A DNA stretch of 64,000 nucleotides from Rhodoferax sp. (GCF_030697375.1 NZ_JAUYQD010000009.1:1-64000); one strand, 5' to 3'; counted from the stretch's first letter, positions 1-64,000 are shown. Numbers and translations are program-made. The notes: generated by a model from the sequence alone, not told the origin.

Positions 1-1
1 C

Positions 2-163
2 GACATCATCGTGCGCAATCAGAAAGTCAACGTCCGCATGCTCAAGACCGACCTCAAGATCGGCACCACCAAGGCCCTGGAGCTGATCGCCAAGCTTGAG
101 CAAGCCGGCAAGGTCAGCACGTGTGACGAGCGCGGCGGCAGGAAGGTGTTGGTGACAGCATGA
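2..163 (+). CDS. FtsK gamma-like winged-helix domain protein, C-terminal part (prophage; start is left of window)
   Basis: Frame 2 reads DIIVRNQKVNVRMLKTDLKIGTTKALELIAKLEQAGKVSTCDERGGRKVLVTA*, resembling the FtsK gamma (KOPS-reading) domain; the stop overlaps the next ATG (ATGA). Confidence 0.65.
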   Translation, partial: DIIVRNQKVNVRMLKTDLKIGTTKALELIAKLEQAGKVSTCDERGGRKVLVTA

Positions 164-1020
164 GCAAACCAAGCCAACGAACCAACTGGACGCCGGCGCT
201 CGATGCCTGGCTGCGCGACATGTTCCCCAGCGCCACCGCGCAGAGCCTCTCCGACCAGATCGGCTGCTCGGTCGGGTCGCTGTACCAGCACGCCGCCAAA
301 CTGGGCCTGCAAAAGACGGCCGAGTGGCGTGCGCAAAACGCCCGCGAAACCACGCTAGCCCGCAGTCGGTGGGCGCCAGAGCTGCTGGAGATCCTGGACC
401 TCATGTACCCCGACCAGCGCACCCAGGATCTGGCCGACTTCATCGGCATCCCACTCTCCCGCGTGCATGCCATGGCCAACGCGCGTGGACTGCGCAAATC
501 GCCCGAGCTGGTGCAGCAAATGGCGCGCGATCGGCTCACGCCGGCACACCCCGCCGCTGATCACAAATTCAAAAAAGGCCATCAGTCCTGGAACGCCGGC
601 CGCAAGGGCATCAACTACCCCGGCATGGTACCGACCCAGTTCAAAGCCGGCCGCCGTCCTCACACCTGGCAGCCCATCGGCACCTACCGCGTTAGTGGCG
701 ACGGCCAGCTGGAGCGCAAGGTCAACGATCTGCCAGGCGCGAACCATGTGCGCTGGCATCCGGTGGCCCGCCTCGTGTGGCAAGCGGCGCACGGCCCTGT
801 GCCCAAAGGCCACATGGTGGTGTTCAAGCCCGGCGCCAAGACCAAGGTGTTGGAACAGATCACCCTGGACAAGCTGGAGTGCATCAGCCGCGCCGAAAAC
901 GCCAGGCGCAACCACCCCAACAGCAGCAACCCCGCGCTGGCCCGCCTGGTGCAGCTCAGGGGCGCCATTACCCGCCAAGTCAACCGAATCACCCGTGAAG
1001 CACAGGAGATATCCGCATGA
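160..1020 (+). CDS. Phage HNH endonuclease-like protein with two N-terminal HTH-like modules
   Basis: ORF 286 aa; C-terminal HxxRLVWQAAHGPVPKGHMVVFKPG...LECISRAENARRN resembles phage HNH family; ATGA coupling with both neighbours. Confidence 0.6.
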   Translation: MSKPSQRTNWTPALDAWLRDMFPSATAQSLSDQIGCSVGSLYQHAAKLGLQKTAEWRAQNARETTLARSRWAPELLEILDLMYPDQRTQDLADFIGIPLSRVHAMANARGLRKSPELVQQMARDRLTPAHPAADHKFKKGHQSWNAGRKGINYPGMVPTQFKAGRRPHTWQPIGTYRVSGDGQLERKVNDLPGANHVRWHPVARLVWQAAHGPVPKGHMVVFKPGAKTKVLEQITLDKLECISRAENARRNHPNSSNPALARLVQLRGAITRQVNRITREAQEISA

Positions 1021-1340
1021 GCACCGATACCAAACCCAACACCCCCACCATGGCGCCCCACATCGACCAGTTGCGCCAACACCTGATGGATACCCTGGCG
1101 GATCTGCGCAACCGCGACAAGCCCATGGAGCCCGATCGCGCCCGCGCCGTGGCGCAGGTGGCCGGCGTGCTGATCGACACCGCCAAGGTCGAAATTGAGT
1201 ACCTCAAGGCCACCGGCCAGGACCGCTCCAACTTCCTGGAAATCCCCCCGGATGCGGACGTGGCCGGCCTGGGCAACACGCCGCAAACGACTCCGCGCAA
1301 TGGCATCGCCAGCATCACCCGCCATCACCTGCGAGGCTGA
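1017..1340 (+). CDS. Hypothetical prophage protein
   Basis: 107 aa ORF, translationally coupled (ATGA) to the upstream gene, in a phage gene string. Confidence 0.6.
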   Translation: MSTDTKPNTPTMAPHIDQLRQHLMDTLADLRNRDKPMEPDRARAVAQVAGVLIDTAKVEIEYLKATGQDRSNFLEIPPDADVAGLGNTPQTTPRNGIASITRHHLRG

Positions 1341-1342
1341 AA

Positions 1343-1852
1343 ATGATCACCTCCCGCAACGACCTCAAAACACCCCGCCGCCCACGTTGGGCGCCCGTGG
1401 TGAACACCTTGGAAATCGCCATCAATGGCGCGGCAAAGATCGACCGAAAGGATGTCGACGAGCTGCTGTCCGCTGTGCAGGAAGCCTTCAAGTCATTGCG
1501 CGAAGGCGTGGCCACACAGCGCCAATGGTCCATTCTTGCCGGCTGCATGGATGTGGCCAAGGCCATCGAACGCCAGGGCGTGGTGCGCGGCCTGCACGAG
1601 CACTTGGACAGCGCGGATACCGCCCTTCAGGCCATCTACAAACGCGCCCGTAAGGTGGACGGCTGGAAGCCCACCGCCCTGCACTTTTATGAGCTGGACG
1701 CCGTGCGCGATTTCGTCAACCTATACGCCTTCCAGATACGCAAACTTAGCCGCGCTGAGTTTGACCAGGTAGTCAAAACCGCCACCAGCCAGATCCGCAG
1801 CAACGGCGGGCAGGTGGCGGTGATTCGGATGGTTTCGGGAGTGGCAGCATGA
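1343..1852 (+). CDS. Hypothetical prophage protein
   Basis: 169 aa ORF in a tightly packed same-strand phage cluster. Confidence 0.6.
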   Translation: MITSRNDLKTPRRPRWAPVVNTLEIAINGAAKIDRKDVDELLSAVQEAFKSLREGVATQRQWSILAGCMDVAKAIERQGVVRGLHEHLDSADTALQAIYKRARKVDGWKPTALHFYELDAVRDFVNLYAFQIRKLSRAEFDQVVKTATSQIRSNGGQVAVIRMVSGVAA

Positions 1853-2442
1853 AAGAACGGCCAATACTTTTCAGCGGCCCGATGGTCCGGGCTCTGCTTG
1901 GTGGCTCCAAGACGCAGACGCGCCGGGTGTTTAAGTACAAAAACGGCGGCGTGCAGCCCCGCACCAACGACTTACCTGGCATGCGCCAAATCATGCACAA
2001 CTGCCCATACGGCCAACCCGGTAACCGGCTTTGGGTGCGGGAAACTTGGGGGTACTTCGGTGGTGACGAATACATCTACCAAAAAGACATTGGTTCAGTC
2101 GGCTATCGTGCTAGCCAAATTGACGGACTCGACCACATCCCAGGTGGCCGCTGGCGCCCCAGCATCCACATGCCCCGCTGGGCCAGCCGCCTCACTCTGG
2201 AAATCACCGGCGTGCGTGTGGAGCGGCTGAATGACATCAGCAGGGCAGATGCCGAGGCCGAGGGATGCACCAAAAACCACAACGGCTACTACTGGGGTGG
2301 TCCGCATGAAACTAGCGGTCTAAAGCAGTTGGCCAGCGCAAAAGGTGCTTATCGAGACCTCTGGGAATCCCTCAACGGAACCGATTCATGGGCCGCAAAC
2401 CCATGCGTATGGGTGATCGAGTTCAAAAGGATTGCACCATGA
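1849..2442 (+). CDS. Prophage protein of the PILFSGPMVRALLGGSKTQTRRV type (ASCH/PUA-like, tentative)
   Basis: N-terminus MKERPILFSGPMVRALLGGSKTQTRRVFK is characteristic of a common phage hypothetical family; ATGA overlaps on both sides. Confidence 0.6.
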   Translation: MKERPILFSGPMVRALLGGSKTQTRRVFKYKNGGVQPRTNDLPGMRQIMHNCPYGQPGNRLWVRETWGYFGGDEYIYQKDIGSVGYRASQIDGLDHIPGGRWRPSIHMPRWASRLTLEITGVRVERLNDISRADAEAEGCTKNHNGYYWGGPHETSGLKQLASAKGAYRDLWESLNGTDSWAANPCVWVIEFKRIAP

Positions 2443-2720
2443 GCGACACAATTGGATCAGAGGATTGCGCTGCCATGCTGCGCTGCACAGTCGACCAGGT
2501 CGAAGAGCTGGCGCGGGCGGGCGACATACCCGGCTTAAAAATTGGCCGGTCTTGGCTCTTTGTACGCCCCGACCTCCTGGTGTATTTGGCAGAGAAGGCC
2601 CGAGAAGAAGCGCAAGAGCGCCGGTCCAAGCGCCAACCTAACGTCACACCTATAGTGCCGACGAAGCGCCGCCAGCCTCCGGTGTTGCCCACATTCGGGC
2701 TGCAAGGTCGGAACCCCTGA
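2439..2720 (+). CDS. Excisionase / MerR-like helix-turn-helix protein
   Basis: MSDTIGSEDCAAMLRCTVDQVEELARAGDIPGLKIGRSWLFVRPDLLVYL is an HTH_17/excisionase-type fold; ATG at 2439 overlaps the previous stop; next to the integrase. Confidence 0.65.
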   Translation: MSDTIGSEDCAAMLRCTVDQVEELARAGDIPGLKIGRSWLFVRPDLLVYLAEKAREEAQERRSKRQPNVTPIVPTKRRQPPVLPTFGLQGRNP

Positions 2721-3855
2721 AACTGGCATATCGCTGCGCCATGACGGACCCAGCGGACCAGCCCATGATCCGATTGATCTCTTCAGAACGGAACATCCAG
2801 TTCCCACTGGAGTCCCGCATTTCCAGCCAGCGGCATGTGGCTTCGTGGCGCAGGTCATGCTCATGCAAGCCAGGGCAATCCGCATAGTCAAAGGCTGTCG
2901 TAAATCTCGCTGACAACCGCGAGGACACCTTCTGCAGGGGAAGGTTTGGCTCCTCCTCCATGAACGGAAACAGGTTCGCACCGGGCAGCATCGAACGGTT
3001 TGACAGGTAGTGCACCAGCGCGGCGTGTACCTCTGGGCGCATAGGCACATCGCGGAACGCAATTTTCCCGCGCCACTGCTTGGAGCTTTGCACGCGGATC
3101 ACCTTGTGGTCCATTTCGATGCTGCCACGCTTGAGGGTGTACGCCTCCTTCAATCGAAGGCCAGAGTACACAATCACAATGAACATCGTCAGCATGGCGT
3201 TGCCGCCGAGCAGCAGCAAGCTACGCTCGCGGTCTGGCCGCTGGAATCCTGACAATGCCGCGACGATGCGCTCTTGCTCGCCCTTGTGCAGCCGCCTGTC
3301 CCGCGATACATCAACCTTTGCCTTGCCTCCATTTGCCACCACCAGCTTTTTGTCCAGGTCGGTATAGGCGCTGTAACCCTTTGGCAGCAGCTTGACCGGG
3401 TTTGACATGACCACATCCGGGTTGTGCCGCAGGTACTCATCAATGGCACGGCCCAGGCCTTGAATGCGGTGGCGTATGGAGCCTGGGGCGAGATTGGTTT
3501 TTACTTTGAGCGACTGGAGGTATCCGGCCAACCAGGCGTAATTTGCATCCACCAACTTGACAGCCCCGACCTCCATCAACAGCGAGCCAAGTGCGGATTG
3601 CGCGGTAGGTGCGGCCAGACCGCTGTTGATCCAGGCACGGATGATGTGGGCCAGCGTTGTGGTGGTGCTCACCGTGGACTTGAGCAGCTCAGCGGGTGGA
3701 GCCATGCCCGCCAGCTTCATGAGCCGCCACTGGTCCGCATAGGACGCTGCCTGCGCTTCGGTGTCAAAGGAGAACGCCTTGCGCCCACCAGGTAGGGATG
3801 GGTGGCTGAGACTTATTTCCCACTTGCCTGACGGTTTCAAACGCGGTTTAGCCAT
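2650..3855 (-). CDS. Tyrosine-type site-specific integrase (phage)
   Basis: 401 aa; YSGLRLKEAYTLKRG...HEHDLRHEATCRWLE...IMGWSAGSVMAQRYASFRG carries the R...HxxR...Y motifs of the tyrosine recombinase family. Confidence 0.92.
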   Translation of the reverse strand: MAKPRLKPSGKWEISLSHPSLPGGRKAFSFDTEAQAASYADQWRLMKLAGMAPPAELLKSTVSTTTTLAHIIRAWINSGLAAPTAQSALGSLLMEVGAVKLVDANYAWLAGYLQSLKVKTNLAPGSIRHRIQGLGRAIDEYLRHNPDVVMSNPVKLLPKGYSAYTDLDKKLVVANGGKAKVDVSRDRRLHKGEQERIVAALSGFQRPDRERSLLLLGGNAMLTMFIVIVYSGLRLKEAYTLKRGSIEMDHKVIRVQSSKQWRGKIAFRDVPMRPEVHAALVHYLSNRSMLPGANLFPFMEEEPNLPLQKVSSRLSARFTTAFDYADCPGLHEHDLRHEATCRWLEMRDSSGNWMFRSEEINRIMGWSAGSVMAQRYASFRGSDLAARMWATPEAGGASSAL

Positions 3856-3901
3856 GTAGCCTCCTACTCATACGGATGGCTATTCTACAAACCCATACCG
3901 A

Positions 3902-3929
3902 CTCAGACGCAGTTTGATTGCGTCTTGAG
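3902..3929. repeat. Inverted repeat CTC-AGACGCA-gtttgat-TGCGTCT-t-GAG upstream of the integrase
   Basis: Perfect 7-bp arms AGACGCA/TGCGTCT at 3905-3911 and 3919-3925, extended by CTC/GAG. Confidence 0.6.
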
Positions 3930-4193
3930 CCCGTTTGAGGGGTATTTCAGGCGGTTATTACGGTTACAGCACCTAACTAAGCTATTGATTTATAAAGGAT
4001 TATTACCCTTCCCGAGTCTGGTATAGACGGCTACAAGATCGAGTTGATCCAGCGTGCAGAGCACGCGTCAGGCACAGGCCTGCGCTAAATGCAGGGAGGC
4101 GCAGCTTATTGCTGCACCTTGGCACACCAAGACTCCAGTTCAGCGAAATGTGGCCGATATAGAGGAGAACTTGTAGCCAAAAAAGGCGGTCCC

Positions 4194-4661
4194 ATGCCCT
4201 CTACCTCTACCTTACTTAGACCCCCCACCATCGAACTTGAAGTTTTGATGTGGAGCCGGCAGTTACAGAAAACCCGGTTTGACGATTACGTCGCGCTGCG
4301 CTTTCTGTCGAACGCCATTTTTTCCTTGCGCGCTGCGCAATCGTCTGAACTGGGCCCCACAAGCCGATGCCAGATGGCACTGGAAGGCATCTACGCGCTG
4401 TGCCTGGGGTCCATTTATCTGCACGGTCTTCTCCCCTTGGGCCAAGAAGGGCACAGAGAGCTGGTCATCCAGGTTGCCACCGAACTGATGGGGCTCCCCA
4501 TGGCAGAGCGGCACCAAATTTTGGCCGCAAAAAAACAGCTAGAGGCCCTGACCTGCGACACGGTCGAATCCTTGGATGAACAGGACGTGCGCTATATGGG
4601 TGCGATCAGTCACAAGGCCTTGTCGCAAGCCCAACACGTGTACCCCGACTGGTTCGAGTGA
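4194..4661 (+). CDS. Hypothetical protein
   Basis: MPSTSTLLRPPTIELEVLMWSRQLQKTRF... 155 aa; ORF track gives an upstream-extended version from 4089; no family recognised. Confidence 0.55.
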   Translation: MPSTSTLLRPPTIELEVLMWSRQLQKTRFDDYVALRFLSNAIFSLRAAQSSELGPTSRCQMALEGIYALCLGSIYLHGLLPLGQEGHRELVIQVATELMGLPMAERHQILAAKKQLEALTCDTVESLDEQDVRYMGAISHKALSQAQHVYPDWFE

Positions 4662-4666
4662 CGGGG

Positions 4667-5311
4667 TTATGACCGGGTCAGGCTTTGCGTATCGCTGGCC
4701 AGTTGGGTGACCCGTGCCCAATCGCCTTGGGCAAAAGCATCCGCGGGCACCACCCAGGAGCCCCCTACACACACCACATTGGGCAAGGCCAGGAAGTCGG
4801 GGGCGTTTTGCAAGGTCACCCCACCGGTGGGGCAAAACTTCACGTCAAAAAACGGACCACTCCAGGCCTTGAGCATGGCCGGGCCACCCGCTTGCATGGC
4901 CGGAAAGAACTTGAGTTCGGTAAAACCCTCTTCTTGGGCCATCATGATTTCACTGCCGGTGGCGACACCGGGCAACAAGGCCAGACCCACATCGCGGCAC
5001 GCCTGCCCTACGGCACTGGTGTAGCCGGGGCTGACTGCAAAACATGCACCCGCATTGGCGGCCGCTTGTGCATCGGATTTGGAACGCACGGTGCCCGCAC
5101 CCACCACGGCTTCGGGCACCGCTTTGGCAATGGCTTCGATGCAGGCCAGGGCTTGCGGCGTGCGCAAGGTCACTTCCAACATGCGAATACCGCCTGCAAC
5201 CAAGGCGCGCGCCATGGGCACGGCATGGGCCACATCATTCAACACGATCACGGGAATCACGGGGGCGTCTTGCATCACTTGCAAAGCGGTGAAGCGGGGC
5301 AGGGAACTCAT
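4667..5311 (-). CDS. eda: 2-dehydro-3-deoxy-phosphogluconate (KDPG) / KHG aldolase
   Basis: [51 protein letters not shown]...VGAGTVRS...KFFPA...FCPTGGV, KDPG aldolase motifs; adjacent to edd. Confidence 0.95.
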
Positions 5312-5363
5312 GGCATTCTCCAAATATAAACAAGGGTAAGGGGCAATGGGGCTGTGCGCGGGC

Positions 5364-7244
5364 TCACAGCCAGCTGCACGCACCCTCTTCCGCCGCCAGC
5401 GCATTGCGGCGCATATTGGCAAACAACTCACGGCCCATGCCCACGCCGTTGGCGGCGCGCAGGGCTTCGGGCATGGTTTCAAGGGCGCGTGCATCCCACT
5501 CGGCGGCATCCACCAGCACCTGCAGCGTGCCCGCGGTGGCGTCCAGGCGGATGACATCGCCGTCCCGCACCTTGGCCAGCGGACCACCGGCGGCGGCTTC
5601 GGGGGAAACATGGATGGCCGCCGGCACTTTGCCTGAAGCGCCGCTCATGCGGCCATCGGTGACCAGCGCCACCTTGTAACCCTTGCCCTGCAGCACCGCC
5701 AGCGGGGGGGTGAGCTTGTGCAGCTCGGGCATGCCATTGGCCTGGGGGCCCTGCCAGCGCACCACGCAAATCAGATCCTGGTTGAGAGCGTTGGCATTGA
5801 AAGCCGCATGCAGCGCCTCTTGCGAATCAAACACCCGGCAGGGCGCTTCGATCACATGCCGGTCTTCGGGCACGGCGGACACCTTGATCACGCTGCGGCC
5901 CAAGTTGCCCTGCAAGAGCTTCAAGCCACCGCTGGCGCTGAACGGGCTGCTGGCCGGACGCACCACGGAGTCGTCTTGGCTGGCGCCCGGGTCCGTCCAC
6001 TGCAACGCACCGTCCGCTTGGGCCGAAGGAATGCCGGTGAATTCGCGCAATCCCCCAGCGCGCACCGTCAGCACATCGGCATGCATGAAACCGGCGTCCA
6101 GCAACTCGCGAATCACATAACCCGGACCGCCTGCGGCCTGGAACTGGTTCACGTCCGCACTGCCATTGGGGTAGACGCGGGTGAGCAGGGGCACCACGTC
6201 CGACAGGTCTGAAAAATCGTTCCAATCGATGACGATGCCGGCTGCCCGGGCCACCGCCACCCAGTGGATCAGGTGGTTGGTGGAGCCGCCCGTGGCCAGC
6301 AGCGCCACCATGGCGTTGACGATGCAGCGCTCGTCCACCACATGCCCAATCGGTGCAAAACGCTTGGCTTTGGTGATGCCCAGCACCGTGCGTGCGGCCT
6401 CACGGGTGAGCTCTTCACGCACGCTGGCACCGGGGTTGATGAAGGCCGTGCCCGGCACATGCAGTCCCATGGCCTCCAGCAGCATCTGGTTGCTGTTGGC
6501 GGTGCCGTAAAAAGTGCAGGTGCCCGAGCCATGGTAGGCGGCGGATTCGGCCTCCAGCAACTCGGCGCGCCCCACCAAACCCTGTGCCGCCTTTTCGCGG
6601 ACCTTGGATTTTTCGTTGTTGGACAGGCCCGAGGTCATGGGGCCCGCCGGCACAAACACCGTGGGCAAATGGCCGAAATGCAGCGCCCCAATGAGCAGAC
6701 CCGGCACGATCTTGTCGCACACCCCCAGCATCAGGGCCGCATCAAACACGTCGTGGCTGAGCGAAATGGCCGTGGCCATGGCAATGGTGTCGCGCGAGAA
6801 CAGGCTCAGCTCCATGCCGGGTGTTCCCTGGGTTACGCCGTCGCACATGGCGGGCACGCCACCGGCCACCTGGGCCGTGGCGCCCCAGCGGCGCGCCTCC
6901 AGTTTGATGAGGTCGGGGTAGTGCTGCAGCGGCGCGTGGGCCGAAAGCATGTCGTTGTAGGCGGTAACGATGCCGATGTTGGGGCCTTTCTCGGCCACCA
7001 CCTTGAATTTGTCGATGCCTGTCACACGGGCCTTGTCGTCACCGGGCATGGCGGCAAAGGCGTGTGCCACATTGGCGCAGCCCATGCGTTCCGCGCCCGG
7101 CTTACGCTGGGCCGCCGCATCCACCTGCGCCAGATAGGCGCTGCGGGTGGGCGCGCTGCGCTGGGCAATACGGCGTGTAACGGCCTCCACCATGGGGTGA
7201 AGCGCAGGAGTGGCAGGGTGGGAAAGAGCGGTGGTGTCTTGCAT
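5364..7244 (-). CDS. edd: Phosphogluconate dehydratase
   Basis: [26 protein letters not shown]...; ILVD/EDD family ([31 protein letters not shown]). ATG at 7242-7244 chosen over the upstream ORF extension. Confidence 0.95.
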
Positions 7245-7251
7245 GGTGCTT

Positions 7252-7266
7252 TGTAACAAAATTACA
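7252..7266. promoter_or_regulatory. HexR-like operator candidate TGTAACAAAATTACA upstream of edd
   Basis: Perfect inverted repeat TGTAA-CAAAA-TTACA; one mismatch from the gammaproteobacterial HexR motif TGTARTWWWAYTACA. Confidence 0.5.
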
Positions 7267-7355
7267 TAACGCATGGTAACTTGGAAACCTGATCTTGGGA
7301 ATGCCGTGAGGTTACCAACTGGGTACGAACCAGCCGCCCTGCCTATACTTGTGCT

Positions 7356-7994
7356 ATGACCTCTATTGCATCCCTCCGAAAAAGCTACGAACGCGCCGAA
7401 CTGAGCGAGGACGCCTCCCACGGCGACCCTCTGGTCCAATTCGAGCAATGGCTCAAGGAAGCCATTGCCTCGGAAATACCGGAACCCAACGCCATGACCT
7501 TGGCCACAGTGTCCAGCAACCTGCGCCCCAGCACCCGCATTGTGCTGATCAAAGGTTATGACGAACGCGGCATCACCTGGTTTACCAACTACAGCAGTCG
7601 CAAAGGGGGGGAACTGGCCGGTAACCCGTTTGCCGCCCTGCAGTTTCACTGGGTGGAGTTGGAGCGGGTGGTACGCATCGAAGGGGTGGTCGAAAAAGTA
7701 AGTGATGCCGAAAGTGACGACTACTTCCACAGCCGCCCGCTGGACTCCCGCATCGGCGCCTGGGCCTCGCCGCAAAGCCAGGTGATTTCGGGGCGTGGGG
7801 TGCTGGTGGCCAATGCGGCCAAATTTGGGACCAAGTTTTTGTTGCAGCCGCCGCGCCCTACTCACTGGGGTGGCTACCGGCTCAAGCCCGACACCTGGGA
7901 GTTCTGGCAGGGTCGCAAGAGCCGCTTACATGACCGCCTGCGTTACACGCAGGCGCCAGACCGGGCCTGGGTCCGTGAGCGCCTGGCTCCCTGA
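7356..7994 (+). CDS. pdxH: Pyridoxamine 5'-phosphate oxidase
   Basis: 212 aa; [44 protein letters not shown]...[16 protein letters not shown]-type family sequence, ending [21 protein letters not shown]. Confidence 0.95.
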
Positions 7995-8909
7995 TTACCC
8001 GAGCCGGTGCGCGCCGGTGCTTGGCGTCGGCTGCCGGACCTCTGCTTTGATCCACGCCAGGAATACCTGGGCGTTGTCTGACAGTTCACGGTGGCGTGGG
8101 GTCACCAGATAGTAGGAATACGCGGCCGCCAGTACCGGGCCTGGCAGGCGCATGAGGCGGCCTGCGGCCAAATCATCTTGGACCAGCACGGAGCGCACCA
8201 AGGCCACCCCCTGCCCTTCGACGGCGGCCTGGACCAGCAAACCCGCATCATTGAAGACGATGGCGGAGTTGAGCGCCACAGGGCCCACACCTGCCGCGTT
8301 GCACCAGTCCTGCCAAGTGACGGCCGCGTTGTCGCGCAACAGTGTTTTAGCCAGAATATCCGCGGCACGGGTGGGCACAAGCGGCCCCAGATAGTGGGGG
8401 CTGGCGACCACCAGCATGTCTTCGTCCATCAGTTTTTCGGCTTGCACACCCGGCCAGTCGCCCGCTCCATAGCGCAGTGCCACATCGACCCCTTCCCTTT
8501 GCAGGTCCACCACCGTCAGGCTGGCATCCAGCGTCAATTCGATATGGGGATGCAGGGCCATGAACCGGGGTAAACGCGCCAGCAACCACTTGGCCGCAAA
8601 CGAGGGCAACACCGATACGCGCAGGGTGCGCCGTGCGGGCTTGGGCTGCACCTCTTCCATGGCACGGACCAGTTGCTTAAAAACATCCGTCAGCTTTGGC
8701 GCCAGTTGCTGCCCGGCATGTGTCAAACCCACGCCACGCCCGACACGCTGCAACAGCTCAACCCCCAGACTCTCCTGAAGAAATTTGATTTGGTGGCTGA
8801 TCGCACCATGCGTCACGTGCAGCTCCTCGGCGGCCCGGCGCAGGCTCAGGTGCCGCGCGGCCGACTCAAACGCGCGCAGGGCCGGCAATGGTGGAATTTT
8901 GTTTGTCAT
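7995..8909 (-). CDS. LysR-family transcriptional regulator (GcvA-like)
   Basis: MTNKIPPLPALRAFESAARHLSLRRAAEELHVTHGAISHQIKFLQESLGVELLQR, GcvA-type LysR HTH. Confidence 0.9.
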   Translation of the reverse strand: MTNKIPPLPALRAFESAARHLSLRRAAEELHVTHGAISHQIKFLQESLGVELLQRVGRGVGLTHAGQQLAPKLTDVFKQLVRAMEEVQPKPARRTLRVSVLPSFAAKWLLARLPRFMALHPHIELTLDASLTVVDLQREGVDVALRYGAGDWPGVQAEKLMDEDMLVVASPHYLGPLVPTRAADILAKTLLRDNAAVTWQDWCNAAGVGPVALNSAIVFNDAGLLVQAAVEGQGVALVRSVLVQDDLAAGRLMRLPGPVLAAAYSYYLVTPRHRELSDNAQVFLAWIKAEVRQPTPSTGAHRLG

Positions 8910-8914
8910 ACCAG

Positions 8915-8929
8915 GTGAATTTTATTCAC
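8915..8929. promoter_or_regulatory. LysR-type box GTGAAT-TTT-ATTCAC (contains T-N11-A)
   Basis: Perfect palindrome immediately upstream of the LysR gene start (8909) in the divergent intergenic region. Confidence 0.5.
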
Positions 8930-9039
8930 TTGTCTCTCGAATAGAAAACGATAGTCAATTCCAGTTCAACCTCGCAAAATTCAAAACAACACCCGCCCAT
9001 CATGCGAACAATTTTCATATTTCATTGCATTACCAAACC

Positions 9040-9939
9040 ATGAACCTGTTTGAACTCAGCCTGGCCCTGCTCGTCACCGCGATTTGGGGACTGAACTTCT
9101 CCATCATCAAGATCGGCCTGGCCTCTTTTGACCCCTATTTGCTGGCTGCCATACGCTTTGCCTTGTGCGCGGTGCCTGCCGTCTTTTTTATTCCTCGGCC
9201 CGCCGTGCCAAAGCGCTTTCTGGTGGCCTATGGGCTGATGTTCGGCGTGTTGCAGTGGGGTTTGGTGTACGCCGGCATCGACTTCGGTGTCTCACCCGGG
9301 CTCGCCTCTTTGGTATTGCAGCTTGCGGTTTTTTTCACCATGGCCGGTGGCATCCTGTTTTTCAGCGAAAAGGTCCGCCCGACACTGGTGGCTGGCACCG
9401 TGATTGCTTTTTCCGGTGTGGCCCTGGTGTTCTGGCATACCCAAGGCCGTACCACCGTGCTCGGCCTGGGCCTGGTGATTCTGGGAGCCCTGGCCTGGGC
9501 TGCGGCCAACCTGATCGTGAAGGCGTCCAAAACCACGGAAATGTTTGGGTTCATGGTGTGGTCCAGCCTGGCCGCACCCCTTCCGCTGTTGCTGCTGTCC
9601 TACCTTGTCACGGGTTCCGAGAAAATCGTCCATTCCCTGGCCACGGTCGACTCCCGTGCCGTTTTCTCGATCCTGTTCCAGGTCTACCCCACCACCTTGT
9701 TCGGATACGCCATCTGGAACCGTTTGCTGAAAAAATACCCGGTTTCCACGGTGGCGCCTCTGACGCTGCTGGTGCCGGTGTTCGGCATGCTCGGCTCGGT
9801 GCTGGTTTTCAACGAGTCCCTCGCGCCTTACAAACTCGCCGCTCTGGTGCTGATTTTGTCGGGGCTGGTCGTGAACGGCTTTGGCACCCGGCTGTGGGCG
9901 GCGGTCTCGCGCCGAGCATCCTCGCCCCAAGCCCTTTAA
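9040..9939 (+). CDS. EamA/DMT-family transporter
   Basis: MNLFELSLALLVTAIWGLNFSIIKIGLASFDPYLLAAIRFALCAVPAVFFI, 10-TM DMT exporter pattern; ATG at 9040 preferred to ORF start 8785. Confidence 0.88.
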   Translation: MNLFELSLALLVTAIWGLNFSIIKIGLASFDPYLLAAIRFALCAVPAVFFIPRPAVPKRFLVAYGLMFGVLQWGLVYAGIDFGVSPGLASLVLQLAVFFTMAGGILFFSEKVRPTLVAGTVIAFSGVALVFWHTQGRTTVLGLGLVILGALAWAAANLIVKASKTTEMFGFMVWSSLAAPLPLLLLSYLVTGSEKIVHSLATVDSRAVFSILFQVYPTTLFGYAIWNRLLKKYPVSTVAPLTLLVPVFGMLGSVLVFNESLAPYKLAALVLILSGLVVNGFGTRLWAAVSRRASSPQAL

Positions 9940-10841
9940 AGCAAGACCTTTTTTGCCGCCTGCTTGACCGTTGCCGTCAGGCGCTGGGCGGACAGCGGTT
10001 CGCGCTCCCAGTGGTGCCAGTACAGCGCCACGTCCACCGCACTGCCCGGCAGAATTTCGTGCAACTCCAAATGGCCGGGGCGCTCCACCAAAAACAGGTC
10101 TGGCACCATGCCCCAGCCCATGCCGTGCTCCAGGGCGCTCTCGAAGGCATCCACCGCCGGTACGAAGTGGCGCGGGTACTGGGGCGCCACCAGCTTGAAA
10201 TGCTGTTCCAAAAACGCGTCCTGCAAACCGTCCTTGCGGTTGAAGATGACTGCGGGGGTTGCCAGCAGGCGGTGCACCGACACCGCCCCGCTTGGGGTCC
10301 GGCACTGGGCCGCCAGGTCAGGCGCCGCCACGCAGCGGTAGCGCAACACCCCCAGCGGCTCGGCCAGGCAGCCGCGCATGGGCTGCTGCTGCGTGCTGAC
10401 GCAGCCCACCACATCTCCATTCTTGAGCGCCTCATGCGTGTGATCCTGGTCGTCAATGACCACATCCAGCAGCAGGTGGTGCTGCGCCAGCAAACCAGCC
10501 ACCCCGGGCAGGAACCAGCTGGCCAGTGAATCGGCGTTGACGGCCACACTCAGACTCTGCCAGCGGACTTGCACACCGGACGGGCGCCCCTGTTGCAAGC
10601 CCCCCACCATATCTGCTTCCATCAAGCGCAGTTGTTTGACATGGCCCAGCAGGGCCTGGCCTGCGGGTGTCGCCCGCACGGTCTTGCCGCGCACCAGCAA
10701 ACGCTGCCCCAAGGCGGCTTCCAAGGCTTTGATGCGCAAAGATATGGCCGGCAAGGTCAGGTTGAGTGCTTTCGCGGCAGGGCCAAAGCCGCCCTGCTCC
10801 AGCACGGCAGCCAGTGCCTCCAATTGCCTTGCATCCAGCAT
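9936..10841 (-). CDS. argP: LysR-family regulator, ArgP/IciA-like
   Basis: MLDARQLEALAAVLEQGGFGPAAKALNLTLPAISLRIKALEAALGQRLLVRGKTVRATPAGQALL; divergent from an ArgO-like exporter. Confidence 0.8.
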   Translation of the reverse strand: MLDARQLEALAAVLEQGGFGPAAKALNLTLPAISLRIKALEAALGQRLLVRGKTVRATPAGQALLGHVKQLRLMEADMVGGLQQGRPSGVQVRWQSLSVAVNADSLASWFLPGVAGLLAQHHLLLDVVIDDQDHTHEALKNGDVVGCVSTQQQPMRGCLAEPLGVLRYRCVAAPDLAAQCRTPSGAVSVHRLLATPAVIFNRKDGLQDAFLEQHFKLVAPQYPRHFVPAVDAFESALEHGMGWGMVPDLFLVERPGHLELHEILPGSAVDVALYWHHWEREPLSAQRLTATVKQAAKKVLL

Positions 10842-10973
10842 CCCGGCTCCTTTGATTAAAAATTTATTTACCGATAAAAGTTTAATTTAGTTTTGTTTAA
10901 TTAAATGCACCTTCCCGGCACACTGCAGGCATTCACGCAAAAAAAGCCTTCACCAACCGAACCGAAACCACCC

Positions 10974-11627
10974 ATGCTGCTGTCTACCGCATCCTCTCTG
11001 GCCCCGGCGTTTTATGCCGGTTTGCTGCTCAGCCTGTCGCTCATCATGGCGCTGGGCCCGCAAAACGCCCATGTGATGCGCATGGGCCTGTTGGGCCAAC
11101 ATGTGTGGCTGACGGTGGGCCTGTGCATCCTGTCGGACGTGTTGCTGATCGGCCTGGGCGTGCTGGGCCTGGCGCAACTGGGGGGGCTCTCGGCCCCCCT
11201 GAAAAACACCCTGGTCGGCGGCGGCATCCTGTTTTTGCTGTTCTACGGCACCCAGGCATTCCAGCGCTTTCGGGCGGGCGTCCCCGCCAACCCGCTGGAT
11301 GCAGGTGCCAAGGGGTCTACGCCCCTGACCCGCCGCCAAGCCACCGGGGCTGCCTTGGCCTTTGCCTGGCTGAATCCGCACGCCTGGCTGGACACGGCGG
11401 TGTTGATTGGCACCGCCTCCATGGCCTGGGGCCAACCCGCCAATGCGGCCTTTGGCATCGGTGCGGCGACCGGTTCGGTGCTCTGGTTTGTGGGACTGGG
11501 CTTTTGCGTGTTGTGGCTCGGCCAGCGCCTGCAATCCCCGGCGACCTGGCGGGCACTGGACGGGTTGGTGGCCTTGATGATGTGGGGCACTGCGTTGGTG
11601 CTGGGCTGGGGCCTATGGGCAAGTTAA
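10974..11627 (+). CDS. argO: LysE/ArgO-family amino-acid exporter
   Basis: MLLSTASSLAPAFYAGLLLSLSLIMALGPQNAHVMRMGLLGQHVWLTVGLC...LNPHAWLDTAVLIG, LysE family signature GPQN and NPHAWLDT. Confidence 0.85.
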   Translation: MLLSTASSLAPAFYAGLLLSLSLIMALGPQNAHVMRMGLLGQHVWLTVGLCILSDVLLIGLGVLGLAQLGGLSAPLKNTLVGGGILFLLFYGTQAFQRFRAGVPANPLDAGAKGSTPLTRRQATGAALAFAWLNPHAWLDTAVLIGTASMAWGQPANAAFGIGAATGSVLWFVGLGFCVLWLGQRLQSPATWRALDGLVALMMWGTALVLGWGLWAS

Positions 11628-14600
11628 TGCCGCAAAAACGGCTCCAACGCTTCCACCGGGCCGGGCCGCCCAAAATAGTAGCCCTGAAAGTGCAAGCAGC
11701 CCTCCCCCACCAGGAAGTCGCACTGGGTTTGCGTTTCCACCCCTTCGGCGATCACCATCATGTCCAGGCTTTTGCCCAAGGTGACGGTGGCACGCACAAT
11801 CGCCGCGTCTTTGGGATTGGACAGGGCTTCGTACAAGAAGGACTGGTCGATTTTGAGCTGGTCCAGCGGCAGGCGTTTGAGGTAGCTCAGTGAAGAGTAG
11901 CCGGTGCCAAAATCGTCCAGCGAAAAGCCCACACCCTGCGCCTTGAGTGCCAGCATCTTGGCAATGATGTCGTCCACATCGTTGACCAGCAGGCTTTCCG
12001 TCAGTTCCAATTTAAGCCGATGGGGCGGTGCCCCCGTACGTTCAAGCGTGGCCAGCACCTCTGGCACAAACTGCTCTCCCAGAAACTGCAAGGCACTGAC
12101 GTTGACCGAGACCGTGAGATGCGCGGTATGCGGCTGCGCGCTCCAGACCTTCAATTGCCGACACGCGGTCTCCAGCACCCACTGCCCCAAAGGCAGAATC
12201 AGCCGGGTTTCTTCCGCCAGCGGAATAAAGTGGGCGGGCGACACCATGCCGCGCACCGGATGCTGCCAGCGCACCAAGGCTTCGACCCCGGTGAGCCCCC
12301 CCTGCTGGTCCACCTGGGGCTGGTAGAACAACAAAAACTGGTCCGCCTCCAAACCCTGGCGCAAGTCGGCTTCAAGTTCCGCACGCGCGGTCATGGAGGC
12401 CTGCATTTCAGGGTCGAAGAAACGCAAGGTATTGCCGCCGGCATCTTTGGCTTTGTGCAGCGCCAGGTCCGCGCGTTTGAGCAAATCCTCCACCTGGAAT
12501 TCGCTGCCGTGGAACAAGGCCACCCCCACGCTGGCACTGCTGTGGTGCGTCAGCTGGACCAGCGGATGGGGCTGGCTCAATGCCGACACAATTTGTTCCC
12601 CCACCGCTTCCGCCTGGGCGCCCGCGTCGGTGCGCTTGTCTTTCAGGTCCTGCAGCAGGACCACGAACTCGTCGCTGCCCAGGCGCGCCACCGTGTCGCC
12701 CTCGCGCACGCAATAGTTCAGGCGCTCGGCAACTTGGCACAGCATCAAATCGCCCTGGCCGTGTCCCTGCGTGTCATTGAGGTTTTTGAAGTGGTCCAGA
12801 TCGATGAAAAGCAAGGCCCCGTTGCGGTGGTAACGCTTGCTGCTGGCCAGCGCATGCTGCAGCCGGTCCAACAGCAGGCGCCGGTTGGGCAAACCGGTCA
12901 GGGGGTCGTAAAAGGCCAGGTTTTTGATTTGGTCTTCCGCCAGCTTGCGTCCCGTGATGTCGGCAAAGGTGGAGACATAGTGGGTCACCACATCCTTGGC
13001 GTCTTTGACCGCCGAGATGGTCAACCACTCGGGGAACACCTCGCCATTTTTGCGCCGGTTCCAAATTTCCCCCTGCCAGGACCCGCTGGCGGCAATGGAC
13101 GCCCGCATGGCCCCGTAAAAGGCCGCATCGTGGCGCCCCGAGCTCAGCAGGCCCGGGGTTTGGCCCATGGCATCGGCCGCCGAATAACCAGTGATGCTGG
13201 AAAACGCCCGGTTGACCCGCAAAATGACACCAGCGCTGTCGGTGATGAACATGCCTTCGTGCGACTCAAAGGCGGTGGCGGCAATGCGCAACTGCACCTC
13301 TGCCAGCTTGCGCTCGGTGATATCGGAGATGAAACCGTGCCACAGCACCGACCCATCCTCCAGCCGCTGCGGCGCGGATTTGCCAAAAATCCAGCGGTCC
13401 GTGCCATCCGCAAAGCGAATGCGGTACTCCTGCTCCCAAGGGCTCAAGGTCCGGGCGGAATGTTCGAGCGCGGCCATCCGTTCGGCCAAATCATCCGGGT
13501 GCACCAGGGCAAAAATGCGTGCCGCATCGTCAACCGCTTCATCGGGGGCCATCCGGTAGATGGCCCGAAAGCCCGCACTGACAAAAGGAAAACTCCCGCT
13601 GCCATCCGGGCGCAGCAAAAATTGGTACACCGCACCGGGCACCCGGCTGGTCAGATCCTGCAAAAGCGCCAGCGCCTGCTCCTGGGCCCAGGTATGCCGC
13701 TGCCGGGCCACCACATACCAAGACGCCAAGACCGCAATGGCCAAGGCCAAAAAACTGCCAATGGCGGCCTGGCGCACCAGGTTGGAACGGGTTTGTACAT
13801 GGCCGGCAAAGGCATCTTTGCTGTCCGCCCCAATCGCGACCAGCAAGGGATAGGACGGCAGTTTGCGGAAATGCAAAATACGCTCCACATGGTCGATCAC
13901 CCCGGGAGACGTGTACGTGCCGGACTGGTTGCCCTGGGCGAGGCGCGCAATGGCGGGACTGGCGGACAAATCGCCCTTGAACTGCTCCAGGTTGCCCATC
14001 CGGCGCGCCCGCACGGCGCCATCCAGGCCAAACAGAGACGCCACACCGCGCTCACCCAATTGCAGTTCGCCGTAAAAGCGGGTGAAGTAGCCGGGGTCCA
14101 GCGAGGCCACGATCACCCCTGCAAAAGTGCCATCCTTTTTGATCAGCCGCCGTGACAGTGCCACCGACCACTGACCAGACATTGGCTCCAGCAAGGGGCG
14201 GGAAATGAAAAGGCCGTTGTCGTCTTTGGAGGCGTGCACCGTGAAATAGTCACGCCGCGAGAGGTCGACACCTCCGTCAATGGGCAGGGTGCTTTGCTGC
14301 AAAAAGCCCTGTGCGTCAATCACCCCCACCTGAAGCAGCACTTGGCCATCCATCAGACCAGCGGCGCTCATTTCCGCCAGGTTCAGTTGGTCGCCGTGGT
14401 TTACATACTCCAACTGGAGCAGACGCAGCGTCTGGTCCACGCTGGCCAAAGTGCGTTCGGCGTGCTCCTGGCTGACCCGCGCCAAATTGGCAATATCGTT
14501 TTCGACGGACGCCAGCGTGCGCAGACGGTCGGCGTCGATCAACCGGAACACATGAAGCCAGACTGCAAACAACAAGCTGGTCGCAACCATCCAAATCGCG

Positions 14601-14665
14601 AAGTGGTGCAGCAGCCTGCCCCTTGTCGCAGCCACCTGACCCGGGGATTGGCGAAGCAATGGCAT
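11624..14665 (-). CDS. Cache-PAS-PAS-GGDEF(GSDEF)-EAL signalling protein
   Basis: 1013 aa; two TM segments flanking a sensor domain, PAS segments, ARLGSDEFVVLL, GVEALVRWQHP and DDFGTGYSSLSYLKRLPLDQLKID. Confidence 0.92.
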   Translation of the reverse strand: MPLLRQSPGQVAATRGRLLHHFAIWMVATSLLFAVWLHVFRLIDADRLRTLASVENDIANLARVSQEHAERTLASVDQTLRLLQLEYVNHGDQLNLAEMSAAGLMDGQVLLQVGVIDAQGFLQQSTLPIDGGVDLSRRDYFTVHASKDDNGLFISRPLLEPMSGQWSVALSRRLIKKDGTFAGVIVASLDPGYFTRFYGELQLGERGVASLFGLDGAVRARRMGNLEQFKGDLSASPAIARLAQGNQSGTYTSPGVIDHVERILHFRKLPSYPLLVAIGADSKDAFAGHVQTRSNLVRQAAIGSFLALAIAVLASWYVVARQRHTWAQEQALALLQDLTSRVPGAVYQFLLRPDGSGSFPFVSAGFRAIYRMAPDEAVDDAARIFALVHPDDLAERMAALEHSARTLSPWEQEYRIRFADGTDRWIFGKSAPQRLEDGSVLWHGFISDITERKLAEVQLRIAATAFESHEGMFITDSAGVILRVNRAFSSITGYSAADAMGQTPGLLSSGRHDAAFYGAMRASIAASGSWQGEIWNRRKNGEVFPEWLTISAVKDAKDVVTHYVSTFADITGRKLAEDQIKNLAFYDPLTGLPNRRLLLDRLQHALASSKRYHRNGALLFIDLDHFKNLNDTQGHGQGDLMLCQVAERLNYCVREGDTVARLGSDEFVVLLQDLKDKRTDAGAQAEAVGEQIVSALSQPHPLVQLTHHSSASVGVALFHGSEFQVEDLLKRADLALHKAKDAGGNTLRFFDPEMQASMTARAELEADLRQGLEADQFLLFYQPQVDQQGGLTGVEALVRWQHPVRGMVSPAHFIPLAEETRLILPLGQWVLETACRQLKVWSAQPHTAHLTVSVNVSALQFLGEQFVPEVLATLERTGAPPHRLKLELTESLLVNDVDDIIAKMLALKAQGVGFSLDDFGTGYSSLSYLKRLPLDQLKIDQSFLYEALSNPKDAAIVRATVTLGKSLDMMVIAEGVETQTQCDFLVGEGCLHFQGYYFGRPGPVEALEPFLRH

Positions 14666-14699
14666 AGGTCAGGGGGTGGGCGCCACCGGCGCCAGAGAG

Positions 14700-14843
14700 T
14701 TACAAACCAGCGGCTTTGGCATCCTCGTCCATCTTGCGTTTGAAATAAAGACGGAACCACACCGCCATGCCCATCATGAACGCAATGCCTGCCACACTCA
14801 TCAGTCCGTAGTCGGTGGTAAAGAGGTCTGTCAGCGCTTTCAT
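14700..14843 (-). CDS. DUF3149-like small single-TM protein (47 aa), absent from ORF track
   Basis: Reads MKALTDLFTTDYGLMSVAGIAFMMGMAVWFRLYFKRKMDEDAKAAGL*; AAGGA Shine-Dalgarno-like sequence upstream. Confidence 0.8.
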   Translation of the reverse strand: MKALTDLFTTDYGLMSVAGIAFMMGMAVWFRLYFKRKMDEDAKAAGL

Positions 14844-14929
14844 GGTGGCGTTCCTTCAAGAAGAATGATGAACCGGCTGCCGATCAGCAACCGAAGGGGT
14901 CACTATCGCGCTGTGCGGCACACACCGCC

Positions 14930-14943
14930 TTGACCTGCATCAA
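14930..14943. promoter_or_regulatory. FNR/Anr-type box (minus strand TTGATGCAGGTCAA) upstream of DUF3149 gene
   Basis: TTGAC-N4-ATCAA on plus strand, one mismatch to TTGAT-N4-ATCAA; GATAGT -10-like element at class II spacing on minus strand. Confidence 0.6.
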
Positions 14944-14996
14944 GCAAATGACGGAAACCGGCCTCATCGCCAGCCATCGCGGCCTGCCGGGTCGCC

Positions 14997-15512
14997 CTAC
15001 TTCACGGCCACCGCGTCGGTGATGCGGTAGTACAGGCCAAACGGGTCGTCGTTGAGGACCGCAAACTGCCCCTCCACCACCACCGCCTCCAGCGAGTACT
15101 TCACGGGCGTCTTGGTTTTGACCTCGACCATGCTCTCAGGCCCGCCCGGCACGCAAAACGCACAGCTCAGCGGCACCGAGCTCAGCAAAAAGTGCTTTTG
15201 TTTCTCGCCCGGCTCCAGCGGCATCATGAAACCCTGAATGCGCTGGCTCTTGTGGTGCAAGGCCTGCACCGTGGCGGGAAAGATCGGCAGGATGCGGTTT
15301 TTTTCCACCTTGGTCTTGACGGCCGTGAGCACCGACCAGGGCAGCACGTCGGCACGCTCCTGCAAGGGGGCGAAGGGGCTGTTGGGGCTGTGCACGCCGG
15401 CACCGGTCCCCGCAGGAACCGCACCGCCCCCCATGGGCGAACTCAGTTGCGCCCATGCGCCCAGCGGCAGCAGGGCCGCGCTCAGCGACACGGCGAGGGC
15501 AAAACGTTTCAT
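14997..15512 (-). CDS. Exported DUF3299-like protein (ZrgD-like)
   Basis: MKRFALAVSLSAALLPLGAWAQ signal peptide; GFMMPLEPGEKQKHFLLSSVPLSCAFCVPGGPESMVEV is typical of DUF3299. Confidence 0.75.
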   Translation of the reverse strand: MKRFALAVSLSAALLPLGAWAQLSSPMGGGAVPAGTGAGVHSPNSPFAPLQERADVLPWSVLTAVKTKVEKNRILPIFPATVQALHHKSQRIQGFMMPLEPGEKQKHFLLSSVPLSCAFCVPGGPESMVEVKTKTPVKYSLEAVVVEGQFAVLNDDPFGLYYRITDAVAVK

Positions 15513-15538
15513 GGCGAATCTCCTGTAGAGCGTCGATC

Positions 15539-15781
15539 TTAGTGCTCGTGTTTCATCCCGCAAAACTTGCCGATGGCCAGGCCTTTGCAAGCGGTTTGCA
15601 GCGCTTTGTTGCAGACCTCTTCGCCTTTGTCGGCTTCGCGGCATTTTGCGGCGTTTTCATGGGCCGCCGCGATGGCGCGGTGGCGGGCAATATCTTCCTT
15701 GGTTTCCTTGTCGGTTTCAGCTGCTATCGAAATAGTAGCTGCTTGCGCAATGAATACGAGGGCTAGAAGCATTTTTTTCAT
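15539..15781 (-). CDS. Small exported Cys/His-containing protein; signal peptide largely encoded by dispersed repeat copy A
   Basis: MKKMLLALVFIAQAATISIAAETDKETKEDIARHRAIAAAHENAAKCREADKGEEVCNKALQTACKGLAIGKFCGMKHEH*. Confidence 0.7.
   Translation of the reverse strand: MKKMLLALVFIAQAATISIAAETDKETKEDIARHRAIAAAHENAAKCREADKGEEVCNKALQTACKGLAIGKFCGMKHEH
15722..15772 (+). repeat. Dispersed repeat family R1, copy A
   Basis: tgctatcgaaatagtagctgcttgcgcaatgaatacgagggctagaagc. Confidence 0.8.
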
Positions 15782-15785
15782 AAAT

Positions 15786-16988
15786 TTACCGGGTTTGGAG
15801 AAGACTGAGAACACTGACACGAAAAGCCCCCCATGCGGGCAAGAGGGCCGCGCCGACCGACACCCCCAGCGCCAGACAGGGCACGATGAGTAACTCGGGC
15901 GGCCAGACCATGCCGCCTATGAGCAAAGAGTTGTCCAGTTGCAGCAGCCAGGCCAGCGCCGCCGCAAAGGCCTGGCCCAGCAGCAAGCCCGCCAGGGACG
16001 CCAGCAGGCCCAGCCACAGGGCCTCGCACAGCAGCAGGGCCGCCACTTTGGCCGGTGACGCGCCCAGCATGCGCAAGAGCGCCAGATCCGCACTGCGCTC
16101 CCGCACCGCGCTCCACAGGGCAATGAACACACTCAAGCCCGCGGTGAGCAGCAGCACCCCGGCAAAGGCCCGCAGCACGTCGGTGCCCAGGCCCAGCATG
16201 TTGAGCAGGCGGCTGATTTCCAGCGCCGGGGCGGCGGCCTGCATGTCGGTGCCGGTGTTGATGAAGCGCGGGAAACTCAGGGCCGCCATGGGCGTCTTGT
16301 AGCGGACCAGCGCCAGGGTGATTTCACGCTCTTCCTCCATCACCTTCCGGTCGTCCGCGTCCACCGCGGTGAAGTCTTCGTGCACTTTCCACACCGAGGC
16401 GGTGTCGGTGAGAACCAGCCGGTCCAGCACGCTGCCGCTGGGCGCCAGAATGCCCGTCACGGTGTAGCGGCTGTCGCCATGCACATGGCCACCCGCGCCC
16501 AGCCCGTGTGCGCCCACAAAGGTATGGCCCACCACCAGCCCCAGTTGGCGCGCGGCGGTGGCGCCTACCACCACCTGCATGGGCGCGTCCCACAGACTAC
16601 CCTGCGCCAGGGTGGCCTGGTAGTGGCGGATGTAGGCATGCGAGGTGCCGACGATGCGAAAACCGCGCAGGTTGTCGCCCAGGCTGATGGGGATGACGCT
16701 GTCCACCAGCGGGTGCTTCTCCAGTTCGCGCACCGCCTTCAGGGGCACATTGCCCGGTGGCACGTCGATGTGCAAGACCCCCGAGAGGATGAGTTGCATG
16801 GGGCTGCCTTTGGCCCCCACCACCACGTCGATGCCCGCCAGGTCGCGCTCGAAGGCCTTGTTCAACTGGTGCCCTACCAGCAGCAAAAAGGTGATGGACG
16901 CCAGCCCCAGGCTGAGCAGCAGCACATTGAGCGCCGCGCCCAAAGGCCGGGACCAGAGGTAACGCCAAGCAAAAAACAAAGTCTTCAT
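15786..16988 (-). CDS. FtsX-like ABC transporter permease (ZrgC-like)
   Basis: MKTLFFAWRYLWSRPLGAALNVLLLSLGLASITFLLLVGHQL...; MacB/FtsX TM arrangement; adjacent to its ATPase. Confidence 0.85.
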   Translation of the reverse strand: MKTLFFAWRYLWSRPLGAALNVLLLSLGLASITFLLLVGHQLNKAFERDLAGIDVVVGAKGSPMQLILSGVLHIDVPPGNVPLKAVRELEKHPLVDSVIPISLGDNLRGFRIVGTSHAYIRHYQATLAQGSLWDAPMQVVVGATAARQLGLVVGHTFVGAHGLGAGGHVHGDSRYTVTGILAPSGSVLDRLVLTDTASVWKVHEDFTAVDADDRKVMEEEREITLALVRYKTPMAALSFPRFINTGTDMQAAAPALEISRLLNMLGLGTDVLRAFAGVLLLTAGLSVFIALWSAVRERSADLALLRMLGASPAKVAALLLCEALWLGLLASLAGLLLGQAFAAALAWLLQLDNSLLIGGMVWPPELLIVPCLALGVSVGAALLPAWGAFRVSVLSLLQTR

Positions 16989-17042
16989 GCTACTCTTTTC
17001 ATAGCTGCTTACGCACCAAGCGCAAGGGCTGGAAGCCGATTT
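16988..17042 (+). repeat. Dispersed repeat family R1, copy B (ATPase C-terminus / permease start junction)
   Basis: tgctactcttttcatagctgcttacgcaccaagcgcaagggctggaagccgattt. Confidence 0.75.
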
Positions 17043-17667
17043 GACCATCAAATGTGGCGGGAATCAGCGCCGCCACGCGGGCGTCGTGGGTGGCAATCAC
17101 CAGGGTGGCGCCGTGGGTGCGCGCCGTGGCCAGCAGCAGGCCCACCGCATCGGCGGCGGCTTCGTCGTCCAGGCTGGCCGTGGGTTCATCGGCCAGGATC
17201 ACGCGGGGCTGCAGCAGCACGGCGCGGGCCAATGCCACGCGCTGCGCCTGGCCGCCCGAGAGCTGGGCCGGTGTGCGCTGGGCCAGCTCCTGCACGCCCA
17301 GGGCCTGCAAGGCGTCGGCAATGCGCGCGGCGTCCTCGGGCTGGCCGCTGGCCCAAAAGCCCAGGGCCAGGTTCTGCTGCACCGTCAGGGCCGCGCTCAG
17401 GTGCAATTTCTGGGGTAAAAAGCCGATAGACCGCGCCCGCCATGCGTCAGCAGCTATGTTTTTAAGAGCACCCAAGGCTTGGTCGGCCACCACCAGTTCG
17501 CCCGCCGTGGGAGCCACCAAGGCCGCCGCCAGCGCCAGCCAGGTCGATTTGCCACAGCCCGAGGGGCCGCTGAGCAGCAACACCGTGCCTTGGGCCACAT
17601 CCACATCGGGAAAGTCCAAGGTGGGGCCGCCGGGGTAGCTGTAGCGGAGTTGGCGGCTGCGGATCAT
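16999..17667 (-). CDS. ABC transporter ATPase, LolD/ZrgB-like
   Basis: LLLSGPSGCGKSTWLAL (Walker A), LSGGQAQRVALARAVLLQPRVILADEPTASLD (signature/Walker B); start overlaps the Zur-like gene end. Confidence 0.92.
   Translation of the reverse strand: MIRSRQLRYSYPGGPTLDFPDVDVAQGTVLLLSGPSGCGKSTWLALAAALVAPTAGELVVADQALGALKNIAADAWRARSIGFLPQKLHLSAALTVQQNLALGFWASGQPEDAARIADALQALGVQELAQRTPAQLSGGQAQRVALARAVLLQPRVILADEPTASLDDEAAADAVGLLLATARTHGATLVIATHDARVAALIPATFDGQIGFQPLRLVRKQL
17415..17471 (-). repeat. Dispersed repeat family R1, copy C (diverged, inside ABC ATPase)
   Basis: Minus strand tgctcttaaaaacatagctgctgacgcatggcgggcgcggtctatcggctttttac. Confidence 0.5.
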
Positions 17668-18185
17668 GCGGGCGCGCTGGTGCTTGCAGCACAGTCAATA
17701 CACAGGCCACGCACCGCAAAGTCCATGCTCATGTCCTGGTACCCCAGCGCCTTGAGCACTTCCAGCGCCATCGCAGCGGCCTTTTCCAGATCGGCGGCAT
17801 TGGCTTTCAAGGCGCCGGACAAGGGGCTGTCGCGGTGGCAGCTTTGGCATTCAAAGTGGGGAATGGCGTGCACGCTGGTTGGCATGGCCTGGTAGCGGCG
17901 CACCCGCTGGCTGTCCACGCGGCACAGCAGCAGGCCCACTTGCGTGAGCCGGTCTATCAGGCGGTACAGGGTCACGCGGTCCAAAGACACGCTGGACGCG
18001 CTGGCGCCGTCGTCGGACAAGGCCATCTGCAATTGGGCATGGGTGTAGCTGGTGTCCGGGTGGGCCAACAGCCAGCCCAGCACCAGCCGTGCGGCGGCCG
18101 TGCGGCGCAAGCCGTGGGCGGACAGCAAGGCGTCAATCGGGTCGGCCGCGGTCATCGGATGGGAGGGAGGGGTCAGGGATGCCAT
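17664..18185 (-). CDS. zur: Fur-family regulator, Zur-like
   Basis: LLSAHGLRRTAAARLVLGWLLAHPD...VTLYRLIDRLTQVGLLLC...HFECQSCH...CIDCA: Fur-family fold with CxxC metal ligands; divergent from znu genes. Confidence 0.88.
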   Translation of the reverse strand: MASLTPPSHPMTAADPIDALLSAHGLRRTAAARLVLGWLLAHPDTSYTHAQLQMALSDDGASASSVSLDRVTLYRLIDRLTQVGLLLCRVDSQRVRRYQAMPTSVHAIPHFECQSCHRDSPLSGALKANAADLEKAAAMALEVLKALGYQDMSMDFAVRGLCIDCAASTSAPA

Positions 18186-18202
18186 GGGGTTTTCTAAATT
18201 AT

Positions 18203-18217
18203 TGCAACCAAGTTGCA
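18203..18217. promoter_or_regulatory. Putative Zur box 1, TGCAACCAAGTTGCA
   Basis: Perfect palindrome TGCAAC-CAA-GTTGCA in the zur/znu intergenic region. Confidence 0.65.
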
Positions 18218-18229
18218 TAAACACAAAAA

Positions 18230-18244
18230 CGCAATCAAGTTGCG
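18230..18244. promoter_or_regulatory. Putative Zur box 2, CGCAATCAAGTTGCG
   Basis: Same motif, one arm mismatch, 27 bp from box 1. Confidence 0.6.
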
Positions 18245-18255
18245 ATAGACTATAC

Positions 18256-18270
18256 CGCAATCAAGTTGCA
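18256..18270. promoter_or_regulatory. Putative Zur box 3, CGCAATCAAGTTGCA
   Basis: Same motif, 26 bp from box 2. Confidence 0.6.
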
Positions 18271-18311
18271 TTATTACCGCAACTTCACCCTATCCGTCCT
18301 GCTTTACAAAA

Positions 18312-18470
18312 ATGAAACCCCGCATGGCTCCCTCCCTTGCTCGTCTGAAATTCCCTGCCCCCAGCGTGCTGGCCTGGCCCGCCTGGCTGCGGGTGCTGGC
18401 CGTGGCGCCTGTACTGGCCCTGCTGTGGGGCGCGGTGCTGTGGGCGGGAATGGAGGCGGTGCCGCTATGA
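18312..18470 (+). CDS. Small single-TM protein (52 aa) leading the znu operon, absent from ORF track
   Basis: MKPRMAPSLARLKFPAPSVLAWPAWLRVLAVAPVLALLWGAVLWAGMEAVPL*; stop overlaps znuC ATG (ATGA). Confidence 0.6.
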   Translation: MKPRMAPSLARLKFPAPSVLAWPAWLRVLAVAPVLALLWGAVLWAGMEAVPL

Positions 18471-19318
18471 AAACGCATCCCGCACCCCCGCAGCCCGCCA
18501 TTGCGAGCGCAGCACCCCTGATTACACTGAATAACCTGACCGTGAGCTACCGCCAACATCCGGCCCTGCACCACATCAGCGGGCAGTTTGCGCCGGGCTC
18601 CCTGACGGCGGTCGTGGGGCCCAATGGCTCGGGCAAAAGCACCCTGCTCAAAAGCATCGTGGGCCTGCTGCCCATGGAAGGCGGCCGTTCGGGCGGCGCG
18701 CTCACCGTCAGCGCCGCATGCCAGCGCATCGCCTACCTGCCGCAACTCAGCGAGATAGACCGGGGCTTTCCCATCGACGTGCGGGACTGCGTGCTCTTGG
18801 GCTGCTGGGGCTGTGCGGGCGCATGGGGCGCTGTCAGCAGCACCCTGCTTGCGCGGGTGGATGCGGCCCTGCGGGCCGTGGGCCTGCAGGGTTTTGAGCG
18901 CCGCGCCGTGGGCACCCTCTCGGCGGGGCAACTGCAGCGCGTGCTGTTTGCCCGCATCCTGGTGCAAGACGCCCAGCTCATTTTGCTGGACGAGCCCTTC
19001 AACGCGGTGGACGCCAAAACCACGGCCAGCCTGCTGGCGCTGGTGCAGCAGTGGCACCAGGAGCGGCGCACCGTGGTGGCGGTGCTGCACGACGACGCCC
19101 AGGTGCGCCAGCATTTTCCGCAAACGCTGCTGCTGGCGCGCGAACTGGTGGGCTGGGGCCCCACCGCCGAGGTCTTGACCGAGGCCCATCTGCAGCGCGC
19201 CCGCGCCATGGCCGAGGCCTGGGACGAAACGGCGCAGGTGTGCGATACCGATACCGCGCTGGTGCAGCGTGCAGCGGCCATGCCCCACGCAGTGCACTCC
19301 CTGCATCCGGCGACCTGA
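18467..19318 (+). CDS. znuC: Zinc ABC transporter ATP-binding protein
   Basis: VVGPNGSGKSTLLKSIVGLLP; LSAGQLQRVLFARILVQDAQLILLDEPFNAVD; followed by znuB- and znuA-like genes. Confidence 0.92.
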   Translation: MKTHPAPPQPAIASAAPLITLNNLTVSYRQHPALHHISGQFAPGSLTAVVGPNGSGKSTLLKSIVGLLPMEGGRSGGALTVSAACQRIAYLPQLSEIDRGFPIDVRDCVLLGCWGCAGAWGAVSSTLLARVDAALRAVGLQGFERRAVGTLSAGQLQRVLFARILVQDAQLILLDEPFNAVDAKTTASLLALVQQWHQERRTVVAVLHDDAQVRQHFPQTLLLARELVGWGPTAEVLTEAHLQRARAMAEAWDETAQVCDTDTALVQRAAAMPHAVHSLHPAT

Positions 19319-19328
19319 GGGCTGCGTG

Positions 19329-20252
19329 ATGGATGCCCTGCTCCCTTCTGTTTGGAACGTATTGTTCGATGTGTTGATCGGCCCGTTTGCCGAATTCGCC
19401 TTCATGCGCCGCGCGCTGGTGGCCACGCTGGCGCTGTCGCTCAGCGCCGCGCCGCTGGGCGTGTTTTTGACGCTGCGGCGCATGAGCCTCATGGGCGACG
19501 CGCTGAGCCACGCAGTGCTGCCGGGGGTGGCCATCGGCTACATGGTGGCGGGTCTCTCGCTGTCGGCCATGGCGCTGGGCGGCGTGCTGGCGGGCCTGCT
19601 GGTGGTGGGCCTGGCGGGCCTCGTGAGCAAGGCCACGGCGCTCAAGGAAGATGCCAGCCTGGCGGCCATCTACCTGGTAGCGCTGGCCCTGGGTGTGACC
19701 CTGATTTCCAGGCACGGCACGCAGCTGGATTTGCTGCACATCCTCTTTGGCAGCGCGCTGGGTGTGGACCACGCCGGGCTGCTGCTGGTGGCCAGCGTGG
19801 CCACGGCGAGTGTGCTGGCCCTGGCCCTGATGTACCGCGGCCTGGTGCTGGAAAGCTTCGACCCCGTGTTTCTGAATGCCAACCGCCGTACCCGCATGGG
19901 GCGCTGGGGCAGTTGGGGCAGCTGGGTATGGCAGCAGGGCTTTTTGATGCTGGTGGTGGTGAACCTGGTGGCGGGTTTCCAAACCCTGGGCACCCTGATG
20001 GCCGTGGGCCTGATGATGCTGCCCGCCGTGTCCGCCAGGCTGTGGCACGACACGCTGCCCGCGCAGTTGCTCAACGCCAGCGCACAGGCCCTGCTGGCCG
20101 GCGTGGCCGGGCTGTTGCTGTCCTACCACCTGGACACGCCCTCGGGCCCCACCATCATCGGCTGCGCGGGGGCACTGTACTTCGGCTCACTGCTGCTGGC
20201 GCCCGGCGGCTGGCGGCCCCGCTGGTGGACCACGCCGCACCGGGTGGCCTAA
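19329..20252 (+). CDS. znuB: Zinc ABC transporter permease
   Basis: MRRALVATLALSLSAAPLGVFLTLRRMSLMGDALSHAVLPGVAIGYMVAG, ABC-3 family. Confidence 0.93.
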   Translation: MDALLPSVWNVLFDVLIGPFAEFAFMRRALVATLALSLSAAPLGVFLTLRRMSLMGDALSHAVLPGVAIGYMVAGLSLSAMALGGVLAGLLVVGLAGLVSKATALKEDASLAAIYLVALALGVTLISRHGTQLDLLHILFGSALGVDHAGLLLVASVATASVLALALMYRGLVLESFDPVFLNANRRTRMGRWGSWGSWVWQQGFLMLVVVNLVAGFQTLGTLMAVGLMMLPAVSARLWHDTLPAQLLNASAQALLAGVAGLLLSYHLDTPSGPTIIGCAGALYFGSLLLAPGGWRPRWWTTPHRVA

Positions 20253-20325
20253 GCCGGCTGTCCCCGCCTGCGTCTTTTCCCTTTCCGTCTCACGTTATCT
20301 TCCCTTTTCATCCAGAGAGCAATCC

Positions 20326-21243
20326 ATGCACCCTACCCGTCGTCTTCTTGTGGCCAGCAGCCTGGCCCTGGCATTTTTCACCCACGGCGGCGCCGCTGCG
20401 GCCGACAAAATTCCCGTCACCGCCAGTTTCAGTATCTTGGGCGACCTGGTGCGCGTGGTCGGTGGCGAGCGCGTGGCGCTCACCACCCTGGTGGGTCCGG
20501 ACGAAGACGCCCACACCTTTGCGCCCAAACCGTCGGATGCCAAAGCCCTGCTGAACACCCGGCTCCTGGTCACCAACGGCCTGGGTTTTGAGCCCTGGGC
20601 GCAGAAGCTGGCCAAGTCGGCTGGCTACAAAGGCGACACCGTGATCGCCTCCAAGGGCGTGCCAGCGCGCCACATGGCCCCCGAAAAAGGCCAGGGCGGC
20701 CACGCCCACGCGGAAACCGATCCCCACGCCTGGCAAAACCCCCACAATGTGGTGATCTATGTGCGCAACATCGCCACGGGCTTGTCCAAGGTGGACCCCA
20801 GCGGCACCAGCAGCTACCAAGCCAACGCCGAGGCCTATGTGAAAGAACTGCTGGCCCTGGACACCTGGGCCCAAGCGCAGTTTTCCGGCATTGCCGTGGC
20901 CAAGCGCAAAGTCATCACCTCGCACGACGCGTTTGGCTACTTTGGAGCGCATTACCAGATCACCTTCCTCGCCCCCCAGGGTGTGAGCACCGAAGCCGAG
21001 CCCAGCGCCAAGCAGGTGGCGCAGCTCATCCGCCAAATCCAGCGTGAAAAAATCCGCGCCGTGTTTGTGGAGAACATGAGCAACCCCAAGCTGGTTGCGC
21101 AACTCAGCAAGGACGCTGGCGCCACCGTGGGGGCCAGCCTGTACTCCGATGCCCTGTCGGGCGCCGACCAGCCGGGTGCGACCTACTTGCAAATGGTGCG
21201 CCACAACGTCACACAACTGGCCGCCGGCATGCGGTTGAACTGA
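20326..21243 (+). CDS. znuA: Zinc-binding periplasmic protein
   Basis: Signal peptide; LVGPDEDAHTFAPKPSDAKAL, GGHAHAETDPHAWQNPHNVVIYV: SBP cluster A-I metal-binding His motifs. Confidence 0.93.
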   Translation: MHPTRRLLVASSLALAFFTHGGAAAADKIPVTASFSILGDLVRVVGGERVALTTLVGPDEDAHTFAPKPSDAKALLNTRLLVTNGLGFEPWAQKLAKSAGYKGDTVIASKGVPARHMAPEKGQGGHAHAETDPHAWQNPHNVVIYVRNIATGLSKVDPSGTSSYQANAEAYVKELLALDTWAQAQFSGIAVAKRKVITSHDAFGYFGAHYQITFLAPQGVSTEAEPSAKQVAQLIRQIQREKIRAVFVENMSNPKLVAQLSKDAGATVGASLYSDALSGADQPGATYLQMVRHNVTQLAAGMRLN

Positions 21244-21250
21244 CAGGCAT

Positions 21251-21314
21251 GTTGCTATCAAATAGATAGCTGTTCACACATATTCCACAAGGGCTTGAGG
21301 CCTAAAACACGCTT
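21251..21314 (+). repeat. Dispersed repeat family R1, copy D (intergenic znuA / TonB receptor)
   Basis: gttgctatcaaatagatagctgttcacacatattccacaagggcttgaggcctaaaacacgctt. Confidence 0.75.
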
Positions 21315-21361
21315 AACACGCTTTAGGCGTGAGGACTCAGGCCGCAACCCGTTCCCGCACG

Positions 21362-23626
21362 ATGTTCAACACGCAAACCCCCATCCGCCGCCCTGGCGTG
21401 GTTCCGCAACGCACGGCCCTGGTCGTGGCGCTCATGGGCGCTTTCTCTTCGACGGCCCTGGCCCAGCCCACCACCAACACCCTGAAACCTGTAGTGATCA
21501 CCGCCACCCGCTCGGCCCTTGAGGTGTCCGATGCACCTGCGGCGGTATCGGTCGTGACAAGCCAGGAAATTGGGAGCAGGAACGTCTCTCGCATCAGCGA
21601 TGCCTTGCAAAAGGTTCCCGGCCTGTACCTCGGTCGCGGGGAAAACGGCCAAAGCAACTCCAGCGAAGGCGGCTTTTCGCTGCGCGGCATGAGCACCAAC
21701 CGGACCCTGGTTCTGCTGGACGGGCTGCAGCCGCTGCAAAACGCCAATTCGCAGGGGGTCAACTGGCTGACCGTTTTTGTGGACGACGTGGAGCGCGTCG
21801 AGGTGGTGCCCGGCGCCTTCGCCTCCCTGTATGGCAGCAATGCCATGGGGGGCGTGGTCAACGTCATCAGCAAGCGCCCCACGCAGCATGAGCTGACGGT
21901 GCGTTTGAAAAGAGGTTTTGCCGATGCGGCTGGCACAGACGCCAGCGTCTACTTTCGGGACCAACTCGCCAGCGGCCTGGGCATCACCGCCGGCCTCAGC
22001 CGCAACGAGCGCGAAGGGTATGCCAGCGAACGCACCGTGCGCACACCCGTGGGTGGCGCGCCGGGCACACCCGTCGATGGCGCCCTGCCCACCACCACCC
22101 GCGAGGGCGTTCCGGCTTACATCGTTGGCGACAAAGGTGCGCAGCCCTGGCAACAAAGCCATGCCATGGTCAAGCTCAGCTACGACCTCTCGGCGACTGA
22201 TCGCGTCTATGCAGGCTTGGCCCATGCCGACATGCGCACCGGTTTTAGCCGTTTCAACAGCTACCTCACCAACAGCGCGACGGGTGCCTCGGTGTCCAGT
22301 GGCACGCTGGGCATCAATGGCCAACGGGTCACGCTGACGGAAAGCAATTTTGTCGGCTCCACCCCGTCCACCGATTCCAGCAAACGCTATTTCGCAGGCT
22401 ACGAAGGGCTGCTGGGCAAAGATCTGAAGTTGAACGTGGATCTGGCGCGCATGGACCGCCAGTTCAACTTCCCCACCATCGGCACAGGCGCCACCTGGAA
22501 TGCAGGGCCGGGCAGCCTCTCAGACGCACCCAACAGCAGCCTCGACGGCACGGCAACACTTAGTTTTCCCCTGGGTGCCCAGCACTTCGTGGTCACCGGT
22601 GTTGCGCTGCACCGCGATACGGTGGAACGGCGCAGCTATGCCTTGGCGAACTGGCGCGCCCCGGACACCAGGACCACGATCAACGGGGGCTACAACGGCA
22701 GCTCCACCACGACATCGGTGTTCGCACAAGACGAGTTCGCGCTGACCGAGCGCCTGACCCTCTACACCGGCGCACGCCTGGACCGCTGGGAAACGCAGGG
22801 TGATTTTTTCCAGAATACGGCACCGGCCAGCACGGCAAGCTACGCCCCACGCGCTGAAACCGCCTTCAACCCCAAGGTATCCGGGGTGTACAAGCCCGAT
22901 GACGCCGTGACACTGCGGGCCTCTTGGGGGCAATCGTTCCGGGCGCCGTCCAACCTCGATCTGTATTCGACCACCGTGCAGAACTCCTCGGTTTCACCCA
23001 CCGGGCTGCTGACCATTCAGAGTGACCCCGGCATCAAGCCCGAGCGTGGCACGAGTTGGGAACTGGGCGGCGAATGGCGTTTGGCTGAGGGGCTTAAAAC
23101 CACGGCCACTTACTATGAGACCCGCCTGAGAGACATGATCTACTCCAAGCAGATCGACCTGTCACTCACGCAGCGTATCAATGCTGGCCAAGCGCAGGTC
23201 AAGGGCGTGGAGTGGGGTCTGACGGCGAAGCTGGCACCGTGGCTCGAATGGAGTACCCATCTGTCGTGGATTGATTCTGAAATTCTTGACAACAGCGCGG
23301 ACCCGGCCAGTGTGGGCAAGCGCCTGACGCAAGTGCCCGCCAAATTGGCCTACCTGGGACTGCGCGCCGCGCAGGGCGCATGGTCAGGAACACTGGAAGC
23401 GCGCTACACGGACCAGACCCATATCACCGCGCAAAACACCGACACCGTGCAAGGGGTGCCTGGCAGCAACGATGCCTACACCATGGTCAACCTCCAGGCG
23501 GGCTACCAGTGGAACAAGACCATGCGTTTGAATCTGGCCGTCAACAACGTGCTGGACCGGCCGGTCTACCTGTTTGCCAAGCTGCCAGGGCGCAATGCCA
23601 CGGCGGAACTGGTACTGTCGTTTTGA
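21362..23626 (+). CDS. TonB-dependent receptor (HmuR/BtuB-like)
   Basis: Signal peptide, TonB box LKPVVITATRS, plug domain and barrel ending AELVLSF; ATG at 21362 preferred. Confidence 0.93.
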   Translation: MFNTQTPIRRPGVVPQRTALVVALMGAFSSTALAQPTTNTLKPVVITATRSALEVSDAPAAVSVVTSQEIGSRNVSRISDALQKVPGLYLGRGENGQSNSSEGGFSLRGMSTNRTLVLLDGLQPLQNANSQGVNWLTVFVDDVERVEVVPGAFASLYGSNAMGGVVNVISKRPTQHELTVRLKRGFADAAGTDASVYFRDQLASGLGITAGLSRNEREGYASERTVRTPVGGAPGTPVDGALPTTTREGVPAYIVGDKGAQPWQQSHAMVKLSYDLSATDRVYAGLAHADMRTGFSRFNSYLTNSATGASVSSGTLGINGQRVTLTESNFVGSTPSTDSSKRYFAGYEGLLGKDLKLNVDLARMDRQFNFPTIGTGATWNAGPGSLSDAPNSSLDGTATLSFPLGAQHFVVTGVALHRDTVERRSYALANWRAPDTRTTINGGYNGSSTTTSVFAQDEFALTERLTLYTGARLDRWETQGDFFQNTAPASTASYAPRAETAFNPKVSGVYKPDDAVTLRASWGQSFRAPSNLDLYSTTVQNSSVSPTGLLTIQSDPGIKPERGTSWELGGEWRLAEGLKTTATYYETRLRDMIYSKQIDLSLTQRINAGQAQVKGVEWGLTAKLAPWLEWSTHLSWIDSEILDNSADPASVGKRLTQVPAKLAYLGLRAAQGAWSGTLEARYTDQTHITAQNTDTVQGVPGSNDAYTMVNLQAGYQWNKTMRLNLAVNNVLDRPVYLFAKLPGRNATAELVLSF

Positions 23627-26600
23627 GAGCACACCCCGGTTGGGCTCACCGTCAGGCCCGTGGCTGGCTGCATCGCCTGTGCGCATCGTTGCGCCTTTGG
23701 GGCGGCGCCCTGCTGCTGTTCGCATTGCCATTCGCACCCGTGGTGCACGCCCGCAGCATTGTGCTCATTCCCGGTGATCAGGCCACACAGGCCATGGTGG
23801 CTGCGGTGAAATTGCTCAAGGCCGATCCCGTGCTGGAATCCCTGACGTTTCGCATCGTGCCGCAGTCGCTGCTGGACCCGACCGACCTCGTGGCGCTGGA
23901 AAAAGCGGACATTGTTTTTGCGCGTCACCTGGTCGGCGCAGTGGGGGAGCGAGTCACGTCTGCCATGCAGGCCGTTGCAGCACGGGGCCACCGTATCTAT
24001 GGCACAGGGCAAAACGAGGGTGCCTCGGCCAAGCTGGGGCTGCGTGAAGACCTGGCCTTGCGCGCCTATGCCGACGCGGGTGGTGCAGAGAATCTGGCCA
24101 ACATGGTCCGCTTCGCGTTGAAGCGCGACTACGGCTATGCCATCTCCGCTGCGCCGCCCCGTGCGCTGCCTCAGGTGGCGGCCTTGAACCACCGCACCGG
24201 GCAACTGTTCGAGACCTTTGAAGACTATGCCGCCAGCTACCTGGCGCAGCGCCTCCCCACGCCCGCCAATACGCCGGCCGGTGCCGCTGCAAGACCCTGG
24301 GTGGGCGTGGTGCTCAGCCGGGGGCAGGCCATCGACGGCTTGGGTGAAAACATCCAAGCCATCGCCGATGCGCTGGAACACCGTGGATTCAACGTGCTTC
24401 CGGTCTACGGTTTTCCCTCCACCGTGCCGGTAGAGCGCTTTTTTCTGGACAGCACCGGACGCCCCCATGTGGCAGCCGTCGTCGCACTGGCCATGAAGCT
24501 GGGTAACGTGCCCGACAAAATTATTCCGCTGCTGGAGCGCCTGAACGTTCCCTTGGTCAACGGGATTGTTCTGTACAAGGCCACGCACCAGGAATGGGAG
24601 AACTCCCCGCTTGGCCTGGACCACAACGAACGCAGCTGGCAAGTCGGGGGGCCGGAACTGGCGGGCATCGTCGCCCCCACCGTCGTGGCCAGCAAAGAGC
24701 GCCGCAAGGACAAAGACACCGGACTGGAGTACGTGGCCGAAGTCCCCATCCCGGAGCGTATAGGCCGCCTGGCGGACCGCGTTCGCAAACTGGTGGATTT
24801 GCGGGTGTTGCCACCACAGGACAAACGCATTGCCATCGTTTACTACAACCAGCCCGCAGGGGCTGAAAACGTGGGCGCTTCGTACCTCAATGTGCTGCCG
24901 CGCTCGCTGTGGCACATCGCCAAACGCCTCGAAGCGGAAGGCTACAACGCCCAAGGCCTGCCCCCCAGCGAAGCGGGCCTGTTCGACCGGCTTCACACCC
25001 ATGGCACCAACATAGCCGACAGCACGCCGGGCGCGCTGGCAGAGCGCGTGCGCAGCGGTGAGGCCCTGCTGCTGCCCATGGCGGACTACCGGCGCTGGTT
25101 TGATGCCCAGCCCAAGGCACTGCGCGACAGCATGGTCAAGTCCTGGGGCGAGCCGGAGAACTTCAAATCCATGGTCTGGCGCGACCCCCAGGGCAAGGCG
25201 TACTTTGTGTTTGCGGCACAGCGCTTTGGCAACCTGCTGTTTGCACCGCAACCGGTGCGCGGCTGGGGTGACGTTAAAAAGATGTACCACGACGTGACAC
25301 TGGCGCCCCACCACCAGTACCTGGCGTTTTACCTGTGGCTGCAAAAAGGCTTTCAGGCCCATGCCATGGTGCACGTGGGCACCCACGGCACCCATGAGTG
25401 GTTGCCCGGCAAGGAGGTAGGCTTCACACCCGCCGACCCCAGCGAGGCCATGGTGGGCGCTATTCCGCAGGTCTACCCTTACAGCGTCGATGTGGTGGGC
25501 GAAGGCTTGCAGGCCAAACGACGCGGCATGGCCACACTGATCTCGCACATGACGCCCCCGTTTGACAGCGCGGGCTTGAGCCCGGACTTGGTGAAGCTGC
25601 ACGGCCTGTTTGAAGACTATGGCGTGGCCAAGCAACAAAGCGAATCCGCAGCCGCCGCCACACTCCATGACATCAACCGCCAAGCTGGCAAGATGGGCTT
25701 GCTCAAAGATCTGGGCAGGCCAGCGCTGCACACCGCCGAAGACATTGAGGCTTTGCACGACTACCTGCACGACATCGAAGACACACAAACCCCGTTTGGC
25801 CTGCACACCTTTGGCGTGGCCCCATCAGAAGCCTTGCGCCGCAGCACGGCGGACGCCATGGTGGATCGCATGGGCGCCATGATGCCAGCCGAATTTGAGA
25901 AGCGCGTTGAAGCACTCTCAGAACGCATGGTAAGCAGCGCCAAGGCCGAGCTGGATGCCCTGGTGGCCGCCCTGGCGGGTCGCTACGTGGCCGCCGGGCC
26001 GGGCGGCGACCCCTTGCGAAGCCCTGCCTCCTTGCCCACGGGCAAGAACATCTATGGTTTTGACCCCTCCCGCATTCCGGCACCGGGCGTGTATGAGCAA
26101 GGCGCTGCGCTGGCAGAGACTTTGCTCAAAGACTACCGCCAACGCAAAGGCCAGTACCCCGACCGGCTGCTGTTTAACCTGTGGTCCGGGGAAACCATGC
26201 GCCATGGCGGCGTGCTGGAATCCCAAATACTGGCGCTGATGGGGGTGCGGCCCGTGTGGGACACGTTTGGCCGGATTGCCGATGTGGAGTTGATCCCGCG
26301 CACCCAGTTGGGCCGTCCGCGCGTGGACGTGGTCATCACCCCCTCCGGGCTGTACCGGGATTCCTTGCCCACGCTGATGCTCTTGCTGGACAAAGCCGTC
26401 AACATGGTCAAAGACCAGCCCGAGGCCGACAACCCAATACGTGCCCATGTGCTGGCCGCCCGCAAGGCCTTGGAAGACCGGGGCGTCCCGCCCGAACTGG
26501 CGGCACGCATGGCCGCCGTTCGCCTGTTCACCGACCCGCCGGGTGCGTACGGTACGGGGCTGGACAACGTGGTTCGGGCCAGCAACAGCTGGAGCCAGGA

Positions 26601-27660
26601 GGGGCAGATTGCCGATGTGTATTTCAAACGCATGGGGCATCTGTTTGGGCAAGGCTTTTGGGGGGATTCCCCCGGTGCAGGTGCTGCCAGCGGCGGTGAA
26701 GGTGCAGAACTCGCGGTGGATGTGTTCAAAATGGCCTTGAAGGATGTCAAAGCGGTGCTGCATTCGCGCGCCAGCAATCTCTACGGCACACTGGACAACG
26801 ACGACGTGTTCCAGTTTCTCGGTGGCGCGGCCCTGGCCGTGCGGCAGGTCAATGGCAGCACCCCCGAGACGCTGCTGGTCAACCTGGCCGATCTTTCCAG
26901 GACGCGCACAGAAACGCTGGACCAGTTCATGGGCCGTGAGATGCACACACGCTACCTCAACCCCAGTTGGATCAAAGCCATGCTGGGCGAAGGTTATGCC
27001 GGCGCGCGCTTTGTCATGCAAGTCACCGACAACCTTTGGGGCTGGCAAGTCACCGTGCCCGAGGCGGTGGACGGCGCCAAGTGGCAAGCCATGTTTGAGA
27101 CCTATGTGCAGGACAAGCACCAGCTCGACATCCGGCAAAAGTTCCGCGATGCCAAGAACATGCGGGCTTTTCAGGCCATGGTGGACCGCATGCTGGTCGC
27201 TGTGAACAAAGGCTACTGGAAAGCCGATGCCGTGACGGTCGCCGCACTGGAAGCCGCCAATCTGGAAGCCATTCAAGAGGCCGGTGTGGCCTGCGATGCC
27301 GACAGTTGCAGCAGCGAAAACATCACCCGGATGGCGCAAGCACAGGACCGTCAAGCCCTGCGGCAAGCCCAGGCGGGTTTTGGACTCGAACGTTCCAGTG
27401 CGCTGGCAACGGCCGTGGCCAAGGCGCCAGCGCAGGCGCTAGACCAACCCCGGCCGCCAGCCCCACGTCCGCTCCCAGCGCCTGAGGTGGTGCGTGGACA
27501 AGAAATGCGTGAAGTCAAAAAAGAACCGCATGCCGAGCAATTGGTCTGGATTTATGCGGGGCTGATCGCCCTGGCCGTGCTGGGTGGCATGGGCTACCAG
27601 GCCTGGCGCACACGGCGTGAATCCGGCGCCCGAACACCTCCTTCAACCCTCTCACAGTGA
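23623..27660 (+). CDS. CobN/Mg-chelatase H-like protein, secreted and membrane-anchored (HmuS-like)
   Basis: HVGTHGTHEWLPGKEVGFTPADPSEAMVGAIPQVYPYSVDVVGEGLQAKRRGMATLISHMTPPF = CobN family; putative TTG start overlapping the receptor stop gives a signal peptide (LWGGALLLFALPFAPVVHA); C-terminal TM LVWIYAGLIALAVLGGMGYQAW. Confidence 0.88.
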   Translation: MRAHPGWAHRQARGWLHRLCASLRLWGGALLLFALPFAPVVHARSIVLIPGDQATQAMVAAVKLLKADPVLESLTFRIVPQSLLDPTDLVALEKADIVFARHLVGAVGERVTSAMQAVAARGHRIYGTGQNEGASAKLGLREDLALRAYADAGGAENLANMVRFALKRDYGYAISAAPPRALPQVAALNHRTGQLFETFEDYAASYLAQRLPTPANTPAGAAARPWVGVVLSRGQAIDGLGENIQAIADALEHRGFNVLPVYGFPSTVPVERFFLDSTGRPHVAAVVALAMKLGNVPDKIIPLLERLNVPLVNGIVLYKATHQEWENSPLGLDHNERSWQVGGPELAGIVAPTVVASKERRKDKDTGLEYVAEVPIPERIGRLADRVRKLVDLRVLPPQDKRIAIVYYNQPAGAENVGASYLNVLPRSLWHIAKRLEAEGYNAQGLPPSEAGLFDRLHTHGTNIADSTPGALAERVRSGEALLLPMADYRRWFDAQPKALRDSMVKSWGEPENFKSMVWRDPQGKAYFVFAAQRFGNLLFAPQPVRGWGDVKKMYHDVTLAPHHQYLAFYLWLQKGFQAHAMVHVGTHGTHEWLPGKEVGFTPADPSEAMVGAIPQVYPYSVDVVGEGLQAKRRGMATLISHMTPPFDSAGLSPDLVKLHGLFEDYGVAKQQSESAAAATLHDINRQAGKMGLLKDLGRPALHTAEDIEALHDYLHDIEDTQTPFGLHTFGVAPSEALRRSTADAMVDRMGAMMPAEFEKRVEALSERMVSSAKAELDALVAALAGRYVAAGPGGDPLRSPASLPTGKNIYGFDPSRIPAPGVYEQGAALAETLLKDYRQRKGQYPDRLLFNLWSGETMRHGGVLESQILALMGVRPVWDTFGRIADVELIPRTQLGRPRVDVVITPSGLYRDSLPTLMLLLDKAVNMVKDQPEADNPIRAHVLAARKALEDRGVPPELAARMAAVRLFTDPPGAYGTGLDNVVRASNSWSQEGQIADVYFKRMGHLFGQGFWGDSPGAGAASGGEGAELAVDVFKMALKDVKAVLHSRASNLYGTLDNDDVFQFLGGAALAVRQVNGSTPETLLVNLADLSRTRTETLDQFMGREMHTRYLNPSWIKAMLGEGYAGARFVMQVTDNLWGWQVTVPEAVDGAKWQAMFETYVQDKHQLDIRQKFRDAKNMRAFQAMVDRMLVAVNKGYWKADAVTVAALEAANLEAIQEAGVACDADSCSSENITRMAQAQDRQALRQAQAGFGLERSSALATAVAKAPAQALDQPRPPAPRPLPAPEVVRGQEMREVKKEPHAEQLVWIYAGLIALAVLGGMGYQAWRTRRESGARTPPSTLSQ

Positions 27661-27669
27661 AAACGAAAA

Positions 27670-28203
27670 ATGAACAGCATTGAAAGCCTTTTGTACGAGA
27701 TATCCAAGTTCTTCCTCGCCCCGGTGCTCATCTTGCTGTGTGTGATGTTTGTTTATGCGCTGTTCTGCCTGGGCATGTTGCTGTTTGACCTGGCGTTGCG
27801 CGTGTTGCGTGGCCATGGCCGGCAACCCATTGCCCACTTTTTGCGCACCAAGCCCACCGCCACCCAGGACGATCTGGAACTGCAAGTACTGAAACAAATC
27901 GAGGTCCAGCGCATCGTCAGCCGTATTGCGCCCATGCTGGGCCTGGTTGCCACCATGATCCCCATGGGCCCGGCCTTGATATCGGTCTCGGCAGGCAATG
28001 CCCAGGGCATGGCACAGAATCTGGTCGTGGCCTTCTCGGCAGTCATCGTGGCGCTGTTGTCAGCCGCCATCACCTACGTCGTGCAATTGGTTCGCAAACG
28101 CTGGTTACTGGAAGAACTTGGCCTGGTGCTGGATCGCCGCGCGGACAGGCAAAACGCCGTGGGCACTGAAACCGTGCATCTGGCAGGAGCGCTACATGGC
28201 TGA
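27670..28203 (+). CDS. MotA/TolQ/ExbB-family proton channel subunit (HmuU-like)
   Basis: 177 aa; RIAPMLGLVATMIPMGPALISVSAGNAQGMAQNLVVAFSAVIVALLSAAITYVV. Confidence 0.88.
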   Translation: MNSIESLLYEISKFFLAPVLILLCVMFVYALFCLGMLLFDLALRVLRGHGRQPIAHFLRTKPTATQDDLELQVLKQIEVQRIVSRIAPMLGLVATMIPMGPALISVSAGNAQGMAQNLVVAFSAVIVALLSAAITYVVQLVRKRWLLEELGLVLDRRADRQNAVGTETVHLAGALHG

Positions 28204-28582
28204 ATCTGCTTTGCCGGCCATGCGCCGCCCCATGAACATCAACATTCTGGAGGACGACGATGGCGACGATCCGATTTTGAGCGTGGTGAACATCGTGGAC
28301 GTGTTCCTGGTGATCATCGCGGTGCTGCTGATCGCCGTGATTGAAAATCCGCTCAACCCCTTTGCAACGCAGGATGTCATCGTCATCAAGAATCCCGGCA
28401 AGCCCGACATGGGCATGGTGGTCAAAGAGGGCAATGAACTCAAGGAATACAAGTCTTCCGGGCAGATAGGCGAAGGACAAGGAGCCAAGGCCGGCACTGC
28501 CTACAGGCTAAAAAATGGCACCATGGTGTATGTACCTGAAACCGAGGGCCCCAGGCCCCAGAAGCCGGCAGGCCCATCCTGA
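28196..28582 (+). CDS. DUF2149 protein, ExbD-like topology (HmuV-like)
   Basis: ILEDDDGDDPILSVVNIVDVFLVIIAVLLIAVIENPLNPF...; single N-terminal TM with Asp as in ExbD/TolR; overlaps the ExbB-like gene. Confidence 0.85.
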   Translation: MAESALPAMRRPMNINILEDDDGDDPILSVVNIVDVFLVIIAVLLIAVIENPLNPFATQDVIVIKNPGKPDMGMVVKEGNELKEYKSSGQIGEGQGAKAGTAYRLKNGTMVYVPETEGPRPQKPAGPS

Positions 28583-28606
28583 TGGCGCCCATGGAGAACC
28601 AAAGCC

Positions 28607-28688
28607 TATAATTCAACGCGCTATCGCCCGTCTAAGGGCGATGGAGCAAACGGACTACCCAAGTCGAAAGCACCGTAAGGTCTGACGG
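28607..28688 (+). other. Candidate structured 5' leader / RNA: TATAAT followed by three consecutive hairpins
   Basis: TATAAT 28607-28612; stems ATCGCCC/GGGCGAT (28623-28642), GACT/AGTC (28653-28665), CCGT/ACGG (28673-28688). Confidence 0.3.
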
Positions 28689-28735
28689 AAATCGAGTATC
28701 AGCCCCTCTCGCGCAGCACACACCACTGGCCTACC

Positions 28736-30952
28736 GTGCCTCAGACCACTACCCCACGCAAACGCAAAGCCCCCCCGCAGGCGAACCGGCCCGTAAAAGC
28801 ACGCACGCGGGCACGGCAAACGCCAGTGGCGGATGCGCCTTCGCCGCAGGCGGAGCCGGGCCACGAAGCATCCAGCCCCACCACCACCCTGGGTGCGGTG
28901 CGCGCCGGGGGCATGCGGCTGCTGCGCGGCGCCAAGGACCTGGCCAAACAAACCGCACAGTTACCGGGCTCGACTGCCCGGGTGGCCGCTGCGTTTGTAC
29001 CTCTGACGCGCCTGCTGGGCGGAGAAACCCACATCACGGACGCCCAATTCAGCCGGGAAATCGACCGCATATTTGCCGCCCTGTACGAGCACCCGCTGAC
29101 CGAGCAAACCCGGCGCATCACCACCTACCTGCGTTCGCGCAATGTGCTGCCCAACGAGGGCTCCACCGAGAGCCTGATTCGCTACGTGGTAAATGAGTCG
29201 GTGTCGCGCTCGCCGATTCCGGTGCCGCAGCAGATCATTGATGAGTTCTGGACCTTTTTCCATGAACTGATGTCCGACCCCGAGCTACGCGGCCTGGCCG
29301 ACCTGGGGCTGGACATCACGCGCCTGCTCCTCAAAACCTACGAGCCCCTGTTGGTGGAGGTGATCAACGAGCTGAAGGATATTTTTTACTCCAACCAGAA
29401 CCGCATGGACGCATTGCTGCGCCGGGTTCAGGTGGTGCGCAGCGACCTGCAGATCATCCGCCGCCAGATCAAGGCGCTGCGCTACATCCGGCCCTTTTTT
29501 CAGGCCGACCCCAAGGACTACCGTGCCCAGGCCCAGATCGTGGCGCAAATGGTGCGCGAGTTCGGCCCTTTCTTCATCAAGATGGCCCAGGTGGCGGCGG
29601 CCACCGCCGACTTTTTGCCCGAGGAAATTGCCCGGGAGCTGGCGGTTTTTCAGGAAGACGTGCCGCCCATGTCGGCGCAGGAGGCCAGAGCCGCCCTGAT
29701 GGACAGTTTTGGCCGACCGCCGGAAGAGATCTACTTCGGCTTTGATGCGGAGCATCCCATCAAATCGGGCTCCATCGGCTCGGTCTACCTGGCCAAAAAG
29801 CCGGTCATGATCCGTGACGTGGAGCACCTGATTCCGGTCATCATCAAAATCGGGCGGCACAACCTGGACCGCGAATTCCTGATGGGCAAAACCTCCATCG
29901 GGCTGATGCTGGTATCCAGCCAGTACTGGGCACCGCACAGCAAACTGACGCCTTTTTTGAAGGCGATGACGGAACAGATTGACGGTTTCATCGAAGGTTT
30001 TCGCGGTGAACTGCAGTTTGAGCGCGAGGCCCAGGTGCAAGCCAGCTTTTCGCGACGGGCCCAGAACAGCCAAATCTGGCGCGTGCCCGAGGTCTACAAG
30101 GCCACGGAACGCGTGATCGAAATGGAATACGTTGAAGGCGCAGTGAACATCTCCCGCGCCGCCCAGCACTTCAAGCCCCGCGACCCGATTGCGTACCGGC
30201 GCGATCTGGCCAAGAAATTTTTGTTCACCATCCTCAGCCAGATTTTTGTCTTTCAGGAGGTCCATGGTGACCTGCACCCCGGCAATGTGATGGTCGACAA
30301 GGACAGCCGCCTGCACCTGATCGACTGGGGCAACACCATCCAGCTGGCGGGCAAAATGCTGCCCGTGCTCAATTACCTGAAAGGGGCGCTGGTGGCCAAC
30401 CCCGACATGCTGACCGACTCCCTGATCGCCATCTGCACCGACCCCGAGGCCGCCAAGGCCCGGCGCACCGAAATCCGTGAAGCGCTGGTGCGCACCCTGG
30501 ACAAAAAGAACATCCGCCCTCTGTCATATGACTTTGCCTGGATGCTGTACCAGGAAGGCCCCGAAGGCTGGCTCAAACGGGCCAATACGCTGATGCACCT
30601 GATGTCCAACACGCAGCAACTGGGGCTGGTGGTTCGGGGCGAATACCTGCACCTGTCGCGCTCCTTCGTGGCCATGGTCGCCACCCTGGGCAGCCTGTAC
30701 GACGGCGTGCCGCGTTACCGGGCACTGGCCGATATTCTGATCACCATCAACAGCTTTCCGGCGCGTTTGCTGCAGGACTTTTTGCGCAGCAAGAAAACGG
30801 AGATTCGCCACATGGCGGGTGCACTGGCACGCCGGGCGGTGTTCGCCGCCCCCAAAGCTGCCAAACCAGCGTCACCAACGGCAGCCAAAACACCCGCAGC
30901 GCCCGCCCGCCGCACGCCATCCAAGCGCCGGGCAACGGTGCAAAAAATTTGA
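28736..30952 (+). CDS. AarF/ABC1/UbiB-family protein kinase-like protein (GTG start)
   Basis: GSIGSVYLAKKPV, EVHGDLHPGNVMVDKDSRLHLIDWGNTIQL = ABC1/UbiB family motifs. Confidence 0.9.
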   Translation: MPQTTTPRKRKAPPQANRPVKARTRARQTPVADAPSPQAEPGHEASSPTTTLGAVRAGGMRLLRGAKDLAKQTAQLPGSTARVAAAFVPLTRLLGGETHITDAQFSREIDRIFAALYEHPLTEQTRRITTYLRSRNVLPNEGSTESLIRYVVNESVSRSPIPVPQQIIDEFWTFFHELMSDPELRGLADLGLDITRLLLKTYEPLLVEVINELKDIFYSNQNRMDALLRRVQVVRSDLQIIRRQIKALRYIRPFFQADPKDYRAQAQIVAQMVREFGPFFIKMAQVAAATADFLPEEIARELAVFQEDVPPMSAQEARAALMDSFGRPPEEIYFGFDAEHPIKSGSIGSVYLAKKPVMIRDVEHLIPVIIKIGRHNLDREFLMGKTSIGLMLVSSQYWAPHSKLTPFLKAMTEQIDGFIEGFRGELQFEREAQVQASFSRRAQNSQIWRVPEVYKATERVIEMEYVEGAVNISRAAQHFKPRDPIAYRRDLAKKFLFTILSQIFVFQEVHGDLHPGNVMVDKDSRLHLIDWGNTIQLAGKMLPVLNYLKGALVANPDMLTDSLIAICTDPEAAKARRTEIREALVRTLDKKNIRPLSYDFAWMLYQEGPEGWLKRANTLMHLMSNTQQLGLVVRGEYLHLSRSFVAMVATLGSLYDGVPRYRALADILITINSFPARLLQDFLRSKKTEIRHMAGALARRAVFAAPKAAKPASPTAAKTPAAPARRTPSKRRATVQKI

Positions 30953-30953
30953 T

Positions 30954-32684
30954 TTATTTGGAGCGCAAGATGATCCGGGCATGGTCGTTGATGCCCATCA
31001 CGCTGAAAAACGCCGCCACCAGACGTGGCACGTCAAAGAACTGAACCTGGCACCCCTGCGATTCCTGCTCGGCCACCCAGTTGAGGATGCTTCCTGCGGC
31101 TGAAAAGTCGACACGAATCAGTTTGGCACACGAAATCACAAGGGTATCGTGCTCCTTCAATCCCCGCTGAAGCCGGTTCAGCGCCTCCACCGCGTCACCC
31201 AGCACCTGCCCGGTCAGCTCGACCACCGCCTCAAGGGGTTCGAAATCCATTTCCTCCAAAGGCGTATCTACCCGGGGCTGGGTGGCATGCACCCGTTCGC
31301 ACACACAGTCACATCGTGCGTCGGCCCAGGCGGGCGGAGACACCTCGTAAAGCAAGCAAAAATCCATCGCCACTGCCTCAAACGCGTCCTGCAATTTCAG
31401 GATGCGCAAGGCGTCGAGCCGAACACGCCACCAAATAGGGTCCACCCTTTTGTCTGCTGCGGGTGTCGCGATTTTTAATGTTTTTTCGAGGGCTTCCTCT
31501 CCGGAAAAATACAGCTGAAGGGGTTGCACACACCACTGGCCGAACAGGCCTTCCAACTCCTTGACCGCATCAGGCTGAATCAACTTGAGCGAATGCCAAT
31601 TCAAATGTAGGGGCGCCTTGTTGTTCAACTGTGTGGCACGCAAGGTCTGTATGGCAGCCAGGTCAAGCGCTGCCGGGCACTCCCATACGCGCGCTCCGCT
31701 GGGACCAGTCAACGTGGCGGTGTCCGGCGCTGCGGCCACCGTTTTGTTGGCAAGCAGCTCGGGAGTGGAAAACCACTCGGGCGGGGAACGCCCAAAACGC
31801 TGGGCATAGTCCATGGCGACCACATCAAAACTGGCCTGCTGGCCGGTGGCGCGGTACAAATCGAACAGGGCTGCGGCACATCCGGCGGCAGACTCGGATT
31901 GCTCCGTATCCGCCTGCAGCATGGCCAGCAAAATCCCCTCGGCCCCCTCTTCATCGCCATCGGCAAATCGGATGGCGGCCTCCTGTAAGTCCGGGTCCCC
32001 CAGGCCCTGCCCCAATTCGACCGACATCAACTTGGAATTGGAAAACCCACTGATGCCCGCCTCAAAACTGCTGTGTCGCGAATTTCGGAATGCCGTGACC
32101 TGCGGTGGTACCTGCGGTGGAGGTGCATTTGCGGGTCCCAGGTCGGTGGGTACAAGCAAATCCATTTGGGTGGATTCCGCCTCTGCGCCGTGCAATGGGT
32201 CTCCTGCGGGGTCGGTTGCGGGCACATGAATCGGGGCATAGGCTGTGGTGCGCACCGGCGCGGCCGAAGCAAGAACCGGTTTGGGATGGGCAGGCGCAGG
32301 CCCCCTTGGGGCGGCAGCATCACTTTGCTTGAGTTCAAACCAGTGCCGGGACAGTTGGGCTTCAATGGCATCAATTTTCTTGACCGTCAGTGCCCGCTCT
32401 TCCGGGTTGAACCCCACACTGCTCTGGAACTCCACCCGTTGACCGGCGACATAGCGCCCCGTCAAAGGGCCATCGTTGCGCAGTTTGCGCAAATGGTTGA
32501 ATTCCCGCCGCCGAATGGCATCGTCCTGGCGCTTGCGTTCAATTCGCTCTTTAAGCGCCAATTTGTTGAATTCACTCTCCCGCCCCATGGCAGACACCTC
32601 GGAATCGAGCGTGTCCTGTGCTGGCCTGCGGATCAGCTTGACCATTCTGGCCAGCAATCCGTTGTTGTTATCTTTTGTCACCAT
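30954..32684 (-). CDS. STAS-domain containing protein
   Basis: C-terminal LTGQVLGDAVEALNRLQRGLKEHDTLVISCAKLIRVDFSAAGSILNWV resembles MlaB/STAS; 576 aa. Confidence 0.7.
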   Translation of the reverse strand: MVTKDNNNGLLARMVKLIRRPAQDTLDSEVSAMGRESEFNKLALKERIERKRQDDAIRRREFNHLRKLRNDGPLTGRYVAGQRVEFQSSVGFNPEERALTVKKIDAIEAQLSRHWFELKQSDAAAPRGPAPAHPKPVLASAAPVRTTAYAPIHVPATDPAGDPLHGAEAESTQMDLLVPTDLGPANAPPPQVPPQVTAFRNSRHSSFEAGISGFSNSKLMSVELGQGLGDPDLQEAAIRFADGDEEGAEGILLAMLQADTEQSESAAGCAAALFDLYRATGQQASFDVVAMDYAQRFGRSPPEWFSTPELLANKTVAAAPDTATLTGPSGARVWECPAALDLAAIQTLRATQLNNKAPLHLNWHSLKLIQPDAVKELEGLFGQWCVQPLQLYFSGEEALEKTLKIATPAADKRVDPIWWRVRLDALRILKLQDAFEAVAMDFCLLYEVSPPAWADARCDCVCERVHATQPRVDTPLEEMDFEPLEAVVELTGQVLGDAVEALNRLQRGLKEHDTLVISCAKLIRVDFSAAGSILNWVAEQESQGCQVQFFDVPRLVAAFFSVMGINDHARIILRSK

Positions 32685-32752
32685 GGTTTAGTCTACCGCG
32701 CGCAAGGCAGTTTGGGGCCCAAGTCACCGAAGGTGTAACACTCTGTAACCAT

Positions 32753-33295
32753 TCAGGTCTTCTGAAGGCGGGCGAAGGTTTTGCGAAATTTGGCCACTTT
32801 GGGCGCAGCCACCGCCACGCAGTAGCCCTGGCCGGGATTGTTCTCAAAATAGTCCTGGTGGTAGTCCTCGGCAGGCCAGTAATTGGTCAGTGGCAACACC
32901 TCGGTCACGATGGGCCGGCTGTAGACACCGCTTCGACCGACTTCGTGAACCAAGTCCGTGGCCACGGCTTCTTGCTCTGGCGACGAAAAATAGATTCCGC
33001 TGCGGTACTGGGTTCCCCGGTCATGGCCCTGCTGGTTCAGTGTCGTGGGGTCGTGGATCACAAAAAAGATCTCCAGGATCTCTCGAAGGCTAATTTGCGC
33101 CGGGTCAAACACCAGTTTGACCACCTCGTTGTGGCCGGTCGTGCCGGTGCACACCTGCTCGTAGCTGGGTTGTCGCACATGGCCGTTGCAGTAGCCAGAC
33201 TCCACGTCCAGCACACCACGCACCTGCACGTACACGGCCTCAGTACACCAAAAACAGCCGCCCCCAAGGGCAATGGTCTGGTTCAAACTCTGCAT
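32753..33295 (-). CDS. msrA: Peptide-methionine (S)-S-oxide reductase
   Basis: IALGGGCFWCTEAVYVQVRGVLDVESGYCNGHV...DYHQDYFENNPGQGYC. Confidence 0.96.
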   Translation of the reverse strand: MQSLNQTIALGGGCFWCTEAVYVQVRGVLDVESGYCNGHVRQPSYEQVCTGTTGHNEVVKLVFDPAQISLREILEIFFVIHDPTTLNQQGHDRGTQYRSGIYFSSPEQEAVATDLVHEVGRSGVYSRPIVTEVLPLTNYWPAEDYHQDYFENNPGQGYCVAVAAPKVAKFRKTFARLQKT

Positions 33296-33528
33296 CTGCG
33301 GTCTCCTTCATGGTCCTATGAAGCGTTTGCGCTGTGCCCAGGTTGCTGGGAACGATTCCCGATACGCCGCACCATTAGACCATGTGTGCGCAATTTTTTG
33401 TCTTCCTGATCGCCGTGTTGCCTATGCCCTGGCCCCCCGGAGTTTGGGCGCCCTGCGGTTGCTCGGATGGGGCGATTGTTGCTGTGGCGTAAAGAAGGCA
33501 ATTCGTCTTGACGGTACCAGGGCATGCG

Positions 33529-33557
33529 GTTAGACTAATAACCAACGAGTCATTAAC
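33529..33557. promoter_or_regulatory. Imperfect palindrome (GTTAGACT...AGTCATTAAC) immediately upstream of TetR gene; candidate operator
   Basis: GTTA-GACT / AGTC-AT-TAAC arms ending 3 bp before the ATG at 33561. Confidence 0.4.
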
Positions 33558-33560
33558 TTC

Positions 33561-34262
33561 ATGTCCACCCCCATCTGTCTTTTTGAAATAGCCGCCACGG
33601 TACGCGCCAAACGCGAACGCCGCAAGGAGGCCCGCCCCGCCGAACTGGTGGCGGCGGCGCTGGAGCTGTTCGTGGAAAAAGGCTTTGCCGCCACCCGCGC
33701 GGAAGAAGTCGCCAAGCGCGCCGGCGTCTCCAAGGGCACTCTGTTCCTCTATTTTGCCAGCAAGGAAGACCTGTTCAAGGCGGTGGTTCGGGAGAACATT
33801 TCGGGGCGCTACCCAGAATGGAATGCGCGCTTTGAGGCGTACCAGGGCAGCACCGCCGATCTGGTGCGCCTGTTCATGCGCCAATGGTGGATCGATGTTG
33901 GTAACAGCGCCGTTTCGGGCATCAGCAAATTGATGATGAGCGAAGCCAGCAATTTCCCCGAATTGGCCGCGTTCTACCAGCAAGAGGTGATCGAACCCGG
34001 TTCGGCGCTGATACGGCGCATTTTGCAGCGTGGTATCGACCTGGGCGAATTCGGCCCCATCGACATGAAATACGGCGTCTACACCATTCTGGCGCCCATG
34101 CTGTTTCTGGCCACCTGGAAACACTCCTTTGGCACCTGCTGCGATGCCAATAGCCGGCTGGTGCCAGAAGAATACCTTTCGGTGCAAGTGGAAACCATTC
34201 TTCATGGTCTGTGCAAGCGCCCCCCCACCCCACCCCACCCCCAAGAAACGACCGCATCATGA
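33561..34262 (+). CDS. TetR/AcrR-family transcriptional regulator
   Basis: RRKEARPAELVAAALELFVEKGFAATRAEEVAKRAGVSKGTLFLYFASKEDLFKAVV. Confidence 0.94.
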   Translation: MSTPICLFEIAATVRAKRERRKEARPAELVAAALELFVEKGFAATRAEEVAKRAGVSKGTLFLYFASKEDLFKAVVRENISGRYPEWNARFEAYQGSTADLVRLFMRQWWIDVGNSAVSGISKLMMSEASNFPELAAFYQQEVIEPGSALIRRILQRGIDLGEFGPIDMKYGVYTILAPMLFLATWKHSFGTCCDANSRLVPEEYLSVQVETILHGLCKRPPTPPHPQETTAS

Positions 34263-35392
34263 AACCTTGGCTGAAATGGACCGTTATTGTTTTGGCCGTG
34301 GCCTTGCTGGCCGGCGGTGCGCTGCGGGCTCTGTCGGCGCGCAAAGCCAAACAGGTGGCACTGGAAACCCAGCAGCGCACACAAAAGACCCAGACCGTCG
34401 TCGAGCTGGCGGCATCGGATTGGGTGCAGGTTAAAACCGTGGACTTGTCGCAGGTTCTGGCCATTTCCGGCCCCCTGAAAGCGGTCAACTCCGCGTTCAT
34501 CAAAGCCCGGGTTGCAGGTGAAATGCAAGGGCTGGCCGTGCGCGAAGGTGACTTCGTCCAAGCGGGCGACGTCATTGCCCGCGTCGATGCCACCGAATTT
34601 CAGGCACGGGTGCGCCAGGCCCAACAGCAGGCCGAGTCGGCCAAGGCGCAGGTGGACATTGCCAAACGCAGCTTCGACAACAACCAATCCTTGGTGAACC
34701 AGGGATTCATCTCCAAAACTGCGCTGGATTCGTCCATTGCCACCCTGTCTTCGGCCGAAGCCAATTACCGTGCTGCACAAGCCGGTGCCGATGTGGCGAT
34801 CAAATCCCTGAACGACACCGTGCTGCGGGCCCCTATTTCGGGTTTGGTGGCGCAGCGTCTGGCGCAGCCCGGTGAACGGGTGGCAGTCGATGCCCGCATC
34901 GTGGAAATTGTGGACCTGAGCCGCCTGGAGTTGGAAGCCAGCCTGAGCGCCGCCGATTCACTGGGGGTCAAACTGGGGCAAACGGCCCTGCTGACCGTGG
35001 AAGGTGCAACCAAGCCGCTGTCGGCCAAGGTCGTGCGTATCAACCCCAGCGCCGTCGCCGGTAGCCGCGCCGTGCTGGCCTATTTGGCCATCGAATCGAA
35101 CCCGGGCCTGCGCCAAGGTCTGTTTGCACAGGGCACCCTGGCAACAGGCACCTTGCACACACTGGCCCTCCCACTGAGCGCCGTGCGCACCGACAAACCC
35201 CAGCCCTATGTCCAATGGATCAGCAAGGAACGGGTCGAACAACAAACGGTGGAGCTTGGGGTGCGCGGGGAATTCAATGGCCAGACCATGGTGGCGGTCA
35301 AAGGCATCGCGGAAGATGCCGCGGTCCTGAGCGGAGGCGTAGGCACCCTGTTGGCAGGCACGCCGGTCAAACGCACACCAAGCGGAAAGTAA
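34259..35392 (+). CDS. RND efflux periplasmic adaptor (MFP) subunit
   Basis: MKPWLKWTVIVLAVALLAGG...; VREGDFVQAGDVIARVDATEFQARVRQAQQQAESAKAQVDIAKRSF. Confidence 0.93.
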   Translation: MKPWLKWTVIVLAVALLAGGALRALSARKAKQVALETQQRTQKTQTVVELAASDWVQVKTVDLSQVLAISGPLKAVNSAFIKARVAGEMQGLAVREGDFVQAGDVIARVDATEFQARVRQAQQQAESAKAQVDIAKRSFDNNQSLVNQGFISKTALDSSIATLSSAEANYRAAQAGADVAIKSLNDTVLRAPISGLVAQRLAQPGERVAVDARIVEIVDLSRLELEASLSAADSLGVKLGQTALLTVEGATKPLSAKVVRINPSAVAGSRAVLAYLAIESNPGLRQGLFAQGTLATGTLHTLALPLSAVRTDKPQPYVQWISKERVEQQTVELGVRGEFNGQTMVAVKGIAEDAAVLSGGVGTLLAGTPVKRTPSGK

Positions 35393-35395
35393 GCC

Positions 35396-38300
35396 ATGTG
35401 GTTCACCCGCGTCAGCCTCCAAAATCCGGTGTTTGCCACCATGGTCATGTTGGCCCTGGTGGTGCTGGGCATGTTTTCCCTGCAGCGCCTGCAGGTGGAC
35501 CAGTTCCCCAACATCGACTTCCCCGTGGTGGTGGTGATTTCCGACTACCCCGGCGCCTCGCCCGAGATTGTGGAAAGCGAAGTCTCCAAAAAGATTGAAG
35601 AAGGCGTCAACTCCATTGCCGGTATCAACGCCCTGACTTCGCGCAGCTACGAAGGCCAATCGGTGGTGGTGATTGAATTCGGCCTGCACATCGACGGACG
35701 CAAGGCCGCCGATGACGTGCGGGAAAAAGTGGCCTCGGTCAAACCGCTGCTGCGCTCCGAGGTCAAAGAACCCCGTGTGCTGCGTTTTGACCCAGCCGCC
35801 CGCGCCATTTGGTCGGTCGCCGTGTTGCCTGATGATGCCCCCACGCTTGCCACTACGTGTGCTGCGCTGCCCCCCGAGGGGGCGCGTGCTTGCTTGGAGC
35901 GGTCCGGCGCGGCGCACAATGCCAAACCGATGAGCGCCGTGGAACTCACCAACTGGGCGGAACAAAGTTTCAAAAAGCGCCTGGAAAACGTCCGCGGCGT
36001 AGGCTCGGTGACCCTGGTGGGCGGTACCAAACGGGAAATCAACCTTTATTTGAATCCGCAGGCCTTGGAATCGTTTGGCATCACCCCCGACCAGGTGGTG
36101 AACGCCGTGCGCAATGAAAACCAGGACGTGCCGGTCGGCAATATTCGGTCCCTGGAGCAAGAGCGCGTCATCCAGATTCAGGCGCGCATGCAGCGTCCCG
36201 AAGACTTTGGCAAGATCATCGTGGCCCGCAAAAATGGCGCTGCCGTGCGGGTGGAGCAGCTTGCGCGTGTGGCCGATGGTGCACAAGAGGTGGACAGCCT
36301 GGCGCTGTACAACGGCCAGCGCACCTTGCTGCTCAACGTGCAGAAGTCACAAGATGAAAACACCATTGCCGTGGTTGATGGGCTGCAAAAGACCTTGTCC
36401 GAGATGCAAAAACAGCTGCCCCCAGGTGTACGTCTGGAGCAGATCACCGATGGTTCACGCCAAATTCGGGTATCGGTGGAGAACGTACGCCGCACCCTGA
36501 TTGAAGGCGCGCTGCTCACCATCTTGATTGTGTTTTTGTTCCTGAACTCGTGGCGTTCCACCGTCATCACCGGCTTGACCTTGCCGATTGCCCTGATCGG
36601 CACCTTTTTGTTCATGAACCTGTTTGGCTTCACCATCAACATGATCACGCTGATGGCCCTGAGCCTGTGCGTGGGCCTCTTGATTGACGACGCCATCGTG
36701 GTGCGGGAAAACATCGTGCGCCATGTGCAGATGGGTAAAACCCCGTTCCAAGCCTCGCTGGACGGCACGCAGGAAATCGGCCTGGCCGTGCTGGCCACCA
36801 CGCTGTCCATCGTGGCGGTGTTCATGCCCATCGGATTCATGGGCGGCATCATCGGCAAGTTCTTCCACGAGTTTGGTATCACCATCGTGGCCGCCGTGCT
36901 GATCTCCATGTTTGTCAGCTTCACGCTGGACCCGATGCTGTCGTCCATCTGGCACGACCCCAGCATTGAGGCCCATGGCCGCACAGGCCCACCCGTCACC
37001 TGGTATGACAAAACCATAGGCCGGGTCACCGGATGGTTTGACCATGCCACCGACACCTTGGCCGAGGCCTACCAAACCATTTTGCGTTGGGCACTGGTGC
37101 ACAAACTGGCCACGGTCGGCATGGCCTTCGCGATTTTTGTGGGCAGTATCTTCATGGTGCCGCTCTTGGGGACCGAGTTTGTTCCCAAATCGGACTTTTC
37201 CGAGACCACGCTGAATTTCAACACCCCGGTAGGTTCCTCATTGGAAGTGACCGAAGCCAAGGCGCGCCAGGTGGAAGCCATCATTCGGGAATTCCCCGAG
37301 GTGCGCTACACCTTGTCCACCATCAACACCGGCAACGCGCAGGGCAAAATCTACGCCAGCATTTACATCCGTCTGGTGGACCGCAAAGCGCGCAAACTTG
37401 GGGTCGAAGACATGTCGGTGGTTTTGCGCGAGCGCCTCCGCCAAGTCCCCGGCATCACTGTCACCCATGTCGGCCTGCTGGACTCGGTCGGGGGGCAAAA
37501 GCAGATTCTGTTTTCCATTCAGGGTGCAGACACGGCCGAACTGGAGCGCCTGACCAAAGTGGCGCTGGAAAAAATCCGCGGCATACCCGGACTGGTCGAT
37601 CTGGACTCCAGCGTCAAGCCCAACAAACCCACGCTGGATGTTCAAATCCAACGCGATGTGGCGTCTGACCTGGGCCTGAGCATGGCGCAAATCGGCGCGT
37701 CCTTGCGTACCTTGGTGGCGGGCCAGACCGTGGGCAATTGGCGCGCGCCGGACGACCAAACCTACGATGTCAACGTCCGTCTGGCACCGCAAGCCCGCAA
37801 CAGCCCTGCCGATCTGGAATTGCTGCCCTTCACGGTGGGCGCCAATAGCGATGGCAGCGCACGCATCGTGCGGCTCAACCAAGTGGCACGGGTGGCTGAG
37901 TCCACCGGCCCCAACCAGATCAACCGGCGCGACCTGACCCGCGAAGTCGCCATCAGCGCCAACGTCTCAGGCCGCTCCGCAGGTGAGGTCTCCGCCGATA
38001 TCAAAACCGCCATGGAGGGCATCGCCCTGCCCCCCGGCTACAGCTACAAGTTCAGCGGCTCCACCAAGGACATGGGCGAAGCCTTTGGCTACGCCATCTC
38101 GGCCCTGGTACTGGCGGTGGTATTTATTTACATGATTCTGGCCAGCCAGTTCAAAAGTTTTCTGCAGCCCCTGGCCCTCATGACGGCGCTGCCCCTGACC
38201 CTCATTGGCGTGGTGTTGGCACTGATGATGTTCAACTCCACGCTCTCGATGTTCTCGGTCATCGGCGTGGTGATGCTGATGGGATTGGTGACCAAAAACG

Positions 38301-38620
38301 CCATCTTGCTGGTGGACTTTGCCATTCGCGCCCGTGAAGACGGCATGGAACGCCATGCGGCCCTGCTGATGGCGGCCAAAGTGCGCTTGCGCCCGATTCT
38401 GATGACCACCCTGGCCATGATCTTCGGCATGGTGCCCCTGGCCTTTGCGCTCACCGAAGGCTCCGAGATGCGTGCCCCCATGGGCCAAGCAGTTATCGGC
38501 GGGGTGATTACCTCTTCCTTGCTGACCTTGGTGGTGGTGCCGGTGGTGTATTGCTATATGGATGATCTGGCGCAATGGGCCAAACGGCTTGTCAGCGGCC
38601 CTAAAGCCCCTAGCCAGTAA
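35396..38620 (+). CDS. RND efflux inner-membrane transporter (HAE1/AcrB-like)
   Basis: MWFTRVSLQNPVFATMVMLALVVLGMFSLQRLQVDQFPNIDFPVVVVISDYPGASPEIVE...; 1074 aa. Confidence 0.95.
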   Translation: MWFTRVSLQNPVFATMVMLALVVLGMFSLQRLQVDQFPNIDFPVVVVISDYPGASPEIVESEVSKKIEEGVNSIAGINALTSRSYEGQSVVVIEFGLHIDGRKAADDVREKVASVKPLLRSEVKEPRVLRFDPAARAIWSVAVLPDDAPTLATTCAALPPEGARACLERSGAAHNAKPMSAVELTNWAEQSFKKRLENVRGVGSVTLVGGTKREINLYLNPQALESFGITPDQVVNAVRNENQDVPVGNIRSLEQERVIQIQARMQRPEDFGKIIVARKNGAAVRVEQLARVADGAQEVDSLALYNGQRTLLLNVQKSQDENTIAVVDGLQKTLSEMQKQLPPGVRLEQITDGSRQIRVSVENVRRTLIEGALLTILIVFLFLNSWRSTVITGLTLPIALIGTFLFMNLFGFTINMITLMALSLCVGLLIDDAIVVRENIVRHVQMGKTPFQASLDGTQEIGLAVLATTLSIVAVFMPIGFMGGIIGKFFHEFGITIVAAVLISMFVSFTLDPMLSSIWHDPSIEAHGRTGPPVTWYDKTIGRVTGWFDHATDTLAEAYQTILRWALVHKLATVGMAFAIFVGSIFMVPLLGTEFVPKSDFSETTLNFNTPVGSSLEVTEAKARQVEAIIREFPEVRYTLSTINTGNAQGKIYASIYIRLVDRKARKLGVEDMSVVLRERLRQVPGITVTHVGLLDSVGGQKQILFSIQGADTAELERLTKVALEKIRGIPGLVDLDSSVKPNKPTLDVQIQRDVASDLGLSMAQIGASLRTLVAGQTVGNWRAPDDQTYDVNVRLAPQARNSPADLELLPFTVGANSDGSARIVRLNQVARVAESTGPNQINRRDLTREVAISANVSGRSAGEVSADIKTAMEGIALPPGYSYKFSGSTKDMGEAFGYAISALVLAVVFIYMILASQFKSFLQPLALMTALPLTLIGVVLALMMFNSTLSMFSVIGVVMLMGLVTKNAILLVDFAIRAREDGMERHAALLMAAKVRLRPILMTTLAMIFGMVPLAFALTEGSEMRAPMGQAVIGGVITSSLLTLVVVPVVYCYMDDLAQWAKRLVSGPKAPSQ
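35837..35920 (+). repeat. Repeat-like hairpin element (family R2) inserted in-frame in RND transporter gene
   Basis: cccccacgcttgccactacgtgtgctgcgctGCCCCCcgaGGGGGCgcgtgcttgcttggagcggtccggcgcggcg; stem 35869-35883. Confidence 0.65.
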
Positions 38621-38660
38621 AATTTACTACAATCGGCTAACATACCCCATGGAGTATTAA

Positions 38661-39323
38661 ATGAACCTCGACAACACCGCACAAGCCCGCTTCAACATGA
38701 TCGAACAGCAAATCCGTCCCTGGAATGTGCTGGATGGTGAGGTGCTGGAGCTCCTCTCCGTGGTCAAACGCGAAGACTTCGCCCCCCTGGCCCACAAAGG
38801 GCTGGCGTTTGCCGACCTGGAAATCCCCCTGCCCGGCGGTCAACGCATGTTGTCACCCAAAGTAGAAGCCCGTTTGTTGCAAGATTTGGCCATCCAAAAA
38901 ACCGACAAAGTACTGGAGATCGGCACCGGCTCCGGCTACATGGCGGCACTGCTGGCACACCGCGCGCAGCGCGTGATCTCATTGGAGATTTTGCCGGAGC
39001 TGGCCGAAGTGGCACGCACCAATCTGGCCAAGGCCGGCATTGCCAATGTTGAAGTCCACAACTTCGATGGTTCCAAAGGCGCGTCAGGAGAAGGCCCTTT
39101 TGACGTGATTTTGCTCAGCGGCTCCGTCGCCGAAGTCCCCCACAGCCTGCTCGCGCAGCTGAAGGTCGGGGGGCGCTTGGCCGCCATCGTAGGCCATGAA
39201 CCCATGATGCGCGCCACCTTTGTGACCCGCACCAGCGAAACCGACTTCCGCACCACGCAGCCCTGGGAAACCGTGGCGCCACGGCTGCAAAACTTCAGCG
39301 AGCCATCGCGCTTCAAATTCTGA
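38661..39323 (+). CDS. pcm: Protein-L-isoaspartate O-methyltransferase
   Basis: VLEIGTGSGYMAALLAHRAQRVISLEILPELAEVAR; PCMT family. Confidence 0.9.
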   Translation: MNLDNTAQARFNMIEQQIRPWNVLDGEVLELLSVVKREDFAPLAHKGLAFADLEIPLPGGQRMLSPKVEARLLQDLAIQKTDKVLEIGTGSGYMAALLAHRAQRVISLEILPELAEVARTNLAKAGIANVEVHNFDGSKGASGEGPFDVILLSGSVAEVPHSLLAQLKVGGRLAAIVGHEPMMRATFVTRTSETDFRTTQPWETVAPRLQNFSEPSRFKF

Positions 39324-39345
39324 CCCTTCAAAGATTGCACCCACC

Positions 39346-39687
39346 ATGATTGCCCAAATCCGCCCCAGTGAACTGGCCCAATGGCTGACCCACGCACGCC
39401 AGCACGGAGAACCCGTGGTCCTGGACGTGCGCGAGCCGCACGAGTTGCAACTGGCCAGCGTCAAGGCGGAGGGTTTCACTTTGCTCGCCATTCCCATGGG
39501 GGTGATTCCCCCCCGCTTGTCCGAACTGGACCCGCAACAACCCATTGCATGCCTATGCCACCACGGTGGACGCAGCATGCAGGTGGCGTCTTTTCTCCAG
39601 AGCCGAGGTTTTGAACACGTCGCCAATATCGCGGGGGGCATCCACGCCTGGTCCGCCGAAGTAGACCCCAGCATTGCGCGGTACTGA
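39346..39687 (+). CDS. Rhodanese-like protein
   Basis: VVLDVREPHELQLASV...PIACLCHHGGRSMQVASFLQSRGFEHVANIAGGIHAWSAEVD. Confidence 0.92.
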   Translation: MIAQIRPSELAQWLTHARQHGEPVVLDVREPHELQLASVKAEGFTLLAIPMGVIPPRLSELDPQQPIACLCHHGGRSMQVASFLQSRGFEHVANIAGGIHAWSAEVDPSIARY

Positions 39688-39725
39688 GCGCATCTTTTTT
39701 TCCTACCCGTTCGAGAAAGACCACC

Positions 39726-41078
39726 ATGTCCCATCCCCGCCTGCCTGTCCGTTTCCGACTGCTGCCTTTGCTGCTTGCGGTGGGGGCGGGATTCTGCGCC
39801 TCTGCACAAGCCCAAAGCCTGGTGGACCTGTACACCTCAGCCCGCGGCTATGACGCAGCCTACCAGTCGGCCAAGCACCAGTTTGATGCCACGCTGGCGA
39901 AGGCGGAACAAGCCAAGGCATTGCTGCTGCCCACCGTAGGTTTGGCGGTTGGCATCAGCCGCACCAGCGACGAAACACTGCCCAATCCTGAACGCGCCTA
40001 CGGAGCACAATCGGCCACCATCAGCGCCACACAGCCCCTGTACCGCCCGGTGAACCAGGCCAGTTATGAACAAGGCAAAAAACAACTGGATTTGGCCCAA
40101 GCCCAACTGGCGGTCGCTGAACAGGACTTGATCGTGCGGGTCAGCCAAGCCTATTTTGATGTGCTGGCCTCCACCGACAGCCTGGCTTTTGTCAAAGCCC
40201 AAAAGGCCGCCGTGGCAGAACAACTGGCCTCGGCCAAGCGCAATTTTGAAGTGGGCACCTCCACGATTACCGATTCACGCGAGGCACAGGCTCGTTTTGA
40301 CCTCGTGGTGGCGCAAGAACTGGCCGCCGAAAATGACCAGCGTGTCAAGACCATCGCTTTGAACCAATTGGTGGGGCAGCAAGGCGCGCAACCCAAGGTG
40401 CTGGTCGTCCAGGCCCCATTGGCGGCAGTGGAGCCCGCAGACGTGGACCAATGGGTGCAACAGTCCGAATCCAATCACCCAGGCATCAAACAACTGGCCG
40501 TTGCACTGGACGTTGCCAAACTGGAAACCACCAAAGCTGAAGCGGGCCACAAACCCACACTGGACCTCAGTGCCAGTTATGGTATGAATAACAGCAATGG
40601 CATCAGTGGCGCCACCACAAACGCAGCGACCAGCGCTGACTACCGCCTGAACCAGGCGAAACTGGGATTGAGCTTCAATCTGCCGCTGTTCGCTGGCTAC
40701 TCCATTCAAAACAAGGTCAAAGAAACCCTGGCGCTCGAAGACAAAGCCCGCACCGACCTGGAAGCCACCAAGCGCACCGTGGCCCAAGGCACCCGCACTG
40801 CGTTTTTTGGCGTTCAGTCCGGCCTGGGCCAAGTCAAGGCGCTGGAAGCCGCCGAAGCCTCCGGCCAAAGCGCCCTGGATGCCACCAAACTCGGCTACCA
40901 AGTGGGCGTGCGTATCAACATCGACGTGCTCAACTCCCAAAGCCAGTTGTTCGACACCAAAGCCAAACTGGCCAAAGCCCGCTACGACGTGCTGGTGGGT
41001 GGCCTGAAGCTGCGCCAGGCGGCTGGCACGCTGAAGGCGGAAGACCTGCAGCCTATCAACAGCCTGCTAGCCCACTAA
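39726..41078 (+). CDS. tolC: TolC-family outer membrane efflux protein
   Basis: QAQSLVDLYTSARGYDAAYQSAKHQFDATLAKAEQAKALLLPTVGLAVG...; TolC type I secretion OMP family. Confidence 0.92.
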   Translation: MSHPRLPVRFRLLPLLLAVGAGFCASAQAQSLVDLYTSARGYDAAYQSAKHQFDATLAKAEQAKALLLPTVGLAVGISRTSDETLPNPERAYGAQSATISATQPLYRPVNQASYEQGKKQLDLAQAQLAVAEQDLIVRVSQAYFDVLASTDSLAFVKAQKAAVAEQLASAKRNFEVGTSTITDSREAQARFDLVVAQELAAENDQRVKTIALNQLVGQQGAQPKVLVVQAPLAAVEPADVDQWVQQSESNHPGIKQLAVALDVAKLETTKAEAGHKPTLDLSASYGMNNSNGISGATTNAATSADYRLNQAKLGLSFNLPLFAGYSIQNKVKETLALEDKARTDLEATKRTVAQGTRTAFFGVQSGLGQVKALEAAEASGQSALDATKLGYQVGVRINIDVLNSQSQLFDTKAKLAKARYDVLVGGLKLRQAAGTLKAEDLQPINSLLAH

Positions 41079-42410
41079 CAGCCCTTTCACCGCCAGCGCC
41101 GTGCGCAGGGCGGCGCCGCGGTGGGCTTGGCTCCAGGACAGGGCGGCGCTACGCGCCTGCGCCAGTTCAGCGGGGGTGTGCACCAGCGCCAGCGCTTGCG
41201 CCACTGCGGTGGGCAAGTCGGGCTGCGCAAACGCTGCGCCCGCGGCCTGCGCCAGTGCGGTGGCTTCGGCAAAATTGAAAGTGTGCGGCCCCATCAGCAC
41301 CGGGCAGCCGCAGGCCGCCGCTTCGATCAGGTTTTGTCCGCCCAAAGGCGCAAAGCTGCCGCCCAACAAAGCCACGTCGGCCATGCCAAAGTACAGGGCC
41401 ATCTCCCCCAGCGAGTCTCCCAGCCAGATATCGGCCTCTGGCGGTGCATCCGCCCAGGCGCTGCGGCGCGCCACGGTGAAACCCTGGGCGGCCAACAGGG
41501 TGGCCACAGCGTCAAAACGCTGCGGATGGCGCGGCACAATGAGCCACTGCACCGCCTCTTTTGCTATAGTTTTAGGAGCTGCTTGCGCATATTCCACGGG
41601 GGCTAGAGCCCTTATTTGCTTAAGAATATCGAGCAACAGCTGCTCTTCCCCTTCGCGCGAGCTGGCAAACATCAGCACCGGCCGGTTGCACACCTGGCGC
41701 CAGGCACGCCCTTGCGCCAGTTGCGCCGCATCGGGCGTGGCGTCGAACTTGAAGTTGCCCAGCACGCCCTGCACCGGCGCGCCCAACTGGCTCAAACGTG
41801 CGGCATCGTCCGCCGACTGGGCCCACACGGCGGCTAGGCCCCGGTAGGCTGGCCGGGACAGCCAAGCCAGACGCTGGGCCTGGCGCAGGGACTTGTCGCT
41901 CAAACGGGCGTTGACCAAGCACAGCGGCACACCGGCGCGGGCGCAGCCGGCCACCAGGTTCGGCCATACCTCGGTTTCCACCAGCAAGCCGATGCGGGGC
42001 CGAAAATGCGCCAAAAACCGCCCCACCGCGCCGGGCGTGTCCCAGGGCTGCCACACCTGCACATCGCCGGGCTGCAGCAACGCCCTGCCCTGCGCGCGGC
42101 CGGTGGCGGTGCCGTGGGTCAGCAGCAGGCGCATGCCGGGCAACTGGCTGCGCAACTGCGCCACCAGCACCGCCACCGCCCGCGTTTCCCCCAGCGAGAC
42201 GGCGTGGACCCAGACCAGTGCGGGTTCGCCGCCCGCCACGGCCGGGGCTGGAGCCATGCGCTGAGCAGCCTGCGCAGGGTGGGTGTAATACCCAAAACGC
42301 TCTTCGATGGCTTCGCCGTAACCGGGCTCTGCCCGTGCGCGCCGGTGCAGCTTGCGCCGCAGCAGGGGCTGCACCAGCCACATGGCCCAGGAATACAGGC
42401 GCAGCATCAT
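41067..42410 (-). CDS. waaA: 3-deoxy-D-manno-octulosonic acid (Kdo) transferase
   Basis: MMLRLYSWAMWLVQPLLRRKLHRRARAEPGYGEAIEERFGYY...VETEVWPNLVAGCARAGVPLCLVNARLSDKS...LLGGSFAPLGGQNLIEAAACGCPVLMGPHTFNF. Confidence 0.95.
   Translation of the reverse strand: MMLRLYSWAMWLVQPLLRRKLHRRARAEPGYGEAIEERFGYYTHPAQAAQRMAPAPAVAGGEPALVWVHAVSLGETRAVAVLVAQLRSQLPGMRLLLTHGTATGRAQGRALLQPGDVQVWQPWDTPGAVGRFLAHFRPRIGLLVETEVWPNLVAGCARAGVPLCLVNARLSDKSLRQAQRLAWLSRPAYRGLAAVWAQSADDAARLSQLGAPVQGVLGNFKFDATPDAAQLAQGRAWRQVCNRPVLMFASSREGEEQLLLDILKQIRALAPVEYAQAAPKTIAKEAVQWLIVPRHPQRFDAVATLLAAQGFTVARRSAWADAPPEADIWLGDSLGEMALYFGMADVALLGGSFAPLGGQNLIEAAACGCPVLMGPHTFNFAEATALAQAAGAAFAQPDLPTAVAQALALVHTPAELAQARSAALSWSQAHRGAALRTALAVKGLLVG
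41561..41622 (+). repeat. Dispersed repeat family R1, copy E (inside waaA)
   Basis: ttgctatagttttaggagctgcttgcgcatattccacgggggctagagcccttatttgctta. Confidence 0.85.
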
Positions 42411-43438
42411 CGGCACAACACCGGGGTGTCCAGCCCTTCCCAGGCCTGCCACACCGCGTCCACCTCGGGCCAGGGTGCGGCGTACACGCTGACCTGGCGG
42501 GCGGCGTTGGCGCCCGGTGGGCCGGTGCGCCAGGCGGTGTCGAAGTTGTAGATCTGCACATGGGGCAGGCCCAGCGCCACGGCGATGTGGCTCAGGCCGC
42601 TGTCCACCCCGATGACGCCCGCGCAGCGGGCCATGGTGTCGGTGAGTGCGTCCAGCCCCATGCTAGGCCAGACCCAGGCCTCGTCCAGTTGGGCCGCGAT
42701 GGCTTCGCTGGTGGTCTTTTCCGCCGCCGATCCGTGGGCCAGCGCCACCATGAAACCGCTGTGGTTGAGACGCTGCCCCAGGGCCACCCAGGAGGCCAGC
42801 GGCCACTGCTTGTCGGCGCGCGAAGTGCCGTGCACCAAAGCCACCACCGGCGTGCGCGGAGCGAAGGGATTCGCACCAAAGCCAGAGGTCAGCACCGTGG
42901 GCGGCGCGGCCCACAAAGCTCCAGGCAACAGGCCAAAGCACAGCGACTCGGGCGCCTCGTATTTGAAGGCCGCCGCACACAGAATGCGCGAACGTTGCAC
43001 CGCATGCACATGCGGCTCCAGCTCAATCGCCACGTCGGCCACCCAGCGCGCGGGGGCTTCAAAACTAGAGCCCTCCGTCTGGTTGGCCAGGCTGATGCGC
43101 CGCCCGCGTGGCGTGGTGCGCGCCAGCCAAGACACCAGCGCCGACTTGCTCAGGCCCTGCAGATCGATGACCGCGTCATACGCGTCCGCCTGCAGCTCGG
43201 CCTTGAACGCCCGCCACTCCTGGCGGGTTTTCCGGGAGAAAGGGGACTTGCGCCAGCGGCGCAAATCGCAGGCAATCACCCGGCGCACACCCTCGCAGCG
43301 CGCCACCAGGGGCGCAAACGCGCCCTCCACCACCCAGTCGATCTGCACGCCCGCAAAGGCCTGGCGCAAATCCTGCACCGCGGGCATGGCGTGCACCACG
43401 TCCCCCAGCGAGGAGAGTTTGACGATGAGGATCTTCAA
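42407..43438 (-). CDS. waaC: Lipopolysaccharide heptosyltransferase I
   Basis: MKILIVKLSSLGDVVHAMPAVQDLRQAFAGVQIDWVVEGAFAPL...GVIGVDSGLSHIAVALGLP; ATGA overlap with waaA. Confidence 0.94.
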   Translation of the reverse strand: MKILIVKLSSLGDVVHAMPAVQDLRQAFAGVQIDWVVEGAFAPLVARCEGVRRVIACDLRRWRKSPFSRKTRQEWRAFKAELQADAYDAVIDLQGLSKSALVSWLARTTPRGRRISLANQTEGSSFEAPARWVADVAIELEPHVHAVQRSRILCAAAFKYEAPESLCFGLLPGALWAAPPTVLTSGFGANPFAPRTPVVALVHGTSRADKQWPLASWVALGQRLNHSGFMVALAHGSAAEKTTSEAIAAQLDEAWVWPSMGLDALTDTMARCAGVIGVDSGLSHIAVALGLPHVQIYNFDTAWRTGPPGANAARQVSVYAAPWPEVDAVWQAWEGLDTPVLCR

Positions 43439-44817
43439 TGCGCCGCCGCCTCAAAATGCGCGTCGGGTTTAACCGCATGCAAAAGGCGCAGCATGTCGGC
43501 CTGGATACGCTCCAGCGCGGCCTGGGTCTGCCCTTCAAAACGCAGCACCAGCACCGGCGTGGTGTTGGAAGCGCGCACCAGCCCAAAGCCATCGGGCCAG
43601 TCCACACGCAAGCCGTCAATCGTGTTGACCACGGCTGGCGCGGCAAACGCCGCGCGGGCCACCAACTGCTCTACCAAGCCATGCGGCTCGCCTTCGGCGC
43701 AGGCCACATTCAGCTCGGGGGTGGAAAAACTGGTGGGCAAGGCATGGAGCACCGCGTTGGCATCGGGTGCGTGGCTGACGATCTCCAGCAAACGGGCGCC
43801 CGCATAGGTGCCGTCGTCAAAGCCAAACCAGCGCTCCTTGAAGAAAATATGGCCACTCATTTCGCCGCCCAGGGGCGAATCGATCTCTTTCATCTTGGCC
43901 TTGATCAGCGAATGGCCGGTCTTGAACATCAGGGGCTCGCCGCCCGCCTCGGCGATGGCCGGGGCCAGGCGCTGCGAGCACTTCACGTCGAACACGATGG
44001 TGCCACCGGGCACGCGCGAGAGCACGTCGCGCGCGAACAGCATCATCTGGCGGTCGGGGTAGATGTTGGTGCCGTCTTTGGTGACGATGCCCAGCCGGTC
44101 GCCGTCACCGTCAAAGGCCAGGCCCAGTTCAGCGTCTCCGGCTTGCAGCGCGGCAATCAGGTCGCGCAGGTTTTCAGGCTTGCTGGGGTCGGGGTGGTGG
44201 TTGGGGAAGTTGCCGTCCACCGTGCTGAACAGCTCCTGCACCTCGCAGCCAATGGCGCGCAGGATGCCGGGGGCCGAGGCACCGGCCACACCGTTGCCCG
44301 AGTCCACCACGATTTTGATGGGCCGGTCCAGCTTGATATCCCCCACGATGCGCGCGGTGTAGGCCGGCAGCACATCCACCGCCCGGCGGGTCGCACCCGC
44401 TCTCAGCGTCCAGCTCTCAGTCTCCATCATGCGGCGCAGGGCCTGGATGTCTTCGCCGTAGATGGCGCGCCCGGCCATCACCATCTTGAAACCGTTGTAA
44501 TCGCGCGGATTGTGGCTGCCGGTGACCTGGATACCGCTGGTGCACAGGGTATTGGCCGCAAAGTACAGCATGGGGGTGGTGACCATGCCCACGTCAATGA
44601 CGCTGACGCCCGCCTCTTCCAGCCCCCGCATCAGGGCCTGCGAGAGCAGGGGGCCGCTCAAACGCCCGTCGCGCCCCACCGCCACCGTGGTTTCGCCTTG
44701 CGCCAGGGCCACGGTGCCAAAGGCCCGGCCCAGCCCGAGAGCGACTTCTTCGGTCAAAGTGCTGGGAACGATGCCACGGATGTCGTAGGCTTTGAAAATA
44801 CTGGCCGAAATTTGCAT
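43435..44817 (-). CDS. Phosphomannomutase/phosphoglucomutase
   Basis: IFKAYDIRGIVPSTLTEEVALGLGRAFG...GIQVTGSHNPRDYNGFKMV...AFDGDGDRLGIVT. Confidence 0.95.
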   Translation of the reverse strand: MQISASIFKAYDIRGIVPSTLTEEVALGLGRAFGTVALAQGETTVAVGRDGRLSGPLLSQALMRGLEEAGVSVIDVGMVTTPMLYFAANTLCTSGIQVTGSHNPRDYNGFKMVMAGRAIYGEDIQALRRMMETESWTLRAGATRRAVDVLPAYTARIVGDIKLDRPIKIVVDSGNGVAGASAPGILRAIGCEVQELFSTVDGNFPNHHPDPSKPENLRDLIAALQAGDAELGLAFDGDGDRLGIVTKDGTNIYPDRQMMLFARDVLSRVPGGTIVFDVKCSQRLAPAIAEAGGEPLMFKTGHSLIKAKMKEIDSPLGGEMSGHIFFKERWFGFDDGTYAGARLLEIVSHAPDANAVLHALPTSFSTPELNVACAEGEPHGLVEQLVARAAFAAPAVVNTIDGLRVDWPDGFGLVRASNTTPVLVLRFEGQTQAALERIQADMLRLLHAVKPDAHFEAAAH

Positions 44818-44932
44818 TGTTGGATCCCTATATATAGGCGCGTGCGTATGCGTGCGCCACTGGGGCAGGATTGTAGGGGGCGGGCTAATGGCTTATCCTC
44901 AATAGACTGTTGTCCCCACCAAGGAAATTGCC

Positions 44933-46042
44933 ATGACCCAAGCCATTCGACGTATCGCGATCTGCACCGGGGGCGGCGACGCGCCCGGCCTCAATGCGGT
45001 GATCCGGGCCACGGTGTCGGCCGCCGCCAACCGGGGCTGGGAAACCGTCGGCATTCGGGACGGTTTCAACGGCATCTTGCAGCCCGAGCGTTACCCCAAG
45101 GGCGGTGTCACCCTGCTCACCCGCGACCGGGTGCGTGGCATTTCCCACCTGGGCGGCACCATCATCGGCACCACCAACCGGGGCAACCCGTTCCACTTCC
45201 CCACCCCCCAGCCCGACGGCAGCGTGCAAGATACCGACCGCTCCGACGAAGTTCTGGACTATTTCAAACGCGAGGGCATTGACGCCCTGGTGTCCGTAGG
45301 GGGCGATGGGTCGCTCACCATTGCCAATGAATTGCACCGCAAGGGCCTGCGCGTGGTGGGCGTGCCCAAGACCATTGACAACGACCTGGACAAAACCTTC
45401 ACCACCTTCGGGTTTGACACGGCCGTGTCCTTTGCCACCGAATGCCTGGACCGCCTGCACAGCACCGCCGAGAGCCACCAGCGGGTCATGGTGGTGGAAG
45501 TCATGGGGCGCTACGCCGGCTGGATTGCCCTGCACGCCGGCATCTCGGGCGGGGCGCACGCCATTCTCATCCCCGAAATTCCCTACGACCTGGACAAAGT
45601 GCTGGCCAAGATTGGCGAGCGCGATGCCGAGGGCCGCATGTACACCCTGGTGGTGGTGGCCGAGGGCGCACAGCCGCACCAAGGTGAACGCGCCCTGCTG
45701 GCACCCGCCGAGATTGGCCATGCCGAGCGCTTGGGCGGCATCGGTGAACGCGTGGCCCAGGCGCTGGCCCAGCGCAGCGGCAAGGATGCCCGTGTGGTGG
45801 TGCTGGGCCACTTGCTGCGCGGCGGCAGCCCCACCTCCTTTGACCGGCTGGCCGCCATGCGCTTTGGCACGGCAGCCGTGCGGGCGCTGGAAGAAGGCCT
45901 GTCGGGCGTGATGGTCTCGCTGGCGTTTCCCAACGTGGTCTATGTCCACCTGGAGGAAGTGGCCGGGCGCATGAAAGCCGTGCCCCTGGACTGCGACACG
46001 CTGCAAACCGGGCGCGATTTGGGCGTGTGTTTCGGCGATTAA
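44933..46042 (+). CDS. 6-phosphofructokinase family (ATP or PPi donor uncertain)
   Basis: RIAICTGGGDAPGLNAVIRATV...SVGGDGSLTIA...VPKTIDNDLDKT...VEVMGRYAGWIAL. Confidence 0.93.
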   Translation: MTQAIRRIAICTGGGDAPGLNAVIRATVSAAANRGWETVGIRDGFNGILQPERYPKGGVTLLTRDRVRGISHLGGTIIGTTNRGNPFHFPTPQPDGSVQDTDRSDEVLDYFKREGIDALVSVGGDGSLTIANELHRKGLRVVGVPKTIDNDLDKTFTTFGFDTAVSFATECLDRLHSTAESHQRVMVVEVMGRYAGWIALHAGISGGAHAILIPEIPYDLDKVLAKIGERDAEGRMYTLVVVAEGAQPHQGERALLAPAEIGHAERLGGIGERVAQALAQRSGKDARVVVLGHLLRGGSPTSFDRLAAMRFGTAAVRALEEGLSGVMVSLAFPNVVYVHLEEVAGRMKAVPLDCDTLQTGRDLGVCFGD

Positions 46043-46056
46043 ATCGGCGATTAAAT
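46033..46056. repeat. Perfect tandem duplication CGGCGATTAAAT x2 spanning the pfk stop codon
   Basis: Two adjacent identical 12-mers at 46033-46044 and 46045-46056. Confidence 0.9.
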
Positions 46057-46152
46057 AATTTCAATCACCCGCGTCCATATTTCAAACCACCGGCACGGGG
46101 TGGCCCTTACCATCCAGAGGCGTTCAAAAAAAGCCCCTTTCTGGAGACCCCC

Positions 46153-47301
46153 ATGCCCGTGATCACCAACATCGAAGACCTGCGCGTTCTGGCGCAAAAG
46201 CGCGTGCCCCGCATGTTTTACGACTACGCGGACTCCGGCTCCTGGACCGAGAGCACCTACCGCGCCAACGAAAGCGATTTTCAGAAAATCAAGCTGCGCC
46301 AGCGCGTGGCCGTGAACATGGAAAACCGCAGCACCGCCACCACCATGGTCGGGCAAAAAGTCGCCATGCCGGTGGCCATCGCACCCACGGGCTTGACCGG
46401 CATGCAGCATGCCGATGGTGAAATTTTGGCGGCCAAGTCGGCTAAAAAATTCGGCATTCCCTTCACACTCTCGACCATGAGCATTTGCTCCATCGAAGAC
46501 GTGGCCCAGGAGACCGGCAACCACCCTTTCTGGTTCCAGCTCTACGTGATGAAAGACCGCGACTACATCGAGCGCCTGATCGACCGCGCCAAGGCTGCTG
46601 GCTGCTCAGCCCTGGTGCTCACGCTGGACCTGCAAATCCTGGGCCAGCGCCACAAAGACCTGAAAAACGGCCTCTCCGCCCCGCCCAAACTCACCGTGGC
46701 CAACATCCTGAACATGATGACCAAGCCACGCTGGGGCTTAGGGATGCTGGGCACCAAACGGCACGGCTTTGGCAACATCATCGGCCACGTCAAGGGCGTG
46801 GAAAACATGGGTTCCCTCTCCGAGTGGACCGCCAAGCAGTTCGACCCGGGCCTGAACTGGGGCGATGTGGAGTGGATCAAGAAACGCTGGGGTGGCAAAT
46901 TGATTCTCAAAGGCATCCAGGACGTGGAGGATGCGCACCTGGCCGTCAACTCCGGGGCGGACGCCCTGATCGTCTCCAACCACGGCGGGCGCCAGCTCGA
47001 CGGCGCCGAGTCCTCCATCCGCGCACTGCCGCAGATTGTGGAGGCGGTGGGCCAGCAGATCGAAGTGCACATGGACGGCGGCATCCGCAGCGGGCAAGAC
47101 GTGCTCAAGGCCCGCGCCCTGGGTGCGCAGGGCACCTACATCGGCCGCGCATTTTTGTATGGCCTGGGCGCCATGGGCGAGGCGGGCGTGGACAAGGTGC
47201 TGGAGATCATCCACAAGGAGCTGGACCTGACCATGGCGTTTTGCGGCCACACCAACATCCATACGGTCGACAAAGGCATATTGCTGCCAGGCACTTTTTA
47301 A
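46153..47301 (+). CDS. FMN-dependent alpha-hydroxy-acid oxidizing protein (L-lactate dehydrogenase-like)
   Basis: MPVITNIEDLRVLAQKRVPRMFYDYADSGSWTESTYRAN...ADALIVSNHGGRQLDGAESSI...EVHMDGGIRSGQDVLKA. Confidence 0.92.
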   Translation: MPVITNIEDLRVLAQKRVPRMFYDYADSGSWTESTYRANESDFQKIKLRQRVAVNMENRSTATTMVGQKVAMPVAIAPTGLTGMQHADGEILAAKSAKKFGIPFTLSTMSICSIEDVAQETGNHPFWFQLYVMKDRDYIERLIDRAKAAGCSALVLTLDLQILGQRHKDLKNGLSAPPKLTVANILNMMTKPRWGLGMLGTKRHGFGNIIGHVKGVENMGSLSEWTAKQFDPGLNWGDVEWIKKRWGGKLILKGIQDVEDAHLAVNSGADALIVSNHGGRQLDGAESSIRALPQIVEAVGQQIEVHMDGGIRSGQDVLKARALGAQGTYIGRAFLYGLGAMGEAGVDKVLEIIHKELDLTMAFCGHTNIHTVDKGILLPGTF

Positions 47302-47357
47302 TGGGTTAGGGCTGGCGTACCATGGGGGTGGGGAGTTGATACAACAAGGCCATCCAC

Positions 47358-49049
47358 ATGAAGCACAAGCGCACTCCACCCGACCCGGCCCGGTTTCCCG
47401 GCATAGGCGACAACTTCCACTACCTGGCCTACCCGGCCAACCTCCTGGTCTGGATGAGCGACACCGAGGGCCGGTGCAGCTTTGTCAGCCCCTCCTGGAC
47501 CACTTTCACCGGCCGCGAACGCGCCCTGGAACTGGACAGGGGCTGGCTGGACTGTGTACACCCCGATGACATCGCCCCATTGACGCAGGGTTTGAGAGAG
47601 GCGCACACCGGCCAGCAGCCGTTTCGCCTGCTGTTTCGCTACCGGCGCGACGACGGCTTCTACCGCTGGCTGGTGGGCCAGGGCATGCCCCACACCACGC
47701 CGGCCCACACATTCGATGGCCACCTGTGCCTGTGCTTCGACGTCACGCCCTACCAGGAGGGTGAGGCGGATATGGAGCGTTCCATCCAAAACGTATTCCC
47801 CTTGCTGAACGAGACCCGGCTGGTGGCGGTCATTCTGGACACCCACGGGCGCATACAGTTTTCGAACGGGGGTTTGTGCCGGCTGCTGAACCGCCATGGA
47901 ACGGAGCTGATGAACTGCGCGCTGTTCCAGCGCCACTGTGCCGCCAACGACCGGGGGCTGTATGAGCGCCTCTATCCCCACGGAAGCCAGGCCCCCCTGT
48001 TCCCTGCCGAATTTCAATCGGAACTGCTCACGCAAGAACAGCAGTCGCGCCATGTCTCGTGGCATGCCGTGGTGTGGCGCGATTACCTGGGGCGCGTCAA
48101 AGGCACCATGCTGATTGGCGACGATGTCACCGCCTTGCACCGCGAAGAGGCGGAGACCTTGCTGTACGTCAAAGCCTTTGAAGCCACGGAGCACGCGATT
48201 GTGGTGACCGACGCACAGGGTTGCATCCTTTCGGTCAACCAGGCTTTCACCACCCTCACCGGCTACAGCCGCGAAGAGGCGCTGGGCAACAACCCGCGCA
48301 TGCTGAAATCGGGCCGGCACGACAAAGACTTTTACAAGGAACTGTGGGCCTCGGTTCTAAGCACCGGGCATTGGCACGGCGACGTGTGGGACCGGCACAA
48401 GGACGGCGGCATTTATCCCAAATACCTGTCCATCAGCGCCATCAAGAACGCCCAAGGCGAGCCCACCAACTTCATCGGCATTTTTTACGATATCTCGGAG
48501 CGCAAGACCATCGAAGAGCGCCTGGACCACCTGGCCCACTACGACCCGCTGACCGGGCTGCCCAACCGCAGCCTGCTGATCGACCGGCTGGAGCAAGCGG
48601 TCGAACGCGCGATCCGGCTGGGCACCAAAGTGGCCATGCTCTACCTGGACCTGGACCACTTCAAACAGGTCAACGACAGCTTTGGCCACGCCGCAGGGGA
48701 TGCCCTGCTCAAGGCTGTTGGCCAGCGCATGAAGACCTGTGTGCGCGGTGTGGACACGGTGGCCCGCCTGGGGGGTGACGAATTTGTGGTGCTGGTGCCC
48801 GACATGCACGAAGCCAGCGACATTGGCACGGTGGCCGCCAAACTACTGGAAACACTCACCCCGGCCTACCTCATCGAAGGCCACTGGGCGGTGAGCGCGC
48901 CCAGCATCGGCATCAGCATCTACCCCGACGATGGCGGCAACGCGGACGACCTGATGAAACATGCCGACGCCGCCATGTACCTGGCCAAGCAAAGCGGGCG
49001 CGGCAACTTCAAATATTTCCACAGCCTGCCGCCGCCCAATTACGAGTAA
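47358..49049 (+). CDS. PAS-domain diguanylate cyclase (GGDEF)
   Basis: Multiple PAS segments; HYDPLTGLPNRSLLIDRL...VARLGGDEFVVLV. Confidence 0.93.
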   Translation: MKHKRTPPDPARFPGIGDNFHYLAYPANLLVWMSDTEGRCSFVSPSWTTFTGRERALELDRGWLDCVHPDDIAPLTQGLREAHTGQQPFRLLFRYRRDDGFYRWLVGQGMPHTTPAHTFDGHLCLCFDVTPYQEGEADMERSIQNVFPLLNETRLVAVILDTHGRIQFSNGGLCRLLNRHGTELMNCALFQRHCAANDRGLYERLYPHGSQAPLFPAEFQSELLTQEQQSRHVSWHAVVWRDYLGRVKGTMLIGDDVTALHREEAETLLYVKAFEATEHAIVVTDAQGCILSVNQAFTTLTGYSREEALGNNPRMLKSGRHDKDFYKELWASVLSTGHWHGDVWDRHKDGGIYPKYLSISAIKNAQGEPTNFIGIFYDISERKTIEERLDHLAHYDPLTGLPNRSLLIDRLEQAVERAIRLGTKVAMLYLDLDHFKQVNDSFGHAAGDALLKAVGQRMKTCVRGVDTVARLGGDEFVVLVPDMHEASDIGTVAAKLLETLTPAYLIEGHWAVSAPSIGISIYPDDGGNADDLMKHADAAMYLAKQSGRGNFKYFHSLPPPNYE

Positions 49050-49061
49050 AGCCCCGGTGGC

Positions 49062-51740
49062 CTACAGCACATGGGTCACCAGTTTGAAGTCCGCGTCCTC
49101 CACAAAGGTCTTGACCGTGAAGCCCAGGCTGCGCATCAGCTTGAGCATGGTGGGGTTGTTGGCCAGCACCAGGCCCTCGATCTCGGTCAGGCCTTTCTCC
49201 CGGGCGAAGTCCATGATGGACAGCATCAGGCGTGAGCCCAGGCCCCGGCCCTTGAAATCGTCCGCCACCACCAGCGAGAACTCGCAGGTGGTGCGGTCCG
49301 GGTTGGTGATGTAGCGCGATACCCCCACCACGCGGGGCACCTCGCTCACTTCGCCGTCGGCACCGGTCAGGCGGTCCCGGGTGATGGCCACCAGCGCCAT
49401 TTCGCGGTCGTAATCGATCAGGGTGAAGCGCGAAAGCAAGGTGGCGGGCAGCTCCTGGATGCTGGAGACAAAGCGGAAGTAACGGCTCTCGGGCGAGAGG
49501 TGGCGCACAAACTCCTGCAGCATGGTGGCATCGTCCGGGTGGATGGGCCGCACCGTGTACTCCCCGCCCCCATGCAAGGGCCACACCTGCTCGTGCTGAG
49601 AGGGGTAGGGCAGGATGGCCAGGTGGTTGTAATGGCGCATGGAAGGAAGTGCGCTGTCCACCACGATGCGCGCGTCCACCGCCACGGCGCCGGACTCGTC
49701 CACGATGATGGGGTTGATGTCCATCTCGCGCAGCTGGGGCAGCTCGCACACCATCTCCGACACCCGCAGCAGCACCTGCTCCAGCGCCTCCATGTTCACC
49801 GGCGCCGCGCCGCGCCACTCGCCCAGCGTTTCGGCCACGCGGGCGCGCTCGATCAGGCGGCGTGCCAGAAACTGGTTGAGCGGGGGCAGCTCCATGGCCC
49901 GGTCGTTGATCAGCTCAATCATGGTTCCGCCCGCGCCAAAGGCAATCACCGGGCCAAAGGGGTCGTCGGTCACCAGACCAATGTAGATTTCGCGCCCGCG
50001 CTTTTGGGTGGACATGTTCTGGATGGTGACGCCGTTGATGCGTGCGCCGGGCTGCAGCCGGGCCACGGCCTGCATCATCTCCACATAGGTGTCGCGCACG
50101 CCCACGGCATTGAGCACGTTCAGCGCCACGCCTTGCACGTCGGACTTGTGGCTGATGTCGGGCGAATCGATCTTCAGCGCCACCGGGAAACCCAGCTGGG
50201 TGGCGATCATGATGGCTTCGGTCGCGCTGCGCGCCAAAATGGTCTTGGTCACCGGAATATGGAAGGCCGCCAGCAGCGCCTTGGACTCCATCTCGGTCAG
50301 CACCTTGCGCCGCTCGGCCAGCACGCTTTCCACCAACATACGCGCGCCCTCCACATCGGGCTGGGCCAGGTCCGACAGCGGCGGCGGCGTTTGCTGCAGC
50401 AACTGCTGGTTTTGGTAGAACTTGGAAATATTGCCAAAGGCCCCCACCGCCGCTTCGGGGGTGCGAAAGGTGGATATCGCTGCCGCATTCAGAATCTGCC
50501 GGGCTTCACCCACGCTGGAATCCCCCATCCAGCAGGTCAGCAGCGGTTTGCCCAGGCGCTGGTTGCACTCCACCAGCGCACGGGCGATGGCGGCGCCGTC
50601 GGTGCCCACTTTGGGGGAGTAGATGGCCAGCACGCCGTCGATCTGGGGCGCTTTGCCGGCGGCTTCCACCGCCGCCTGGAAGTGTTCGGGGCCGGCGTCT
50701 TCCGAGACATCAATCAGGTCACACAAAGACGCCAGGGGCGACAACTGGGCTTGCAGCACCTGCGCCTGCTCCCGGGTGAGGCAGCCCAGGTGCAGCTTGA
50801 TTTCACTGATCCAGTCGGCCGCCAGCACACCCGGTCCACCACCATTGGTCACCACCGCCAGCCGCCGCCCCACCGGCCGGTAACGCGAGGCCAGGCACTT
50901 GGCGGCCGAAAACAGCTGCACAAACGAGCGCACCCGCACGGCGCCGGCGCGGCGCAGGGCGGCATCAAACACATCGTCGCTGCCCACAATGGTGCCCGAA
51001 TGGGTGAGCGCGGCCTGGTTGCCCGCCTGCTGGCGTCCGGCCTTGAGCACGATCACGGGTTTGGCGTTGGCGGCGGCGCGCAGCGCGCTCATGAAGCGGC
51101 GCGCATTGCGGATACCTTCCATGTACACGACGATGCTGTGGGTGTGGGCGTCGGCCGCCAAAAAGTCCAGCACCTGGGCCATGTCCACCGCCGTGTTGGG
51201 GCCCAGAGACACCACGGTGGAGAAACCCACCGCGTTTTTCTTGGCCCAATCCAGGATCGACGCGGTCAGCGCCCCCGACTGCGACACCAAGGCCAGCGGC
51301 CCCTTGGCGCACAGGTCGCCGGCCACGCTGGCGTTGAGCTGCAGGTGCGGGCGCTGAAAACCCAGGCAATTGGGCCCCAGCAGGTGCACCCCATCGCGCC
51401 GGGCAATTTTGTGCAGCTCGGCCGCTTGGGGCGCGTCCACCCCGCTGGAAATCACCAGTGCCGCGCGGCACTTGATGCGACCGGCAATCTCCAGGGCCGC
51501 AGCCACCTCGGCCGCGGGCACCGCAATGATGGCCAGATCGGCCTGGGTATGGGCCAAGTCCGCCAGCGTGCCGCTGAAATGGATGTCCATGAAAATGAGC
51601 GTGCCGGTGAAGCGCTGCGCCCGCAGGGCGCTGTGCAAAGCCTGCGCCTGCGCGGTCTGTGAATCGGGGTCGTCCACCTGCCCTGCAAAAACCGCGATGG
51701 AGTTGGGCGAAAAAAGAGGGGAGAGAAAATGCTTGTCCAT
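49062..51740 (-). CDS. Acyl-CoA ligase (ADP-forming type)-GNAT acetyltransferase fusion, Pat/PatZ-like
   Basis: MDKHFLSPLFSPNSIAVFAGQVDDPDSQ..., LLGPNCLGFQRP, ATP-grasp segment, C-terminal GNAT VRPIHPDDATMLQEFVRHLSPESRYFRF...FKGRGLGSRLMLSIMDFAREKG. Confidence 0.92.
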   Translation of the reverse strand: MDKHFLSPLFSPNSIAVFAGQVDDPDSQTAQAQALHSALRAQRFTGTLIFMDIHFSGTLADLAHTQADLAIIAVPAAEVAAALEIAGRIKCRAALVISSGVDAPQAAELHKIARRDGVHLLGPNCLGFQRPHLQLNASVAGDLCAKGPLALVSQSGALTASILDWAKKNAVGFSTVVSLGPNTAVDMAQVLDFLAADAHTHSIVVYMEGIRNARRFMSALRAAANAKPVIVLKAGRQQAGNQAALTHSGTIVGSDDVFDAALRRAGAVRVRSFVQLFSAAKCLASRYRPVGRRLAVVTNGGGPGVLAADWISEIKLHLGCLTREQAQVLQAQLSPLASLCDLIDVSEDAGPEHFQAAVEAAGKAPQIDGVLAIYSPKVGTDGAAIARALVECNQRLGKPLLTCWMGDSSVGEARQILNAAAISTFRTPEAAVGAFGNISKFYQNQQLLQQTPPPLSDLAQPDVEGARMLVESVLAERRKVLTEMESKALLAAFHIPVTKTILARSATEAIMIATQLGFPVALKIDSPDISHKSDVQGVALNVLNAVGVRDTYVEMMQAVARLQPGARINGVTIQNMSTQKRGREIYIGLVTDDPFGPVIAFGAGGTMIELINDRAMELPPLNQFLARRLIERARVAETLGEWRGAAPVNMEALEQVLLRVSEMVCELPQLREMDINPIIVDESGAVAVDARIVVDSALPSMRHYNHLAILPYPSQHEQVWPLHGGGEYTVRPIHPDDATMLQEFVRHLSPESRYFRFVSSIQELPATLLSRFTLIDYDREMALVAITRDRLTGADGEVSEVPRVVGVSRYITNPDRTTCEFSLVVADDFKGRGLGSRLMLSIMDFAREKGLTEIEGLVLANNPTMLKLMRSLGFTVKTFVEDADFKLVTHVL

Positions 51741-51802
51741 GCGGGCTCCAACGGGGAATGCGATTGTTGCGATGCAGCATACCTTTTTTGCCCCGTTTAG
51801 CC

Positions 51803-51816
51803 TTGACTTGAATCAA
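51803..51816. promoter_or_regulatory. FNR/Anr-type box (minus strand TTGATTCAAGTCAA) upstream of ligase-GNAT gene
   Basis: TTGAC-N4-ATCAA on plus strand; TATGCT located 21 nt after the box on minus strand (class II geometry). Confidence 0.65.
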
Positions 51817-51840
51817 TAATTCTTACGCTATTCTTACCCT

Positions 51841-53082
51841 ATGACGCCCCCGATCCGCCGCATCGCCCACCTCGACATGGACGCTTTTTATGCGTCGGTC
51901 GAGTTGCTGCGTTACCCGCAGCTCAAGGGGCTGCCGGTGGTGATTGGCGGGGGACGCCGGGCGCAGGACGAGGCCTTGCGCGAACAACTGGGCGGGCGCG
52001 CCCTGCACGAAATCGGCATCAGCGAATTCCCCGTGCTCAAGGACTACACAGGCCGGGGCGTCATCACCACCGCCACCTACGCCGCGCGCCAGTTTGGCGT
52101 GGGCTCGGCCCTGGGGCTGATGAAAGCCGCCAAGCTGTGCCCGCAGGCGATTTTGCTGCCGGTGGATTTTGCCCAGTACCGCAAATACTCCGCCGCGTTC
52201 AAGGCCATCATCACCGACATTGCCCCATTGATGGAGGACCGGGGGGTGGACGAGGTCTACATCGACTTCACCGAGGTGCCCGGCGGCCAGCGCGAAGGCG
52301 GGCGGGTGCTGGCGCGCCTGATCCAGAAAGCCATTTTTGACGCCACCGGCCTCACCTGCTCGGTGGGCGTGGCGCCCAACAAGCTGCTGGCCAAAATGGC
52401 CAGCGAGTTCAACAAGCCCAATGGCATCTCCATCGTGCGGGAAGACGACCTGGAGACCAAAATCTGGCCGCTGGCCTGCCGCAAGATCAACGGAATTGGC
52501 CCCAAGGCCGATGAAAAGCTGAAAAGCCACGGCATCGACACCATAGGCCAGCTCGCCCAGCGCCCGCTGGACTGGCTGGTGCAGACCTTTGGCCCCAGGA
52601 CCGGGGCCTGGCTGCTGGAAGCCGCCCATGGGCGCGACACCCGCCCGGTGGTCTTGGAAAGCGAACCGGTGAGCATGAGCCGCGAGACGACCTTTGACCG
52701 GGATCTGCACGCGGTACGCGACAAAGCCGAGCTGGGCCAGATCTTCACCACCCTGTGTGAACAGGTGGCCGCCGACCTGCAGCGCAAAGGCTATGTGGGC
52801 AAGACCATTGGCATCAAGCTGCGGTTTGACAATTTCAAAAGCGTCACCCGCGACCTGACCCTGGCGCACACCACCGCGGACGCCAAAACCATCCGCCAGG
52901 CGGCAGGCCAATGCCTCAAACGCGCCCCCTTGTCCCAGCGCCTACGCCTGCTGGGGGTGCGGGTGGGGGCGCTGGTGCGCGCCGACCAGGCCGAGTCTTA
53001 CAAGCCAAACAAGGCTCTAGCACCCGTGGAATCTGCGCAAGCAGCTACTGAATTGATAGCAACCACCGGGCAGCTTTTTTAA
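51841..53082 (+). CDS. dinB: DNA polymerase IV (Y-family)
   Basis: RIAHLDMDAFYASVELLRYPQLKGLPVVIGG...GVDEVYIDFTEV...SVGVAPNKLLAKMASEFNKPNG. Confidence 0.94.
   Translation: MTPPIRRIAHLDMDAFYASVELLRYPQLKGLPVVIGGGRRAQDEALREQLGGRALHEIGISEFPVLKDYTGRGVITTATYAARQFGVGSALGLMKAAKLCPQAILLPVDFAQYRKYSAAFKAIITDIAPLMEDRGVDEVYIDFTEVPGGQREGGRVLARLIQKAIFDATGLTCSVGVAPNKLLAKMASEFNKPNGISIVREDDLETKIWPLACRKINGIGPKADEKLKSHGIDTIGQLAQRPLDWLVQTFGPRTGAWLLEAAHGRDTRPVVLESEPVSMSRETTFDRDLHAVRDKAELGQIFTTLCEQVAADLQRKGYVGKTIGIKLRFDNFKSVTRDLTLAHTTADAKTIRQAAGQCLKRAPLSQRLRLLGVRVGALVRADQAESYKPNKALAPVESAQAATELIATTGQLF
53008..53064 (-). repeat. Dispersed repeat family R1, copy F (inside dinB 3' end)
   Basis: Plus strand aacaaggctctagcacccgtggaatctgcgcaagcagctactgaattgatagcaa. 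Confidence 0.85.
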
Positions 53083-53112
53083 GCCCCCTGCCGCCCCCAA
53101 TTCCGTTTTCAG

Positions 53113-53189
53113 ATCTATGCGAGATGAGGCGCCCCGACGCAGGCAGTGCTTTAGCACGACCAGGAGGGGCAACGACATATCGCATGGAT
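53113..53189. repeat. Long imperfect stem-loop element between convergent dinB and DUF1569-like gene
   Basis: Outer arms ATCTATGCGAGATG (53113-53126) / CATATCGCATGGAT (53176-53189), GCCCC/GGGGC (53131-53135/53166-53170), GTGC-TTTA-GCAC (53146-53157). Confidence 0.7.
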
Positions 53190-53201
53190 ACGGAAATGGA
53201 A

Positions 53202-53711
53202 TCAGGCGACGCTGATGTCGTCCTGGTGGTTGGCAATGTGCAGCGTGTGGGCCCGCGCAAAATCGTCCCGGTCCAAGGCGCCGTAGGCGAAATGGGGCTG
53301 CAATACACCGGTGTGGGCCTGGAAGCGCTGCACCGCAGCGCGCAGGCGGGTGGCGCCGGGCTTCCAGTCGTTCAACTGCGCCAGCGCCGGTGCGCCTGGG
53401 ATGGGCTCCATCAGCCCGTGGCTCATGCGGCCACGCAGACCAAAAACGGCAAAGGCAGCCGCGCCCACCGTCGCCTGAAACAGCGCACTTTTGGCTTGGG
53501 GAAAGCCGTCCATGCTCATTTCAATGCTCTGGGCCAGATGCTCCAGCACCGCCCGCATCGTCCAGGCGTTGGTGCTGCGGACCTGGGTGGCGTGGTCCAA
53601 ACGGTCCAGCCAGCGCAACACATCGTCCAGCGACTGGACCTTGGGGGTATCGGCCATGGCGGCTCCTGTGAGTAAACCTGTCGGCAATAGGAGAAAGTGT
53701 CTGCGGTGCAT
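53202..53711 (-). CDS. DUF1569-like exported protein
   Basis: MHRRHFLLLPTGLLTGAAMADTPKVQSLDDVLRWLDRLDHATQVRSTNAWTMRAVLEHLAQSIEMSMDGFPQ. Confidence 0.65.
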   Translation of the reverse strand: MHRRHFLLLPTGLLTGAAMADTPKVQSLDDVLRWLDRLDHATQVRSTNAWTMRAVLEHLAQSIEMSMDGFPQAKSALFQATVGAAAFAVFGLRGRMSHGLMEPIPGAPALAQLNDWKPGATRLRAAVQRFQAHTGVLQPHFAYGALDRDDFARAHTLHIANHQDDISVA

Positions 53712-53776
53712 GCCGTGATCATAGTCAACACTGGGATATTGACACCTGCTTACGCGCAACTTACATTGACATCTTC

Positions 53777-54076
53777 ATGCAGGAGGTTCACATGGCTTTG
53801 TACCTACCCCCCCATCTCGACCTGAACCAACTTCAGCGCATCAAGAAATGGCATGTCGCCCACCGGGCGGAGCATCCGCTGGAGTACCAGTTGTGGGATA
53901 CCGTGTTGATTTTGTGGGTCATGGGACGGGTGGGCTGGTTACCCGCGTTTGCCTTGGACACGCCCTGGGCCTACCCCCTGTGCCTGCTGGCCATGCTGGC
54001 TCCCAATTTTTACGCCATGGCGCGGGCCAAAGCCCACCGGCTACAGCGGGTTCGGTGCGACTGGCTCAAGCACTGA
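53777..54076 (+). CDS. Hypothetical membrane protein
   Basis: MQEVHMALYLPPHLDLNQLQRIKKWHVAHRAEHPLEYQLWDTVLILWVMGRVGWLPAF; start 53777 or internal Met uncertain. Confidence 0.6.
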   Translation: MQEVHMALYLPPHLDLNQLQRIKKWHVAHRAEHPLEYQLWDTVLILWVMGRVGWLPAFALDTPWAYPLCLLAMLAPNFYAMARAKAHRLQRVRCDWLKH

Positions 54077-54130
54077 AATAAGTCCGCCCGCCGGCTTGGC
54101 GCAGGGAGTTGCACGCTATAAACGCTTACA

Positions 54131-56356
54131 TTGAGCGTTTTGCCCACCTACACCCTGAGAATTGGTTTTCATGCGCATGCGTCTTCCGGTCACCCCGCAG
54201 GGGTTCTGCCGTCCATGACCCCACACACCCAGCCCACCGCATCGGCGTTGCAGGCAGAAGACCAGCGCCTGCGCGATCTGGTGGACTCGACCGACGGCAT
54301 CGTTTGGGAGGCCGACGCCCTCACCTTCACCAACACCTTCATCAGCAAAAGCGCCGAGCGCCTGCTGGGCTATGCGGTGCAGGAGTGGCTGGAGCCCGAT
54401 TTCTGGAAAAACCATATCTACCCGCCCGACTGCGAACAGGCCCTGGCCTATACCATGGCGCAAACCGCTGGCCTGCAAGACCATGCCTTCGAATACCGCT
54501 TCGTGGCCAAAGACGGGCGGCTGGTGTGGCTGCACGACAGCACCAAGGTGGTCGTAGAACACGGAAAAGCGCGCTGGTTGCGGGGCTTTTTGCTCGACAT
54601 CACGCAGCACAAACAGGCGGAGCAGCAGCGCATTGAAGGCCAGGCCGCGCTGCGCGAAGCGGCCCTGCACACCCAAACCATTTTGGACCACATGGCGGAC
54701 GGCGTCATCACCATCAATGCACAGGGGCGTATGGAGTCGTTCAACAAGGCCGCCAGCAGCATGTTTGGCTACGCCCCCGAGGAGGTGCTGGGGCGCAACA
54801 TCAACATGCTGATGCCCGAACCCCACCAAAGCCAGCACGACGGCTACCTGCAGCGCTACCAGCACACCGGAGAAGCACGGATCATGGGCGCGCCGCGCGA
54901 GGTGGAAGGACGGCGCCGGGACGGCAGCCTGTTTCCCATGAGCCTGTCCGTGTCCAAGATTGCGCGCAGCGGGCAATCCATTTTCATTGGCCTGGTGCGC
55001 GATGTCACCGAGCGGCGCCAGTACGAAGACGAAATCCGCCGCCTGGCCTTTTACGACCCGCTGACCGGCCTGTCCAACCGGCGCTTGCTGATGGACCGGC
55101 TCAAGCAGGCCATCGCCAGTTCGGACCGCAGCGGCCAGCACGGTGCCCTGATGTTTCTGGACCTGGACCACTTCAAGCTGCTCAACGACAGCCTGGGCCA
55201 CGACGTGGGCGACTTGTTGCTGCAGCAGGTCGCCACGCGGCTGCAATCCTGCGTGCGGGAGGTGGACAGTGTGGCACGCCTGGGGGGCGATGAATTTGTG
55301 GTGCTGCTGGAGGGCTTGAGCCCCTTCCCCCACGAGGCGGCGGCCCAAAGCGAGGTGATCGCACTCAAAATTCTGGACGCCCTGGGACAGGCCTACACCC
55401 TGCGCCAGCACAGCTACAGCAGCACCCCCAGCATTGGCATTGTGCTGTTCCTGCACGACCATGAAACCATGGACGACGTGCTCAAGAAAGCCGATGTGGC
55501 CATGTACCAGGCCAAGGCGGCCGGCCGCAACACCGTGCGCTTCTTTGACCCCGCCATGCAAGCCACGGCCGCGGCCCACGCCGCACTCGCCAAAGACATG
55601 CGCCAGGGCCTGCTGAAAGACGAGTTTGTGCTGCACTACCAAATTCAGGTGCAGATCAACGCCCGCGGACACACGGTGCCCACGGGGGCCGAGGCGCTGG
55701 TGCGCTGGCGCCACCCCACACGCGGCCTGGTGCCACCGGTCGAATTCATCCCGCTGGCCGAAGAAACCAACATCATTTTGCCCCTGGGCCAATGGGTGCT
55801 GGAGGCGGCCTGTGCCCAGTTGGTGGCCTGGTCGCAAGCGCCCGACACAGCGCAATGGACCATGGCCGTCAACGTCAGTGCCTCCCAGTTTTCCCAGCCC
55901 GACTTTGTGGCCCACGTCGCCAACGCGCTGCGCAAAACCGGCGCCAACGCCAACCTGCTCAAACTCGAAATCACCGAAAGCATGCTGATGGACGACGTGG
56001 AGGACATCATTGACAAGATGGGGGCCATCAAAGCCCATGGGGTGCGCATGTCCCTGGACGACTTTGGCACCGGCTACTCGTCCCTGTCCTGCCTCAAGCG
56101 CCTGCCACTGGACCAGCTCAAAATCGACCAGTCCTTTGTGCGCGACCTGCTGACCGACTCCAACGACGCCATCATCGCCCGCACCGTGGTGGCGCTGGGC
56201 CACAGCCTGGGCCTGAAAGTGATTGCCGAAGGGGTGGAAAGCGCCGAGCAGCGCGATATGCTGGCCGGCATGGGCTGCGATGCTTTCCAGGGCTACTATT
56301 TTGGGCACCCCACGCCCGCCAGCGAACTGGCCCGGTTTTATGTATCAAATCCCTAG
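54131..56356 (+). CDS. PAS-PAS-GGDEF-EAL signalling protein
   Basis: VARLGGDEFVVLL, GAEALVRWRHPTRG, DDFGTGYSSLSCLKRLPLDQLKID; start uncertain among in-frame Mets. Confidence 0.92.
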   Translation: MSVLPTYTLRIGFHAHASSGHPAGVLPSMTPHTQPTASALQAEDQRLRDLVDSTDGIVWEADALTFTNTFISKSAERLLGYAVQEWLEPDFWKNHIYPPDCEQALAYTMAQTAGLQDHAFEYRFVAKDGRLVWLHDSTKVVVEHGKARWLRGFLLDITQHKQAEQQRIEGQAALREAALHTQTILDHMADGVITINAQGRMESFNKAASSMFGYAPEEVLGRNINMLMPEPHQSQHDGYLQRYQHTGEARIMGAPREVEGRRRDGSLFPMSLSVSKIARSGQSIFIGLVRDVTERRQYEDEIRRLAFYDPLTGLSNRRLLMDRLKQAIASSDRSGQHGALMFLDLDHFKLLNDSLGHDVGDLLLQQVATRLQSCVREVDSVARLGGDEFVVLLEGLSPFPHEAAAQSEVIALKILDALGQAYTLRQHSYSSTPSIGIVLFLHDHETMDDVLKKADVAMYQAKAAGRNTVRFFDPAMQATAAAHAALAKDMRQGLLKDEFVLHYQIQVQINARGHTVPTGAEALVRWRHPTRGLVPPVEFIPLAEETNIILPLGQWVLEAACAQLVAWSQAPDTAQWTMAVNVSASQFSQPDFVAHVANALRKTGANANLLKLEITESMLMDDVEDIIDKMGAIKAHGVRMSLDDFGTGYSSLSCLKRLPLDQLKIDQSFVRDLLTDSNDAIIARTVVALGHSLGLKVIAEGVESAEQRDMLAGMGCDAFQGYYFGHPTPASELARFYVSNP

Positions 56357-56405
56357 AAACCCCTTACAGAATCTGCGTAAGCAGCTACTCTTTTAGGAGC
56401 AAAAG
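56351..56405 (-). repeat. Dispersed repeat family R1, copy G (overlaps stop codon of GGDEF-EAL gene)
   Basis: Plus strand ccctagaaaccccttacagaatctgcgtaagcagctactcttttaggagcaaaa. Confidence 0.75.
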
Positions 56406-56432
56406 TCGCTCTCCAGGCCAAGCCCCACCCCT

Positions 56433-59207
56433 ATGCCGACAAAAAAAACGCCCTCCGCACACAGCCTGCACACCCACAGCAAGATCCTGCCCACCGCAGC
56501 ACCCGTCACCTCTGCCACACCGGAGGCCCTGCCCAATTTCCCGATCGTGGGCATCGGTGCATCGGCCGGGGGCCTGGCGGCCTTTGAGGCCTTCTTTTCC
56601 GGCATGCCCGCAAACCAGGACCCGGGCATGGCCTTTGTGCTGATACAGCACCTGGCCCCCGACCACAAAAGCATCCTGGCCGATCTGATCCGGCGCTACA
56701 CCCGCATGCAGGTGTTTGAGGTGGAGGACGGCATGCCCGTCAAGGTCAACTGCGCCTACATCATCCCGCCCAACCACGACATGGCGTTTTTGAACGGTTC
56801 GCTGCAGTTGCTGGAACCCTCTGCACCACGCGGCCAGCGCCTGCCCATCGACTTCTTCTTTTCGTCGCTGGCGCAAGACCAGCGCGAGCGGGCCATCGGC
56901 ATCGTGCTCACCGGCACCGGCAGCGACGGCACGCTGGGCGCACGCGCCATCAAGGACGCGGGCGGCATGGTGATGGCCCAGCAGCCCAGCTCCACCGAGT
57001 TTGATGGCATGCCCAGCAGCGCCATTGCCAGCGGCATGGTGGACTTCACCCTGCTCCCGGCGGAGATGCCCGCCCGGCTCATGGCCTACGCCCTGCACGC
57101 TTTCGGCAAAAACCCCAAGCTTGCCGCCCCTCCGACCCCCAAGGACGAAAGTGCACTCAAAAAAGTGTTCGTCCTGTTGCGCTCCCAGACCGGCCATGAC
57201 TTTTCCGGCTACAAGCCCGGCACCATCCACCGCCGCATCGAGCGGCGTATGGCGGTGCACCAGGTTCCAGACGTGGACAGCTACGTCAAGTACCTGCAGC
57301 AAGCCCCCTCGGAAGTGGACGCTTTGTTTCGCGACCTGCTGATCGGGGTTACCAATTTTTTCCGCGACCCCGAGGCCTTCCAGGTCCTCGAAGACCAGGC
57401 CATCCCCCAGCTCTTTAACAACAAGCCCGCGGGTGCCGCCCTGCGCGTGTGGGTGGCCGGCTGTTCTACCGGGGAGGAGGCCTATTCCATCGCGATTTTG
57501 CTGCAAGAGCGCATGGAAGCGCTCAAGACCAGCTATGCGGTGCAGGTCTTTGCCACCGACCTGGACAGCCGCTCCATTGCCTTCGCCCGCGCCGGGGTGT
57601 ATCCGGCCAGCATCAGCGCCGACCTGACGCCCGAGCGCCTGGCGCGGTATTTTTCGCCCGAACCGGGAGGGGCAAGCTACCGCGTGCACAAAAGCATCCG
57701 CGACATGCTGGTGTTTTCCGAGCAGGATGTGGTCAAGGACCCGCCCTTCTCCAAGCTCGACCTCATCAGTTGCCGCAACCTGCTGATCTACCTGGGCCCG
57801 GAGCTGCAAAAACGACTTTTGCCCCTGTTCCACTACGCCCTGTTGCCGCGTGGCCTGCTCTTTTTGGGCTCCTCCGAGGGGGTGGGGGAGTTCAACGACA
57901 TGTACGCCGTGCTGGACCGCAAGGCCAAGCTGTACCAGCGCAAGGAGGATTTTCATGGTTTGCAACGCGCCGCCTTGAACCGCGCGCTGCAAACCATGCC
58001 GACCATGAGCGCCGTCAGCGGCTCGCTGGCGGCGCAGCCCCACCTCACAGGTAAGACCACGGGGCCTGCCAAGCTGCCGCTGCGCGAACTGACCGAACAG
58101 GCGCTGTTGCAACAGATGGCGGTGGTGGGCGCCCTCATCAATGCCCAGGGCGATATCCTGTACCTGCACGGCCGCTCCGGGCTGTACCTGGAGCTGGCCC
58201 CCGGCGAGGCCGGCATTCTCAACATCCTGAAAATGGCCCGCGAGGGCCTGCGCCCCGCGCTGTCCAATGCCCTGCACAAATGCGCCGGAACCCAGGAGGT
58301 CGTGCGCACCGCCAACTTGCGCATCAAAACCAATGGGCACGTGGCCCAGGTCAACCTGAGCGTGCGCCCCGTGGCCATCAGCCCGTTCGGTGCGGCAGCG
58401 CCATCGGACGCACAGTTGTACCTGGTCGCGCTGCAGGAAGCGACAGCGCCGGAAACGGAGCCCAACCCAGCCACCGTAACAGCAGCAAGCAACCCGACCG
58501 AAAAAACGGAGGCAGCTGTGCCAGCACTGTGCCCCGCCCATGACGCGATGGCACAAATGGCCACGCTCAGAGACGAGTTGCGGGCCAAGGACGAGTATTT
58601 GCAAAGCACCCGAGAAGAGCTGGAGAGCTCCAACGAAGAACTCAAATCCAGCAACGAAGAGATGCAGTCCGTCAACGAAGAGTTGCAGTCCACCAACGAG
58701 GAACTGGAAACCTCCAAGGAAGAGCTGCAGTCGGTCAATGAAGAGCTGTCCACCGTCAACACCGAACTGCACACCAAGGTGGCCGACCTGTCACGCGTCA
58801 ACAACGACATGAACAACCTGTTGGCGGGCACCGGCATTGCCACCGTGTTTGTAGACCCGTATTTGCGCATTTTGCGCTTCACCCCCACGGCAGCCCAGAT
58901 CATCAACCTGATCCCCAGCGACGTGGGGCGGCCGGTGGGCCATATCGTCTCCAACCTGGTGGGCTACGACCAACTGGTGGCCGACGCCAAGGCCGTGCTG
59001 GACTCCCTGGTGCCCAAAGACGCACAAGTGCAAACCACCAACGGCGCCTGGTTCACCATGCGCATCCGCCCCTACCGCACCCTGGACAATGTGATTGAAG
59101 GCGTGGTGATCACCTTTGTGGACGTGACTGAAATGAAACGCATCGAACAGGAACTGGAGAAAGTCAACGCACAACTACGGCAAGCTGCCACCATGGCAAA
59201 GGCCTGA
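56433..59207 (+). CDS. CheB-CheR-coiled coil-PAS hybrid protein lacking a histidine kinase domain
   Basis: GIGASAGGLAAFEAFFSGM, IQHLAPDHKS, TGTGSDGTLGARAIKDAGG (CheB); VAGCSTGEEAYSIAILL, NFFRDPEAF (CheR); heptad coil; terminal PAS. Confidence 0.93.
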   Translation: MPTKKTPSAHSLHTHSKILPTAAPVTSATPEALPNFPIVGIGASAGGLAAFEAFFSGMPANQDPGMAFVLIQHLAPDHKSILADLIRRYTRMQVFEVEDGMPVKVNCAYIIPPNHDMAFLNGSLQLLEPSAPRGQRLPIDFFFSSLAQDQRERAIGIVLTGTGSDGTLGARAIKDAGGMVMAQQPSSTEFDGMPSSAIASGMVDFTLLPAEMPARLMAYALHAFGKNPKLAAPPTPKDESALKKVFVLLRSQTGHDFSGYKPGTIHRRIERRMAVHQVPDVDSYVKYLQQAPSEVDALFRDLLIGVTNFFRDPEAFQVLEDQAIPQLFNNKPAGAALRVWVAGCSTGEEAYSIAILLQERMEALKTSYAVQVFATDLDSRSIAFARAGVYPASISADLTPERLARYFSPEPGGASYRVHKSIRDMLVFSEQDVVKDPPFSKLDLISCRNLLIYLGPELQKRLLPLFHYALLPRGLLFLGSSEGVGEFNDMYAVLDRKAKLYQRKEDFHGLQRAALNRALQTMPTMSAVSGSLAAQPHLTGKTTGPAKLPLRELTEQALLQQMAVVGALINAQGDILYLHGRSGLYLELAPGEAGILNILKMAREGLRPALSNALHKCAGTQEVVRTANLRIKTNGHVAQVNLSVRPVAISPFGAAAPSDAQLYLVALQEATAPETEPNPATVTAASNPTEKTEAAVPALCPAHDAMAQMATLRDELRAKDEYLQSTREELESSNEELKSSNEEMQSVNEELQSTNEELETSKEELQSVNEELSTVNTELHTKVADLSRVNNDMNNLLAGTGIATVFVDPYLRILRFTPTAAQIINLIPSDVGRPVGHIVSNLVGYDQLVADAKAVLDSLVPKDAQVQTTNGAWFTMRIRPYRTLDNVIEGVVITFVDVTEMKRIEQELEKVNAQLRQAATMAKA

Positions 59208-59237
59208 ATTTAATCCAACCCCACTCCTCTACCCACC

Positions 59238-59987
59238 ATGACCACCCCTCGCCTGCTCCACAAAGTCAGCCTCATCACCGGTGCCGCACAGGGCATCGGT
59301 TTGGCCACCGCCCTCAAATTCGCCGCCGAAGGCGCCATTGTGGTGGTCTGCGACCTCCAACAAACCGGCGTGGACGACGCCGTGGCGCAGTGCCGCGCCC
59401 TGGGGGCCATGGCGGAAGGTTATGTGATGGACGTCACCCAGCGCACCCAGGTAGACGCGGTGCTCGCCCGTGTGCAGGCGCAGTTTGGCCGTATCGACGT
59501 GCTGGTGAACAACGCCGGCATCACCCAGGATGCGCGGCTGCAAAAAATGACGCTGGAGCAGTTTGACCGCGTGGTGGATGTGAACCTGCGCGGTGTCTTC
59601 CACTGCGCACAGGCGGTGGCGGACCGCATGGTGGCCCAGGGCGGCGGTGTGATTCTGAACGCCAGTTCGGTGGTGGGCATTTACGGCAACTTTGGCCAGA
59701 CCAACTACGCCGCCACCAAGTTCGGCGTGATTGGTTTCACCAAAACCTGGAGCCGCGAGCTGGGCCCCAAGGGCGTGCGCGTGAACGCGGTGGCGCCGGG
59801 CTTCATCACCACCCCCATGGTGGCGGCCATGCCCGAAAAAATACTGCAGGAACTGCAGGCCAAGGTACCGCTCAAGCGCCTGGGCAGGCCCGAAGAAATC
59901 GCCAATGTGTACGCCTTTTTGGCCAGCGACGAGGCCAGCTACATCAATGGCGCGGTGATCGAGGTTTCGGGAGGCATGTCGCTATGA
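59238..59987 (+). CDS. fabG: 3-oxoacyl-[ACP] reductase / SDR
   Basis: [25 protein letters not shown]...[13 protein letters not shown]...[34 protein letters not shown]. Confidence 0.9.
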
Positions 59988-61405
59988 ACTTCAGCCCCAG
60001 CACCGATCTGGTGGAAAACGTCACCTTTGAGGAAATCCGCCTGGGCCAAAGCGCCCATTTGCTGCGCACGCTCACGCTGGCCGACATCCAGGCCTTTGCC
60101 GCCGTGTCGGGCGACACCAACCCCGCCCACCTGGACGCCGCGTACGCCAATGACACCCTGTTCCACGGGGTGATTGCCCACGGCATGTGGGGCGGCGCCC
60201 TGATCTCGGCCCTGCTGGGCACCCAGTTTCCCGGCCCCGGCACCATTTACCTGGAACAGGTTCTGCACTTCACCAAGCCGGTGCACATTGGCGACACGCT
60301 CACCGTCACCGCCACGGTGGTGGGCAAGGACGAGGCCCAAAAAAGCATTGAGCTGGACTGCCAGGTGCTCAACCAAAAGGGCGCCCGTGTGCTGCACGGT
60401 ACGGCCCGGGTTCTGGCCCCGACCCAAAAAGTGCGCTTGCCCAAGGTCCAGGCGCCGTTGATCCAGTTGTTTGACCCCGAGGCCCGTTTCAAGGAGCTGC
60501 TGGCGCGCAGTGCGGGCATGCCCGCGGTGCGCTGCGCCGTGGTGCACCCCTGCGATGCGGAGTCGCTCACCGGCGCCATGGATGCCGCCCGCCACGGCCT
60601 GATCATCCCGGTGCTGATCGGCCCCGAGCTGCGCCTGCGCCACCTGGCCCAGGAAGCCGGCATCGACCTCACGGGCGTCGAACTGGTGTGGGTAGCCCAC
60701 AGCCACGAAGCCGCCGAAAAAGCCGCCGAGATGGCGGCCAAGGGTGAGGTCGAGGTGCTGATGAAAGGCAGCCTGCACACCGACGAGTTAATCCATGCGG
60801 TGCTGGCCCAGCCCAAACTGCGCACCGGGCGGCGCATGTCGCATGTGTTTCGCTTTGATGTGCCGCTGTACGCCAAGCCGCTGCTGATCACCGACGCCGC
60901 ACTCAACATCCGCCCCACCCTGCTAGAGAAGGTGGACATCGCCCAAAACGCCATCGACTTTGCCCGGCTGATGGGCGTGCCCACCCCCAAAGTGGCCATT
61001 TTGTCCGCGGTGGAAACCGTGAATCCCAACATTCCCTCCACCATCGACGCAGCCGCCCTGTGCAAGATGGCCGACCGCGGGCAGATCACCAATGCCCTGC
61101 TGGACGGCCCGCTGGCCTTTGACAATGCCATCTCGGTGCGTGCAGCCCAAATCAAACACATTGAATCCAAGGTGGCCGGGGATGCCGACATCCTGCTGGT
61201 GCCGGACCTGGAGTCGGGCAATATGCTGGCCAAACAACTGGAATACCTGGGCGGCGCCAGCGGTGCCGGGCTGGTGCTGGGGGCCAAAGTGCCCATCGCC
61301 CTGACCAGCCGCGCCGACGGCCCCATGAACCGCGTGGCCTCGGCCCTGCTGGCCCAGTTGGCAGCCCACAATGCCCGGCGCGACCACCCGCGCGAGTCCT
61401 GGTAG
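59984..61405 (+). CDS. MaoC dehydratase-phosphate acetyltransferase fusion
   Basis: N-terminal MaoC ([53 protein letters not shown]) fused to PTA/PTB domain. Confidence 0.9.
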
Positions 61406-61415
61406 GGCGCAGGGC

Positions 61416-62609
61416 ATGGCTATTCTTGCGGTCAATGCGGGCTCGTCCACGCTGAAGTTTTCCATCTACCCCCTGGTGCAGGGCCAGGTGCAGCCCAGCA
61501 TCCTCACGGGCAACATCCAGGGGCTGGAGCCCGGCGGCACCCCGGTGCTGGGCTGGACCTTTCAGGGCGGCAAGCACCAGCACCGGCTGCCGAGCGCCCA
61601 GGAAGATCCTTTTGGGCAGGCCCTGCGCAGCCTGAACGATTTGCTCACCGCCAACCCGGCTCTGCCGGCCATCAGCGCCATGGCCCACCGCGTGGTGCAT
61701 GGCGGGCGGGACTACACGCGCAGTGTGCGGGTCAGCCCCGAGGTCCTCGACCGGCTGGCGCAGTTCAATGCGCTGGCGCCCTTGCACCAGCCCAACAACC
61801 TGCGCGGCATACGGGCGTTTCAAACCGCGTTTCCCAGCCTGCCCCAGGTGGCGTGTTTTGACACCGCGTTCCACGCCGATCTGCCCGAAGTGGACTCCCG
61901 CTTTGCGCTGCCGCAGTCCCTCACCGCGCAAGGCATTCGCCGCTACGGCTTTCATGGCCTGTCCTACCAATACCTCATGGGAGAGTTGCAGCAGCACAGC
62001 ACGCTGGCCCATGGCCGCGTGCTGATGGCCCACCTGGGCAACGGCGCCAGCCTGTGCGCCGCCGTGGAGGGACGCAGCCGTGCCACCACCATGGGCTTTT
62101 CCACCCTGGACGGGCTGGTGATGGGCACCCGCTGCGGTGCGCTGGACCCCGGCGTGTTGCTGTACCTGATGGAGCAAGGCTGGAGCCACGACCGGCTGCA
62201 GACCCTGCTGTACCAGCAAAGCGGCCTGCTGGGGGTCTCGGGCATCAGCGCCGACATGCGCCGCCTGCGCGCCGACCCCAGTGCCGACGCCCAACGGGCC
62301 ATAGACCTGTTCACCCACCGGGTGGTGCGTGAATCCGGCGCCCTGGTGGCCTGTATGGAAGGGCTGGACGTGCTGGCCTTCAGCGGCGGCATTGGCGAAC
62401 ATGACACGGTGTTGCGTGCCCAGGTCTGCGAACGCCTGGCCTGGATGGGTATCGCGCTGGACCCTGAGGCCAACGCGCAGGCCGTGGCCACCGGCGTCCA
62501 AGCCATCCACCGCGCCACCAGCCGGGTCCAGGTCTGGGTCATCCCCACCGACGAAGGGGTGGTGGCCGCCCGGGAGGCGGCACAGCTGCTGAGGCCCGCT
62601 ACTGCCTAG
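61416..62609 (+). CDS. ackA: Acetate kinase
   Basis: [20 protein letters not shown]...[11 protein letters not shown]...[42 protein letters not shown]. Confidence 0.95.
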
Positions 62610-63456
62610 CGTGGCGGGTGTTGCCCGGCAGCGCCTGCGGGTAGCTGGTGCGAAACGGGTTGATGTCCAGCCCGCCGCGGCGCGTGTAGCGCGCATACAC
62701 CGCCAGTTTGAGTGGTTTGCAGCGCGTCCACAGGTCCATGAAGATGCGCTCCACGCATTGCTCATGGAACTCGTTGTGGTTGCGAAAACTCACCAGGTAT
62801 TGCAGCAAACTTTCCTGGTCAATGGGTGCCCCGGTGTAGCTGATCTGCACGCTGCCCCAGTCGGGTTGGCCGGTGACCAGGCAGTTGCTTTTGAGCAGGT
62901 TGCTCACCAGCACTTCGCTCACCGGGGCTTCATCGGCAACCGTGTGCAGCAAGTCGGGCGCTGGTGTGTAGCGGGTGCACTCCACGTCCAGCCGGTCCAG
63001 GCTCAGGCCATCCAGTTCGTACACCGGCTCGCGGTCAAACAACTCTGGCAGCAAAATGCGCACGCCTATCGACGCCGGGGCCTGCCCCGTGCTGGCCGCA
63101 CCGCGCCACACCGCTTCACTCAGGTCCGCACGCAAACGGGCCTTGACCGCATCGGCATCGGCAAAGTGGGTGTTGTTGAAGCTGTTGAGATACAGCTTGA
63201 AGGACTTGCTCTCGATGATGTTGGGGCTCTCGCAGGGCACCATGAAGTGCGCCAGCGCCACCTGCGGCTTGCCGCGCGGATTAAGCCAGCTCAGCTCGAA
63301 CGCGGTCCACAGGTCGGCGCCAAAGAACGGTGCCGCACTGGGGACGCCGATCTCGGCACGTTTGCCAGCCCGGGGAATGGGAAACAAGAGCGAGGCATCG
63401 TACTGGTCGATGTAGGCGGAGGTTTTGCCCAGTTGGGACTGTTCGGGGGTGTTCAT
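62599..63456 (-). CDS. queF: NADPH-dependent 7-cyano-7-deazaguanine reductase
   Basis: [46 protein letters not shown]...[13 protein letters not shown]. Confidence 0.96.
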
Positions 63457-63465
63457 GGGCTCACT

Positions 63466-64000
63466 TCAGCGCGTTTTATCGGCGGTTTGCAGGTGGGGAA
63501 TCAGGGATTCCAGCATTTTGGCCACGGGTTCGGGCGGCAGGTCGTGGCCCATGCCATCGATGCCCACCAGCTTGGAGCCCGAGATCCGCCGCGCCGTGTC
63601 TTCGCCGCAGGCATAGGGCACCAGCGGGTCGGCCTTGCCGTGCAGCACCAGGGTGGGGGCCTTGACCCGGGACAGCTGCGCCGCACGGGTGATGTCCGAC
63701 ACAATGGCCAGCATCTGGCGCAGGGTTCCCACCGGATGGAAACTGCGCTGCACACCCCGCGCAATGCGCTCGCGCATCTCGGCCTCCGGCGTGGGATGGG
63801 CCGGGCTGCCAATGGCGGTGAACAATTTGACGTAATGGTCCACCACCGCGTCCTGGCTGGTACCGGTCGGGCGGCTCAGTAATACCCGCATCACCTTGCG
63901 GTCGGGTTGTGGCAAACCGCGCGCACCGCTGGTGCTCATGATGCTGGTCAGGCTGGTCACCCGCTCCGGTGCGGCAATGGCCACACGCTGGGCGATCATG
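63466..64000 (-). CDS. Alpha/beta hydrolase, 5' end truncated by window edge
   Basis: Begins at GMIAQRVAIAAPERVTSLTSIMS (post-nucleophile-elbow sequence); HGKADPLVPYACGEDTARRI...DGMGHDLPPEP. Confidence 0.85.
   Translation of the reverse strand, partial: MIAQRVAIAAPERVTSLTSIMSTSGARGLPQPDRKVMRVLLSRPTGTSQDAVVDHYVKLFTAIGSPAHPTPEAEMRERIARGVQRSFHPVGTLRQMLAIVSDITRAAQLSRVKAPTLVLHGKADPLVPYACGEDTARRISGSKLVGIDGMGHDLPPEPVAKMLESLIPHLQTADKTR

Follow-up and report, generated by a model that had tools for sequence, protein, structure and literature searches.

The four genes that follow znuCBA in a 64,000-nucleotide stretch of Rhodoferax sp. DNA (hereafter the window) raise the question of which metal they handle, in what form it is taken up, and how a metal-chelatase outside the cytoplasm could be driven. 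The original prediction described them as an HmuR-S-U-V-like set of a TonB receptor, a secreted and anchored CobN-like protein, an ExbB-like protein and a DUF2149 protein. This gene set was confirmed, with all four genes exceeding the curated Pfam cut-offs:

21362-23626, plus strand: TonB-dependent receptor, CirA-like (Plug PF07715 and beta-barrel PF00593)
23623-27660, plus strand: predicted secreted CobN-like class I chelatase subunit, 1345 aa from TTG (PF02514, E = 1.6e-297)
27670-28203, plus strand: ExbB-like motor protein (PF01618, 26.0 bits vs. a cut-off of 22.9)
28196-28582, plus strand: DUF2149 protein, a putative ExbD-like partner with Asp35 in its single transmembrane segment (PF09919, E = 1.2e-27)

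The best PDB match of the receptor was the colicin I receptor (2hdf), and the start of the CobN-like gene overlaps the receptor stop by 4 bases. The topology of the CobN-like protein was derived from a hydropathy scan and the sequence alone, and comprises two elements:

23623-23751, plus strand: predicted signal peptide, with predicted cleavage between VVHA and RS
27541-27597, plus strand: predicted C-terminal membrane anchor LVWIYAGLIALAVLGGMGY, followed by a basic tail

The hydrophobic leader and the C-terminal segment bear out the predicted periplasmic location, and the leader also stands as part of the proposed TTG start with signal peptide; the exact start codon is less certain, as TTG at 23623 is plausible (not proven) and a second TTG at residue 23 would yield an equally good signal peptide. 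C-terminal hydrophobic segments are common across the chelatase family and were absent in the control CobN and ChlH proteins (true ones, from loci annotated as cob and bch), which makes a periplasmic, membrane-tethered chelatase the natural reading.

Homology to the CobN family would allow for a cytoplasmic cobaltochelatase of B12 synthesis, which is exceedingly improbable given the predicted signal peptide and anchor, the missing partners and the profile scores. The window protein reached 857 bits vs. 1248 (NF004644) and 580 vs. 822 (TIGR02257) for the CobN equivalogs, and it stayed under all NCBIfam equivalog cut-offs for CobN and ChlH/BchH. Profiles for CobS (TIGR01650) and Cob-chelat-sub (TIGR02442) gave sub-threshold matches only in the whole host genome (5.78 Mb, 99.99% complete), so that no AAA+ partner of a known kind is evident; by these two profiles, the lack of a CobS/CobT or ChlI/D partner, originally noted for the window, holds genome-wide. 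Like those of CobNST and ChlHID, the protein is a class I chelatase large subunit, and with CobN it shares an active-site Asp, whereas those systems are cytoplasmic and ATPase-driven and the window chelatase is predicted to be secreted, anchored, and accompanied by the ExbB-like/DUF2149 pair. Only two PF02514 proteins are encoded in the genome, both of the secreted type and both adjoining DUF2149. The second belongs to a paralogous module on contig C98 (65926-74050; locus L032, 5923-14048, minus strand) that consists of receptor, CobN-like protein, ChaN-type heme-binding protein, ExbB-like protein and DUF2149. It adjoins NnrS and SsuAB-like transporter genes and looks iron or heme related. A Halobaculum CobN was set aside, as it lies in an ordinary B12 locus.

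HmuS, a demonstrated heme de-chelatase (PMC12583661), was the best PDB match of the window chelatase (9d26, E = 7.7e-149), and the HmuS-defining features were taken from the same publication for comparison. Three sites of the window protein were located for this purpose:

25384-25386, plus strand: His588, which corresponds to catalytic His538 in HmuS, kept by all members in every clade tabulated
26800-26805, plus strand: Asp1060-Asp1061 by alignment, the second corresponding to His1209 in HmuS
27292-27309, plus strand: Cys1224/Cys1229 pair, found in 5/5 members of the window chelatase clade and rare elsewhere

The HFG(T/A)HG motif around His538 is present as HVGTHG (Phe to Val), and the signal peptide and C-terminal anchor of HmuS have their predicted counterparts. 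The motif LSLDHxxEFMGG is replaced by LDNDDVFQFLGG, with His1209 changed to Asp1061 and Glu1212 to Gln1064. At the positions of the heme ligands Met79 and His254 (head/neck interface) the window protein has Leu and Leu, and a second alignment with HmuS revealed neither a Met/His ligand pair nor an HGR motif. The Met-rich insertion in domain IV, at least 22 residues long in HmuS, is reduced to 12 residues with 2 Met; the same columns hold 170 residues with 30 Met in Prevotella HmuS. Because Met79, His254, the Met-rich insert, His1209 and Glu1212 are missing, the protein is not a bona fide HmuS: as far as alignment can tell, it has the HmuS scaffold but lies outside HmuS proper, and the membership implied by the original prediction fails on several family-defining features, with only the superfamily His, the signal peptide and the anchor retained. 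Compared with HmuYRSTUV of Bacteroidota, the window likewise has a TonB receptor, a membrane-anchored class I chelatase with the catalytic His, an ExbB-like protein and DUF2149; it differs by lacking HmuY, HmuT, the ligands of heme site 1, the Met-rich insertion and the second His, and by a zinc setting instead of an iron setting. A role as an HmuS-family heme de-chelatase would agree with the PDB match, the common architecture and the conserved His. It is nevertheless quite improbable in view of the replaced residues and the Zur context described below, and the separate module of the same genome is the one with a ChaN heme-binding gene. The His/Asp difference as a sign of porphyrin vs. corrin substrate was dropped: Asp also occurs in a module bearing HmuY (L033) and is hence not diagnostic of the substrate.

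The association of the motor pair was surveyed in about 1,070 genomes, which yielded 80 loci with the DUF2149 profile as the sole criterion; these loci are related and do not count as independent events. CobN-like genes were present in 77/80, ExbB-like genes in 79/80 and TonB receptors in 71/80 loci, indicating that the motor goes with the chelatase. The one locus devoid of an ExbB-like gene (L051) is itself a sub-threshold match beside ordinary ExbB and ExbD genes. In two loci (L106 and L113), the fetched 20 kb showed the ExbB-like gene and DUF2149 and no CobN-like gene; these may be orphan motors or degraded loci. At the residue level, the DUF2149 transmembrane segment keeps Asp35 in 78/79 and Asn32 in 79/79 sequences, and the ExbB-like channel residue Thr95 was found in 90/90. 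ExbB homology of the ExbB-like protein is clear from profile comparison (MotA_ExbB over cut-off; hhalign 95.5% to ExbB), in line with its earlier assignment to the ExbB/TolQ type. The proposed similarity of DUF2149 to ExbD is upheld by the conserved transmembrane Asp and weak by sequence otherwise (hhalign 42% over 20 columns; phmmer E = 0.63 to ExbD 5sv1), so that homology is suggestive. AlphaFold2 models of the two window proteins, built with one relative (L004), were too weak to lend support (pLDDT 50 for DUF2149 and 68 for the ExbB-like protein), and a fold search with the latter model returned nothing at E <= 0.001.

An alternative role of the pair would be to energise the receptor, with the CobN-like protein merely binding or storing metal in the periplasm. 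The frequent receptor gene and the clear ExbB homology would suit this proposal, which is nonetheless improbable: DUF2149 has no TonB domain, six further MotA/TolQ/ExbB loci exist in the host genome, and linkage is tighter to CobN than to the receptor. A canonical ExbB-ExbD-TonB set moreover accompanies the pair in some loci (L027, L033, L103 and L137), which argues against equating the pair with it. A further point against the receptor role is that Methanosarcina acetivorans, which is not known to have an outer membrane, has matches to DUF2149, MotA_ExbB and PF02514 (scored for presence in the genome). The tight linkage of DUF2149 and the ExbB-like protein to a secreted CobN-like protein fits, as a genomic pattern, a proton motive force that would replace the AAA+ ATPase, without being proof of it. 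That the motor is tied to the chelatase and not only to the receptor also bears on the ExbB and DUF2149 genes of hmu operons and of PA1922-PA1925 of Pseudomonas aeruginosa.

The metal was approached via the genes and sites upstream of the module, which are as follows (starts of ZnuC and ZnuB are approximate):

17664-18185, minus strand: putative Zur-like Fur-family regulator (FUR PF01475, E = 0.017, below cut-off; PDB Fur-family match, E = 0.0016)
18204-18269, between zur and znuC: three tandem candidate operators GCAAYCAAGTTGC at 18204, 18231 and 18257
18467-19318, plus strand: ZnuC-like ABC ATPase (PF00005)
19326-20252, plus strand: ZnuB-like permease (ABC-3, PF00950)
20326-21243, plus strand: ZnuA zinc-binding protein (PF01297, E = 2e-84)
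21244-32752: segment that L173 (same genus) and L176, two of the relatives sampled, lack

The zur-like gene has 14 orthologues in the sampled family (53-84% identity), which lie beside the same ABC/FtsX genes and are mostly divergent from znuCB. Elsewhere in the genome (5.8 Mb), GCAAYCAAGTTGC has a single further perfect copy, on contig C98, which was rejected as an operator because it falls in coding sequence. The relaxed motif GCAAYNNNRTTGC was detected in 27/30 fetched zur loci of the family, often paired about 26 bp apart, and the closest 15 zur loci contained 30 occurrences vs. 0.15 expected from mononucleotide shuffles. Beyond zur, an ABC ATPase, a MacB/FtsX-like permease and a DUF3299 protein follow in the window (14997-17667, minus strand), and the majority of the family's zur loci show this zur-ABC-FtsX linkage.

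No Zur operator was found directly upstream of the receptor, so that Zur control of the module would depend on read-through from znuCBA; a scan of 21150-28750 found no sigma-70-like promoter. In L173 and L176, msrA follows znuA after about 0.2-0.3 kb, where the window has 11.5 kb including the module, and DUF2149 was absent from the three same-genus genomes sampled, which makes the module an accessory segment behind znuCBA. The same inserted segment contains an ABC1/UbiB-like kinase gene and a STAS-domain protein (28736-32684), with no evident link to the module.

Modules of this zinc-regulated kind are already known from P. aeruginosa PA1922-PA1925, described in 2015 and left with a role to be determined by the original authors (PMC4542158). 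That operon has a TonB receptor, a CobN-like protein, an ExbB/ExbD-family protein and DUF2149 (PA1925; PMC9431628) in the identical order and likewise in a zinc/Zur setting. It differs in being a Zur-controlled operon of its own, whereas the window module is joined behind znuCBA. Expression of PA1922-PA1925 rises 45- to 147-fold when znuA is mutated, a Zur site lies upstream (PMC4542158), Zur binds the PA1922 promoter in EMSA (PMC8531726), and a review suspects the operon of non-chelated zinc import (PMC10393844). Together, the candidate operators and this precedent strengthen the zinc connection that the original prediction had drawn from adjacency to znuCBA. The overall interpretation given there is partly supported; PA1922-PA1925, the second paralogous module, the class under cobalamin riboswitches and the mixed origin described below were not mentioned in it.

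Our preferred reading, held tentatively and with less than even confidence, is an accessory metal-scavenging operon under the control of zinc starvation. The receptor would bring a metal chelate in, the anchored periplasmic chelatase would remove the metal from it at the His588 centre, and the ExbB-like/DUF2149 pair would serve as a proton-driven motor devoted to opening and closing the chelatase, i.e., would play the part that CobST or ChlID ATPases have in the cytoplasm. The metal set free (zinc most likely) would then pass to the neighbouring ZnuA and ZnuBC. Sequence and comparison provide the gene content, the predicted topology, the placement behind znuCBA and the Zur operators, the linkage between motor and chelatase genes and the retained superfamily His; the direction of the reaction, the chelate (possibly a tetrapyrrole), the identity of the metal and the energy coupling are what we infer here. 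If true, a chelatase cycle driven by proton motive force would be a new way to energise the removal of metals from tetrapyrroles or other chelates.

Sequence relationships within the module complicate the zinc reading. The closest relatives of the receptor (46.6% identity), the ExbB-like protein (68%) and DUF2149 (76%) were those of locus L102 (for the motor also L103), in which two tandem Zur-type operators precede a COG0523 GTPase, a receptor, a CobN-like gene, ExbB and DUF2149. The chelatase was closest to those of Azonexus L004 (60%), Trichlorobacter L027 (46%) and L137 (37%), with 36% identity to L102. In trees, the chelatase grouped with L004, L027, L137 and L029, and ExbB and DUF2149 grouped with L102 and L103. 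AU tests rejected forcing the chelatase with L102 and L103 (p-AU 3e-86), the motor with L004 and L027 (p-AU 9e-73) and the motor with the whole chelatase clade (p-AU 2e-5); the groups were picked after the similarities were known, so that these p values are overstated, and the likelihood gaps are large. Because the AU tests reject a common history of chelatase and motor, the operon is, on this phylogenetic evidence, a chimera of a chelatase from a cobalt/cobamide-regulated lineage and a receptor and motor from a zinc-locus lineage.

Each of the three nearest chelatase relatives lies under a cobalamin riboswitch. In Azonexus L004 (2688-16953), the riboswitch is followed by nrdA, receptor, ExbB, DUF2149 and CobN, with nrdB downstream. 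Trichlorobacter L027 is plasmid-borne, in the company of cobT and bzaF; its riboswitch directly precedes the receptor, as does that of L137, where CbiZ, CbiK and periplasmic binding proteins are encoded. The L137 locus (2331-13734) holds a CobN-like protein, a class II CbiK chelatase, a binding protein-CbiZ fusion, DUF2162, ExbB-like/DUF2149 and canonical ExbB-ExbD-TonB. The window chelatase shares the Cys pair with these modules, whose setting is a riboswitch vs. the Zur setting of the window and whose receptor and motor belong to another lineage. This kinship points to cobalt or cobamides and against zinc, and the second active-site residue, Asp as in CobN and not His, was also counted against the zinc reading. 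The leading rival, which both points favour, is the import of cobalt or a cobalt-tetrapyrrole that stands in for zinc in zinc starvation, with a chelatase that keeps its ancestral cobalt/corrinoid substrate. Cobalt does rise in the P. aeruginosa znuA mutant (PMC4542158) and mitigates zinc starvation (PMC13083405). We nonetheless regard this rival as rather unlikely, since receptor and motor are kin of the Zur-operator locus and not of the cobalamin loci, no riboswitch was found in the window, and the module is placed behind znuCBA.

Cobalamin-box sites were present upstream of many related modules, and Infernal identified cobalamin riboswitches in 7/7 loci of a first set and 4/7 of a second; a third set of seven loci (ChaN, HmuY and related groups) gave 0/7. 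Some modules lie within hmu operons, and one adjoins an HmuY gene in a genome from the same class as the window. Outside Bacteroidota, locus L033 encodes an HmuY-family protein (7353-8519, minus strand) beside its CobN-ExbB-DUF2149 module. This range of settings (riboswitch, Zur, hmu and hydrogenase) suggests different metals for different modules. CobN-ExbB-DUF2149 could accordingly form a general class of periplasmic (de-)chelatases driven by proton motive force for iron, cobalt, zinc and perhaps nickel, of which the window would be a zinc version with a cobalt-lineage chelatase and a zinc-lineage motor and receptor; we consider this generalisation possible and somewhat doubtful. If true, this would make HmuS one example of a broader class of metal strippers that free-living bacteria employ.

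The remaining hint at nickel comes from Runella L029 only, where the module (361-14619, on a plasmid) lies in a NiFe-hydrogenase maturation operon, flanked by hypF and hypC (a single case). The same locus encodes a membrane protein weakly like NicO where others have DUF2162. For Azospirillum L030, nickel had been considered because of the adjacent nikR and was discarded, as a cobalamin riboswitch lies between DUF2149 and its ABC transporter. At a locus with a cobalamin-type module, a Guanidine-III riboswitch match (L110:14210-14276, minus strand) barely exceeded the threshold and possibly arose by chance.
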